The notes under the pieces are model-generated. The model did not search any database. It saw nothing but the letters and a program-made list of their open reading frames with translations, and was not told the origin of the DNA. A DNA stretch of 64,000 bases from Cliona cf. orientalis (taxonomy: Eukaryota > Porifera > Demospongiae > Clionaida > Clionaidae): positions 5,332,001 to 5,396,000 of the forward strand of contig OZ005702.1 in NCBI GenBank assembly GCA_963930775.1, read 5' to 3'. How positions within the stretch are numbered: position 1 is the first letter of the stretch; the number at the start of each line of letters is the position of its first letter. The position numbers and the translations under genes are program-made. Positions 1-64,000 of the stretch are shown one piece after another.

Positions 1-437
1 GTGAGTTAGATATCCTAATACGCCATGGAAATCAAATGTAGTGTCCATGGACTCCAATTTTCCTATTCTCTCAGCTTAGGGATTAATAAAGGATTGCAAG
101 TTTGTGTCAAGAATTGTCTGACGAAGGGGGTCTTGGCCGGCTGGGGGGGGGGGGGGGGGGGGGGGGGGACATGCTTCTCCAGCTAGGAATTTAATACAAG
201 ACTGCAGCCACTTGTGGCACAATATTCCATCCCAGGGTGCCCCCTCCTCTGTATTAATCCCTGTTCCTAATGGTTAGTCTCAGCTTACGTACATTGTAGC
301 TAGCTATTTAGATGACCCACTATCTGTGCCAATTAATTAAGTGAGTCAGGAAAACGTGTGCTCCACACCTAAGGCCCACTCTCCACACCTTATACATGTT
401 TACCCTACTACCTTATACCCTATTTCCTCTACATATC
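1..437 (+). repeat. Tandem-unit spacer, copy 1 (E1-E2 intron)
   Basis: The window opens on GTGAGTTAG, the splice-donor-like sequence that follows exon E1 in the copies at 7459 and 19968, so position 1 is probably the first intron base. The stretch matches 7459-7870 and 19968-20400 closely. It has a G run of about 24 at 145-168 that is absent or much shorter in the other copies. No open frame of note. Confidence 0.7.
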
Positions 438-788
438 ATATTCGCTCGATCAGACGCCGCTCTCGATTAGTCGCCGCTCTCGAATAGTCACCGCACCTCC
501 GGAAGTGCTGAACGAAATAGTCGCTGCTCTCAAATAATAGCCACGCCACACCTATTATTCGAGAACACCAGTACATGGACATACCTCGTGACTAGTTTTT
601 TCGATGGTAGGTACGCAATAAACAATCTAGAACAAGTTCTAACCTTCTTCTATATCAGCAAAGGGGCCAGAATCTCCTAGATCAGTGGTTTCAATCTACC
701 GTTTCTCTAAGGATTGCTTCTGCAGCAGCAGCTAACAAACTCGAGCAATGAAATTAATAGTAGCCGCAGCGTCTGATCGAGCGAATAT
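438..788. mobile_element. MITE-like inverted-repeat element in unit 1
   Basis: The ends are inverted copies of ATATTCGCTCGATCAGACGC (left from 438, right ending 788). The other copies of this spacer lack the 351 bases between, so they act as empty sites. The left part has short direct repeats of a CGCCGCTCTCGA type. No coding capacity: a non-autonomous DNA transposon whose superfamily I cannot assign. Confidence 0.8.
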
Positions 789-1001
789 GGTATGTGTGTA
801 CATGTGTTTGGGGTAACCTTATGATGATTGTGTACAGTCATGGCATTCTGGATCTCTGTACATGCTTGTGGTCAATCTGTTATCATGAGTCATTCCTTTG
901 CTGTGTGTGCATGTGTGTATATAGGTCAGAGAAGAGTGATGCAATACAGTGCCATGGATCAAACTCTGGACTCCACTAATCAACTCTACCTCTGCTCACA
1001 G

Positions 1002-1266
1002 CACACTCCGATCCTTGAACTCCAGTGCTCAAGTTGGCTCGATGCAAACTCCTCCAGTACCCAGTCTCATCACTAGTATATAGTAATTTCAGAAATTGAG
1101 CAATGGGACTCATTTTCATCAGCTTTCCTCTTCAAATATGCCTCATCTTTGTCCCAAACTCCCATTGCAGGCAGTCGATCGTCTCACGAAATCATCACCA
1201 TTGGAGATTCTCCCGTCACTAAGAACCCTCCTCCTCTCCTCCCCACTCCCTCTACTGGTTTAACAG
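1002..1266 (+). pseudogene. Exon E2 copy 1, Ser/Pro-rich fragment of unknown gene
   Basis: It follows a polypyrimidine-CAG acceptor (TCTGCTCACAG) and ends before GTGTAC. The last part reads GSRSSHEIITIGDSPVTKNP then PPLLPTPSTGLTG in one frame and is conserved in the copies at 10.2, 14.4 and 20.6 kb. The front part of this copy has indels that break the frame. The peptide is rich in Ser, Pro and Thr and looks like a disordered linker; I do not recognise the parent protein. It lies between NLR genes in every unit, so it travels with them, but nothing shows it is spliced to them. Confidence 0.5.
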
Positions 1267-1529
1267 GTGTACAATCATCATTGCTGTTGGTTCTCTTTCT
1301 CTCTTTCAAGAAGACGGAAATGCATACGTGTGCATAGTGAATCAATTCATGCACTGAATTATAATAGCGATTGTGGTTTTTTATCACTTTCATCACCATG
1401 TCATACCGGTAATTACATTGTTACAATAATAATTATTCATTTTTCCATCATTGATTGATTCACAGCCAGACATTTTCAGTCCAATCACTTCCTGTTCATT
1501 AATCACTATGCCTTACTGCGTCAAGCAAA

Positions 1530-1582
1530 GCGCATGCGCATCGCACTACGAGCCCCACCCACCTTATGATCACGTCACATGA
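1530..1582 (+). promoter_or_regulatory. Conserved NLR promoter block, unit 1
   Basis: Three motifs stand in fixed order about 190-240 bases before the ATG: GCGCATGCGC at 1530-1539 (the NRF-1 type palindrome), AGCCCCACCCACC at about 1551-1563 (CACCC/GC-box type) and TCACATGA at 1575-1582 (M-box, bound by MiT/TFE factors in other animals). All three recur in the same order in the three other units while nearby sequence drifts. Factor names come from animal consensus sites; binding in sponge is inference. Confidence 0.55.
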
Positions 1583-1769
1583 TCAATCACCAATGAATCA
1601 AGCATAATTAAATCTCGCTGATCTGAAAGCGACTCTACTCGCCGTATTAGCTCGGTTGCAATTATAATATTGTGAGTTATAGAATTATTATCTGACACTA
1701 ATTTTGCTATTCATACGTGATACAACCACGGCATTTAGGTGAAATCAGATTCTGACGTTTTTAGAAGCC

Positions 1770-2062
1770 ATGGCTGAAGGAGGTGTATCTGTAGGCAGTG
1801 TATTTGCCAGACCTATTCACAGCCTTGAGGAGCAGCTGTCCAAGTTCTCTGCTCAGCTCCTTGATAGTCCCTGTGGTGATTCCCACCTGGTCAAGTTGAG
1901 TCAGTCCATAGCAGAGTGGAGAGATCTGTCCCCTTACCTGCGTCTGAGTCCAGCAGAGGAGAGGGGGATTCTCACAGCCTTCCCCCCGGCCACCCCTGCC
2001 AGACAACGCATTGACATGCTCAGAACATGGAGGGACAAGTTTGGACTCGATGCTACTTACAG
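1770..2062 (+). CDS. Death-NACHT-LRR NLR gene 1, exon 1 (Death domain)
   Basis: First coding exon of the only open NLR of this array. ATG sits in GAAGCCATGG and the exon ends at ACTTACAG before GTGAGC, leaving two bases that join G4458 to make Arg98. Residues about 17-118, across the junction, form a Death domain: LEEQLSKFSAQLL (helix 1), QSIAEWRDLSPYLRLSP (helices 2-3) and LRTWRDKFGLDATYR running into CLITALHDANRVDLIDEF from exon 2 (helices 5-6). Death domains recruit adaptors by like-with-like contacts. The same exon is frameshifted in copies 2 (11030) and 3 (15208). The domain call is from motif pattern; the splice is supported by phase and by restoring the last helix. Confidence 0.88.
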
Positions 2063-2654
2063 GTGAGCAGCTGTAAATTTATGTAGCTATCACACCATTG
2101 AGATACATGGTGAAAGGTGCATGAGTGAATAGACAACTATTTCCGTGTACTCCGCGCACATTTGCGTACTAGAACCCCCCAATCCTGTCTCCCATATATA
2201 CACATTTGTTCCACTTGGTTTGCAGCAACTAACAAATTAGGCAGGGGGGAACTAACCATACCCGGGCCACAGTGACAGTTGATCGTGCCAACCGATTTTC
2301 ACTGATAATCCTTAGATACCGTGATTCGTGAAAATTTAATTATTAAAAAAGTTTCATTTTGCACAAAAATAGTTTACTTGTACTAATTTATATACAGCAC
2401 ATGTATGGTGTGTTTTTGAAGTTGATGAAAATAATCTTATTGTTACATGAAATTTTCTAACACACTGAAACTTAAATTACAGTATTCTACTGTCGGCATA
2501 AACAGCAGCTAAATTTCAATGATAGTTGAAATTATGAAGTTATATGGCAAAGAGTACACAGGTGGGACAAACTAATGGGACAGCATTCGAGCCAAGAATT
2601 GCATGTGGCTGCCCACTGTGATATGTGATGCAGTAGTCTCCCATACATACAAAA

Positions 2655-2775
2655 CCATCACTCTGCTGCCATCAGAGCTCACTATCTCAGTTGGTAAGAG
2701 TGTTTGACTAGATATCAGAAGATCCTGCATGCATTCAAATCCTGGCCGGATCCTGAGATTTTTTTTCTCTTTCAA
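2655..2775 (+). repeat. tRNA-derived SINE-like repeat
   Basis: The block TATCTCAGTTGGTAAGAG resembles a pol III A box / tRNA D arm, and CATTCAAATCC further on resembles a B box. A T run follows at about 2759. The relative at about 16140-16225 keeps a better B box (GGGTTCAAATCCCAGC) but has lost the A box. Reads as an old tRNA-derived SINE carried along by unit duplication. Confidence 0.55.
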
Positions 2776-3450
2776 GTTTCCACTTACTTCACTTCTCTCT
2801 CACCTGCTACCCCATACACACAAATGTTTGTTTATCACACATGGCTTGCAGTGGCCCCGGACTATGCATGAGGACTAAACACCTGTCACCTTGCAGCTAG
2901 AGACAAGCACAATATGCTGGCATTGCTTTGGGCATAATAGGTGGTTTTGTTATGCCAGCATAATGCTGGCATAATAGGGTTAAAATATGAGGTAGTCAGA
3001 TAATCAAATCGAGTACATATTATTATAGTACTTATCTAATATTAATTTTAGTGAGTAGTGTAGTCTAGTATGGCTGTAGCTAGTCTTTTCTGGATAGTTT
3101 TTTGAAATAAAGCTGTCATAAAGTGTAACTTTCCGAACAGATTATCACAGATTAATGTGCAAAATATTAAAGTTGAGAGAAATCGAGAGCATAATTAATA
3201 GGTACAAAACAACGAGCACAATAATTATTGGCATGGTATTAAAGCATAGCATAATAGGAACTTTTAATGTGCGTCAGTGTCCCTACTTGCAGCAGCCCTG
3301 GACTATGCATGAGGACTTAGCACCTGTCAACATATATGTAGGTGGTTTCACCACAAACTAAAAAGTCGGAACTGTCCATGAGATGTGGTAGTCATCCATA
3401 CAATGTCATACACGTGCTTACACCTGGCTTGTAGCAGCCCTGCTTAGACT

Positions 3451-3793
3451 TAGTCTTGTGCCCAACCCCCTTTCATACACGCGGAGAGAAGGGGTCTGGA
3501 CAAACGTGTATAGGGCCCGTGTCGCCGAGGAATGTATGATGCCACGTATTTCTGGTGTGCGTGAATAAGAAACGCGAATAAAATTAACATTCCATTGGGC
3601 ACCAAGGGTTATATTGCGTACGAACGCGCACACGCACAATTATTAATGTGCATTCCGTTCATACCCGCGCAGTCATGTGACTTGATCCGTGCATCTGATT
3701 GGTGTGCACTGTACGTTGCACGGGCAACACGGGCCCTATACACATTTGTGCAGACCCCTCTGCGTGTGTGAAAGGGGGCTGGGCACGAGACTA
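3451..3793. mobile_element. Foldback MITE in intron 1 of NLR gene 1
   Basis: Left end TAGTCTTGTGCCCAACCCCC and right end (reverse complement) TAGTCTCGTGCCCAGCCCCC match over about 75 bases. It sits inside one copy of the module of about 90 bases and is absent from the matching intron of pseudogene 3 (compare 16323-16380), so it arrived after duplication. A related end sequence appears near 21509. No coding capacity. Confidence 0.75.
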
Positions 3794-4457
3794 GCTTGAA
3801 CTTACGACTATGATCGAGCACCTGTCACCACAAATGTGGGTGGATTCACCTCATAAGAGAGATGGCTATAGTAGTGGGAAAAATGGTCAAAATAACAACT
3901 CTGTCTGTCATAACTTCCTTTATGGTATATGCCTTGGTAGCTACAGATTAGATAAGATATAATATTTATTATGACTGTGGTGTGACCATTATATGTGTAC
4001 CTCTAAGAAAAGAAGATAGGGTTAGGTTTGCCTTTAGCAACAGGACTAGCAGCAGTGACATACCCAGCTTTCCCTTACAAAAGGATAGCTAACACAGAAG
4101 AGCTAGGGAGACCCTAGTGCAGGACAACTGTACGAGGTCTAATAAAATTATTTATCTTAAGCCATCCCCTCAGTCAAACAAGAATCTTTAACTTTTGAGA
4201 AACTTTTGCAGATCAATAAGAGAAAGCATTTCGTGGAGAAAACTATTAAACTGATCGCATAATGGAGGTGGCATGCATAAATTTTGTGGAGAAAACGTTC
4301 ACGGGTGGTTGTGCAGTCACGAAATTCGTGAAGGTTTACTCCTTCAAAAGTTGTCTGCTATACGGACATGGTAATGTGCATTAAATAAATCTATACATGA
4401 TTAAAACTAATCAAAGAGTACGTCTCCTATCAATAGCTAACTGTTCCCCTTCTACAG

Positions 4458-6738
4458 GTGTTTGATAACTGCTCTACATGATGCAAATAGAGTGGATTTG
4501 ATCGATGAATTTCAACGTATAGTATCATTTGAACAAATTCTAATCCATCAACCTCAGCTAACTCAACATGAGCTTGACTGGTATGGTAGCTACCTAAAGA
4601 AGCAGTATGTGGAAGTCCTCTTTACCCAACAAGTATCTGCCAACAAATGGCTTCCTTCACCAACACAAAAAATCTTCAACCTGGCCATCATCAAGAAAGA
4701 AAAGATTCAGAGAGGTAGAATTGATGATGAATTTGTCCACAAGACCATCAGGGGACAAGTTGATGACATTCTTCTAGAGAAGTCCCCCATAGAACTGAAA
4801 GACATGTTCAAAAACATTGAAGGAGAGAGAAAGTTGATTCTAATAGACGGTGCTCCAGGTAGTGGGAAGAGCACACTGACTGTACACATCTGTCAGCAAT
4901 GGGGCAGAGAAGAACTATTTAATGAGTTCACTATTGTGATACTTGTCCAGTTACGAGACCCAAGAGTACAGAGTGCACAGTCGATTACTGACTTGCTTCC
5001 CTGTGAAAGTCGATCAATTGCTGAAGAGGTTGCTGCAGAGATTATGGCTGTCAAAGGCAGTGGTATTCTCTGGATACTGGATGGGTTTGATGAGCTACCA
5101 TCACATCTGCAGAAAGACTCGATCATCAGTACGCTGATAAGACCAAAATTTTACCAGAAGAACCCACTACCAAAAACTGCAGTGATTGTTACTTCTCATC
5201 CGATCTCATCTGGTGACCTTTGCACTGTGGTCTCCTCACGAATTGAAGTATTAGGGTTCACTGCTGAGGAGCAGAGACTATTCTTTACCGAGTGTCTCAA
5301 CAATGATACAAAAGCTGTGGAGGCTTTAATGGAGAGACTTAGCAGTAACCCAGCCATGGAGGGCAGCTGCTACCTTCCTCTGAATGCTTCCATTGTAGCC
5401 CATCTTTACCTAGCCAATGGATCCCTCTCTTCCACTATTTATGGCATATTTTCTTCCCTTGTCCAGCACTGTCTCTCTCGCTATCTTCACGAACGACAGG
5501 GAGTATCTCAAACACTAGCCAGTTTTGAATCATTCAATGAACTGCCTAACGAATTGCAGTCTTCTTTTAAACAGCTCTGTAAACTAGCATTCACTGGTGC
5601 TAGGGACAATAAGGTAACTTTTTCTAGCAGTGACATAGAAGCTTTAGGATCTTCAGACGAGATTTGTGAGCTTGGTCTACTGCAGGCTGTACCTAGTATC
5701 GTTTCTTATGGTCGATCAGTTTATCACAACTTTCTACATTTGTCTGTTCAGGAGATGCTAGCTGCAGTTCATATATCTCGAATGCCAGCCAGTGAGCAGA
5801 TCTCAACATTTGACTCCATGTTCAATGATGCTAGTGCTCGATTTAGTGCAGTGCTTCAGTTTTATGCAGCCATCACCAAGCTTCGTACATCAAGGCCTCT
5901 CCTCAGCTTAGTACCACGTTTCTTGCGTCCTATCCCCGCAAGTATTTGTGATCTTGTTAGGGAAATTGTTCAAAAAGATTCTTGGGCTCTTTTAGTTTCA
6001 CTTTTGAACTGCTTGTATGAGGCTCAGGACACTGACTTATGCCGGTATGTAGGAGAACAGCTTAGAGACACGGTGTCATTTTTGGATAGATTTAGTGGGT
6101 CTGTATCGGAACTTGAGCTTTTCCTGTCACTATTACCCCAAGACTGCCTCTCCATTGGTTACTTCCTGGCGTCCATTGCTGTTAGTTATAAAGGAAGATT
6201 CTCAGTTGACCTTAGGCATTGTCATCTGAGTGATACTGGCGTAAAAATTCTCATGCAAAGTCTTTGCAGGAACCTGGATCCACACAGTGAAATAACTGGT
6301 CACCTTCACATGATCATATGGTGCAATGAGATCACTGGAGTAGGAGCTTCATACATAGCTGAGGCATTGAGAACTACTAGAACACTGAGGAAGCTGGATC
6401 TATGGCGCAATCCAATTGGTGATAAAGGATTACAATACATAGCAGAGGCCTTAACAACCAATACATCACTTACTGTACTAAGTTTGGATAATTGCAGACT
6501 AAGAATCACAGAGGAGAGTGGTCCAGCACTCACTGAAATGCTACAGAGAAACAAAACTTTGAGAAAACTTAACTTGTCATTTAATGAAGCCATATCAGAC
6601 AATGCAGCATCATTTATCATAGAGGGTCTCAAGAAGAATACCACTCTCAAAATATTGGATTTATGCTCCTGTGTCTTCACAGATGAAGGCTTCCGTTTGA
6701 TTCGAAGTAACACCTCAACATGCAAGATACGTAAATAA
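4458..6738 (+). CDS. Death-NACHT-LRR NLR gene 1, exon 2 (NACHT and LRR)
   Basis: Terminal exon; with exon 1 it gives about 857 residues. A pre-NACHT linker (KWLPSPTQKIFNLA, then RGQVDDILLEKSPIEL) is shared with the CARD-type NLRs at 29 and 59 kb. NACHT: Walker A GAPGSGKST at residues 229-237, Walker B/DGxDE in ILWILDGFDELP (Asp306), then NFLHLSVQEMLAAV at about 522 in the NLR helical region. LRRs of the long NLR/RNase-inhibitor type fill about 680-850, for example ALRTTRTLRKLDLWRNPIGD. An intracellular sensor NTPase with a Death effector. Oddity: sensor-1 reads VTSHP (His345) where copy 2 and the CARD-type genes have VTSRP. Otherwise open to the TAA. Confidence 0.92.
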
Positions 6739-7458
6739 TCAGGACAAATACCACACCCCCACCATACAGACAAGAGTTACAGTATGTAGAGAAAATATGT
6801 ATTGAGAGTTAGGATCCCAACCAGCTGATATCTTGGACTGGTGCATGAAAGAAGATGGACCAGATTAAAATGAAAGACATGGAACACGTATGTTCTAGAG
6901 CTAGCGTACATGTATGCATATGTTGTGAGGTATCATCATCAGTCACTGTCACCTCTGTATTCTCACTCTACACTATCTCACACACACAGCTGGTAGTTAA
7001 TTGGGGTTCACGAGATTTGGAGTATTGTCTCAATGAGATGCATGGTCAAGTGCACCCCAATTAAAGTCAGTACAACTCATTTGTTTTATCTCTGACCCAT
7101 TTTCACCATCAAACTACCCTATGCCATAGCCAATAATATTAAGTTTGGTTGCTAGGCAATTACAAATAATTTGCATATACGCATACAAAATTATGTACAA
7201 TGTACATACACAAACATTCATGCGTACACATACATCTAATACCCACAGGTGAGAGAAGCAGCACTGTGGATGACTGGGGGACTCTACTACTATTAATGCC
7301 CCGGCACTAACAGCTAGGGAGGTGCTGTTGTTGCCAACAGTTCCACAACTAGCCTGGGGGTCAGCAATTCCCTCAAGTCAGCAGCAGATCACTAAAGGAA
7401 CTCCTAGATCAAGAAGAGAACCTGCTCAAGTCAAAATGTGTCCATCAAACCTCCCCAA
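6739..7458 (+). other. 3' flank of NLR gene 1 and exon E1 copy
   Basis: 6739-7060 matches the 3' flanks of pseudogenes 2 and 3 and is probably 3' UTR. About 7250-7458 is exon E1: in the copy at 19757-19967 one frame reads LTAREVLVLLTVPQLAWGS and on to QSNLSK before a GTGAGT donor. Its 5' limit is unclear because a TGA lies upstream in that frame. This copy has changes relative to 19757. I do not recognise the protein. Confidence 0.45.
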
Positions 7459-8095
7459 GTGAGTTAGATATCCTAACACATGGAAATGAGATGTAGTGAC
7501 CATGGACTCCAATTTTCCTATTCTCTCAGCTTAGGAATTGATAAAGGATTGTTTGTGTCCAGTGTTGTCTGAGGAAGGGGGGTCTTGGCTGGCTAGGGGG
7601 ACATGCTTCTCCAGCTAGGAATTTAATACAAGACTGCGGCCACTTGTGGCACAATATTCCACTTGTCCTGCGGTGTGAAGGATAGGGGATCCCAGGATGC
7701 CCCCTCCTCTGTATTAATCCCTGTTCCTAATGGTTAGTCTCAGCTTACATACACTGTAGCTATAGCTAGATGACCCACTATCTGTGTCAACTAAGTGAGT
7801 CAGGAAACATGTGCTCCACACCTAAGGCCAATTCTCCACACATTATTACTACCCTATACCCTATTTTCTCTACATTTGTACATGTACATGTGTTTGGGGT
7901 AACCTTATGATGATTGTGTGCAGCCATGATATTCTCAGTACATGCTTGTGGTCAATCTGTTATCATGAGTCATTCCTTTGCTGTGTGTGCATGTGTGTGT
8001 AGGTCAGAGAAGAGTCATGCAATACAGTGCCATGGATCAAACTCTCGATTCCATTAATGAACTCTGCCTCTGCTCAAGACGCTCTTTGATCCATG
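7459..8095 (+). repeat. Unit 2 spacer with truncated E2 start
   Basis: Matches 1-1010 without the 438-788 element, and stops matching inside E2 near 8095. The piece from about 7760 to 8095 occurs again at about 9856-10200, so unit 2 holds a second, complete start after a 1.76-kb interruption. Confidence 0.7.
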
Positions 8096-8362
8096 AAATA
8101 TGTAGCTATGACATTTCCAGAGTAGAGAAAAGGTATTTTGTTTTACCTAGGTCAGCTTATTATGATTTTTGTGTACCACTGCACATGTATGCACATACAT
8201 CCTTTTATGGAAGTGCTTTCATTCATGGTGATTACATTATTCATATTTGTCACATGGATCGTGAATAATTTCATAATTTCAGTTCCTCCCCCAAAACCGT
8301 TTAACTTTACATGATAGTTGATACAGTATGTTACTATGGTAACTCTATATAATAGTTGTATA

Positions 8363-8490
8363 GACACTGTTGAGGAGGTTTCTACGTGATTTAGAAGACC
8401 GAAGGGCTCTGTGTAGAATCTCGAGCAAAGCGAGGGTTCTACTGAGCCCTGAGATCTCCTAAATCATGTAGAAACCGATTAAACAGTGTC
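8363..8490. repeat. Hairpin element of 128 bases
   Basis: GACACTGTT...GGTTTCTACGTGATTTAG on the left mirrors CTAAATCATGTAGAAACC...AACAGTGTC on the right, with an inner GGGCTC/GAGCCC pair and CGAGCAAAGCGAGGG at the tip. Small foldback MITE. Confidence 0.7.
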
Positions 8491-9579
8491 AAGCATGTTT
8501 AGATCATATTATCCTAGCAACAATATCCAATTGCTTGACATATATATGAATTGCTGTGCCCAGCAACAACCCTAACCATAGGCAAGCTGATTTTATACAG
8601 AGTTTACAATGTCATCATTTTCTATGAAGGATAGATACTTCAGTATAATCAATCAGATCACAATAATTTTGTTACAAGTAGGAATGTAATATTGCAAAAT
8701 ATACTGTCAAACTTCTGTACGTACAATAATAATATTTCTTCATGTCAGGGCATGTAGCTAAGGTCACAATAATAATTAATATTATGCATTATACAGGCAT
8801 TTTGAAGTTTCAAGAGAGATACATTGTTCGTATCTAGTCATTCTAGTTGAGCTAGTTAACTGTATAGCTATTTATTTGTCTCCAGGCTTCTCCATAATTC
8901 TTGTGTGCACTACAAAGATTTTGGGGCCTAGAAGAACGAGCATAGCTAGCTATAATATAAGAGCTAATATGCGCTCACTACACGTGTACGGTGTCATGCA
9001 ACAATTATTATTATGGCACTGCCATTCATAGTTGACGATAATATTATTCACGTTAATTCTGTCTCTGTTGTCGGTTGCTCTTATAGTTATGAATAATTTT
9101 GGCCGCAGTCCCCTCAAAACCTAGCGGCATCACCATAGCAACCACAATATTGTCATAATAGCCATGAAAACTAGAGCTCTGTAAAGCACATACCCCGCGC
9201 GCTCTGTGGCCAGTATTGCAACACTCTCAGTCTGCGGCATACAATTAGGAATCTGGAATATTCAGACAATGAGATCTCCTCATGCTAATGGTTAATGATC
9301 TAGAAAGGAGACATGAAACCGAGACAACTATTATAATAACCATTAAACAATTTAATTAACATTTTCTGGAACATTAGTTAATGCAGAGGAGTCAGATGCA
9401 TACATGTAGACTAGTTAGAGTATTATATAGCTATGCATTAACTTAAATGAATGGTTTTGCATCTACATTTAACTGGCCATAATTGAATAATTGTACCCTC
9501 CTCTGCGTATAATTATTCACTCTGCTTATTGAAAAAATTACATACATGTAGCAACCAGTGAGTTTCTAATGAACTTTGT

Positions 9580-9805
9580 TACCGTATTTCTTCTAAAAAT
9601 TCGGCATGAAAATAATAATATTGCTTTAGCTTCGCCAAATTTTTAGAGTTTAATGTTGGACATTCTGTCTGCGTGCGCATTCCATTCCCGTTTATAGCAT
9701 ATACGCATGACGACCTTTGCCGAAAAATTAGAGACTATATTCAATCATTCGTTAAAGGGTGCCAAATAACCGCTAGAAGGGCCAAATTTTTAGAAGAAAT
9801 GTGGT
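9580..9805. mobile_element. MITE with TACCGTA-type ends
   Basis: Left end TACCGTATTTCTTCTAAAAA and right end (reverse complement) TACCACATTTCTTCTAAAAA. About 226 bases, noncoding. The ends resemble those of the elements at 51730-52207 and 58518-58900. Confidence 0.75.
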
Positions 9806-10165
9806 ATGTAGAAATGAAATTGAGATAAATAATTATTGGGTTGAAATGACTGTATGTTGTAGCTAGCTAGATGACCCAATATCTGAGTGAGTCAGGAACA
9901 TGTGCTCCACACCTAAGGCCAACTCTCCACATGTTATTACTACCTTATACCCTATTTCCTCTACATGTGTGTGTGTATATGTGTTTGGGGTAACCTTACG
10001 ATGATTAATTTTTGTACAGCCATGGTATTCTCAGTACATGCTTGTTGTCAATCTGTTATCATGAGTCATTCCTTTGCTGTGTGTGCATGTGTGTGTAGGG
10101 CAGAGAAGAGTGATGCAATACAGTGCCATGGATCATCTCTGAACTTCACTAATCAACTCTGCCTC

Positions 10166-10448
10166 TGTTCACAACGCTCTCTGATTCTTGAGCTCCAGTG
10201 CTCAAGTTAAGCTTCTTGGCTCGATGCAAACTCCTCCAGTACCCAATTCATCACTACTAGTAATTCTTCTCAGAAACTGAGCAATGGGACTCCTTTTCAT
10301 CAGCATTCCTCTTCAAATATGCCTCCTCTTCATCTCAAAGTCCCATCAGGCAATAGATCGTCTGAGTCACAAAATCATCACCATTGGAGATTCTCCCGTC
10401 ACTAAGAACCCTCCCCTCTCCTCCCCACTCCCTCTACTAGTTTAACAG
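10166..10448 (+). pseudogene. Exon E2 copy 2, decayed
   Basis: Same Ser/Pro-rich exon as at 14352 and 20605. The acceptor reads TTCACAAC rather than TCACAG, and small indels break the frame (GGCAATAGATCGTCTGAGTC against GGCAGTCGATCGTCTCACG elsewhere). The DSPVTKNPPL part survives. Confidence 0.5.
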
Positions 10449-10785
10449 ATGTACTGTCATTTGCTCTATATCATTGCTATTGGCTCTCACTCATAAAAAT
10501 TAATAGAAATCCCGGTCATGATTCAAAGATTTGCATTATTGCTGAGTCAGAAAATGATTGTGAATCAAACAATAATCTACTGGGCATAATATATAGCAAT
10601 TGTGGTTTTAATTAAAACAATTAATTTTTGTATTCTCTATCACTTCCATTACAATGTCACAGTTTAATCCATATTGTCATAACATTATTCATTCTTCCAT
10701 CTTTCACTCAACAGCAAATATTTTTAGTTCAATCACTTCCTGTTCCAATTCGAGAATAATTGAGACACCTTCACCGTCATGCAAA

Positions 10786-10850
10786 GCGCATGCGCATAGC
10801 ATATGCAGAACGAGCCCCACCCACCTAGGCCTACTGATAACATCACATGA
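10786..10850 (+). promoter_or_regulatory. Conserved NLR promoter block, unit 2
   Basis: GCGCATGCGC at 10786-10795, a CGAGCCCCACCCACC box at about 10811-10825, and TCACATGA at 10843-10850, in the same order as unit 1. It sits ahead of a pseudogene. Confidence 0.55.
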
Positions 10851-11029
10851 TCAAAGCACCAGTATACTCGCGCGCGCATGCATCTCTGCTCGTTGTTCCC
10901 AGCTAGTATCAAATCTCGTCCACGTTTTAGTTGCAATTGTGAGTTACAGAATTATTGTCTGCTATTAGTTTGCTATTCATACGTGATACAACCACGACAT
11001 GTAGGTGAAAATCTGACGTTTTTGGAAGC

Positions 11030-13954
11030 ATGGCTGAAGGAGGTGTATCTGTAGGCAGTGTGTCTGCCAGACCTATTCACAGCCTTGAGGAGCAGCTGTC
11101 CAAGTTCCCTGCTCAGCTCCTTGATAGTCCCTGTGCTGATGCCCACCTGGTCAAGTTGAGTCAGTCAATAGCAGAGTGGAGAGATCTGTTCCCTTACCTG
11201 CGTCTGAGTCCAGCAGAGGAGAGGGGGATTCTCATAGCCCTCCCCCCCGGTCACCCCTGCCAGACAATGCATTGACATGCTCAGAACATGGAGGGACAAG
11301 TTTGGACTCGATGCTACTTACAGGTCAGCAACTGTAAATTTATGAAATTGAATGTGGGAAATTGTCTAAAAAGCTCAAAAATGGACTTAAAACCAAATAC
11401 CCTACTCTACCAAATCACTCAAATTCTCAAAAATGTGAATTATCTGTTGCTCATGAAATGCATTTTAAACATGTTTTCAAGATTAGAGGGGCTAACTCAA
11501 CATTTGTGGGTTAGGCCACTCTACACGTAATTTGTCAATCAAGTCTATTCTATTTGTATCCTGTAGAGCTGTTATCAAACACCTGTATAAATTTTTATGA
11601 AGGGGAATAGCTAACTCTCTTTATCATTTAAGTTGTAGTCATGCATGCACAAAATTAGTACATGTTACTTGGTGCATACACATTAAAATGTTTTTGTGCA
11701 AGGAATAAATGAAGGGCTGAGAACCAGTAACATACCAACAAACCGACCTCTGCAAGTTCAGCTTCCTAAACATGATCTTGACTGGTACGGTAGCTACCTA
11801 AAGAAGCAGTACGTGGAAGTCACCTTCACCCTACAAGTATCTGCCAACAAATGGCTTCCCTCACCAACACAAAAAATCTTCAACCTGACCACTGTCAAGA
11901 AAGAAAAGATTCAATGAGGAAGAATTGACAATGAATTTGTCCACAAGACCATCAGGGGACAAGTTGATGACATTCTTGTAGAGAAGTCCCCCATAGAACT
12001 GAAAGATATCTTCAAGAACATTGAAGGAGAGAGAAAGGTGATTCTAATAGATGGTGCTCCAGGTAGTGAGAAGAGCACACTGACTGTACACATCTGTCAG
12101 CAATGGGGCAGACGAGAACTATTTAATAAATTCACTATCGTGATACTTGTCCAGTTACGAGATCCAAGAGTACAAAGTGCAGAGTCAATAGCTGACTTGC
12201 TTCCCTGTGAAAGTCGCTCAATTGCTGAACAGATTGCTGCAGAGATTATGGCTGTCAAAGGCGGTGATGTTCTCTGGATACTGGATGGGTTTGACGAGCT
12301 ACCATCACATCTGCAGGAAGACTCAATCATCAGTACACTGATCAGACCAAACCTTTACCAGGAGAACCGACTATCAAAAACTACAGTGATGGTAACTTCT
12401 CGTCCGATTTCATCTGATGACCTTTGCCCTGTGGTTTCCTCACGAATTGAAGTATTAGGTTTCACTGCTGAGGAGCAGAGACTATTCTTTACCGAGTGTC
12501 TCAACAATGATTCAAAAGCTGTGGAGGCTCTAATGGAGAGACTTAGCAGTAACCCAGCCATGGAGGGCAGCTGCTACCTTCCTCTGAATGCTTCCATTGT
12601 AGCCCATCTTTACCTAGCCAATGGATCCCTCCCTTCCACAATTTATGGCATATTTTCTTCCCTTGTCCAGCACTGTCTCTCTCGCTATCTTCACGAACGA
12701 CAGGGAGTATCTCAAACACTAGCTAGTTTTGAATCATTTGATGAACTGCCTGACGAATTGCACTCTTCTTTTAAACAGCTCTGTAAACTAGCATTCACTG
12801 GTGCTAGGGACAATAAGGTAACCTTTTCTAGCAGTGACATAGAAGCTTTAGGATCTTCAGACGAGATTTGTGAGCTTGGTTTACTGCAGGCTGTACCTAG
12901 TATTGTTTCTCATGGTTAATCAGTTTATTACAACTTTCTTCATCTATCAATGCAGGAGATGCTAGCTGCAGTTCATATATCTCGAATGCCAGCCAGTAAG
13001 CAAATCTCAACATTTGACTCCATGTTCAATGATGCTAGCGCTCGATTTAGTGCAGTGCTTCAGTTTTATGCAGCCATCACAAAGCTTCGTACATCAAGGC
13101 CTCTCCTCAGCTTAGTACCACGTTTCTTGCGTCCTGTGTCTGCAAGTATTTATGATCTTATCAGAATAATTATTGTTCGAAAAGGCTCTAAGGCTCTTTT
13201 AGTTTCACTTTTGAACTGCTTGTATGAGGCTCAGCACACCGACTTATGTAAGTATGTAGGAGAACAGCTTAGAGAAAAGCAATCATTTCTGGATATATTA
13301 TTTGATGGCTATGTTTTTGAGCTTTATCTTCCTGGTATGTCACTAATACCTCAAGACTGCCTCTCCATTGGCTACTTCCTGGCTTCCATTGCTATTAGTT
13401 ATAAAGGCAGATTCTCAGTTGTCCTTAGGTACTGTTCTCTACGTAATACTGGCATAAAGATCCTTATGCAAAGTCTTTGCAGGAGCCTGGATTCTCAGAG
13501 TGAAATAACTGGTCACCTTGATATGTACATACACAACAATTGGATCACTGGAGTAGGGGCTTCATACATAGCTGAGGCATTGAGAACTACTAGAGCACTG
13601 AGGAAGCTGAATCTTGAGGGTAATTATTCAATTGGTGATGAAGGACTACAGTACATTGCAGAGGCCCTAACAACCAACACAACACTTACTGAATTAACCT
13701 TGAGAAATTGTGGAGTAGTAATCACAGAGGAGAATGGTCCTGCACTCACTGAAATGCTACAGAGAAACAAAACTTTGAGAGTACTCAACTTGTCAAGAAA
13801 CTATGCCATATCAGACAACGCAGCGTCATTTATCATAGAGGGTCTCAAGAAGAACACCACTCTCAAAATATTGTATTTATACTCTTGTGGCATGACACGT
13901 GAAGGCTTTCGTTTGATTCGAAGTAGCACCTCAACATGCAAGATACGTAATTAA
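11030..13954 (+). pseudogene. Death-NACHT-LRR NLR pseudogene 2
   Basis: Close copy of NLR gene 1 with several lesions. In exon 1 one extra C in the run near 11242 shifts the Death frame. The donor is GTCAGC, not GTGAGC. The start of exon 2 is inverted (about 11534-11620). AGA became TGA at 11915-11917. Walker A reads GAPGSEKST, Gly to Glu. CGA became TAA near 12917, just before the NFLHLS motif. Long open stretches remain (12038-12919, DGFDE and VTSRP intact; 12950-13954, LRRs), so loss looks recent. The intron is reduced to a few hundred bases unlike gene 1's. A truncated NACHT or LRR product cannot be excluded, but a full NLR cannot be made. Confidence 0.88.
11324..11700 (+). other. Replaced intron of pseudogene 2 with inverted exon start
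   Basis: 11324-11533 resembles nothing in gene 1's intron. 11534-11620 is the reverse complement of the intron 1/exon 2 junction of gene 1 (about 4440-4515), including the inverted acceptor and the codons for CLITALHDANRVD. Direct-orientation homology resumes near 11700. Confidence 0.8.
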
Positions 13955-14351
13955 TCAGGACAAATACCACAGGAAGTGCTGCACCCCCACCATATAGACA
14001 AGAGTTACGGTATCAGGAGTATGTAGGGAGAGCTAGGATTTGTGTGTCCCCAACCAGCTGATATCTTGGACAGATGCTTGGAAGAAGATGTAAAAAATGA
14101 AATACATGTTTACCCTATTTCTACCTTATACCCTATTTCCTCTAAATGTGTGCATGTACATGCGTTTGGGGTAACCTTATGATGATTGTGTACAGCCATG
14201 GTATTCTCAGTACATGCTTGTGGTCAATCTGTTGTCATGAGTCATTCCTTTGCTGTGTGTGCATGTGTGTGTAGGGCAGAGAAGAGTGATGCAATACAGT
14301 GCCATGGATCAAACTCTGGATTCCATTAATGAACTCTGCCTCTGCTCACAG

Positions 14352-14623
14352 CGCTCTCTGATCCTTGAACTCCAGTGCTCAAATTAAGCTTCTTGGCTCG
14401 ATGCAAATTCCTCCAGTACCCAGTCTCATCACCACTAGTAATTCTTCTCAGAAACTGAGCAATGGGACTCCTTTTCATCAGCTTTCCTCTTCAAATATGC
14501 CTCCTCTTCGTCCCAAACTCCCATCAGGCAGTCGATCGTCTCACGAAATCATCACCATTGGAGATTCTCCCGTCACTAAGAACCCTCCTCCTCTCCTCCC
14601 CACTCCCTCTACTGGTTTAACAG
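14352..14623 (+). pseudogene. Exon E2 copy 3
   Basis: 272 bases between a TCTGCTCACAG acceptor and ACAG/GTTTAT. The frame ending SRSSHEIITIGDSPVTKNP and on to STGLTG is open except for a TGA at the start where copies 1 and 4 have CGA, a CpG-type change. Ser/Pro/Thr-rich; parent protein not recognised. Confidence 0.5.
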
Positions 14624-14960
14624 GTTTATAGTCACTTGCTCCATATCATTGCTATTGGCTCTCACTCATAAACAGAACTCCGATCATGATTCAAAGATCT
14701 GTATTATTGCTGGGTCAGAAGACGGAAATACATGTGAATCAAATGATAATCTACTGGGCATATTATGCATTGTGCTTTTAAATAAATAATCAAGTTTGTA
14801 TTCTCTATCACTTCTATCACTATGTCACAGTTTAATACATATTGTCACAGTCATTATTCACTATTCAATCTTTTACTAAACAGCAAACATTTTTAGTTCA
14901 ATCACTTCCTGTTCAGTATTGTAATTCGATAAATTTTAGACAACTTCATAGTCATACAAA

Positions 14961-15029
14961 GCGCATGCGCATAGCCTTGGGCTGCAGAACGAGCCCCACC
15001 CACCTTGGCCTACTGATAACGTCACATGA
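14961..15029 (+). promoter_or_regulatory. Conserved NLR promoter block, unit 3
   Basis: GCGCATGCGC at 14961-14970, a CGAGCCCCACCCACC box at about 14990-15004, and TCACATGA at 15022-15029, in the same order and similar spacing as units 1, 2 and 4. Confidence 0.55.
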
Positions 15030-15207
15030 TCAAGTATATACCAAAATCTCGCTGCTCCCTACTCGGTGTATATACTAGCTCTTGTATCATATCTCGTCCA
15101 CGTTTTGATTGTAAGTATGAGTTAGACAATTATTATCTGACATTAGTTTGCTATTCATACGTGATGCAACCACGACATGTAGGTGAAATCTGACATTTTT
15201 AGAAGCC

Positions 15208-18200
15208 ATGGCTGAAGGAGGTGTATCAGTAGGCAGTGTGTTTGCCAGACCTATTCACACCCTTGAGGAGCATGCGCAGCTGTCCAAGTTCCCTGCTCAG
15301 CTCCTTGATAGTCCCTGTGCTGATGCCCCCTGGTCAAGCTGAGTCAGTCCGTCCATAGCAGAGTGGAGAGATCTGTCTCCTTACCTGTGTCTGAGTCCAG
15401 CAGAGGAGAGGGGGATTCTCACAGCCTTCCCCCCGGCCACCCCTGCCAGACAACGCATTGACATGCTCAGAACATGAAGGGACAAGTTTGGACTCGATGC
15501 TACTTACAGGTGAGCAGCTGTAAATTTATGTAGCTATCACACCATTGAGATACATGGGGAAAGGTGCATGAGAGAATAGACAACTATTTCCGTGTACTCC
15601 ACGCACATTTGCATACTAGAACCCCCAATCCTGTCTCCCATACATACACATTTGTTCCACTTGGTTTGCAGCAGCTAATAAATTAGGCAGGGGGAACTAC
15701 CCATACCCCCCTCCCACCAGTGAGCTGGGCCATAGTGACAGTTGATGCCAACTGATTGTCACTGATAATCCTTAGATACTGTGATTTGTGAAGTTATTAA
15801 AAAGTTGCACAAAGAGACTTACATGAAAATAGTTTACTTGTACTACATGTGTAACTTATATACAGTAAATATATGGCGCCCTCAAAGGTGATGAAAATAT
15901 TGTTATATTAAACTTTCTAACACAAAATATTTATGAACGAAATTATCATGAATTATGGTATTCTACTGTCGGCATAAACAGCAGCTAAATTTCAATGATA
16001 GTTAAAATTATGAAGTTATATGGCAAAGAGCACACAGGTGGGACAAACTAATGGGACAGCATTTGAGCCAAGAATTGCATGTGGCTGCCCACTGTGACGT
16101 GTGATGCAGTAGTCTCCCATACAGTCAAACCATCACTCTGCAGTGCAGCCATCAGAGCCCACTATGATTAGATAACAGAACGTCCTGGGTTCAAATCCCA
16201 GCTGGATCGAGTTTTTTCCTCTTTCCACAAACTGGCTTGCAGCAGCCCTGGACTATGCAGGAAGACTAAACACCTGTCACCGTGATGTATAATAATTATA
16301 GACAAACTAAAAAGTCAGGACTATCCATGACAGCAGCCCTGTTGGACTATGCACCGAGATCTGAGCACCTGTCACCACAAATGTGGGTGGATTCACCCCA
16401 TAAGAGAGATGACTATTATAGTGGGGTAAATGTCTATCATAACTTCCTTTATGGTATATTGGTAGCTAGAGATTAGATAAGACATGTGACTGTGGTATGA
16501 CCATTGTATGTGTACCTCAAAGAAAGAAGATAGGATCAGGTTCACCTCTAGCAACTCGACTAGCAGTGACATGCCCAGCCCTCCCCTTACGAAAGCACAG
16601 CTAATGCTGAAGAGGGAGACCCTAGTGATGGACAACTGTACGAGGTCTAGTTGGATGCTTCTATCTTAAGCCATCCCCTCAGTCAGAAAGAATCTGTAAC
16701 ATTTGAGGGAGAAAACTTTTGCAGATTGATAGGATAAAGCATTTTGCAGAGAAACTATTAAACTGATCGCATAATGGATGTGGCATGCATAAAAGTTTGT
16801 AGAGAGAACGTTTGCGGGTGGTTGTAAAATCACGAAATTCGTGAAGGTTTACTCCTTCAAAAGTTGTCGGGTATATTATGGATACGGTAATGTGCATTAT
16901 TTATGCATGATTAAAACTAATCAAAGAGTACGTCTCCTATCAATAGCTAACTGTTCCCCTTCTACAGGTGTTTGATAACTGCTCTACAGTAACACGATGC
17001 AAATAGAGTAGATTTGATCGATGAACTTCACCGTGTAGTATCATTTGAACAAATACCAACACATCGACCTCTGATTCAGTTGGCTGAACATGATCTTGAC
17101 TGGTACGGTAGCTACCTAAAGAAGCAGTACGTGGAAGCCTTCTTTATCTCAAGGACATCTACAGACAAATGGCTTCCTTCACCAACACAAAAAATTTTCA
17201 ACCTGGCCATCATCAAGAAAGAAAAGATTCAAAGAGGAAGAGTTGATGATGAATTTGTCCACAAGACCATCAGGGGACAAGTTGATGATATTCTTCTAGA
17301 GAAGTCCCCCATAGAACTGAAAGACATCTTCAAGAATATTGAGGGAGAAAGAGAAAGGTGATTCTAATAGATGGTGCTCCAGGTAGTGGGAAGAGCACAC
17401 TGACTGTACACATCTGTCAGCAATGGGGCAGAGGAGAACTATTCAATGAATTCACTGTTGTGATACTTGTCCACTTACGAGATCCAGAACTTCAACCTGC
17501 ACAATCATTTGTTGATCTGCTTCCTGCTAAAAATCGTGAAACAGCTGAACAGGCTGCTGCAGAGAATATGGGTGTCGAAGGCAGGGGTGTTCTCTGGATA
17601 CTGGATGGCTGGGATGAGCTGCTGCCCCACTTATTAAAGAAATCTATTTTCAATAAACTAGTAAACCCAAAGCGCCAGGAGAACCCACTGTCAAAAACAA
17701 TTCAATTTCATCTGGTGACCTTTGCCCTGTGAGGAGCAGAGACTATTCTTTACCGAGTGTCTCAACAATGATACAAAAGCTGTGGAGACTCTAATGGAGA
17801 GACTTAGCAGTAACCCAGCCATGGAGGGCAGCTGCTACCTTTCTCTGAATGCTTCCATTGTAGCCCATCTTTACCTAGCCAATGGATCCCTCCCTTCCAC
17901 TATTTATGGCATATTTTCTTCCCTTGTCCAGCACTGTCTCTCTCGCTATCTTCACGAATGACAGGGAGTATCTCAAACGCTAGCCAGTTTTGAATCATTC
18001 GATGAACTGCCTGACGAATTGCACTCTTCTTTTAAACAGCTCTGTAAACTAGCATTCACTGGTGCTAGGGACAATAAGGTAACCTTTTATAGCTGAGGCA
18101 TTGAGAACTACTAGAGCACTGAGGAAGCTGGATGTAACGGGCAATCCAATTGGTGATAAAGGACTAACAGTGACATAGAGGCTTTAGGATCTTCAGATGA

Positions 18201-19295
18201 GATTTGTGACCTAGTATTGTTTCTCATGGTCGATCAGTTTATCACAACTTTCTACATTTGTCGATTCAGGAGATGCTAGCTGCAGTTCATATATCTCAAA
18301 TGCCAGCCAGTGAGCAGATATCAACATTTGACTCCATATTCAATGATGCTAGTGCTCGGTTTAGTGCAGTGCTTCAGTTTTATGCAGCCATCACCAAGCT
18401 TCGTACATCAAGGCCTCTCCTCAGCTTAGTACCACATTTCTTGTGTCCTGTCCCTGCAAGTATTTATGATCTTATTAGGAAAATTATTCTAAAAGAATCT
18501 TGGATTTTTATTGGTCAAAAAAGCTCCAAGCCTTTTTTAGTTTCACTTTTGAACTGCTTGTATGAGGTTCAGGACACTGACTTATGTAAGTATGTAGGAG
18601 AACAGCTTAGCGACAAGATTTTATTTGTGGATAAGTCACTTGGATCTAGATCCAAGCTTTATCTTTCTGGTATGTCACTATTACCCCAAGACTGCCTCTC
18701 CATTGGCTACTTCCTGGCTTCCAATGCTATTAGTTATAAAGGCAAATTCTCAGTTAACCTTAGCACTTGTTCTCTGAGTGATACTGGCATAAAGATCCTC
18801 ATGCAAAGTCTTTGCAGGAGCCTGGATCCTCACAGTGAAATAACTGGTCACCTTGACATGTACATAGGCAAGAATGAGATCACTGGAGTAGGGGCTTCAT
18901 ACATAGCTGAGGCATTGAGAACTACTAGAGCACTGAGGAAGCTGGATCTATGGGGCAATCCAATTGGTGATGAAGGACTACAGTACATTGCAGAGGCCCT
19001 AACAACCAACATAACACTTACTGAACTAAATTTGTATGATTGCAGACTAAGAATCACAGAGGAGAGTGGTCCAACACTCACTGAAATGCTACAGAGAAAC
19101 AAGACTTTGAGACTACTTGACTTATCAAGGAACTATGCCATATCAGACAATGCAGCATCATTTATCATAGAGGGTCTCAAGAAGAATACTACTCTCAAAA
19201 AATTGTATTTATATGCTTGTGGCTTCACAAATGAAGGCATCTGTATGATTCGAAGTAGCACCTCAACATACAAGATACGTAATTATTTGGGATAA
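15208..19295 (+). pseudogene. Death-NACHT-LRR NLR pseudogene 3
   Basis: Two-exon copy of NLR gene 1 (exons about 15208-15509 and 16968-19295, intron with the same repeats). It is heavily damaged. In the Death exon there is a one-base loss then a four-base gain near 15331-15354 with a TGA between, and the Trp of LRTWRDK is TGA. In exon 2 there is a six-base gain creating TAA near the start and a two-base gain near 17355. About 60 bases covering VTSRP to the GFTAEEQ region are lost near 17700-17733, CGA became TGA near 17959, a piece of LRR of about 78 bases lies inside the NACHT-associated region (18089-18166), and there is a further gap near 18210. Walker A GAPGSGKST and DGWDE are intact. The LRR end (18258-19295) is open. 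Confidence 0.9.
18089..18166 (+). repeat. Ectopic LRR fragment inside pseudogene 3
   Basis: About 78 bases matching the LRR coding segment at about 18905-18982 of the same gene (ATAGCTGAGGCATTGAGAAC onward) replace a few bases between AACCTTTT and the AGTGACATAGA that continues the NACHT-associated region. Variants inside it (GTAACGGGC; GATAAAGGACTA) differ from the local LRR, so the donor may be another paralogue. Confidence 0.85.
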
Positions 19296-20604
19296 ATACC
19301 ATAGGAGGTGCCACAGACAAGAGTTACGGTATCAGGAGTATGTAGAGAGAGCTAGTGTTCCAACCAGCTGATATCTTGGACTAAGTGTATAAAAGAAGAT
19401 GGACCAGATTAAAAAGAAAGACATGGAACACGTATGTTCTAGAGCTAGTGTACATGTATGCATATGTTGTGAGGCATCATCATCAGTCACTGACACCTCT
19501 GTATTCTCACTCCACACTGTCTCACACATACAGTTACATAACCTAAATTGGGTTTAATGAGAATATAGGTTATTTAATTTATCTTTCATCATCTATAATC
19601 ACCCCCCTAGCCAACAATATTATGCCTTTGGTTGCTAGGCAACTACAAATTGCCCCCATACATTCACATGTACACTTAAACTCACACACATACTAATATT
19701 ATGTACAATGTACATACACAGACATTCATGCGTACACATACATCTAATACCCACAGGTGAGAGGAGCAGCACTGTGGATGACTGGGGGACTCTACTACTA
19801 TTAATGCCCCGGCACTAACGGCTAGGGAGGTGCTGGTGTTGCTGACAGTTCCACAACTGGCCTGGGGGTCGGCAATTCCCTCGAGTCAGCAGCAGATCAC
19901 TAAAGGAACTCCTAGATCAAGAAGAGAACCTCCTCAAGTCAAAACATGTCAATCAAACCTCTCCAAAGTGAGTTAGATATATCCTAATACATGGAAATGA
20001 GATGTAGTGACCATGGACTCCATTTTTTCTATTCTCTCAGCTTAGGGATTAATAAAGGATTATTTAATTGTGTCCAGTGTTGTCTGAGGAAGGGGGTCTT
20101 GGCCGGCTGAGGGGGCATGCTTCTCGAGGAAATTTAATACAAGACTGCAGCCACTTGTGGCACAATATTCCACTTGTCCCGCAGTGTGATGGGTAGGGGA
20201 TCCCAGGGTGCCCCCTCCTCTGTATTAATCCCTGTTCCTAATGGTTAGTCTCAGCTTACGTACACTGTAGCTAGCTAGATAACCCACTATCTGTGTCAAC
20301 TAAGTGGGTCAGGAAAACATGTGCTCCACACCTAAGGCCAACTCTCCACACCTTATACATGTTTACCCTATTACTACCTTATACCCTATTTCCTCTACAT
20401 GTGTGTGTGTACATGTGTTTGGGGTAACCTTATGGTGATTGTGTACAGCCATGGTAATCTCAGTACATGCTTGTGGTCAATCTGTTATCATGAGTCATTC
20501 CTTTGCTGTGTGTGCATGTGTGTGTAGGGCAGAAAAGAGTGATGTAATAAAGTGCCATGGATCAAACTCTGGATTCCATTAATGAACTCTGCCTCTGCTC
20601 ACAA
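19296..20604 (+). repeat. Unit 4 spacer: 3' flank, E1 and E1-E2 intron
   Basis: Matches 6739-8095 and 1-1000 in order. It includes E1 (about 19757-19967), here the most open copy: the frame from LTAREVLVLL to QSNLSK is unbroken up to the GTGAGT donor. The rest is intron-like. Confidence 0.6.
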
Positions 20605-20876
20605 CGCTCTCCGATCCTTTAACTCCAGTGCTCAAGTTAAGCTTCTTAGCTTGATGCAAACTCCTCCAGTACCCAGTCTCATCACTACTAGTAATTCTTC
20701 TCAGAAATTGAGCAATGGGACTCCTTTTCATCAGCTTTCCTCTTCAAATATGCCTCCTATTCGTCCCAAACTCCCATCAGGCAGTCGATCGTCTCACGAA
20801 ATCATCACCATTGGAGATTCTCCCGTCACTAAGAACCCTCCTCCTCTCCTCCCCACTCCCTCTACTGGTTTAACAG
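20605..20876 (+). pseudogene. Exon E2 copy 4 (most open copy)
   Basis: This copy stays open over its whole length and upstream (20552-20887), reading SSAQVKLLSLMQTPPVPSL, then NSSQKLSNGTPFHQLSSSN, then the SRSSHEIITIGDSPV block. The acceptor is damaged (TCACAAC). Composition points to a disordered linker. Whether any copy is still expressed cannot be told from sequence. Confidence 0.45.
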
Positions 20877-21134
20877 GTTTACAGTAATATGCTCCACATC
20901 GATCAGTGGTTCTCACTCCTAAACAGAACTCCCAGTATTCAAAGATTTGTATTATTGCTGAGTCAGCCATCATTTCCTTGCTTCCAATCAAACAATGATA
21001 ATCCACTGGGCATACCATTATTAACAATTGTTGCTTAGTACTATAGATTATTATGATCACTTCTGTCATACTAATTATTCATTCCATAGCCAAATATTTT
21101 CAGTTCTGTTCAGTAACCAGATATTTCAAGCAAT

Positions 21135-21197
21135 GCGCATGCGCATAGATCTATACTGCAGAACGAGCCCCACCCACCTTTAGATAACATCACATGA
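21135..21197 (+). promoter_or_regulatory. Orphan NLR promoter block, unit 4
   Basis: TGCGCATGCGC (palindrome 21135-21144), CGAGCCCCACCCACC at about 21163-21177, and TCACATGA at 21190-21197. Homology to the units stops just after, at about 21200, and no Death exon follows. It is the array's broken end. Confidence 0.6.
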
Positions 21198-21199
21198 TC

Positions 21200-22092
21200 A
21201 AGCTAACTCAAATTGCAAAACGTTCGGGTAAGTGTAAAAGCTGGACTGTGGACTCTGGACTGGACTCATGGACTGGACTGTGGACTGAGATTTGGACTCG
21301 ATTTGGGACTGAAGCTCAGTTCAATGACGACCATTTCCAACAATAAACTGGATAGAATATACCCTGGTATGAGTGTACTAAGGAGCTGGTTGAAAGCATG
21401 TAGAGGTAGAGCTGATTATGATTATTTCCCTTGGAAAATTGATGAGGGTTGCATCTCCTCAGGGCATTGGGCATCAAGTTGAGACTCGGATGCAGAGATA
21501 GTTAGTCTCATTCCCAGCCCCCTTTCAAGCACGCGGAGCTGGGGACGAGAGGCTTTTAGTATTAGCTCTACAACTGAGAGATTAATAGGCCAAAGTAGCC
21601 TCGAAAGGAGGCTGATTTTCGAGGAGGAGCCTGAGTTTGAGCATAGGCTAAAGGTAGATACTTTCTACATGTCAGTGTTCTATATAAATCTACTCTGATT
21701 TATCCCGAGTCTCCATATAAACTTGAGCGTGAGGGTATGGTGCTATCAGTCTCATTGTCCCCTTTAGCCTCCGTAGGCATCTCGGTGATACTGAAGTCCA
21801 TTCCTGTGAGGAGATGCCATCCCAGCCGGGCTCACAGATTTTCCAAGGGAAATGTTCAACTTCTACATGCTTTAATACAAGTAACCTTCAGGCCAGCTCC
21901 TTGTGACTTGGCCTCGTCCCCTGAAGGGCCTGGGAACGTACATACTATTACAACTTACAAGACTGCTTGTGACTACTAGCTTGCACCATGAGTACTATAT
22001 ACTATGCCCAGATTCGGTGCATGCGCATCCGGATCCGAATGATGGATATTTCGGAATGGATCGCGCAAGGCATGGAACCGGAGCCATGTACT
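21200..22092. other. Array breakpoint: GGACT-rich repeat and imperfect inverted repeat
   Basis: 21240-21305 is a degenerate GGACTGGACT repeat. About 21380-21480 and 21795-21905 are inverted copies of each other (ATTTTCCAAGGGAAAT, GAGGAGATGC, CTACATGCTTT and CCAGCTCCTT on the right arm), spanning about 525 bases. 21509-21552 resembles an end of the 3451-3793 element. No coding exon seen. Confidence 0.55.
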
Positions 22093-22101
22093 GTCACGTG
22101 A
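22093..22101 (+). promoter_or_regulatory. E-box GTCACGTGA upstream of CARD exon
   Basis: GTCACGTGA lies about 113 bases before the ATG at 22214. It matches the CLEAR/E-box type and differs by one base from the GTCACATGA seen in unit 1 and 3 promoters of the Death-type NLRs. Regulatory role is inference. Confidence 0.35.
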
Positions 22102-22213
22102 TCTAATCACAAAATCTCCTACGAGCGCTTGATTGAGCTAGCCCATCTCTTTCGAGTGAAAAAGAACTCTCCTGTTTGAAGATCAACCCTCGCTACCTGG
22201 TCCACCGCTAAAG

Positions 22214-22520
22214 ATGGCATCTAATCCGTCCCCCGAAGTGAACGCCATCACGATTCGAACTCACGATCTTATGCTAGCATTGTCGAACGAAGCAGTGGGT
22301 GTGGCAGGGATGCTACTGAGCAAGGGATTCATTTCAGGGGAGATTTTGTCGAAGATGCTGATTGTCTCTTACACCCCGACAGAGAAAGCAACCATTCTGA
22401 TTGAAGCAATGAGAAATAAAATAGAGTTAGCCCCGTCAAAGTTCGCGGAGCTCCTTGAGAGTCTATCAGAGGTGGCGTGTGCTAAAGAAGTTGTGAAGAG
22501 TTTGCGCTCTACCTACCAAA
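22214..22520 (+). CDS. CARD-type NLR gene A, exon 1 (CARD-like domain)
   Basis: ATG in CTAAAGATGG. Residues about 15-100 read as a death-fold of CARD type: IRTHDLMLALSNEAVGVAG, GFISGEILSKML, TPTEKATILIEAM, NKIELAPSKFAELLESLSEV, then AKEVVKSLRSTYQ. I end the exon at CAA A before GTGAGT (22521), phase 1. Reading through gives a 131-residue ORF instead. The paralogue at 42758 has the same donor and phase, and the long exons at 29497 and 59087 both start in the matching phase. Joined to 29497 this gives about 2266 residues. CARD identity is from hydrophobic pattern and position; Death/DED cannot be fully excluded. Confidence 0.7.
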
Positions 22521-25181
22521 GTGAGTTGACTTCACTAATGCATGATCAGACGTGTCAGAGTAGTAGTGCTAGTCTTGCGCAGCTAGATACTTTATATCAC
22601 CGTAGATAATGGAGGGGGAGGAGACAAAGTACGACGGCGATTGCTCGTCACTGCACGCCCCCTTCGCGATGATAATCACAACTAGGGCCTTATGTCGCCT
22701 TATAGCCTAGTTGGGTTCGGGTTCGGGTTTGAACTTAGATCTATTACAGTCACGAGTGTGGGGAGGAATACCAACGTGAATTTGAACTGCCTTTTTTTTG
22801 TGTTACCTTGTATAAACCTTTGTGGAATTTATTTTCTATTGATGAGAGAACTCGGAAGTAAGTGCGATTGAGTAGTGTCTATGGCTGTCTATGCGCTTTA
22901 GAAACATCTGTGAGCTTTCTAGGGATTGCACTTGGGTCTGCATGCTTAATCAACAGCCCAAGTCGTACTCAGATTAAACTTACCTGAGCTTGTTTGGCCC
23001 TTATTGCGCTTGCTTTATAAAGAAGCACTGTATTTCAAGTTGTCGTTGCACTCTTTGCCTGTTGCTAGATCTATCGAGGCATTTAACGCAGGTCCCAGGA
23101 AAATACCACAAAGCCAAATGGCAGCTCACCTACAAATCTATATTTATTAAGAAAAGGTGCCTGTTTCTTTCTTCTTTTGACTTCAGGACCTCAGGCAACT
23201 TGGCTACAATGCACAAAGACTCTCTCGAGGGCCAAAAATATAGCCTTTGTTGTGTAGCAAGATTGTTCGATTCGCGAACATGACTGTGATGAGCATCCTC
23301 TATATACACGTACAAGCATTTCGAATCCCTTTCCCCTCTATTATCTATGATTTCACAGGGAGTGGGGAAGGGTTTGGCCAGAAATCATCAATATTCCTCG
23401 TGACTTTTGCACATACCAATATGTGTCGTCGTGGGGGGGGGGGGGGGGTGTCCCAGTGTAGTTGCTATGCTAAAGCTAAAAACGGCGGGATTCTCAAGGG
23501 TTCACTGTTGTACAGTAGCGGCCAATAAAAAGTTAATGTTCTGTTTCTATTCTTACTATTGTAGAACAGTGAAATAAACGAGAACAAAAATTTAATGGTA
23601 ACTGAACAGTACGGACAAAAGGTGACAAGCGTTCTTTTGGCAGGTGAGAGACGTTCTTAGCGAGCACAGTGCGTACTAAGATAGCCTTAGTCACCTGCTG
23701 CACTGGCTTCTATAATCGCTAGGCGACTCTACTCAGCTGCTTGCTGGAAGCCAAGCTGATATATGTAGCTCTTTTACTTAAGGCGATCGGTCAAACTACT
23801 TTGCGAAACTTACCTGGTGTCGACAAGATACAAAAATACAGCTTTCTTTTGATGTCTGCTATATTATCGAGTCGGTACGAGGGTTGGTTGTGCTTCTCTG
23901 TTGCTCACCACTTCCCAAAAACTTGTTTCTTCCACGCGACATGGAGAATGCCTACCAATTAAGCGTTCTCATGAATATAAAAACGCACACATGCGTACTC
24001 CTACGTATGTACGCGTACTGCAGAATGGTGAGAAAACGGAAATGCTACACCTCACGATCTTGCAAATAAAATGGAATATTAACTTTTTATTGATCGCTTC
24101 TGTAGTTTTGATCACTTATCCCATTCATATCGGTTTGGAGTAGGAATCCCGGGGGTCCACCCTTGAAAATTACCATCAAAGTTTTCTATGTAAAGTCCAT
24201 GGGGATAAAAGTGACTCAGCAATTTGTCTATGGCACGTGATGCTTTCGTACCTCCTCTGGGGTCTGGCTGTGCAGAACCAGATAGTTCTAAGAGTGGGTG
24301 TGGCTGGTACTTATGTTGTGATGTATGAATATCGTACATGTATTAATGCTGCTGACCTTGAACAGATTCCACTCCCCTCCGGTCATGCTTGTATTATTTT
24401 ACCAAAATTCATGAACAAAAATTATTCATGATGTCAAACTCCCACGCCTTTAGTATCACCATGATTCTTGTACTCTAACAATGAGTAGCTGTAAGGAAAT
24501 GTATTATGACATTCAGTCTGCACTAAGCCCTCCCTTTCTCCAGTTTGTGGCTGCTATATATTGACCATAATTATGGAGGCGTGACTGCAGTAAACGTGCA
24601 TGACAAGTAAGGTTAATTGCTGGCTACTCATGTACTGGTATTATACTAAGATTATAGTTGTCTGTCTGTGACTTACAAGCAGAAGGTGACAGGAAGCGAT
24701 TCGACCCGAGCCAGAACGTTTTCTTTTCCGGTATCACTGGAATTGTGACGCTATAACAGATAGCCCACTGATATGACCGGCTATGGCCCCAGCCGCCACT
24801 AATGACGGCGGGACAGAATTAGATTGAAATGTACGCTTACATATGGTGGCCTGGTGAACGCAAAAGAGCAGCGTTCTGGAATCGATATTGTCCACAGGTG
24901 TTTTCCAGAAAGAGGGGACTCTATTCTAAGCATCTTCTCTTGGGATCGAGCCTTTGCTTTGGGGACACACTAGCTGGACTGTATAAGTAGACTAGCTACA
25001 CAATATGTGGGTACATCCAGTTCGTGTCCAAGGCGTAGCATCCTCGATACAGATGGCCGAATATCATGATCAACCACAGAAATTTAGTCAAATCATTTCC
25101 AACTCTCTGGATAACCTGATGCGAAGACTACTGAGGCTCTCATACTTCAGCTGGAAGCATAATATATCACCAGTGGTGTAG

Positions 25182-25376
25182 CAGGGTTCTCCCCACACTG
25201 GTCGGGAGTGGTCAGCTCCAACCACCTCTCAGCAATTTTACCACCTCTCAGGCTTGATTTATCACAACTCAGATGGTAAAAGGTGCTGAAATCTATTATG
25301 TTTAATGCAATTTGACAGAACTTTTGCTCAAGTTTAACCATCACTCAGAATATCCTGGGGAGAACCCTGGTGTAGT
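25182..25376. mobile_element. Small foldback element
   Basis: AGCAGGGTTCTCCCCA at the left pairs with TGGGGAGAACCCTGGTG at the right. About 195 bases, noncoding. Confidence 0.55.
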
Positions 25377-27101
25377 ATAATTATTTGCTTGACTAATTAT
25401 TATTACCGTGTTAATTGCAATAATAATGTTATTATCATCATAATTATTATATATATTTAATAGCGTACTGTTATAGTATGAACAGCTCTATTATAATACT
25501 CACACTGTGATTACCGTACCCTCTTCAGAATAATATACCATTCTACTAAAGCATGGAAGAAGTTACATTTCATCAACTATCTTCATTGCTAAAATATGAG
25601 GCCAATTGCTCACCACTAAAAATTGTTTAACATGCATGCTACATGAAAATTTAGTCCTATCATCAATCCAAAACATAAGCTGACATCATCCCATTGTTTG
25701 CTCATGCAACCTAATTACCGGGTATCCAACAGCCACTTAGGAGCTCATGAACTAGGGGTGATAGGCTAAAAAGCTCTTTTGTTCTACTGGAACTCTCCAT
25801 ACCCACATATGTGGCTCATGGATATACGGGCAGTACATATACATGGTACTCATGATCCCAGGTCAGTTCTGGCAAATTTCACAGGGGAACACAGTAACAG
25901 AATTTTTGTGCCAAGGTCACTGATTCTGATTTGAAGCATCTAAGTCACTAACCGTGATACAGGTCTGGCATTGCCAAGTTTTATGTGGACAAAAAAGTAA
26001 AATTTAATCACAGGGGAGCAGAGCAATACAACCCAAATCCAAACCCACTCTGGTAAGTAGATTTTGTATTTGTGTGCAAATATTTAGGAACTTAAATTCC
26101 ACTTCCAGATAATGCAATAGTACATCATATCCGTGATGTCACGTTTCAATGGCATTCACAGCCAGACATGGAAGAAAATTAACACAACAAACTGGTCCAA
26201 ATGCAGGCCCAATGTCAGATGAGCTGGTGAGGATGTCACTCTGCTCCAACGTCATGCAATAGTATTTGTTTTTCAAAAGATTTCAACAGTGAACCTATTG
26301 CTGTCTATTTCGAGTCTTTGTCCATCGAGAGCTTGCATTATCAAGAAGCGAAGAAGGCAGAGGTGGCCAGCAAATATTATAGCCGAAAGGATAAACCAGA
26401 TTCTTGAAAACGTCATAAAGAATCTATGGCAATGCCACCTCGTTTGTGATATAAACAGGCATTGCCAAGGTACATAGCTGTGCATGCCAGCAACAGAATA
26501 ACTAGCTACAGTGTAGCTGACCCTGCTGTGCAAGAGCCGATCCAGTGTATACTGACTTCTAGTATGCTCTACGCTACTTCCCCTCACACACACACACTCA
26601 CACACACTGCCTACATGTCCCCACCCTGACAAAGCTCTTGCATGAAATGCTGCACGTAGGCAAGCAAGCTAACAAAAAGGGATGACCAGTTAGCAGGCTA
26701 TAATGTATGCTTCTCACTATAATAATTTATGCCCCCACCCTCATGATGTAACACGGTGCTGGGAAACTCTTGAGGTCAAAGTGTCCACGCATGATCATGT
26801 AATCTTCACATCTCGGTTCAGGTTGTCCAGAAAGCTAACATTGAGCTAGCCACAATTAGCAAAATCTGTAACATTACTATAGCAGTTGGTTGGCCACACC
26901 TATCAATTGCACTGCCAGTTGGTATTACTAAACTGCACATGTTCAAATTCAGTATAGTGTCACAAACTAATCTATTGCTTCTATAGCATTCAAGCAGATA
27001 TGTGCTCTAGAGAGGTCTGTTGTAGCATTACTATCTTCGTGCATTCTTGCAGTCGTGCCCTGATTGATCTGCGTTTGAGTAGTACCTAACACAAAATTAA
27101 C

Positions 27102-27463
27102 GAGTATAAAAACAATTGAATAAAATTGAAGAATGAAATAGGGATGGCAGGATAAAAAAGGAAACGAACAAGAGATAATTGCATCTAATATACATCCCTA
27201 CGCTTGCTTTTCTCGACTATTGTGCACCTATTAATCATGGTTGACATGTTTGTTAAGTGCTGTATGTGGGAGACATTCGTGCAGGTTGTTCCCTAGTTGT
27301 CATGATGGTTCGGGTTTATCAGTTTTGATTCAATCACATTATTACTGGCTAGTTTTGCACCCCTCAAAAAGCAAGCGCAGGGATGTATATTAGATGCAAT
27401 TATCTCTTGTTTGTATTCTTTTTTATCCTGCCATCCCTACTTCATTCTTCAATTTTATACTTG
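27102..27463. mobile_element. Foldback MITE, family F, copy 1
   Basis: Arms of about 100 bases: GTAGGGATGGCAGGA-type near the ends and AAGCAAGCG(C/T)AGGGATGTA inside, with inner text on GCATCTAATATACATCCC. Further copies lie at 53308-53646 and 63414-63816. The right outer end is shortened here compared with the 63-kb copy. Confidence 0.8.
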
Positions 27464-27724
27464 TTTATGTTCTTTTTTATTGCACTTAGTGTAATTTATC
27501 AATGCCATCTTACATGGTTTGCTCATAACTTCTGATTAAGTGAAAGATGGGAGGTGCACAAAATTCTTTGCCACGCCCCTCATTAACTTGCGTTCATAAT
27601 AATAATAATTATTATTAATGTGACAATTAGACGGCCCAAGTAGTGATGAGACTTTTCCGCTTAGGGAGAAAACCAAGTTCTATGTTTTACTGTTGGCAGC
27701 ATCTACGTAGCTACCCGGCATAAT

Positions 27725-28619
27725 TAACCCTCGGCGCATGCGCGAGGGTTACTGTAGTCGTTCTGTGTGTGTGTCTGTCAGTCTGTCTGTCTGTTAACTC
27801 GCTAACTGCTACATACCTTGTTTGCGAGTCTCAAGCACGGTGTTATGAGAATCTTTATGGCGTTTCAAACGCATGGATTGTGTGTATTTCGCTGAAGACG
27901 CTTTGTTCTCCAGTTCTGGCGACATTTGCTCAGGACCGCTAAGCTTCTTGACTTTCCTGCCAATGCACTCGTTTCTATTTACACGTAAATCATGCTACCG
28001 TATACACTATACTGTATACTAGACTGTACTATACACGACGTGACGTACATGCACTCTATAACCCTCGGCGCATGCGCGAGGGTTACGGTAGTCGTTCTGA
28101 GTGAGTGAGTGAGTGTGTGTGTCTGTTACCGCGCTAGCTGCTACATACCTATTTTAATCGTTGAAAACAAGGTGCCATTAGGCTTTTCGTCCTAGAAACA
28201 GTATATACATTGTGTGGATTTCGTTGAAAATGCTTTGTTCAAAAGTTCTGGCGACATTTTCTGACCACCACGGCCTTCTTCGCTTCTTGTCGAGCTCTCA
28301 CTCCATGAAAGAGACAATAGCCGCTTCATTTCAAGAAGATTAGTGTGTAGCTCAAGCGATAGTTCTTATTACTGGACTGACTCATCACTAGTCACAGTAG
28401 GCTATCAACTACGCTTCTTGGCTTTACTTTGTACTAGATCTGCTGATCTGGCATGCACGTGGTACTATATATTACGTAATGCCGTGCAATCAGTAATGCA
28501 TTCTTGTGGTTATAGTTACTACTGCTAACAGCAACGGTAGTGCTGCAGGCTTCAGCTTGCACATTTGCAACATGTAGACTAGTCACTACTGCAATAAATC
28601 TCACAGCGCCGAGGGTTTA
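27725..28619. mobile_element. Palindrome-ended elements, two in tandem
   Basis: Each begins with the near-palindrome CCTCGGCGCATGCGCGAGG followed by GTCTGTCTGT-like repeats and GCTACATACC (27725 and about 28059), and the block ends with CGCCGAGGGTTTA at 28619. The duplicated locus at about 54115 reads straight across without it (CCCGGCATA then TTTTTATGATCTG), giving an empty site. A reverse copy lies at 38494-38804. Confidence 0.75.
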
Positions 28620-29496
28620 GCACCAATGGTGTTCATTTATGATCTGTACTACGTTCAATACCACTGCTCGAGCCTTGTTCCTTCGTATGATGGTATAATA
28701 TCTATGACCGATCCAGCGTAGCACTAGGGCTGCAAGCGCTAGCGAGCTAGTAGCTCGCCTATGCCTAGCGCCTTACCGCTCCTCGAGCCTTGAACCTTCA
28801 CTAGTATCCATGATCGGCCCAGTGTGCCGTTGCACGTGCTAGCGATGTACGAGCTAGCTCGCCTAGTGTGTAGGCCAAGGGCCTAGGGGGCCAGTCGCTG
28901 TTACATGACTTCACCATGGCAACATATTTCAAGCATGTGCATTATTATCATAAAATGGCGTATTAGACACACCCTTCAATAATGCGCCGTACACACCCAC
29001 TATTACGTAACTGTCGAGATAAGGCCAAACTAGCGTGCCACTGCACTGCGCGCTACAAAATAGAGTGGATTTATGCTCAAAATAAGATGAGCGGTGGAGG
29101 CAGTCTTGAGTTAGCCCTGGAAATGAGAAAGAAAGAAAGAAGAAAGAAAGATTGACAAATGGCCTATTGTTTGAATATCTGGTTCTGACGTGTACAATTG
29201 TTTTGATGAATGATCTTGGTCTTGTTAGATGCACAATTTGCTGGAGATTCTGATTTTCATACTTAGAAATTGCACAAATTACCTATTTTGAGATATTTGG
29301 GTATTTGTAATGTATTACATATATGGCATATCCGGGCCATCCCTACTTATAGAGACTCTATGAGATACAAAAATCAGAACACTGAGTTATCCTTTGTTAT
29401 ACATACATGTAAATTATTAGAAATGTTTGAAATTTAAGCCTAGCAATTCAGTTATATCGCATGATATGCATTCCCTTTTGGAATATTTTGGTTTAG

Positions 29497-32400
29497 ATCA
29501 ACTGGACCAAGTTAATGACGGAGGCAGTCATGAATCAATGGACATAGCCAGCAAAACTGAAACTTTAGAAGATAGGTTTGATGATCTTCGAACTAGAATT
29601 AGAAGTGAATTATCTACTAAGCCTGGTATAAATGCAAAAGAAGTATTGAGCAAATTAACATGTCTACCACTGTTGTTGAAGAAAGAATATGAATCATCAA
29701 TAGAGAAATGCATTCACGAAATGCGAACTGAGACACAGATTGATGATCTATTCATTGTTCACCTCAATCCTCTCACGTCGTTTATAGACTATGGATTGAT
29801 TGAATATGTTATAATGAAATTTGGTAGTGATGACTTAAAGCGAGATATGCGGTCCTATTGTAGTGAAATGATAGAGTTCATGAAGGAGACAACAATTAAA
29901 CAGTTAATAGATCATTTGCCTGGCCAAACAGAAATTCCACCAAAATTTTCTCTAATAGAAGCCAAAATTGGTGAAGATGCTAGCAAGTGTATGTTAGAAC
30001 ATTTTAATAACATTAGAAAGAGATACTGCAGTGAAATACAGCTGTCAGACATCATCTTTCATCTGGTGGCAGTTGTAGAGTCAAACTCCTTCATTGTTAG
30101 GTGGCTAGTACCATCAGCCCTTTTTGATGATATAGTGAAATCTACCAGAAATGTTGACCAAAGCTTCTACCAGGAGTACAAAATCACCTCCCTTACCCTA
30201 GATGGAATGTGGCTGCATGTGATTGAGGCTGAACTTGAAGTAATGTGGATACACATGAGCAATACAAAACTTATTGATCAGTTTCAGACTATGTATAAGC
30301 AAATTATAATCGAATTGAAAGTTCATAATACCCACAAAGGTGAGCTGACACAGTGTTTGATGAACCATCATCCAAATCTTCACAAAAAAGTGAGTACTTA
30401 CTTGAGTGGAGCAATCATAACTTTCCCTTTCCCTCCATCTGGATTCTTTGTAGATTTTGATATGCTTAGTATCATCATAGAAGAGTTTGGTAGTGATTGC
30501 TTAAGAGATGTGATGATGTCATACGGTAAGTTTATTTCAGGCTTTGTTAAGCAGTTGTCTGTACAACAGCTACTAGACTTGCCACCTGTTCCTACTGAAG
30601 ATCATGAAGGTTTTACTAAAGTAGAGTGTAGAATCATGGAGGAGCCTTCAGGATACACCTATGATAAGATTTTAAGTATCAAGAATTCTATCTGTGCAGA
30701 GACTGACTTCAGTGGATTTATGCTTACTATGAGCAATGTCCGACAACTACTAAGTGATTCATTTTTCATTAGGTGGCTTACTCCTACTCATTTTGCCCCA
30801 GATCTGATAGAATCTGCCAATCGAATAGATAGTGCATTTTATGTAAGAAAGAGCATAGCATCACTCTCTGTTGGCAACCAATGGGTGTACAATCCAAAAT
30901 TAATTCCATTTGGATTCAAACTAAAGGAGAAATACCAGCAGTCCCAGGGCTCACCATCTCCAGTTGAATGGATTCCTTCACCAACAAACAAAATATTCCA
31001 ACTAGCTATGATCCAGAGAGAGACAGTGCAACGAGGTCATATTGAAGACAGATTTGTACGAATGACCATCAGTGGTAGGGTAGATGATATTCTTTATGCT
31101 AAATCTCCAGTGGAACTTACGGACATCTTCAGAAACACACTACATGGAGGTGAGATCATTTTGATTGAAGGAGCCCCAGGGTCTGGCAAGAGTACTCTAA
31201 CAGTCCACATCTGTCAGAGATGGGGCAAAGGAGAGTTATTTCAACAATTCACTGTTGTGATCCTTGTCCAGTTACGAGACCCAGCAGTGCAAAGAGCACA
31301 GACAATAGCTGACCTGCTTCCTGTTGAAAATGCTGAGGAAATAGCTGCTGAATTAATAGCCATTAATGGACGTGGTGTCCTGTGGGTCCTTGACGGGTGG
31401 GATGAGCTCCCACCTCACCTACAGCAAGACTCCATATTCCATCAACTTTTACGACCGAAAGTTAGTGAAGAAAAGTTGAAAGAGATTCGAGAAAACCCCT
31501 TATATGCTGAGTATAATAGCATAATGTTTTGGAAAGTGTATCTCCAAAATAATCCCAGTTTGCTTTCAGAGTGTTCAGTAATAGTCACCTCTCGTCCAAT
31601 TTCATCAGGTGACCTACACCCAGTGGTCTCTTCACGAATTGAAGTGTTGGGGTTCACCCCAGAGGAGCAAAGGCAGTACTTCGCTGACTGTCTCAAGGGA
31701 GACACCAAAGCTTTAGAAGCCCTACTTGAGAAGATCCAAGAGAACCCTATGGTACAAAGCATCTGCTACCTTCCACTCAATGCTGCTCTCATAGTACACA
31801 CTTTCAAATACAGGGATCAATCACTACCCAACACTGAGTATGAGATCCACTTATCAGTCATTCTCAGCTGCATTCAACGCCATTATGACAGGGAGGGCAT
31901 AGGTCATGACCTACCTAGAGAGCTATCATCTTTAGATGATCTTTTCAGGAGTGAAGCAGTGAGAGAGCCTTTTCAGTGTCTCTGTGAGCTTGCCTATCGT
32001 GGTGTGATGGAGAACAAAGTGACCTTCTCTTCCAGTGACTTGCCTCAAGGATCCAACACACTTGGTCTTCTTCAAGCAATAGAGAGCTTTCTCCAAAGAG
32101 GAAAGTCAGTATTCTATAACTTCCTTCACCTATCAATCCAAGAGGTCTTGTCAGCCTATTACATAACCACACAGTTGTCAGATAGTGAGCAGGTGTCTCA
32201 ATTCCAGCAGTTGTTCAACCAGCCTCGTTTTGCTGCTGTATTCCAGTTTTATGCTGCCATCACCAAGTTGAAGAGTCCAGGGATACGCCAAGTTATCAAT
32301 AGAATAGTAGAAGCCAAGTCCAAGCCTCTCTTAGTGCCTCTTCTTCACTGCTTATACGAGGCTCAGGACCCTGCCCTCTGCCTTTATGTAGCTGAGAGAC

Positions 32401-35400
32401 TACAATATAAGCTACATCTTAGTAGAATTTCACTCAGTCCACTGGACTGTCTCTCTGTTAGTTTTTTCCTTTCCTCTCTTACTGGTAAGGAAACCAGTGC
32501 TCACCTTGATCACTGCACTATTCGTGATCTTGGTGTAAAGTGCTTGTCAAAGTATCTACATACAGAAAATAATCTGGACTATGTCAGTAAAGTAACCATT
32601 GATCTTTCTGGAAATGAGATTCATGAAGAGGGTGCTTTGTATATTGCTAGGATGCTTTACTTTATTGAACATCTATACTTATTTAGTAATCCAATTGGAG
32701 ATACTGGAGCATCCGTGATACTTAAAGATGTAAGAGAAGCTGCTACACTCAAGACTTTAAGCCTGAACTACTGTGGGATTACTTCAAGAGGGGCTGAAGA
32801 TATTGTAAGAACACTTAGTCGAAATAGCACCTTGGAAAAATTTGATATTGGTATGAATTATTTAATGGGAGATGATGGAATAAGCCACGTAGCTGAAGCC
32901 CTCAAACAAAACCATCAACTGAAGGAACTCTGGATTGGTGATTGTGGAATAACAGACAAAGGAGCAGCTTCTCTGGCCAGTGCTCTCACTGTCAACAACT
33001 CTCTCAAGATGTTGCATATGGGTGGATTTAAAGGAGCACTAACAGAGGATGGGTTATCTGAGATAGCTCGTTCATTACATAACAAATTAATGTTTGTGAA
33101 ATTAGCGATCCCTTTCAATTTTGGCTCTACTACTACTGATCGTTTAAGTCAGGAGGTCAATGAAGCAAGGAAGAAAAATGGACTCCCACCTATTGAAATT
33201 GAAGGCCGAACTGCAGCAAGAATTACTGATAATTCAGATGATACATTTGTTGGTGCTGGAGACGATAAAGTTGATGCTAAAGAAAATGAAGGTGATTTAC
33301 ACGAGGAGGAGGTACATGAAGAAGAGTGGCTTGCGCACAAAGTGGAGGAGTGGCTTACGTTTGAAGAGGAGCATCTTGCACAAGAGGAGGAGGTACAACT
33401 CACACAAGAAGAGGAAACACATCTAATTGCTATTGAAAATGCTATCACAGAAACAGGTATGCTGGATCATACCCTTGTTCACGGCGTCTTTGTTGGACCA
33501 CCAAGATCTGGTAAAGATTCTATAATGAAGCACCTTTTAGGGCAAGCTGCCTCTAAAATTTCACCCAGCACTGGTCCAGGAGCTGCTGAAACTGCAATTC
33601 ATGTAAAAGTAGAGGAGTCTTGTACCTTTGCAGCCACAGTCGGGCAATCAAACTGGACTAGACTAGAATATGATGAAGAGGCTCTTCATTTATTGAAAAC
33701 AACATCAAACAATAGCTCGGTTACTTGTCCAATTGAAGGAAAGGAGTCTACTGATACTCAGATAGCAGACCCACCTTCAGCTGTGAGGGAGAGCTCATCT
33801 GATAATTCACAAAAGACGTCTCTGCATAATATTATGCAGACAGAGAGTACTTTAGAAATCCAGCCAGAAATTGATTCTCAGCCTGAGAATAAAGTTCCTG
33901 TTCAGATGAATAAAATTGAGCAAATACATCAGAAAATCAAGCATAAGACTCCTATTGAGATTTTTAAGGAAGCCATTAAAAAGAAAGGTTTGGAAGGTAT
34001 TCAAAAGCAACTCACTAACTCATGGTCACTTTACCTCACTAACACTGGAGGACAAATGGAATTTCAAGAGCTCTTACCTCTATTAGTATCTGGTCCATCA
34101 ATGTTCTTTATCACTTTTCAACTGCATATAGGTCTTAACGAACGTTTCCAAGTTGAATATGAACTTCCCAGTGGAGAATCATCAAAGTGCTATGAGTCCA
34201 GCCTCAGTATACTAGATTCAATCCTTCAGACTCTTTCAACAATTGCAGCAATGGGCACATTTGTTTACAAAGGATTGCAGAAGGAGTGTGTTCCTCTGAC
34301 ACCAAAGGTGTTTCTGATCGGGACCCACAAGGACCTCCTTGACAAGAAATCTGCAGCTACTATTATCGATAGAATTGATGCTCAACTACAAACAGTTATA
34401 AAATTAACTTCACATTATCGTGAAGGGATTATTCAATTTGCTTCAAAGTCTCGCATGATATTTACTGTAAGTAATCTCGATCCTAGTGATTCTGATTTTC
34501 AAGCTATCCGATCTGCCGTTGAAGAAACAATAAACGCAGGAGACTATAAAATGAAATCCCCCGCCCACTGGATGATTTATAGCCTTGTGGTGCGGCAGCT
34601 TCAAAACCGAGTTGAATCATATGATGAATGTTTTGCAATCGCTAAGGAGTGTGGAATAAAGGATAAAAATGAATTTGATGAGGCACTTCATTTCATTCAC
34701 ACAAAAATGGGTCTTGTCCGATATTTCCCTCATGAAGAATTGAAAGATAAAATTGTCATAGTGGATCCCCAAATTCTATTTGAAAAAGTGACAGAACTCA
34801 TTGTTGAAACATTCACATTTAAAAATCTTCGTAGTGATCATTTCAAGCTAGAAGCCTTTGAACGCCAGGGAATTTTTAATTTGAGTGACTTTATGAAAAT
34901 CAGCAGCCGAACCGGTCAGAAATTGACACCAACTCTCTTTGCTACAGTGTTGGAATATCTTCGAATAGCTGCTCGATTTCAACAAGGTGGAGAGACCAAA
35001 TATTTTTTGCCTTGTGCACTTACCCATGCTCCAGAAAAGAAGAATGTTTCCAGCTCAACAATACCACAATTGATAGCTACATTTCAGTGTGGTTACTGCC
35101 CCAAAGGTCTTTTTGGCACCTTAATCACATTCCTTATCAATAATGAAATGCAATCAGATATTGAATGGGAACTCGATACAGATAATGTCTATAGAGATGA
35201 AGTATGCTTTCAAGTTGGTCCTTATGATACTGTTACTATCAGATTCATGCCAACACACCTGCAAATATCATGTGCTGAATCCAATCCTGATTTACCACGA
35301 ATCAATTGTACACAAGAAGACGTATGCCAAGAGGTACGTGAATCGGTAGAGAAAGGTATCAAGACAGTCACCTCTGACATAAATTATATCAATGCTCAAC

Positions 35401-35990
35401 ATTCATTCACTTTCTACTGCACATCTGATGTTTGCAGTGAAGATCCTCATCCATCCAAGCTGAAAGAGTTCAAGGGAAAATTGTGTAGTCTCAAGTGTGA
35501 AAAACTGAAGAAGCCCTTTCCCTTACCTTCAGGATATGAAAAATGGCGATTGTGCTCAATGACAACCAAGGAATGCCATAGTCTGAAAGAAAGACTCAAT
35601 AAATGCCATTGCTCCTTTCTAGTCCAACAATTAAGTAGCTGTGCCTACAAATGGAAAGATATTGGCACACATTTGAAATTTCAGCAGGAAGAATTAAACA
35701 ATATCCTAGCCAATCCACTATTTATGAATGATGCCCCAACAAGTTGGTTGTCTGCGTTGGTATCAGATTGGCTGGAGTGGGCTCCAGGAGACAGCCGTGG
35801 AAGCACCAACTATGCCAATCTTGAAGATATAAAGTCTGCTGTATCCAAAGCTGGATTTGGTGTCGTTGCAGAGGAGCTATCACTTCCGCAAGAAGTAGCA
35901 GCTGAAGAAAGTAGTCAATCCAGTGACACCAGAAGAAAGAGGAAGTCTTCATCAGCAGCAGAAAGCTCAAAGAGACCTCATCTGTCTTAG
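29497..35990 (+). CDS. CARD-type NLR gene A, exon 2: N-domains x2, NACHT, LRR, Roc, COR, Death
   Basis: One exon of about 2163 codons. The acceptor is taken at TTTTGGTTTAG/ATCAAC because it matches the CARD donor phase and the 59087 paralogue; an in-frame ATG at 29466 is an alternative start. Residues assume CARD fusion. There are two copies of an unnamed domain (about 128-344 and 345-565; each with SFIDYGLIEY or GFFVDFDML, FGSD-L, and a WL(V/T)P motif). NACHT follows, with Walker A at 661-669 and DGWDE at 735, then LRR at about 1109-1314 and an acidic linker at about 1368-1411. Roc-like GTPase: GPPRSGKDS at 1436, NTGGQ at 1618, THKD at 1712. COR lies at about 1790-1960, then a beta-rich post-COR part, Death at about 2140-2230 (YKWKDIGTHLKF, WLSALVSDWLEWAPGD), and basic RRKRK at 2248. 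A cytosolic sensor with two NTPase switches. Exact domain edges are estimates. Confidence 0.9.
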
Positions 35991-37000
35991 TGATTTACCG
36001 ACTGATAGTAAAATGACCGCTGCTCATTAGTATAATTATTGTGGTATACACTGTGACATCCATCTAAAGTGGAAATTTTGCAGATACAAAAATCAATGAA
36101 GCAGTTTGTTTGTGTATCTGCATGAGTAAGAAAATTGGGAACTCAACCTCTAAAATGGAAAAAGTGTGAATTTTAAAAACTATGTCCCACCAGCTAAACA
36201 TTAATAACTGTCGGTATAGTGAGCTAGTCGGAAAGAAGTTGTAACCAGTAACCTTCCCTGATGTATACTATCAGTGACAAAGATTTGTCCTGGCCCAGCA
36301 ATATTATTTCTTTGTACAGTGTAGTGCTTCTCGTGTGAGCGTTAAAAGTAACAAAATTTATTGACATTGAAGTCTCAGAAACTATTAAGTGATGAACTAC
36401 CCTTTCAATTGTGTAAAAGACGGTTCTTCATCCACAATTTAACATCTGCTGACTCAGTATCCCAATCGTAAAGCATAGATCAAGGCACTAGCGGACAATG
36501 ATGGAAACACTGCTTTGATTATCACAAATTAAAATGTCATGGTGTTATTTATTAATAAATTTACTATACTGTTAGAATGTCAAAGTTGTCCAGCACAGGC
36601 ATTATAGCACTGATAATTGCGGATCACAATGGAAAAATTGGCCATTCGTGCATGTGGTGCTAAGATAAATATGCAAGATAGTCATTGAGCACCTGCAGAA
36701 AGTAAGCCAATCATGTTGATGTGTTTTAATTGTAATTATAGAGCCAGTATTAATCTTAAAAGCCAGAATGAAGCCAAGAGTATCCTTTACTTCCACTGGT
36801 GGACACCACAAACTGTGAGAGTGATTAACATGGCGAGACACATTTTATCAACAAGATAAAGTACATCTTAAAATGAGATAATTCTTATTATGAAGAGGCT
36901 TTTCACTTAACGAAATGATAGCGCTACAAGTTATCTAACTAAGTTGAAGGAGAAGAGTATGTAATATGTGAAGTATAGTAGTTTTGCTTATAGCACAAAA
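35991..37000 (+). other. 3' flank of NLR gene A
   Basis: AT-rich, no exon. AATAAA at 36554-36559 could be a polyadenylation signal about 565 bases after the stop codon. Weak gene-like sequence begins near 37,020. Confidence 0.4.
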
Positions 37001-37019
37001 GAGGACTGTGCATATCAGA

Positions 37020-37946
37020 CAGAAGGACGACAGTATATGCTTCAGAAAGCCAGTCAGAAATTGATCCTCAGCCTGTAGCCTTCCACGATGAAAGTTTGCA
37101 GCTAATATTATCACTCTGAGTATTGCATAAAACAATCATGTTTACACTAGCTATCATGAAGCAGAATGATAGCCTTGTGGTGCGGTAGCTTCAAGAGAGA
37201 TGAAAAGAGGTGCATTATTTCTAGTCCAATATTACCCTCACGAGGATCTGAAAGGTCTTGCCATAGTCGATTCACAAAATGTGATTCTTTTTGAAACATT
37301 CACATTATGAATAACATCTGAAAGAGTTATGCGTTTTCGAACTGGTCCAATTAAGTCTCCCTCCAAAATAGTTGGTAGCCAAATTCTCAAGCATTAGCGA
37401 ATAGCTGCTGCATTTGTGGAATATGACAGTATTTTACTGTGCATATGCTGTATATTATACCGTTAAGCTATAATATTACGATGTGGCAGGTGCACACTTC
37501 GGATTAGTCCATATCATGCTGTCTGGTCTTTACCAAAGCACCTGGGTACTGTGGAGAATGTGTGTAAGGAGAGACAGGAATCTGTGGGGAAAGGAATTAA
37601 ATTATAACTGCCGAGCATACAGTTATATTTTGCATGTCAGATTCTGAGAGCTGTAAAAATGGTCCACATCCAGCCAATCAATGATGATACACAGAAAGAA
37701 AATTGTGTACTTTACGTGTGTGATTCACACTAAAAAGATTCACTCCTTTGAAATTTGAACGACAGTTGGACTCCACTGAGGTATGCTGTAGTCACTGTTC
37801 CTCTTAATTTGCCGGCTATGTAAATTTGCAGCCAAGTGGCCAAGTGGAATGAAATGGCCCCTACATGAGAAGCTGGACATTGACAACCTAGAAGATGAGG
37901 GAACAGCCATGTGGCTGAGGCCCTCAGACATAACAATAAATTACAG
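37020..37946 (+). pseudogene. Decayed, scrambled NLR/Roc-COR remnant
   Basis: Short pieces match gene A in order: 37050-37078 (AGAAATTGATCCTCAGCCTG, the Roc linker), 37170-37310 (ATAGCCTTGTGGTGCGG, then GAAACATTCACATT, COR), about 37490-37600 (post-COR, with AGGAATCTGTGGGGAAAGG) and 37620-37690. Then about 37877-37946 resembles an LRR segment that should lie upstream, so the order is broken. Many stops. Old copy of a relative of gene A. Confidence 0.7.
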
Positions 37947-38493
37947 GTGTGTATAATTATGTGTTGTGTGGATGTGTCATACCATAACTAGAGCTCTCTC
38001 GAGCACAAAACCCTCGGCGCGCTGCATGGCATTTAAGCTACATGCTTCAACAGTTGCATGCAGAAAAGGGGGCAGCTAAAGGGCTGCACGGGGCCACGGC
38101 CAAACAGGGATGAGGCTAATGTTATACTTGCAGCAGCACAGCAGTGTTAATTATTCAAGATGGTTCAACAGCTCATAGCAGCAACAACCCTATCGTGTTG
38201 TATCGAACTCCACACTGTAGTATCGACGTCAACTCAACCTTCCTCACTTAGCTAGCTACATCTTAACTAGAAGGACTATGATGCAAAGCCTTGGCACAAG
38301 ACTGAAGTACACTGAGCAATATTGCATGTCCAATATTAAATTTTAATATCGCAACTCACTTGGTTTCAAGCACTGTAATTCTATGCATGCATACAAGCCA
38401 CAGAGTCAAAGGGCACCACAAGAGCTAAGCCGCTTAGAATCGAAAAGAAGCCACGATTGTGCTGGTGGACTGAGGGGGCGGGATTGATGCAAC

Positions 38494-38804
38494 CGCGCAT
38501 GCGCTGAGGGTTATAGACGTATATACCGTATATAGTGCGCAACCTATTTATACGTTAAGTCATGCTATCGCTAACTCGGGCAAAGTCAAGAAGCTTAGAA
38601 TCGGCAAATGACGCCAAAACTGGCGAACAAAGCGTTTTTGGAGAAATCCACACAAATCATGAATTGGAAACGCCATAAAGAACCTTGCAACACCGCAAAT
38701 TGGACTCGCAAACGAGGTATGTAGCAGCTAGCGTGGTAACAGACAGACAGACAGACAGACAGACAAACCAACTACAGTAATCCTCGCGCATGCGCCGAGG
38801 GTTA
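38494..38804 (-). mobile_element. Palindrome-ended element, copy 3 (reverse)
   Basis: The reverse complement matches 27725-28060 closely: GCATGCGCGAGG start, a GTCTGTCTGTCTGTC run, GCTAGCTGCTACATACC, TTGTTCGCCAGTTTTGGCG and AAGCTTCTTGACTTT. About 311 bases, with the GCGCATGCGC-type palindrome at both ends. Confidence 0.8.
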
Positions 38805-38811
38805 ATTACCC

Positions 38812-39222
38812 CGCGCGCATGCGCAAGGGGTAAAGCAATCGGTTTGTCCGTCTGTTGTTGTCGTTGTTGTCGGCACGAAAATCGCCAGATCTGGAGTTCT
38901 AGGCGTCACTGCGTGCTATAAGCACAATCAATCGGTAGATATCGGTGAAAAACTGGTTTGTACGCGCTTCGAATTTCTCAAAAAGGCTTACTAGTGCTAC
39001 AAATCGTGCATTTTCTGTTCAGCATGCCTGTGGTTTATTGACCACACCCACTATTTTAGTATGCGGATGCGATTGCGCATGCTCAAGCACTGTGTTGGAA
39101 AGGGTCGTCACGTCATGAAACAGCTACATGTATGCCTCAGAGTGTTGCAATACTATATTATTATTATACGCTATAGTGGCTTCAGAGCGCGCGGGGTATG
39201 TGCTCTACAGAGCTCTAGTTAT
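38812..39222. mobile_element. ACCCCGCGCGC-ended element
   Basis: Starts TACCCCGCGCGCATGCGC and ends GCGCGCGGGGTATGTGCTC. The right 120 bases match 9168-9270 in reverse (TACCCCGCGCGCTCTG and GTATTGCAACACTCT shared). Noncoding. Confidence 0.6.
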
Positions 39223-41615
39223 TTTTAGTATTCTACATGTACGTTACTTTTGTATGTTTGTTTAAAAAGTATAGCTGATGTACACTATGGATGCTACTTT
39301 TATAGGCATGTACCATGTTTATGGTAATAGAACGCAAGCTTAAAAAATGATTTTTGTGTGATTTTCTGGTAAAAGTCGTCACGCACTTCATTAAGATACA
39401 CTATGAAAAATCATGCGTTTTATTAGCATAAGCACAGTAGTTGCAAATTGTTTTCATGCAGCTACTGCAGTTTCTTCATCCGTCCAAGTGCTGATCCCTT
39501 TATTCCCCCATTGCTTGCTGATGTCACATGACCAGCTAAGACCACAGCACTACAACTGACCAACATAAGTCATAATTTTAATAGTAAGTGTACCAGACCT
39601 CAACAATTTCTCTATAATAATATATCCCAATAACACTAGAAGGCTCCTGATCCCACTCAATCCCAAGCGACCCCTGACTGCCAGTCTGACGATGTTTTGC
39701 ATGAATATGCATTCTGTCCCAGTCTTTCAGTGCAATGCATCTGTTCTTGTTCACTGCAGACCTCTCCATGTGCACAGTTAGCTACTCAGTAGTAACTTGG
39801 ATGTTGACTGGAGCCCACAGTTTCAGTCCGGGCAGTGAGTTGGACTCTAGCTACTGAACATGTCAGCAGTGATAATAAGTTTGTCCTTGTTCAGTGACTC
39901 TGTGATGTTTATCTTATTCAGTTTTGTTAGTTGTGTGGTTCCATTCTCAGTTCAGCCGGGCCATCACACTCCAGTCGTCATGGTTTGTGCTGAGTCAGCA
40001 GGGGTTGTGGCAGGGTTCAGAGGTCATTAGTGTTGTGTTAGGTCAGTTGTATGTTGGTTGTGGTTTTAGTGTGTTCATGTGATGTCATTCACTAGCTTTG
40101 TTGTCTTGTTCTTAGGCTATAGCTTTGTGTTTGCACATGTCTGTGGTTTGTCTGGTCATTTTCCATTCCTTTTTGTTGTCCCTTTAGCCTACAGTTTCAT
40201 TGCTAGTTCACTGACACCACATCTCATCATACACCATAAAACATTTTCTCAAGTACATCAGTTGCAGCTTCATTATCATCATTCCTCTTAGTGTATAGCT
40301 GTACACAGCCATTTCAAATCCTTTAGCTGGTCTTTTAACAAATTCTTGTATGTATATATTTTTATCACACCAATCTCTATTTCAAAAATTTCAATTATAT
40401 CATGACATTGTATCATTAACTCTCTTGTCACTTTTTGGCATTCAATTATCACAGTATCTTTCTTTTAACATTTATCTTTTGTTGTATTCACTATTATAAT
40501 TTTGACTCGGGAATTTCACTCCAGTAATTAAGAGGTGAATGGTATAATAATCACATGACTTACCACATGACAAACCTCTTGTTTTGTCTCATTCAGGAGT
40601 TGGGACTCAGAAGAGGACAGTGGTTCACATTGAGAGGTCTCCTGATCTGAGCAGTGAATCTCCACAGACACACTCCTTTCAGTGCACAGTGGACCAACAT
40701 GTTCATCTGTTGACTATACCTCTACATGTATGGGTACCATGTGTAGTGTGAACTTCACTCTCTTATAAACTCACCCCCTTCCAATGCTTCAACATGTGTG
40801 TGTGTGTGTGTGTGTACATATACATGTACACTGTGCATTCATTGAAATCATTCCATATCTGCATACACAGGTCAAATATCAGCCAGTTGGAGTTCCATGT
40901 TTGTTTCCTTGGATATACTGACATCTGAAGGGGAGCTCCTGGTGATTTTTTGAGTAGTTTCTTTAGTGTCTGACAGTTCAAAAGGAGACCAAGGAGACTG
41001 TACTCACTATATAACTGCACTGCAAGAAGCTAAGGTACAAATCTTTTATCTCTTCCATTTTCCAAGATTAGTCATGTTGTTGTCATGGAATGTCATGAGT
41101 AGTTATGATTTCAAGTCAGCATACTCCCCGGTCGTAATTTGAGGTGGGTGTGGTTTGGGTGGAGCTTGCCACCACATTAATAAAGTGTTAATCTGAACAT
41201 CAAAGGGATAAATAAATTATTGGTAATGTAGGCATAGAACATCATGGTGGCTGCCGGAATGGTACATTCCTACACACATTGAGCATGAAGGTTATGAAGC
41301 ATGCAAAGCAATTAACTACTTCAATTAATATCCGACAAACCAATGCTGCTTGATTCATCTCTCCCACATACACTCACCACAGGCTCTATAGATCTACTGT
41401 GTAATAATATTATTGTGTGCAGCTACCAGTCTCTTTCTCTTGAGATGTTCTTCAATTGCTGGGCAATTCATGAACATTCTAGGATCTACCACTAAGGGAA
41501 GAGAATCATTAAATTGGTGAGCGGTGATAAAAACATTCAACAGTACAGTTCTATGATCAGCATGTAGTATGCTGTATTCACGTACTCCCCCCGGCCCACC
41601 CCCTCTCTCCTCCAG

Positions 41616-41772
41616 TTTGCCACAGATCCATCGGTACTACCGTTCATCTGGCCACACCATCAACAGTGCCATTGAGGAAGGGGTGGGTGGAGCAGCCAAG
41701 AACAAGTATGTGCGTGGAGCGGTCAAGTCTAGCGTCAAGGCTGGGGTATCAGCAGCTTATGACAGCAAGTAA
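41616..41772 (+). CDS. Last exon of an unidentified gene, SCAMP-like tail
   Basis: A strong pyrimidine tract then TCCAG at 41611-41615 (or CCACAG at 41620-41625) opens a short exon ending in TAA at 41770. The peptide reads QIHRYYRSSGHTINSAIEEG, then VGGAAKNKYVRGAVKSSVKA, then GVSAAYDSK. The pattern hydrophobic-His-x-x-Tyr-Arg-x-x-Gly, x-x-Glu-Glu, then Ala-rich resembles the cytosolic C-terminus of secretory carrier membrane proteins (VHSLYR.TGASF), from memory. I found no exon for the four membrane spans upstream, so it may be a stray exon duplicate. Low confidence on identity, moderate on being coding. Confidence 0.35.
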
Positions 41773-41895
41773 CTCTCCTATTTTTGGTCTAGTGTGCTTA
41801 CTCTATTTCTGGTGTTTTATTTTGAAGCTGTCTACATAAGTAAAAAGATGTTCATTTTTTTTATTCTACCTTGTTATTAAATTTTGTACTAATTA

Positions 41896-42360
41896 AGGGG
41901 GCTTGTCCAAAGTCCTTGTGGAAAAATTAACATCATTATGACGTTAGGGGGGAGGGGGTCTTGGTCCATGACGTTTTACAACTGCATTGTCAGCAGATTT
42001 TAGCTTTAGTTGTGATTATGCATTCTTGTGGTTGAACAAGTCTGGACACACCTCCAGCAGTGTCAAAATTTGCATTTTTGTGACAGCTGTATCTAGCTGA
42101 AAGTGTGCATGTAGCTACAGGCAAGCAAGAAACTGTTAAAGAAGCATAGGTATGCAATGAATCCATGAAGACATAGCTAGCACTGTAGAATACAAGTGAA
42201 TATCGACTGTGTAGGCTAAATGGAGCAGAATCAGAGTTTCAGTATTGAATCTATGCTGAAATGCTGTGACGTTAAGAGAGGGGGGAGGGGGGAGGGGGGT
42301 AAAATGTTAATGTCATAATGACGTTAATTTTTCCACAAGGACTTTGGACAAGGCCCCTAA
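41896..42360. mobile_element. MITE with long inverted ends
   Basis: Left GGGGGCTTGTCCAAAGTCC with GTGGAAAAATTAAC after it; right GTTAATTTTTCCACAAGG with GACTTTGGACAAGGCCCC after it. Arms of about 50 bases, flanked by TAA on both sides. G-rich inner stretches, noncoding. Confidence 0.8.
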
Positions 42361-42757
42361 TGCATGTATCTGGTATAGCTATATGTGACAATGTCTGTCG
42401 TTGAAAGAAAGATTCTTGTACATCAACTATATTATTACCATGTTTTACGTCCTCTTTCAATAGTCTGCCAATTAACCTTGGTTGCATGGTCCAAAATTAG
42501 GATACTATCCTAGGTATTCTTTAGGTTGCCTTGCAATTGCATGGTATGTACCAGTATCTAGATCCAGATGTCGGAATGGATCGAAAGTGTAACAGAACGG
42601 GATCTCTGGAATATAATTATATGTATTACTAAGAGCACATTCCCATGTACAGTCACTAGTGTATGTGCGTTGAGCTAGTTTGCGCTTTCGAGTGCACGCT
42701 TTACTTTAATTGAATAATTATATAGAAGCTCACTTTATATCAGGTCCACCACTGAAG

Positions 42758-43070
42758 ATGGCGTCTTATTCATCCCCCGAACTCAACGCGATCACGATTC
42801 GAACTCACACCGATGATCTCGAGATAGCGTTGTCGAACGAACCAGTGCGCGTGGCAGGGATACTACTAGGCAAAGGATTCATTTCTGAAGAGACTATGTC
42901 GAAGATGCTGGTTGCCTCTTGCACCCAAACCGAGAAAACAGCTATTCTGATGGATTCGGTCCGAGATAAAATAGAGTTGGCTCCGTCAAAGTTCACGGAG
43001 CTCCTTGAGATTCTATCAGAGGTGGTGTGTGCTAAAGAAATTGTGGAGAGCCTGCGCTCTACCTACCAAA
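42758..43070 (+). CDS. CARD-type NLR gene B, exon 1 (CARD-like domain)
   Basis: Paralogue of 22214-22520: MASYSSPELNAITIRTH, IALSNEPVRVAGILLGKG, FISEETMSKML, TQTEKTAILMDSVRDK, ELAPSKFTELLEIL, then ESLRSTYQ. It ends at CAA A before GTGAGT (43071), phase 1, as in gene A. An in-frame upstream start at 42710 is disfavoured because gene A starts at the homologous MAS. Candidate partners downstream are the Death exon (50429) and the long exon (59087), both entering in phase 1. The distance, 16 kb, is long for a sponge intron but is explained by transposon insertions. The GTCACGTGA upstream of gene A is degraded here. Confidence 0.65.
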
Positions 43071-44326
43071 GTGAGTTGCATAGCAGATTAGGCCACACAA
43101 AGTAAATACGTGTATTTTGTTCCGAGCAAAGCGAGTTCCCACTCGTGCCCTGGTTGCACTTACAAGGTTTCCCAAATTTCTAAAATATCGCTTTCGGCCA
43201 CCAGAGCAACACAGGCCAGCCTTTGCAGTTTGTCAACTGTTGATCAGATTGCTAACCTGCTGCCAAGTGTACAAAGCCGTGCAATGCTTCGTCTTGCCTA
43301 AGTGCATGTACCCCATTTCAAAAATTATGCTCCGCCCTTAAAGCTCGCACTCCACTGTCACAGTTGTGGCCCCCCATTTCATTACTACTCACAGATTGGC
43401 TGACAATTGGCCCACTCTGAGTATGTCAAACTGACAACCTAACTAAAATTTGGACTTACTGTGTGGGCGTACTATTGCATCCATGGAATTATTCCCACAT
43501 ACGCTGTAGTCCCTTTGTCAGCTCCTTCATAAACATAGGAGATGTCAAAAGTTGATCGCTATCCAATACTAAACTTTCAGACTCCTACTCTTAACTAGTG
43601 CTTCGCCAGAGACGGCCAAACACGTAAGGATTTTAGCACAGTTCTGACTCGTATTGAGGCAACCTTGCCCCACCCTAGCTAGAGTCTCGTGCTTTGGCAC
43701 GTGCCAAGCAAGAGGCTAGCGCCACCCATGGCCTACCTTGGTGCAACGCTATAAATCTGCGGATCCGGTATCCTCACTGCATCCTTAATTAACCAATTAT
43801 TATTGGCTTGTGCGCGAGGAAATTTCTGCACTCACGTGTGTCCCTAGTTATTAAGTGCACACAGGGGGGATTTTGATTGCTGTCGAGCCAAAAAGCCGAG
43901 CATAAAACTAACCTTGCACTTGTCCATACAGTGTGCCTGCAGGGGTATTGATTATCTCTTGACTGTACATGCACTAAGTAATAGTTTGCTGGGAATAGGC
44001 ACTGTCCCCACCAGAATCCAGTCCAGAGTGAACAAATACTTTAAGTTCATTTTCCTTCCTTTCTGCATGGTTTTATACTGCCCTACGGCCACCTCTACTG
44101 TAAAACAAACAATCTTACCCGAAACCCAACCCATGACCCCTCTCGTACATGGCCTTGTCCGTTCTTTATAGGAGGTCCTAGAACGGATGGTAAGGTAAGT
44201 ATTAGGAGAACTAGAAAGGTGGGAGTGGCTTTGCCCAAAAATGAGCAAAGTTCAAGTACAGTGGGCCTTACTAGTCACACAATAGCAAATTATATAGGTC
44301 ATCAAACCAAGATAATTATCTTCATG
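43071..44326 (+). other. Intron sequence of NLR gene B before the hAT element
   Basis: No exon seen. AT-rich, with CGAGCAAAGCGAG near 43123 (also at the tip of the 8363-8490 hairpin) and a CTCGTGCTTTGGCACG inverted motif near 43687. Confidence 0.45.
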
Positions 44327-45239
44327 CAGTGTTTCCCTAGAAACAGGGTGGTGGGTGGGGCTGATCAGATCCCACAGGAAGTAAATAATATAATTAAACC
44401 AGTAATTTGATTATACAAATCATGAAATGCATGCACAGAGTTCAAACAATTATGTTTAAATACGAATTTTTCTATTTGTCTTGGAACCCCAGACAGTTGC
44501 TGCATTGTCAAAGTTGAATTTAGTGATCTCTGGTCCTTCAGAGGAAATGTGGATGAGCGTATCAAGAGTTTGAGTCTTCAGCCTATTTCTAGGAGCAGTT
44601 TTAATCCTTTTAAGTGTTGAAAAACCTTTCACAATCCGCTGTAGATACTAAGGGCCACAGAAGATAGCTTTGAAAAGGAAGGGTAAAGTGAAGAAAGAGT
44701 GTCATCTGAAGCTACTGTTTTGTTTTTTTTTTGTTTTTTCAAGGGGACCACACACTAAGCAGAAAAAAAATGGTCTGAAAACCACCACACAGTCGAGCTG
44801 GATGCATAGTAGAGCCATACAATGCAAGCAGGCATCAAAATAGCCATATGTACAATGTTTGGTAAAGGGTCGTCAACGTACCCCGCGCGCCCGTAATTTT
44901 TTTTTACGGGCAAACATGGCTTCCTATACAAACATATGTGGATACTTCAAAGTGCCGTAACTTTAATTCTAAGGTGTGAATCAAAATTCTTTCAGGTCAA
45001 ATCTCTAGTTTCGACCCATTCTGCGTGCCCATGTAAAAATTATCCCCCCAAGTGTTCCCTAACCCCCCATGAATTAGATTTTTTATTTAATTATTTAAAT
45101 TTGCTTTTTTTTTTCTACTTAGTGTGTAATTTTATATATGATAATTCTTGCAGTATTATGCAAGGGATATGCAATAGCAGTATAATACAATTATGCTAAT
45201 ATGAAGCATACCCACAGAATTAATAAAAGTACAAGTGTA

Positions 45240-46460
45240 AAATAATGAAAAAATAACTAATTAAAGTAATCTCTTAAATGCATGTAGTGATGGAGCAGAT
45301 ACTTCTTCTGCAGATAGACTGTTCCACAAAGAAATAGAATTAGGTACAAATGAATATAAAAATGAGTTAGTGTGTGCAAGAGGCCGACTAAGAACCATAT
45401 GGTGAGATCTGGTGGAGTAATAGTGAGATGAATATACAAAAATATCTTGAGGGAAGTACGAGTGACCATACAAAATGTTATACAACTGACACAATTTTAA
45501 TTTAGTTCTGCGTTCTGCCAGAGAGGGTACTGCACATGTCTCCAACAACTGCTGGTACTCATGGTTCCAGTGTTTTGTAGCAATTTTGCATGCAAACTTT
45601 TGAACATTTTCTAACGCAGAAATATCCTTTTGTGTGTGGGGATCCCACAAGGAGCTGGCATATTCTAAATGTGGTCTAACAATGGATAAATAAAGTTGGA
45701 TGATAGTTTTACAATCAGCTAATCCATAAAAACGTCTGTATAGGAGCCCAAGGATACGTTTAGCTTTTGAACAAGCAATTTCAATATGTGAAGACCATTT
45801 CATATCGCTCGACAGCAATACTCCCAAATACTTGTACAGGGATACTTCACAGAGACTCTGTCCATATAGTTGAAGTGCATTACCAGGTAATAGGGGTGAA
45901 CGTTTTCGTGAAACAATCATATATTTGCATTTCTGTGGATTCAGAGACAGAAAGTTAGAGTCTGACCAGTGTTCAATCGCAGTGATGTCGCATTGAATTT
46001 TGAAGTAGTCAGATAGCACTGAGATTGGTCGATAAAGAATTACATCATCAGCGAAAAGCGAGAGGTTTGATCCATCAGCAAGTGGCAAGAGTGTTAAATC
46101 ATTAACATATATAATGAACAAAAGTGGTCCTAGAACGGACTACCATTCACAACAACCTGTTGCAATCTGCTTGATAGATAGTTCCATATCCATCGTAGGA
46201 TGTGCTCATTCAGACCAATGCTGCACAGTTTTTCCATAAGAGGTCCATGCGGGACACTATCAAAAGCTTTTTTGTAGTCGAAAAAGATGATGCAAATATC
46301 ATTACCTTGGTCAAGATTGTTTAGCCAGTCATGAACTGTGGCAATTAACGATGTAACTGTGCCTTTTCCTTCTGTGAAGCCCCATTGTCTATTTGAGAGT
46401 GGGAAGTGCTCCTCAAGATAGTCTAATATTACATGATGAACATGTCGCTCCAATAGTTTA
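45240..46460 (-). mobile_element. 5'-truncated LINE (CR1/Jockey-like reverse transcriptase)
   Basis: Minus-strand peptides: 46453-46130 has IIFFDYKKAFDSVPH and NYLSSRLQQVVVNG; 46121-45261 has VLGPLLFIIYVNDL, LFADDVILY (the FADD catalytic motif), LYKYLGVLLSSDMKW and HLEYASSLWDPHTQKD. The join near 46126 has a frame break and lacks the SGVPQGS segment expected between NG and VLGPLL. The endonuclease part is absent. It entered the hAT transposase gene in the same orientation. Dead copy. Confidence 0.88.
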
Positions 46461-47435
46461 CTGTTTGCACGACCTCAACTGAAATGTTGAAGTCTTTGAC
46501 CAAGACATGTTTGAGGGTTATCCACTCTGCCTTTAGTGTGTCTGGCCTCACTGAGTCACTAAAGTGCTTACAAATTGTATCAACATAACTGTCTCCATAG
46601 GTGTTGAATTCACTCTCTGCTGATGCATGATACACCTGAGTAGCTTTCTGAGGGTCCAAGAGGGAGGCCAAAGCATTTACTACTCCAATATCAGAAAAAC
46701 GGTTATTTAGATTTCCCACCAGAGCATCAATGTATTTTTCCCTCACATTCTCCTGGAATGATTTTTTGTGAGCTAACCCAAACTGAGAAGCAAGATCTAT
46801 AAGAATATCATCCAGCTTCTTTAAGTAAGGACCTGGTTGTGTTTTCAGTAGGTTCAAGGAAGCAATGGTGGCATTTACATTAGGCAAAATAGCATTTAGG
46901 GGCACATTTTCCTTCTGAAATACTAAGCTAAGAGTAGTAAGGATAGGTAGTACATCACTAAGAAGGTACAGTGTTGCCACAAATTTTCATAGCGTTATAC
47001 AAACCACGTGCTATGGCATCATCCTCAGCTGCTGCTCTTTCAAGAGCTGTAAGTAAGGAACTCAGACATCGCCGAATTGATGTCACAGCCTGATCATGGG
47101 AGAGCCACCTGGTGTGAACAGCTCGTTTTATACGCAAAACTGGGTTTCCTGAATTTGATGTAGAGCAGCTTCACGAACAGGGCTGTTTTTGAAGTAATAA
47201 AAGAGAGTAATCAGATGATTATCAAATCGTTTGAGATATGCAATACTTTCTGCTGCTTGTGAACTAGCTAGTGCTAGTCGATGCAAACCACAGTGGATTG
47301 ATATCATCTCTTCATTGTGCTTTTTCAGTCTAGTAGCAACTCCAGATGACCTACCCACCATCACTGAAGCCCCATCACTACCAAAGCCAAAAACTTGAGT
47401 CAGGGGGATTTTGCATGTCTGACAGACTTCCACTA

Positions 47436-47774
47436 TGTAGTGACATCGTTCTCAGTTGCTCTGCATGAGTAAATGAAGATTCTTTTCAGACAACTTAACT
47501 GTTCGGTAAAACTTGCCGACGTTTCGACTAGATCTCTAGTCATCCTCAGGGCAAAAGTGAAGCGAGGTGCGAAAAGGGGTGGTGCTCTTATAGGCGTGGC
47601 TACTGCGCTCGCGCGCCCATGCGGCTGGGTGCAGAGAGTGGAGCGCCGGCACGATTAGAGCACCACCCTTTTCGCACCTCGCTTCACTTTTGCCCTGAGG
47701 ATGACTAGAGCATCTAGTCGAAATGTCGGCAAGTTTTACCGAACAGTTAAGTTGTCCGAAAAGAATCTTCGTTT
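47436..47774. mobile_element. Foldback insertion with hammerhead-like cores
   Basis: 339 bases between perfect 12-base direct repeats AGACTTCCACTA (47424-47435 and 47775-47786) that split the transposase at KLVEV. From 47471 the arms are inverted copies of about 118 bases. The left edge carries an extra, unpaired TGACATCGTTCTCAGTTGCT-type sequence (47441-47468) that recurs at 53182-53209. Each arm has CTGAGGA, a GACTAG/CTAGTC hairpin, then GAAA and (T/C)GTC. The long target duplication and asymmetric end are unlike a simple MITE. Confidence 0.75.
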
Positions 47775-48798
47775 AGACTTCCACTAGTTTCTGCTCTATA
47801 GTCTCAGTTTTTCCATCTTGTAGACTGACTACTTTAAGAAAACTTGTCTGAGGTAAGCCAGCAACTAAATACTCAGCAAAAACCACAAGTTGCTTAAGAT
47901 TGGCTATGTCTGTTGACTCTTCACAAAGAATCCCAACAGTAGAACTATTGTTAACATCACTTAGCACTGTAGTCTCAACACAGTCCGATAGAACTGTTAA
48001 AAAATCATCTATCATCATATGTGACGTATATTTGGCTCCTTTAGACACATCTAGTTCAGATAAGTAGGGGCACCCTATGGATTTAGTAAGCTCCAAAAGT
48101 GAGCCAAACTTAGTGTGGTGGGCTACTTTCTCTTTCACGAGCCAGTAAAGACATTTAAGAGCACTAATAACACCCATGCACTGCATAGAAACTTGCTCTT
48201 GTAGAGCAGATCGAATACCACCACTCACCCTTGAAGCAGCTGCATGAGACTTGGTAAGGATAGAATCCATGTGACATTTAGATCGCTGATGCTGGAGAAT
48301 TTTGTCCTTTCGAAAAAGACGACACGGTATTTCGATCCACACCATCCTTTTAGTTGTCTGATTGTGTTCGTGACACAGAGAGCAAGCCAGGCCTGGGCCT
48401 TTATGATCCTCGACCACGTGGATCCACGTGAATTCGTCCTTCCAGGCTGCATGGGTCGAATCCGCTCTCTCGATGCTTCGCTTTCTTTGTAAGTGGCATG
48501 ACAGCATCGTCCTCTTCATCGCAATCACTCGGTTGTGTGCTGGCCTCGCCTGTACTCGGTAGAAGGTCGGTCAGCTTAGCTTGTCGCTTTGGCGCTGCCA
48601 TTGCTCACGATTGAGATATGATCGAGCAGACAATCGATTGTGTAAGAGCTCGTTTTGCGCATGCCCACGATTAGTATTAGTAACTTCCTGGTATGGCCCA
48701 CAATGACACTCCCCCAGCTTAGTGCATTTTTATGTGTATATACTGGAAAGTCAAACTGGGCGGCCCGCCCACTTTGAGCTATAGTAGCGGAAACACTG

Positions 48799-50428
48799 TT
48801 CATGGGGTCCAGTAGTCTTTATCTGTCATGTATTGGAGCTCCAGGCATTTTTCGATAATCGAGGGTGCTGTACCTCCTCACTACCTATAAGAAGTCGAGG
48901 TTATTCAGTCATACACACATTTCTTTACGGCTTCAGCTACATTGTACCTTTGCCTAAGAACGAGCAAACAAATTAAAATCGGCCAAATTACTAGTTCGGT
49001 GTTTCCCGTGAAAAATCAGGGAAAGAATAAAAAAAATCTACAAAAACACAAGTATGTTTGATGTCCCAGTAATGGGATATTAAGTGTGGCTAATATGCAC
49101 GAGTTATAATAACAGTACATGCTCAGACAGAGAAAATCTCCACTAGTAGTACTACAGCGCGCATGCACAGAAGAAGAACCTTGAACCTACCATTGGGTAG
49201 GCTACACCCCTCACTAGACACTGCACTGCAGACCAATAATATGCTGCTCGAACTCTTCACTAAGAAGCGTGCAATGGCGACGTTCTCGCTCGGCTTGAAC
49301 GTCAAATCTACCGGACCATTAATATATACTAACAGGCATGACAAAGAACAGACCTCGGCTCTCTCTTCGCTTGAGGCTTGGTGGCCTGCTTGAACTCGGG
49401 CGCTCAGCCCTATAGGCACTACCACTGAGCTCGAGCAGGGCCTGAGGCCCTTCGAAACGTGCGGCGCTTTGCATCGTTCGTTTCGTCTCTATGGCCAGAG
49501 GCCACCCTTTTTGGTGCACACTGCCCTACAGTTCTGACCAATCCTGAGCCTTGTAGAAGTGAAGCCGTGCGGACTTTCTCTCCACCCACATGACGGCGCC
49601 GTGTGTTCATCGCAACTGGGTGAGTCCAAGATCAAAAGATACGTATCCATGACATTTCAGCGATCGCTCAACGCGTCTCCATGCCCTCCAGGTTAGGACA
49701 CGGACTATATAAGAAAAATGATCGTCTGAAAAATATTTTTCGTTGTATATAGTATAACTAAACCTAATACGAAATACAATCTTACCTCGAAGCGCAGATC
49801 CGTCCTTCAGAGCCATTCTAGTGAAGAAACTCCATTTGTTGCACACTCACATGGTCAGTTTATGATGACATGATCGGGTATGACCTATGTGTTCAGATGG
49901 CATCATGACATAATATTATTTAAGCGACGACCCTGTTCCTATTATGGTATTTTCTCAACTTATATCAGATAGTAGACAAAGTGCACACAGGTGGGGATTA
50001 GAAGCAAAATATTTTCTTTGCGTGGCCTTGTATCAGGGATTAGATATGCATGGTATGTACAAAGAGGCTTTACTATGTTAGCCATTTAGCTAGCTCAGTC
50101 AGATCACCTTGCTACCATACTCAGCTACTATATTCAGCCCAGCGGGGGAGGGGGGGGGGGGTGGTTGTGGGGGAGGGAAGGGAGGGAGGAATGATTAAAG
50201 CATGCTCAATGGGAGGATGTATACCTCCCAGAAATGTTTTACATCTTCTGTTAGTAACATCTGATACTATCAGCAATTCTCCGAAGGGGGAGGGGGGTTG
50301 GGGGGTGGGATTTAAGCGAGTCAGAGGGAGAGGCTCCTTTCAGCCATTCACCTGGGAGAGAATCTGGGGACAAGGCACCAAATTTCTGTTTTCATTATCT
50401 TAAGTTCACTGTAAGTTTGTATCTTCAG
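48799..50428 (+). other. Intron sequence of NLR gene B, no gene seen
   Basis: 49,150-49,620 is relatively GC-rich with overlapping short ORFs in several frames, none recognisable. G runs lie at about 50142-50162 and 50283-50305. Confidence 0.4.
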
Positions 50429-50764
50429 AGCCAAATAGAGCTACTGGAGTGAGGTTGAGTGACAAGGACCTTGGTCACCTCACGAGACTGCTCCAGAGTT
50501 ACAGCACTAAATGGGACATGATTGGTCTCAGTCTTGGATTCATCCAATGTGAATTGAATATCATATCTGGTATGCCTAAACTATTTGTGGGGGCTCCAGT
50601 GAGCTACCTGCAAGAGTTGCTTAGTCAGTGGGTCCAATGGCCGACAACTGACCACCCCAGTCATCCAACTCTAGGAGCACTATGCACAGCATTACGCAGC
50701 TCTCTTGTTGGTCTGGGTAGCCTGGCTGAGGAGGTGGAAAGGGAAATGAAGCAATATGCCGCAG
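50429..50764 (+). CDS. Death-domain exon within NLR gene B
   Basis: Acceptor GTATCTTCAG, donor GCAG/GTAAAA; 336 bases, phase 1 at both ends, so it can be included or skipped without changing frame. The peptide has LSDKDLGHLTRLLQSYSTKW, then DMIGLSLGF, then GAPVSYLQELLSQWVQWPT and LRSSLVGLGSLAEEVEREM. It is the same Death subtype as the C-terminus of gene A (KWKDIG, APTSWLSALVSDWLEW). Both neighbouring exons (CARD donor at 43070, NACHT exon acceptor at 59087) are in the same phase, giving CARD-Death-NACHT-LRR if joined. I see no counterpart in the gene A intron. It could instead belong to an unseen gene nested in the intron. Confidence 0.65.
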
Positions 50765-51729
50765 GTAAAAAAAAAATGCACCAGGTTTACCATAGAATCC
50801 CGCAATTACACCCCCCCCCCCCCCCCCCCCCCCCCCGTGCTCAGCAGCATTAAGGACTGGGAGGCCTGTTGAAGACATATTTTGTTGTGCATGTTTGTAA
50901 CACTATATCTCCATACCACTTGATCATAAATCAAATTTGAAAGTATAGATGTAAACAACAGACCAAAAGAATTTAATTAAGGTGGGCACGCCCTCAATAT
51001 GACGTCATTATACTCATCATATGACGCAATAAACAAACCTATGTTGGAAGATTTGATCCGCTGATGTGGTGAACTTGCAGGCACAGGCTGGCGTCCTTAG
51101 CAGTACCGAAGGTAGCAGGGACTAAGTACTACTTACTCAACGGAGCGCTTCAAAAAATATCGCTTTGGAAAAAAGTTACAAGCGAAAATGTGTTCTTTTA
51201 TGCCACTTGTGCGGTACTTTTGGTATTGTAACTCGGCTTGTATAACATTTTAGGACAGGCACTCCGTTGATCATACTAAACCAATCGTATAGTACCTGTT
51301 GAGCGTCTGGAGGTAGCCATTAGACATCGCTTTCTTGGCCGCTTCTTGAGCTATGGCTCTAGCTCACTCTCCATGCGGCCGTTTGCATGTTAATTATATT
51401 CATAGATGTCAGTATTACCACAGACAGTGGCTTTTGACCTGTGAACGGCTGTAAAATGTACATGTATGGTTTCTATTTGACAATATTACGTCATTGCGGG
51501 TGTGAAGAATTTAATAACAGTGAAGCGCTGCGCAAACGTAGGCTAGATAGTCCTTAACCTAGCTGAGTGCATTCTAGCATTGGGCAAAAGTGGGGAGGGG
51601 GCTTATACGCGGGATCCTAACATTTCCGTGTGACGACCATTACTGATCGTCGAATGCCACATAGGTGCACAATCTCTGTATTTTCTCTGGCTGTTTGGTG
51701 GACAAAACTCGAGATAAACGAAGTACAAG

Positions 51730-52207
51730 TACCGTAGAATTGGTATGTTATGCGAGGTTAAATTTATGCGATTTTCTAGTTAAAAGTATTGTACGATTTT
51801 TATTTATGCAATAATACCATGAGCCAGACTCCACCCTCGAGGGTGGGGTCTGGGCACAAGACTACCTGCTCTAGTAGAGGAAAGAGCTATCAGCCCTTAG
51901 TATAGGTGAAAATACTCACCAGTAGTCCGTAAATATCGGCAGCGTACTTCTCTCTGGCTCTTTCCAGGCTCAAACTGTTGTACTGTTCGGCCAAACAGAC
52001 TGAGCACTTACTAGCAGATCGATCGCGCGTGCACATAATAATACATGCAATAGGACCACGTGTACGCGGCGCGCGCATCGGCCACCCGCCCTATGCGCAA
52101 TGTATGTAATGCGCATTATTATTTTGCGATTTTTAATCGTGTGATTTCGCTAAAATTTGCATAATCGCATAACTAAAAATACCACATAACATACCAATCC
52201 TACGGTA
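51730..52207. mobile_element. MITE with TACCGTAG ends
   Basis: Left TACCGTAGAATTGGTATGTT and right (reverse complement) TACCGTAGGATTGGTATGTT, about 30-base ends with AT-rich inner arms (TTTATGCGATTTTCTAGTTA against AACTAAAAATACCACATAAC). The middle (about 51830-52080) looks like a separate insertion. Confidence 0.75.
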
Positions 52208-52526
52208 GCTAGTTTATTAGTTATGGCTACTGTTTTTACTAGGCTTATGGTCTGCAATGTCTGCATTTACAGTCAGAGGGGGGGGGGGGGGGGGGCTTAT
52301 ATGTGACATAAAACTACCTATGCAGAAACTTGAGTACGGTAAATAGTACGGTAAATAGTAATTTTCTGTCACCTTCCTTCCTGTCATCAAATTTTGCTGT
52401 TTTGTTTGCATATGTACACTGTACGTGTATATGTGGTATGTTACAGTGTATTTCTGGGTTTTTCCAGGTAGCTGCCATGCAGGGGACATACATAATTAGC
52501 CTCATCCCCAGGCCTTCTGAGGGGGA

Positions 52527-52929
52527 GGGGGAGGGAAGGCCTGGTATCCACTGCATGTGCATGTCCTACATTTTCTGCATAATTTACCTTAAACGTGTCC
52601 GTACACTAATTCCTACCACGTGCTAACGAGTGAAACAGTCCATGTGTCGAAAGAATACGGGATGACCTTCTGACCTTTGTACTAGCAATTGCGCTAAACA
52701 CGTGCCCACGCTGTTTAGAGGCCTTCGTCCATTAATGGACAACATTGCACGAGCTATCTCGAAATCTCACTAGAAATTCGAACTATCTAAGCCTGCCATT
52801 TCTAGGTACGTCGAGCACGATGCTTAAGGTTACAGGGGGCAGTATCCGTATATAATCAGATTATTCATTCAGAATCTGAATAATAACAGCGCATGCGCAT
52901 GCAGTGGATACCAGGCCTTCCCTCCCCTC
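52527..52929. repeat. Foldback repeat, GGCCTGGTATCCACTGCATG arms
   Basis: GGAAGGCCTGGTATCCACTG at about 52535 and the reverse CAGTGGATACCAGGCCTTCC near 52903, about 350 bases apart, with TGCATG(T/C)GCATG continuing both arms. Confidence 0.7.
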
Positions 52930-53307
52930 CTGTCTATTACCAAGCTCTCCCCTCTCCCCATCACTCCATGAGATTCACAGTGAAGGGCTACCAAGGCCAT
53001 AGCTAGCTACAGGGACGTACAGATGGAGGCGCCCATCAGCGGTATGCTTAATGTACCATAAATTGGGAGAGTTTTATGTAATAAACCCTTCATTACAATA
53101 ATACTCACGTGGAATATTTTTTGTTGCCTGATTTCTGCATATCAAATTTGTTTCCACTGTGTAATTGTTTGATCATTGAAGTGACATCGTTCTCAGTTGC
53201 TCTGCATGAATATTATTATAGGCAGTCGTTGTATGGAGGGCAGGGGCTGCATTCTGGGTATTATGGTTGGTGGGGTTAGTCATCTATCTTGTGACTAAAC
53301 ATTAATA

Positions 53308-54810
53308 CAAATATAAAAACAATTAAAATAAAATTAAAGAATGAAGTAGGGATGGCAGGATCAAAAAGTACACAAACAAGAGATAATCGCATCTACTATA
53401 CATCCCTACGCTTGCTTTTCTCGACTATTGTGCACCGCTTAATCAAGGTTGACGTGTTTGTTGAGTGCGGTATATGGGAGACATTCGTGCAGGTTGTTCC
53501 CTAGTTGTCACGATGGTTCAGGTTTATCAGTCACGTTGATTCAATCGCATTATTACTGGTTATTTTTGCACCCCTCAAAAAGCAAGCGTAGGGATGTATA
53601 GTAGATGCAATTATCTCTTGTTTGTATACTTTTTGATCCTGCCATTTATCAATGCCATCTTTCATGGTTTGCTCACAACTTCTGATTAAGTGGAAGATGT
53701 GAGGTGCGCAAAAATCTTTGCCACGCTCCTCATTACCTTGCGTTCTGATCGGATTTGGGGATCGGTCAAACGGTCAAGCAGTGTTCCGGGCCCTATCTCC
53801 AGCATAGCTAGGCGGCCAAGAGGCGTGGCCGAGATTTTGCACATGCGCAGTTAGTCGATGGTCAACGGGTCAAGGACAAAAATTCGCCATGGTCAAGCAG
53901 TCAAGGCCATTTTAGACGGTCAAAAATCTTGACCCCGGTCGCAGCTCTGGACACAGCACCTATGGGAGTGACTCCCCCCCCCCACCCCACCCCCCCTTGG
54001 GATGTCAAGGAAGGCTGCTTTAGGCGGCCCAAGTACATGTAGTGATGATACTTTTCCGCTTAGGGAGAAAACCAAGTTCTAAGTTTTACTGTTGGCAGCA
54101 GCTAGATACCCGGCATATTTTTATGATCTGTACGTTTAATACCTGCTGCTCCAGCCTTGCGCCTTCTTATGATGGTATGACATCTATGATCGATCCAGCA
54201 TTGCAAGCGCTAGTGAGTAGCTCGCCTATGCCTAGTGCCTTACCGCTCCTCGAGCCTTGAACCTTCATATCCATGATCAGTCCAGCGTGCCGTTGCACAC
54301 GCTAGCGATGTACGAGCTAGTAATCATCGATCGTGCATCTGACCTAGGCGCCTAGGGCCTGGCGCTGTCACCATCTATGCTATCACATGATTTCACCATG
54401 TCAACATATTCCAAGCATATGCGTTATATCGATAACGCGCTGTACACACCCAGCATTATGTAACTATTGAGGTAACGCAAAAATAGCGTGCCATGGACCT
54501 GCGCGCTACAAAAAGAACTGGATTTATACTCAAGAGGTCAAGGCAGTCTTGAGTTAGCCCTGGTAATGAAATAGAAAGAAAGAAGAAAGATTGACAAATG
54601 GCCTATTTTTTAAACATCTGGTTCTGACGTGTACAATTGTTTTGATGAATGATCTTGGTCTTGTTAGATGCACAATTTGCTGGAGATTCTGATTTTCACA
54701 CTTAGAAATTTCACAAAATTACCCATTTTGAGATATTTGTAATGCATTACATATATGGCACATCGATCCCGGCATATCCGGGCCATCTCTACTTATAGAG
54801 TCTACCAACT
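53308..54810. repeat. Segmental duplicate of the gene A intron (27.1-29.35 kb)
   Basis: 53308-53646 is family F foldback copy 2. Then follow the same flank as at 27500 (ATCAATGCCATCTT...), CGGCCCAAGTA...CTTTTCCGCTTAGGGAG (54027; 27636), the CTCGAGCCTTGAACCTTC direct repeats, and TGAATGATCTTGGTCTTGTT near 54645 as at 29205. It lacks the 27725-28619 insertion. It lies upstream of exon 59087 as its partner lies upstream of exon 29497. Confidence 0.85.
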
Positions 54811-55911
54811 CTATGATAAATAAGTAGTGTCTAAGCACTTATCTTGCACCTATTAACTGATAATGAATACAAGAAAAAGTAGCACGCTGCCTAAACTCCA
54901 AAGGTGTTACTGTTTTCGAGCTACTGCTTAGTACATGATATGTTGGTCTGGAAGAATAGTTTAGGAGAGGTGTGGACGTGAAAAAGAGCTTGACAGTGCC
55001 TCCGATACATACACCGTGATTGGAAAGTCCATCCTGACATGGAAATAGATCAAGGAGATCTTACAATCATCTCGATACACAGATGAGTCAGTGCAGTTAA
55101 GGCTTGTCTGGTTATCGTTGGCGCGTGCCCGACTACAAGCCAATTAGTGGCTTGTATTGTGACGTCACTATCACACAAGCCCTGAACAAGCCACGGCAAA
55201 AAGCCGCACTGCCGCAGTTTTGAGCTCATTTCATCGAGCAAATGCCGTCCGCAATTGTAGCGCTCATGGTTTTGCAGCATAAATGATTGAAAACCAAAGG
55301 TTACAATCGATATTGACGATGTATCGGACGGATTGTCGATGGCTGCTTTCAGTTCGGAGCTACATGCGAAATATTGTGCCGTGGATCCCACCAAAATCTA
55401 ATTTTTTTGCGACTAAATCGTAGCAGAGAGGTTTTTCGACAATCCGTCCGCTGATACGTTAGATCATCATAGCAAGCCTTCATTTGTGTAGCTAAGATTC
55501 GGTAGAAGTGGCCGCTTAAATTCCAGATAGCTCGATATAGCGTTTTAGAGTGCATGGCTGAATGGCGCTGCCACGCCTAATTAGTTAATTGGTTGCGGTT
55601 AATAATTATATATTCGAAAGGTGCTTGGATTGTTCTTTCGTATAGTACCCGATCACCCTCTGATACTTTTATTAGGTGCTTAAAAAGAGTCCTTGAATGT
55701 GACTGAAAATTGTAACTTTGATTCCAGACAGTCCTTAAGTTCATTGAGGAGTGTCATGGCTTGTATGTACACTAGTTAATGAATATTAATTTTATGAATG
55801 GATTCACAGCGGAATGATCTTGATTGGTACACTAGTGCACGCATACATGTAGTTTGGGTATAGGGTTGACTTTCGCCCTTAAAGCTGGAAGGGGGGAGTT
55901 CGGGTGCCTAA

Positions 55912-55987
55912 GGGTGGTCGTAGCTCAGTGGTAGAGCGCTGGTGGCTCAAGCCAGTGGCCCTGGGTTCGATTCCCGGTGGCTGCCCG
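55912..55987 (+). repeat. tRNA-like / SINE head
   Basis: GGTCGTAGCTCAGTGGTAGAGC carries a good A box, and GGGTTCGATTCCC is a perfect B box/T loop; a T run follows at 55989. The T and D arms pair well and CTGG/CCAG forms an anticodon stem. But the outer stem needs several G-T pairs and can extend to nine, and the loop has G where U33 is expected. More likely a tRNA-derived SINE or pseudo-tRNA than a working tRNA. Confidence 0.6.
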
Positions 55988-58517
55988 GATTTTTTCTCTT
56001 CCAGCTAGCTTTAGGATGTAGATGGGGTGATGAGAGTGTGTGTGCCCATCCTTGTTAAGCTAAGAACTTTCATGTAGTCTATATTATAGTCATGTGATCA
56101 AATAACTCATGATATCGCAATGAACTTTGGCTTTTTGTTGGTGTATCTTTTGAGTGAGAAGAGTTTATCATATCCAAAGTGTAACACCCTTGCTGCCGAT
56201 GGCCAAATATCAACTACAAGACTTGAAGTGATCATGCATTGCGAAGCAAATTGGTGGGTGTGGTCCGCTTGAATCTCTGCTTACCTTGGCTTGTTTTCGA
56301 TTTCTCTTTCAGTGCAGGATAACCTCAGAGATTCTCTCGCCGATGAATGGCATGGAGTCCAAACATTCCTAAAAAAAGGATGCCCTCGTTCGCAGCTACT
56401 CATTGATCAATCGATGGAAGCTGTAGCAAATAACACCGCTCGATCAATAATATTAGGCACATATCATGCAGGCACCAGACTCCGGGTGTGCCTAAATCGA
56501 AATCAGCTATCTGCCAATATTTTTATTCTCGCTGATTGAGGCCAATCCGCCAAATTTAATTCCACCATATTTTCTGGCAATACGGTATAACAATAATATT
56601 ACTATGATTTTTTACTAGGCCACACAAATTAAATATTCTGTTTCTCGTCGTATAGGATACTCCAAAGCACACAAGTGACACAGATGATTTTGATATTAAA
56701 TTTGATACCACACCTCTAGCTACACCCTGTTAATTGCCAACAAGCTGAAACAGCAACTCCAGCAATGACTAGCTCTGTATCTGCTCCATTTCCAGTATCA
56801 CAGCAGTTATTGATGATTTTTACTGACCAATGTTGTTTGTAGAGGCTGAGCATTCCATCAATTTCCTACATTTGTAGAGCATCCACTCGGGCCTCAAGCA
56901 ACTAATGACGAGACCACACCTCTAGAATGGTTAATTATTGATTAATTAATTATGGCTTGATGACGTCATCCAGGCGAAATCTGAATATCAAAAGTACACA
57001 CGGGGTTTGATGTACGTGCGGGCGGGGACGAGAAACAGAATATTAACTTTGCATGGCCTCATTGTAAGATCATGAATAATTAAATTTATGTGTTCAAGAA
57101 CATACTGTCCTAGTAGGAACAGCTCTATACACCAGCAGACTCAGATTAATATAAAACTCTTGGACTACTAATTTTAAAGTGAAAAAAAGGCAGTGGACCG
57201 GAATACTGGTCTCACCTTTGACCCCAAACTACAGCAGTTATCCCTAAAATGTACTTGTGTCTCCCTGATTATGTCAGTGCGTAGCTATATACAGAACAGT
57301 GGGCTCTCATTTAAGCCCCCCGTGCATGCAATCCACATATTGACACCTCAATTGTTGGGAATGGCAACAGCAGTGCGAGCCAAGCCAGCAAAGTATGGTG
57401 ACAAACATCAAAGTGTATAGAGCAAACTAATACACATGCAAGGAAATAATAAGTCTAACAGTATAACTGGGATTGGCTGTGAGTATTACACTTTTAGTTT
57501 TGGCTATGCTAGCCAACATAGCCACGGAAAAAAAAAATCTCATTTATTGAGGAAAAACAAGAGAGAAAAAAAACCGGAGAAGCAAAACATCCCATGCTAA
57601 AATTTAATAGTAACAGTGACAAAGTTATAAACAGCCACTCCTGTGATAGTCCGTATATATAATATTATACAGAGCTTGAGGATGATCACTGATCTCTTGT
57701 GCATCCAGGGGTGTTGATGCTCCGCGTCCATGTCTTTTGCATTTAACTCGAGAACAATGTGAAATAAATGCCACCCCCTTATAATAAAAATTATTATTTT
57801 TACCTTTGGAAACTTTGCTGGGCAACAATGGAACTGTTGCAAGAGTGGTTATTTCCAGCCCTGCAGACCCATTTTATGCCAACACGCCGGCTCTGCCAAC
57901 CTAAGCTGGATTCAACTATAGCCCTTGCTTGTCTCCGTCTTGTCTTCCAGGAATGCAATTACAAGCACTAGCTAGCTGCCAGGCGCCACTTCCCACCTTG
58001 TACGCATACACACTATATGCATGCAGCTATAGCGCAACAATAAGAGCTTATTTTCTGCCTAATTCGCTACACTCAAATGTCAGAAAATATACTTTCCATA
58101 ATATAATATCCCAAGTAGTTCCTTTTCTCAAAGCAGGTCACATAGTATTATTGGGTCATCATCTATCTCAATAATTAAAGGTGCTCTGAAACGGAAGTCG
58201 AACCGCGCGCAAAAAGCAAGGATTACAATAGAGCCCCTATAGGAACGCACTTACTCGGACACACCAAGCAAGGGTTCTTTTATGCGTAGACAGTCTGGTG
58301 CTATTTTCAGTTAACCAAAAAAGCTGTACCCATTACACGTTTATTAAATACCTACAAGTAACTGTTTGGTTGTTGCCTTGTCAGGGCTAGCGAGATCACG
58401 GCTGAAGTAGTTTTATTTTTCCCAATTTGTATGGATACTGACCTGCTGGATTCATGAAACATAGTTATAATTTTGGTCTGGCCTCACCACCTTCCACAGT
58501 CCCCAGAGAGCTTTTGA

Positions 58518-58900
58518 TACCGTAGGTCAGGTTTTAATTGCGAGTACCTATTAATTGCAAATTGCGAGTTTTTCTAACGTTTCACAATTAATAGATTCGC
58601 AAACATTACCGTAGTTAATCGAATACAACGCATGATCCAATTTAACGCAATAAATTAGTATTTTACGAATTCTCATAACGTTTATATATGGAGCGATTGA
58701 CGACCTTTACCAGCAAAACGCGCGTTTTTCAAAATTGAAATTATTTTTTTGGCATGCGTAGTATTAGATTAAGTACGGTAACGTGCACATATACTACAAT
58801 ACATACGGGGTCGTCCATCGCAATTGTTGGATTCGCAATTTGGCCTGACTTGACTAGAACGCAATTATTAAACTACGCAATTAAAACCCATCCTGTGGTA
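58518..58900. mobile_element. MITE with TACCGTAGG ends
   Basis: Left TACCGTAGGTCAGGTTTTAA with TTGCG next; right (reverse complement) TACCACAGGATGGGTTTTAA with TTGCG next. 383 bases, AT-rich, noncoding. Confidence 0.75.
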
Positions 58901-59086
58901 ATAGTGCAGGACATAAAATAAAGAGTGCACAATAACTTCCTTGTATAACTTAGTATATTCTGTAACTTGGCAGTAGCTTCCTTACGCATATGTCTTCATA
59001 TTTTTGAGACATGCAGTGCTTCTTCTTATCACATGTGTAGCAACCATTGTTGTATTATGCTGTTCTCATTGAACACTGATTTACAG

Positions 59087-62000
59087 GCTTAAGTCAAGAT
59101 CAGGCGAAGCCAGTAGCTTGTGAGAAGTCAATAGACATTGTCATAACTATTGAGGATTTTGAACATCGTTTTCGCTCTCTTCAAAAGGAGATTCTTCGTC
59201 AACTAATTGAGAATAATGTAGACACTTTAACTGTAGTCAACTCTATTACACTGCTTCCAACGAAGCTTAAAAACGAATATGATAAAGTCATTCAAGATTT
59301 AATACCTTTCTTTTCGAACAAAGAATGCATAAATATACTTTTCTTTCGTCTTAATCCTCTACTTTCATTTCTTGATTGTGGGTTGCTTGAGCATATCATC
59401 AATGAGTATGGTGACGATACGTTAAAACAAGATATGACTACATATTCCAGTGATATAGTTACCTTCATGAAGGAGACAACAATTAAACAGTTAATAGAAT
59501 CTGATCATTTTTGTGGCCAACCCGACATACCACAGAATTTTTCTTTATTACAGGCGAGAATTAGTAAAGATACTAGCAAGTGTACTGTAGAACATCTTAA
59601 TAGACTTCGAAAGAAATATTGTAGTGAAGTGCAGCTATTTAAAGCAGTCTGTCATCTGGTGGCACTTGAAGAGTCAAACTCCTTCATTGTTAGGTGGCTA
59701 GTACCATCAGCCCTTGTTGTTAATATAGTGAAATATACCAGATATGTTGTCCAAAGCTTCTACCAGGAGTACGAAATCACCTCTCTTACCCTGGACAGAA
59801 TGTAGCTGTATATGAGTAAATCTGAGATTGATGCAATGTGGTCACAGGTGCACGTGAGCGACACAAAATTTAAAGATCAGTTTCGCACCATGTGCAAGCA
59901 AATAGTGTGTGAAATGAAAGTAAAAAATGTGACAAAGGATCATTTATCATCATACTTTCAGTCACTAAATTATCCACGGCAAACAAACGATCAGTTAAGT
60001 TTGGCACTTTTGGAAGAAGAATTCCCTGCATCGTTTGCAGATTTTGGAGTCCTTAAGGCTGTCGTAGAAGAGTTCGGTAGTGATTGCTTGAAGAGAGTGA
60101 TGAGATCTTATTGCAACTGCTTGTCATCAGTCTTCACAAAGGAATCGACTGCACAGCAGCTAACTGACATTGGTAATATATCTGCAGATTTTAAATATTT
60201 CAAAATAGCTCGATGTAGGATCATGAAAGAGCCTTCAAATTGTAAATTAGAAGAAATTCTCAGTTTTCGAACCAGATTCTGTACCACAACCAAGTTTAGT
60301 CAAGTATGCTTTATTATGGTTGAAGTCAACACAGAAACGAAAGGTTCATTCACTGTTAGCTGGCTTGTACCACAAACCATAGTCACAGACATAATGAAAT
60401 TTGTCAGAAATCTTGACCAAAGCTTCTACCAGGAGTACAAAATCACCTCTCTTACCCTGGATGGAATGTGGCTGCATATGAGTGAGGCTGAACTTGAAGT
60501 GATGTGGATACACATGAGCACTGCAAAACTTATTAATCAATTTAAAATCATATATGAGCAAATTGTACTCGAATTGAAGCTTCAAAATACTCCAAAGTAT
60601 GAGCTGTCACAGTGTTTGATGAATCAGCATTCAAATCTTCAGAAAGATGCAAGTACTTTTTTGAGTGAAGCAATCATAACTTTTCCATTCCCTCCATCTG
60701 GATTCTTTCTAGATTTTGATATGCTTAGTGTTATCATAAAAGGATTTGGTAGTGATTGCTTAAGAGACGTGATGACGTCATATTGTAAATTCATGTCTGG
60801 CTTTAGTAAGCAGTTAACTGTGCAACAGCTACTAGACTTGCCATCTATTCCTACTGAACGTCATAAAGGTTTTATTGAAGTAGAGTGTGGAATCATGGAG
60901 GAGCCTTCAGGATACACCTGTGATAAGATTTTAAGCATCAAAAATTCCGTCTGTGCAGAGACTGACTTGAGTGGATTTTTGCTTACCATGAGCCATGTCA
61001 GAAAACCACCTACTAGTAGTGATTCTTTTTTCATTAGCTGGCTTACTCTTACTCGCTTTGCTCCAGACCTAATAGAGTCTGCCAATTGTATAGACAGTGC
61101 ATTTTATGTAGGAAAAAACATAGCATCACTCTCTATTGGTATCCAGTGGGTGTACAATCCAAAATTAATTCCATTTAGTTTGGAAATAAAGAAAAAATTC
61201 CAGCAGTCCCAGGGCTCACCATCTCCAGTTGAATGGGTTCCTTCACCAACAAAGAAAGTATTCCGATTAGCTATGATCCAGAGAGAGGGAGTGCAACGAG
61301 GTCATATTGAAGACAAGTTTGTACGAATGACCATCAGTGGTAGGGTAGATGATATTCTTCATGCTAAGTCTCCAGTGGAACTAGAACACATCTTCAGAAA
61401 CACACTACATGGAGGTGAGATCATTTTGATTGAAGGAGCCCCAGGGTCTGGCAAGAGTACTCTAACAGTCCACATCTGTCAGAGATGGGGCAAAGGAGAG
61501 TTATTTCAACAATTCACTGTTGTGATCCTTGTCCAGTTACGAGACCCAGCAGTGCAAAGAGCACAGACCATAGCTGACCTGCTTCCTGTTGAAAATGCTG
61601 AGGAGATAGCTGCTGAACTAATAGCTACTAATGGACGTGGTGTCCTGTGGGTCCTTGACGGGTGGGATGAGCTTCCACCCTATCTTCAGCAAGACTCCAT
61701 ATTCCATAAATTTATCAAGAGAATGCTTAGTGAATGTTCAGTGATAGTCACCTCTCGTCCAATTTCATCAGGTGACCTACACCCAGTGGTCTCTTCACGA
61801 ATTGAGGTGTTGGGGTTCACCCCAGAGGAGCAGAGGCAGTACTTCACTGAGTGCCTCAAGGGAGACACCAAAGCTTTAGAAGCCCTACTTGAGAAGATCC
61901 AAGAGAACCCTGTGGTACAAAGCATCTGCTACCTTCCACTCAATGCTGCTTTCATAGTAAACACTTTCAAATACAGGGATCATTCACTACCCAACACTGA

Positions 62001-63358
62001 GTATGAGATCTACTTATCAGTCATTCTCAGCTGCATTCAACGCCATTATGACAGGGAGGGCAGAGGTCATGACCTACCTAGAGAGCTAGCATCTTTAGAT
62101 GATCTCTCCAGGAGTGAAGCAGTGAGAGAGCCTTTTCAGTGTCTCTGTGAGCTTGCCTATCGTGGTGTGATGGAGAACAAAGTGACCTTCTCTTCCAGTG
62201 ACTTGCCTCAAGGATCCAACACACTCAGTCTTCTTCAAGCAATAGAGAGCTTTCTCCAAAGTGGAAAGTCAGTGTTCTATAACTTTCTTCACCTATCAAT
62301 CCAAGAGGTTTTGTCAGCCTGTTATATAACCACAAAGTTGTCAGATAATGAGCAGGTTTCTCAGTTCCAGCAGTTGTTCAACCAGCCTCGTTTTGCTGCT
62401 GTGTTTCAGTTTTATGCTGCCATCACCAAGTTGAAGAGTCCAGGGATGTCCCGAGTTACTGATATAATAGTAGAAGCCAAATCCAAGCCTCTCTTAGTGT
62501 CTCTTCTTCGCTGCTTACACGAGGCTCAGGATCCTACCCTCTGCCTTTATGTAACTGAGAGATTAGAGTATGAGCTGGATGTTAGTGAGACCTCACTCAG
62601 TCCACTGGACTGTCTCTCTGTTAGTTTTTTTCTCTCCTCTCTTAATACTGATAAGGAAACCAGTGCTCACCTTGACCGTTGCACTATTGGTGATCTTGGT
62701 GCAAGGTGCTTATCCAAGTATGTATATGATTTGGGCTGTATCAGTAGAGTAACTATTGACCTCAATGGAAATGATATTCATGAAGAGGGTGCTTTATATA
62801 TTGCTAGGATGCTTTACTTTATTGAACATTTATACTTGTCATATGATCGAATTGGAGACACAGGAGCATCCTTCGTATCTGATGCAGCAAGAGAAACTGC
62901 TACACTCAAGACTTTAACCCTGTACGATTGTGGCATCACTTCAAGAGGTGCTGAAGATCTTTCAAGAGCACTAGCTCAAAATAGTTCCCTGGAGAAGTTG
63001 GACATTGGTGGTAATAATCTAGGAGATGAGGGAATAAGCCACGTGGCCGAGGGCCTCAAACAAAACAAACAACTGAAGGAACTCTGGATTGGTGGTTGTG
63101 GAATGACAGACAAAGGAGCAGCTTCTCTGGCCAGTGCTCTCACTGTTAACAACTCTCTCAAGATGTTGCATATTGGTGGAGCTAAAGGGGCACTAACAGA
63201 AGATGGACTTTCAACAATAGCTCATTTGTTAATCAATAGATCATTGTTTGTAAAACTAGCGATCCCTGGTATCTTTGGCTCTCCTACTGTTGATCGTTTA
63301 AATCAGGTGGTCAATAAAGCAAGGAAGAGAAATAGACTCCCAGCCATTGAAATTAAAG
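59087..63358 (+). CDS. CARD-type NLR gene B, long exon: N-domains x3, NACHT, LRR
   Basis: The acceptor GATTTACAG/GC gives frame LSQDQAKPVACEKSI; there is no ATG before 59383 in frame, so an upstream exon is needed. Three copies of the unnamed domain of about 220 residues (about 59140-59805, 59812-60480, 60490-61180), against two in gene A. The same pre-NACHT linker follows (EWVPSPTKKVF), Walker A GAPGSGKST at 61435-61461, LDGWDELPP at 61654, VTSRP, NFLHLSIQEV, and LRRs to about 63300. One in-frame TAG at 59803-59805 replaces the Trp of DGMWLH; the frame is otherwise open on both sides. At 63359 GTGAGT follows ATTAAAG exactly where gene A reads on into its Roc part, so this is probably an internal exon; unspliced it would end GESTVC and stop. 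Function as gene A, if the stop is skipped, read through or an error. Confidence 0.85.
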
Positions 63359-64000
63359 GTGAGTCTACTGTATGTTGACATGATGTATTACCAGTTTTCT
63401 ACGCATTATGTAACAAGTATAAAAACAATTGAATAAAATTGAAGGATGAAGTAGGGATGGCAGGGTCAAAAAATACACAAACAAGATCTGTAGGGATAAT
63501 GACATCCACTATACATCCCTACGCTTGCTTCTCTCGATTATATTCTTATCGACTTGTTTGTGCTCTCCTTCAGTGAGTGTTGCATGTGGGAGAAAACGTC
63601 CCCTATATGGCTCAAGATATATAATATAATCAATCAGCTTGGATTCAGTCACATTACCGGTATTTAGCACCCCATGCATAGCTATAATAGCTACTCAAAA
63701 AGCAAGCATAGGGATGTATAGTGGATGTCATTATCCCTACAAATCTTGTTTGTGTATTTTTTTACCCTGCCATCCCTACTTCATTCTTCAATTTTATTCA
63801 ATTGTTTTTATACTTGTTTTTGTTCTTTTTTATTGCTCTCAGCGTAATTCAGTTATCAATGCCATCTTACATGGTTAGCTCTCAATGGTCCATCAATAGA
63901 AGATGGGAGGTGCCGAAGTTTGTGCGTGCGTGCAAAATTTGTAGCCACGCCCCTCACTTTCCCGTGCCTGACAAACTAGCTGCCAATCAGTGCCATGAGT
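63359..64000 (+). other. Start of the next intron of NLR gene B, with family F element
   Basis: It begins GTGAGT. 63414-63816 is family F foldback copy 3, here with full outer ends (AAGTATAAAAACAATTGAAT and its reverse), followed by the same ATCAATGCCATCTTACATGG flank as copies 1 and 2. No exon before the window ends. Confidence 0.65.

Follow-up and report, generated by a model that had tools for sequence, protein, structure and literature searches.

The NACHT of NLRs is a nucleotide-gated oligomeriser that clusters CARDs, and the COR of ROCO proteins serves for dimerisation. In DAPK1 the Roc-COR unit is followed by a Death domain. The NLRC receptors (NOD1, NOD2, NLRC4 and the sponge NLRC) are built as CARD-NACHT-LRR. 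In the parts of the published surveys drawn on here, these elements are found in various combinations. For the sponge Dysidea avara (2026), 20 CARD-NLRs are counted and COR stands in the legend of the figure of bona fide NLR architectures, Fig. 2 (PMC12909245). Trichoplax has at least 17 ROCO genes, across which Roc-COR goes with CARD, Death, TPR, LRR and AAA-family ATPase domains; MFHAS1 carries its LRR before Roc-COR (PMC4104024). In anemones Roc/COR occurs either beside LRR and TIR or beside kinase, Death and TIR; in Aplysia its partners are TIR and LRR (PMC5094078, PMC9334734). Expansions of death-folds plus TRADD-N are described in Amphimedon, and AP-GTPase-COR proteins with LRR in bacteria (PMC8195603). 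A whole-word search of PMC11797021 and PMC6321704 (main text) gives neither COR nor Roc, and no COR domain appears in 12 of the 24 places in PMC8242945.

The locus described here, gene A, lies on the + strand of the window, i.e. the 64,000-nt stretch of Cliona cf. orientalis DNA that was analysed. We propose, with a probability of roughly 0.6, that the product of gene A is one large cytosolic NLR of NLRC type, CARD-N-N-NACHT-LRR, extended by a Roc-COR-Death tail and working as a two-ended scaffold. With the NLRC receptors it shares a CARD-like fold, a NACHT with Walker A and Walker B and a C-terminal LRR, but it adds two N-domains before NACHT and Roc-COR-Death after the LRR. The order of its ROCO-like tail is that of DAPK1 and its LRR precedes a putative Roc-COR like in MFHAS1; by contrast with these two proteins, the LRR of gene A belongs to the NLR, a NACHT is present and the Roc motifs are not canonical. 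The protein kinase and the ankyrin repeats of DAPK1 found no match in gene A (Pfam).

Compared with the other animal sets, gene A has in common with the D. avara NLRs the COR listed among their architecture abbreviations, as far as the legend goes (PMC12909245). Roc-COR occurs with CARD, Death, LRR and AAA-family ATPase across the Trichoplax ROCO genes, but the part of that study used here describes no protein that has both death-folds together with NACHT and LRR (PMC4104024). The Amphimedon TRADD-N proteins have a similar layout—one to three death-folds, a lineage-expanded domain and a variable C-terminus including LRR; however NACHT and Roc-COR are not named in the part of that source concerned, and the N-domains of gene A do not match TRADD-N (PMC8195603). 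The full order CARD-N-N-NACHT-LRR-Roc-COR-Death was not found among the literature matches listed. No relatives of the same order were found in viral genomes (IMG/VR, four query regions) or in prokaryotic genomes (two regions), where animal relatives are not expected, so that this result is no measure of rarity. An earlier note on this DNA had presented gene A as a candidate novel sensor; the claim of novelty is weakened by COR in the legend of the Dysidea NLRs (PMC12909245) and by the parts assembled in Trichoplax ROCO genes (PMC4104024).

The features on which the analysis relies are collected in Table 1. A single open frame of 2189 codons, with zero stops, runs on the + strand from 29421 to 35990; from the acceptor at 29497 to its end it counts 2163 codons, the very number given in the earlier note. 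That note had announced one long exon, unbroken from NACHT to Death, and the domain order CARD, N-domains, NACHT, LRR, Roc-COR, Death: the first is what the frame displays, and the second stands by profiles, motifs, fold and profile-profile comparison.

Table 1. Position of the features of gene A, of its surroundings and of paralogue B in the 64,000-nt window
Feature	Position	Strand	Basis or remark
CARD exon, gene A	22214..22520	+	ATG to donor CCAAA/GTGAGT; 102 codons plus 1 base
Inferred intron, CARD exon to main exon	22521..29496	+	phase 1
Main exon, inferred	29497..35990	+	frame open from 29421; 307 + 6494 = 6801 nt, in frame
N-domain 1, fold not recognised	29577..30236	+	no Pfam family
N-domain 2, fold not recognised	30237..30951	+	no convincing Pfam family
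NACHT	31155..31694	+	Pfam; Walker A 31170-31196, Walker B 31377-31406
LRR, main part	32661..33158	+	Pfam LRR_6, PDB sequence matches
Acidic LRR-Roc linker	33207..33458	+	coding signal continuous; without NGGTRRG donor-like site
Roc-position region	33459..34559	+	P-loop GPPRSGKDS 33495, NTGGQ 34041, GTHKD 34320
COR-A	34560..35015	+	Pfam
Remainder of COR, COR-B-like by position alone	35016..35540	+	inference; no convincing Pfam match
Death	35649..35882	+	profile-profile comparison, in-window match
Decayed colinear Roc-COR remnant	36886..37601	+	five short matches, about 0.9 kb after gene A stop
Paralogue B CARD exon	42758..43070	+	similarity to A's exon; donor
Paralogue B main part: three N-domains, NACHT, LRR	59087..63378	+	in-frame stop 59803-59805
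GTGAGT donor-like site in B	63359..63364	+	where A/B similarity stops

In the NLR half of gene A, the NACHT (residues 579-758) exceeds the Pfam cut-off with E 4.7e-18 and looks intact, judging from its Walker A (GAPGSGKST) and Walker B (VLWVLDGWDE); the LRR, C-terminal to NACHT, also exceeds the cut-off (LRR_6, E 1.4e-15). Gene A thereby shows two features of a bona fide NLR, a NACHT with both Walker motifs and an LRR behind it. In the search of PDB sequences, ribonuclease-inhibitor and NLRP3 structures came on top for the LRR and NACHT parts, the NLRP3 chains aligning to residues ~579-925; nothing better than E 0.11 was obtained there for the N-domains, the pair of CARD exons, the tail, the Roc-COR piece, the pair of Death sequences or the single ones. 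The NACHT of A contains an insert of ~30 residues (~31461-31560) that is absent from the paralogue B located downstream; we considered it as an intron, but the splice sites inspected by eye break the frame, and it is treated as exonic. Ahead of NACHT a domain of ~200 residues is repeated in tandem, in two copies in A (29577-30951) and three in B (59143-61170), which agrees with the N-domains formerly noticed. The TRADD-N and NCOA6 profiles did not match the five N-domain copies up to E 10 (Pfam, weak matches being mostly filtered out). A conserved Ser-Phe ahead of a Trp-Leu is only a lead to the nature of these domains.

The N-terminal CARD exon, also pointed out before, stands as well. No Pfam profile matches it; its AF2 model, built from the A and B sequences, nevertheless has a pLDDT of 83, with seven helical stretches, and resembles solved CARDs. 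In Foldseek the best E is 0.23 (probability 0.99) and no match reaches 0.001 or lower; among the best 50 of 52 matches, the first 22, and 43 overall, are CARDs, CARD-bearing proteins or a CARD-named design, as assigned from the title or the known nature of the entry. The CARD of Apaf-1 (1cy5) gives a TM of 0.69 to the model. On this modelled resemblance the exon 22214-22520 would encode a CARD-like fold, at the place of the CARD of NLRC receptors. Its junction to the main exon is a predicted splice, suggested by the phase and by a donor conserved in B: the CARD exon of B, 73% identical to that of A in protein, has the same donor and the same phase, and the acceptor at 29497 matches phase 1, giving 6801 nt, i.e. 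2266 residues and a stop. This acceptor is one among several acceptor-like sites, and further exons between the CARD exon and the main exon are possible.

Is the tail made together with the NLR? B is 74% identical to A in protein over their shared part, and at the DNA level the two remain similar up to 33205 in A and 63359 in B, just before the linker of A. Two genes or transcripts might then be imagined, one for an NLR that stops near 33206 and another for Roc-COR-Death alone, with its start within the frame, for instance at Met 1347 (33459), which lies directly ahead of the P-loop; besides, B meets a stop codon ~six codons beyond the divergence point. However, the linker keeps the full coding signal in the same frame. 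By codon-usage scoring, the linker and early Roc score 0.17-0.36 bits per codon in frame, against values between -0.10 and 0.12 for the two alternative frames; these figures come from six overlapping 100-codon windows (starts 33021-33771) wholly outside the training set, to which much of the remaining gene A frame belonged. Moreover the motif scan found no NGGTRRG donor-like site in 33100-33520—weaker GT sites are present within the linker—and, by a rough estimate, the chance that a linker of ~84 codons stays open in frame is well below 1 in 50. Two genes thus appear improbable. Because the codon signal is continuous in frame and NGGTRRG is lacking in 33100-33520, we conclude that the NLR half and the tail are predicted to form one coding unit. 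Nothing direct speaks for an artefactual join of two loci in the assembly, although the junction lies where the A/B similarity ends; the coding continuity in frame over the junction speaks against it, and we regard it as highly improbable.

The tail itself is of uneven clarity. COR-A (residues 1714-1865) scores 31.4 bits in the whole chain (E 2.1e-7) and 34.9 bits in a slice (E 1.7e-8), both just below the curated Pfam cut-off of 35.3 bits; the match covers profile positions 1-141 of 143, so that the COR domain expected of a ROCO protein is there nearly at full length. Roc is the weakest domain assignment in gene A. Its motifs come in the right order ahead of COR-A—GPPRSGKDS at 1359, NTGGQ at 1541, after a long insert, and GTHKD at 1634—but Pfam Roc matches neither the whole chain nor its pieces. 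MMR_HSR1 covers the P-loop with E 0.005-0.08, below the Pfam cut-off (whole chain and slices), and NCBIfam gives only weak P-loop matches, the best at E 0.03. Of the Roc-COR that the earlier note expected from profile search, COR is found and the Roc profile is unmatched.

The canonical forms of the GTP-binding motifs are GK[S/T] and DxxG. In gene A a D replaces S/T after GK (GKD) and an N the first D of DxxG (NTGG); the nucleotide-binding residues of an active ROCO GTPase are not there at these two places, and the Roc may be nucleotide-locked or inactive. Because of these non-canonical motifs, "ROCO-like tail" is a better name than "ROCO GTPase". The idea, formerly put forward, of Roc as a second switch beside NACHT is not supported, the Roc profile being unmatched and two motifs lacking a canonical residue. 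Given the degenerate motifs, a fixed scaffold or a bait appears no less likely than a second working switch.

The worn motifs and the intact NACHT are what would be expected if the tail were an integrated decoy, a copied host signalling protein exposed as bait, so that the NACHT-CARD half is set off when the bait is interfered with, rather than by turnover of GTP. Such a design has its model in the plant NLRs with integrated domains. The position of the tail after the LRR would fit, and so would its absence from the remaining four NLR loci in the window (B being seen to 64000) and the decayed Roc-COR unit that adjoins gene A. On the other hand GKD and NTGG could be normal in this family of Roc, the terminal Death evokes signalling rather than bait, and the interaction of the tail with any partner is purely hypothetical. 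We hold this reading unlikely. An equally doubtful, more explicit version would make gene A an animal NLR with a ROCO decoy: built by shuffling with the neighbouring Roc-COR unit, the tail would have lost normal GTP handling, would bait pathogen factors that attack ROCO-Death proteins, and, once disturbed, would fire the CARD end. If true, it would be an animal counterpart of the plant NLRs with integrated domains.

The terminal Death domain, which had been predicted from the start, is supported by profile-profile comparison, although Pfam matches it neither in gene A nor in the 50 kb copy (two sequences tested) and the plain HMM is weak. Residues 2058-2153 match positions 50452-50736 of the window with E 1e-7; weaker Death-like matches occur at 1797-1973 (E 0.02) and 11057-11233 (E 0.06), upstream of two other NACHT-LRR frames. 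Compared by hhalign with the death domains of FADD and ankyrins 1-3 (ANK1-3), the alignment is in register at the conserved Trp, with P 7e-4 (probability 26%) from two rows and P 2.7e-5 (74%) from four rows. None of 300 gap-preserving shuffles reached the score, with two rows or with four; free column shuffles reached it in 0/200 cases with two rows and in 6/200 with four, including one odd score of 139 attributed to scattered gaps. A plain HMM of the four death domains gives E 1.2 for gene A, a score equalled by 3 of 1000 shuffles (14 of 1000 for the 50 kb copy). The AF2 model is poor (pLDDT 65) without significant fold match in Foldseek, and the 12 death-domain entries among its best 50 of 54 matches, all at E 3.4 or worse, are not counted as support. 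On these comparisons gene A would end in a Death fold, placed after COR. The 50 kb match lies in a Death-like frame (50404-50850, +) within the inferred intron of B, with a poly-C tract near its end.

B displays no Roc-COR inside the 64,000-nt window. At the divergence point it reads AAAG/GTGAGT, and the + strand of the window has just one further AGGTRAGT site; B may splice onward beyond the window end, and A would then look like an intron-free join of both exons. Alternatively the stop past the divergence point may simply be the end of B. Such an ending is favoured by a poly-A signal at 63432, yet this signal is part of a repeat whose inverted arms lie at 63412-63530 and 63700-63818. B also contains an in-frame stop (59803-59805) between its first and second N-domains, and may be a pseudogene or an allele.

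Several other elements were observed in the window. A second NLR type is present in three NACHT-LRR copies (1743-2063 with 4441-6738; 11009-11272 with 11753-13954; 16951-19295), the pieces being 69-85% identical in protein to the first copy. Weakly Death-like frames stand upstream of two of the three (NLRD-like), and two are broken, by a stop (12917-12919, in the copy 11918-13954) and by frame changes (16951-19295). A MITE-like dispersed repeat with inverted arms of ~119 bases occurs at 63412-63818, 53304-53707 and 27098-27557; in the copy after B the arms are 96.6% identical. The inferred intron of B contains, on the minus strand, a reverse transcriptase fragment (45261-46139) and a zinc-finger fragment weakly matching DUF4371 (47773-48570), which are probably transposon remains.

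This neighbourhood raises the question of whether gene A is a recent fusion, intact but non-functional, in a decaying NLR cluster. The stop in B, the stop in the copy 11918-13954 and the broken frame of the copy 16951-19295 would go in this direction, as would the worn Roc motifs. But 2189 codons remain without stop, with a coding bias throughout, weak (0.075) only in the very last window, and dN/dS is below 1 in the part shared with B, a comparison that excludes the tail: for the 1193 codons compared it amounts to 0.48, for the NACHT region (94% DNA identity) to 0.33, and it exceeds 1 in 2 of 17 sixty-codon windows. As B has an in-frame stop, the selection measured between A and B covers only part of their history. 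We give little credit to a dead fusion.

The remnant behind gene A informs on the origin of the tail. Its matches keep the same order on the + strand (DNA E 4.6e-7, 5.6e-6 and 0.035; protein E 0.005 and 0.011), which suggests that a second Roc-COR unit once adjoined gene A. Such a neighbour suits a tail that arose through duplication nearby followed by fusion, but the same trace would be left if A had copied part of its own tail. In our preferred reading the tail comes, probably through local shuffling, from a Roc-COR(-Death) unit close to gene A.

Coming back to the two-ended scaffold, we imagine its function as follows. The LRR and the N-domains would keep NACHT closed; a ligand or a perturbation would allow nucleotide exchange on NACHT and oligomerisation, and the CARDs so clustered could attract a caspase or an adaptor with CARD. 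Pairing of chains would fall to the Roc-COR tail, as it does to COR elsewhere, and the paired tail would position the second death-fold to nucleate, or restrain, a Death-domain partner. The bridging of two adaptor systems by one molecule, which the earlier note had proposed, is likewise hypothetical.

The architecture of gene A is real and unusual, but it is a variant within the known domain shuffling of invertebrate NLRs and ROCO proteins; the combination was partly foreshadowed by sponge and placozoan surveys. If gene A makes one protein, its chain unites a STAND ATPase with a ROCO-like module and carries a death-fold at each end, a design that would let the second module be probed directly as working switch, dimeriser or bait. 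In plant NLRs a route of tail capture from neighbouring genes has been described; to our knowledge it has been little tested in animals. Gene A would suggest that NLR clusters can capture whole signalling tails from adjoining genes.
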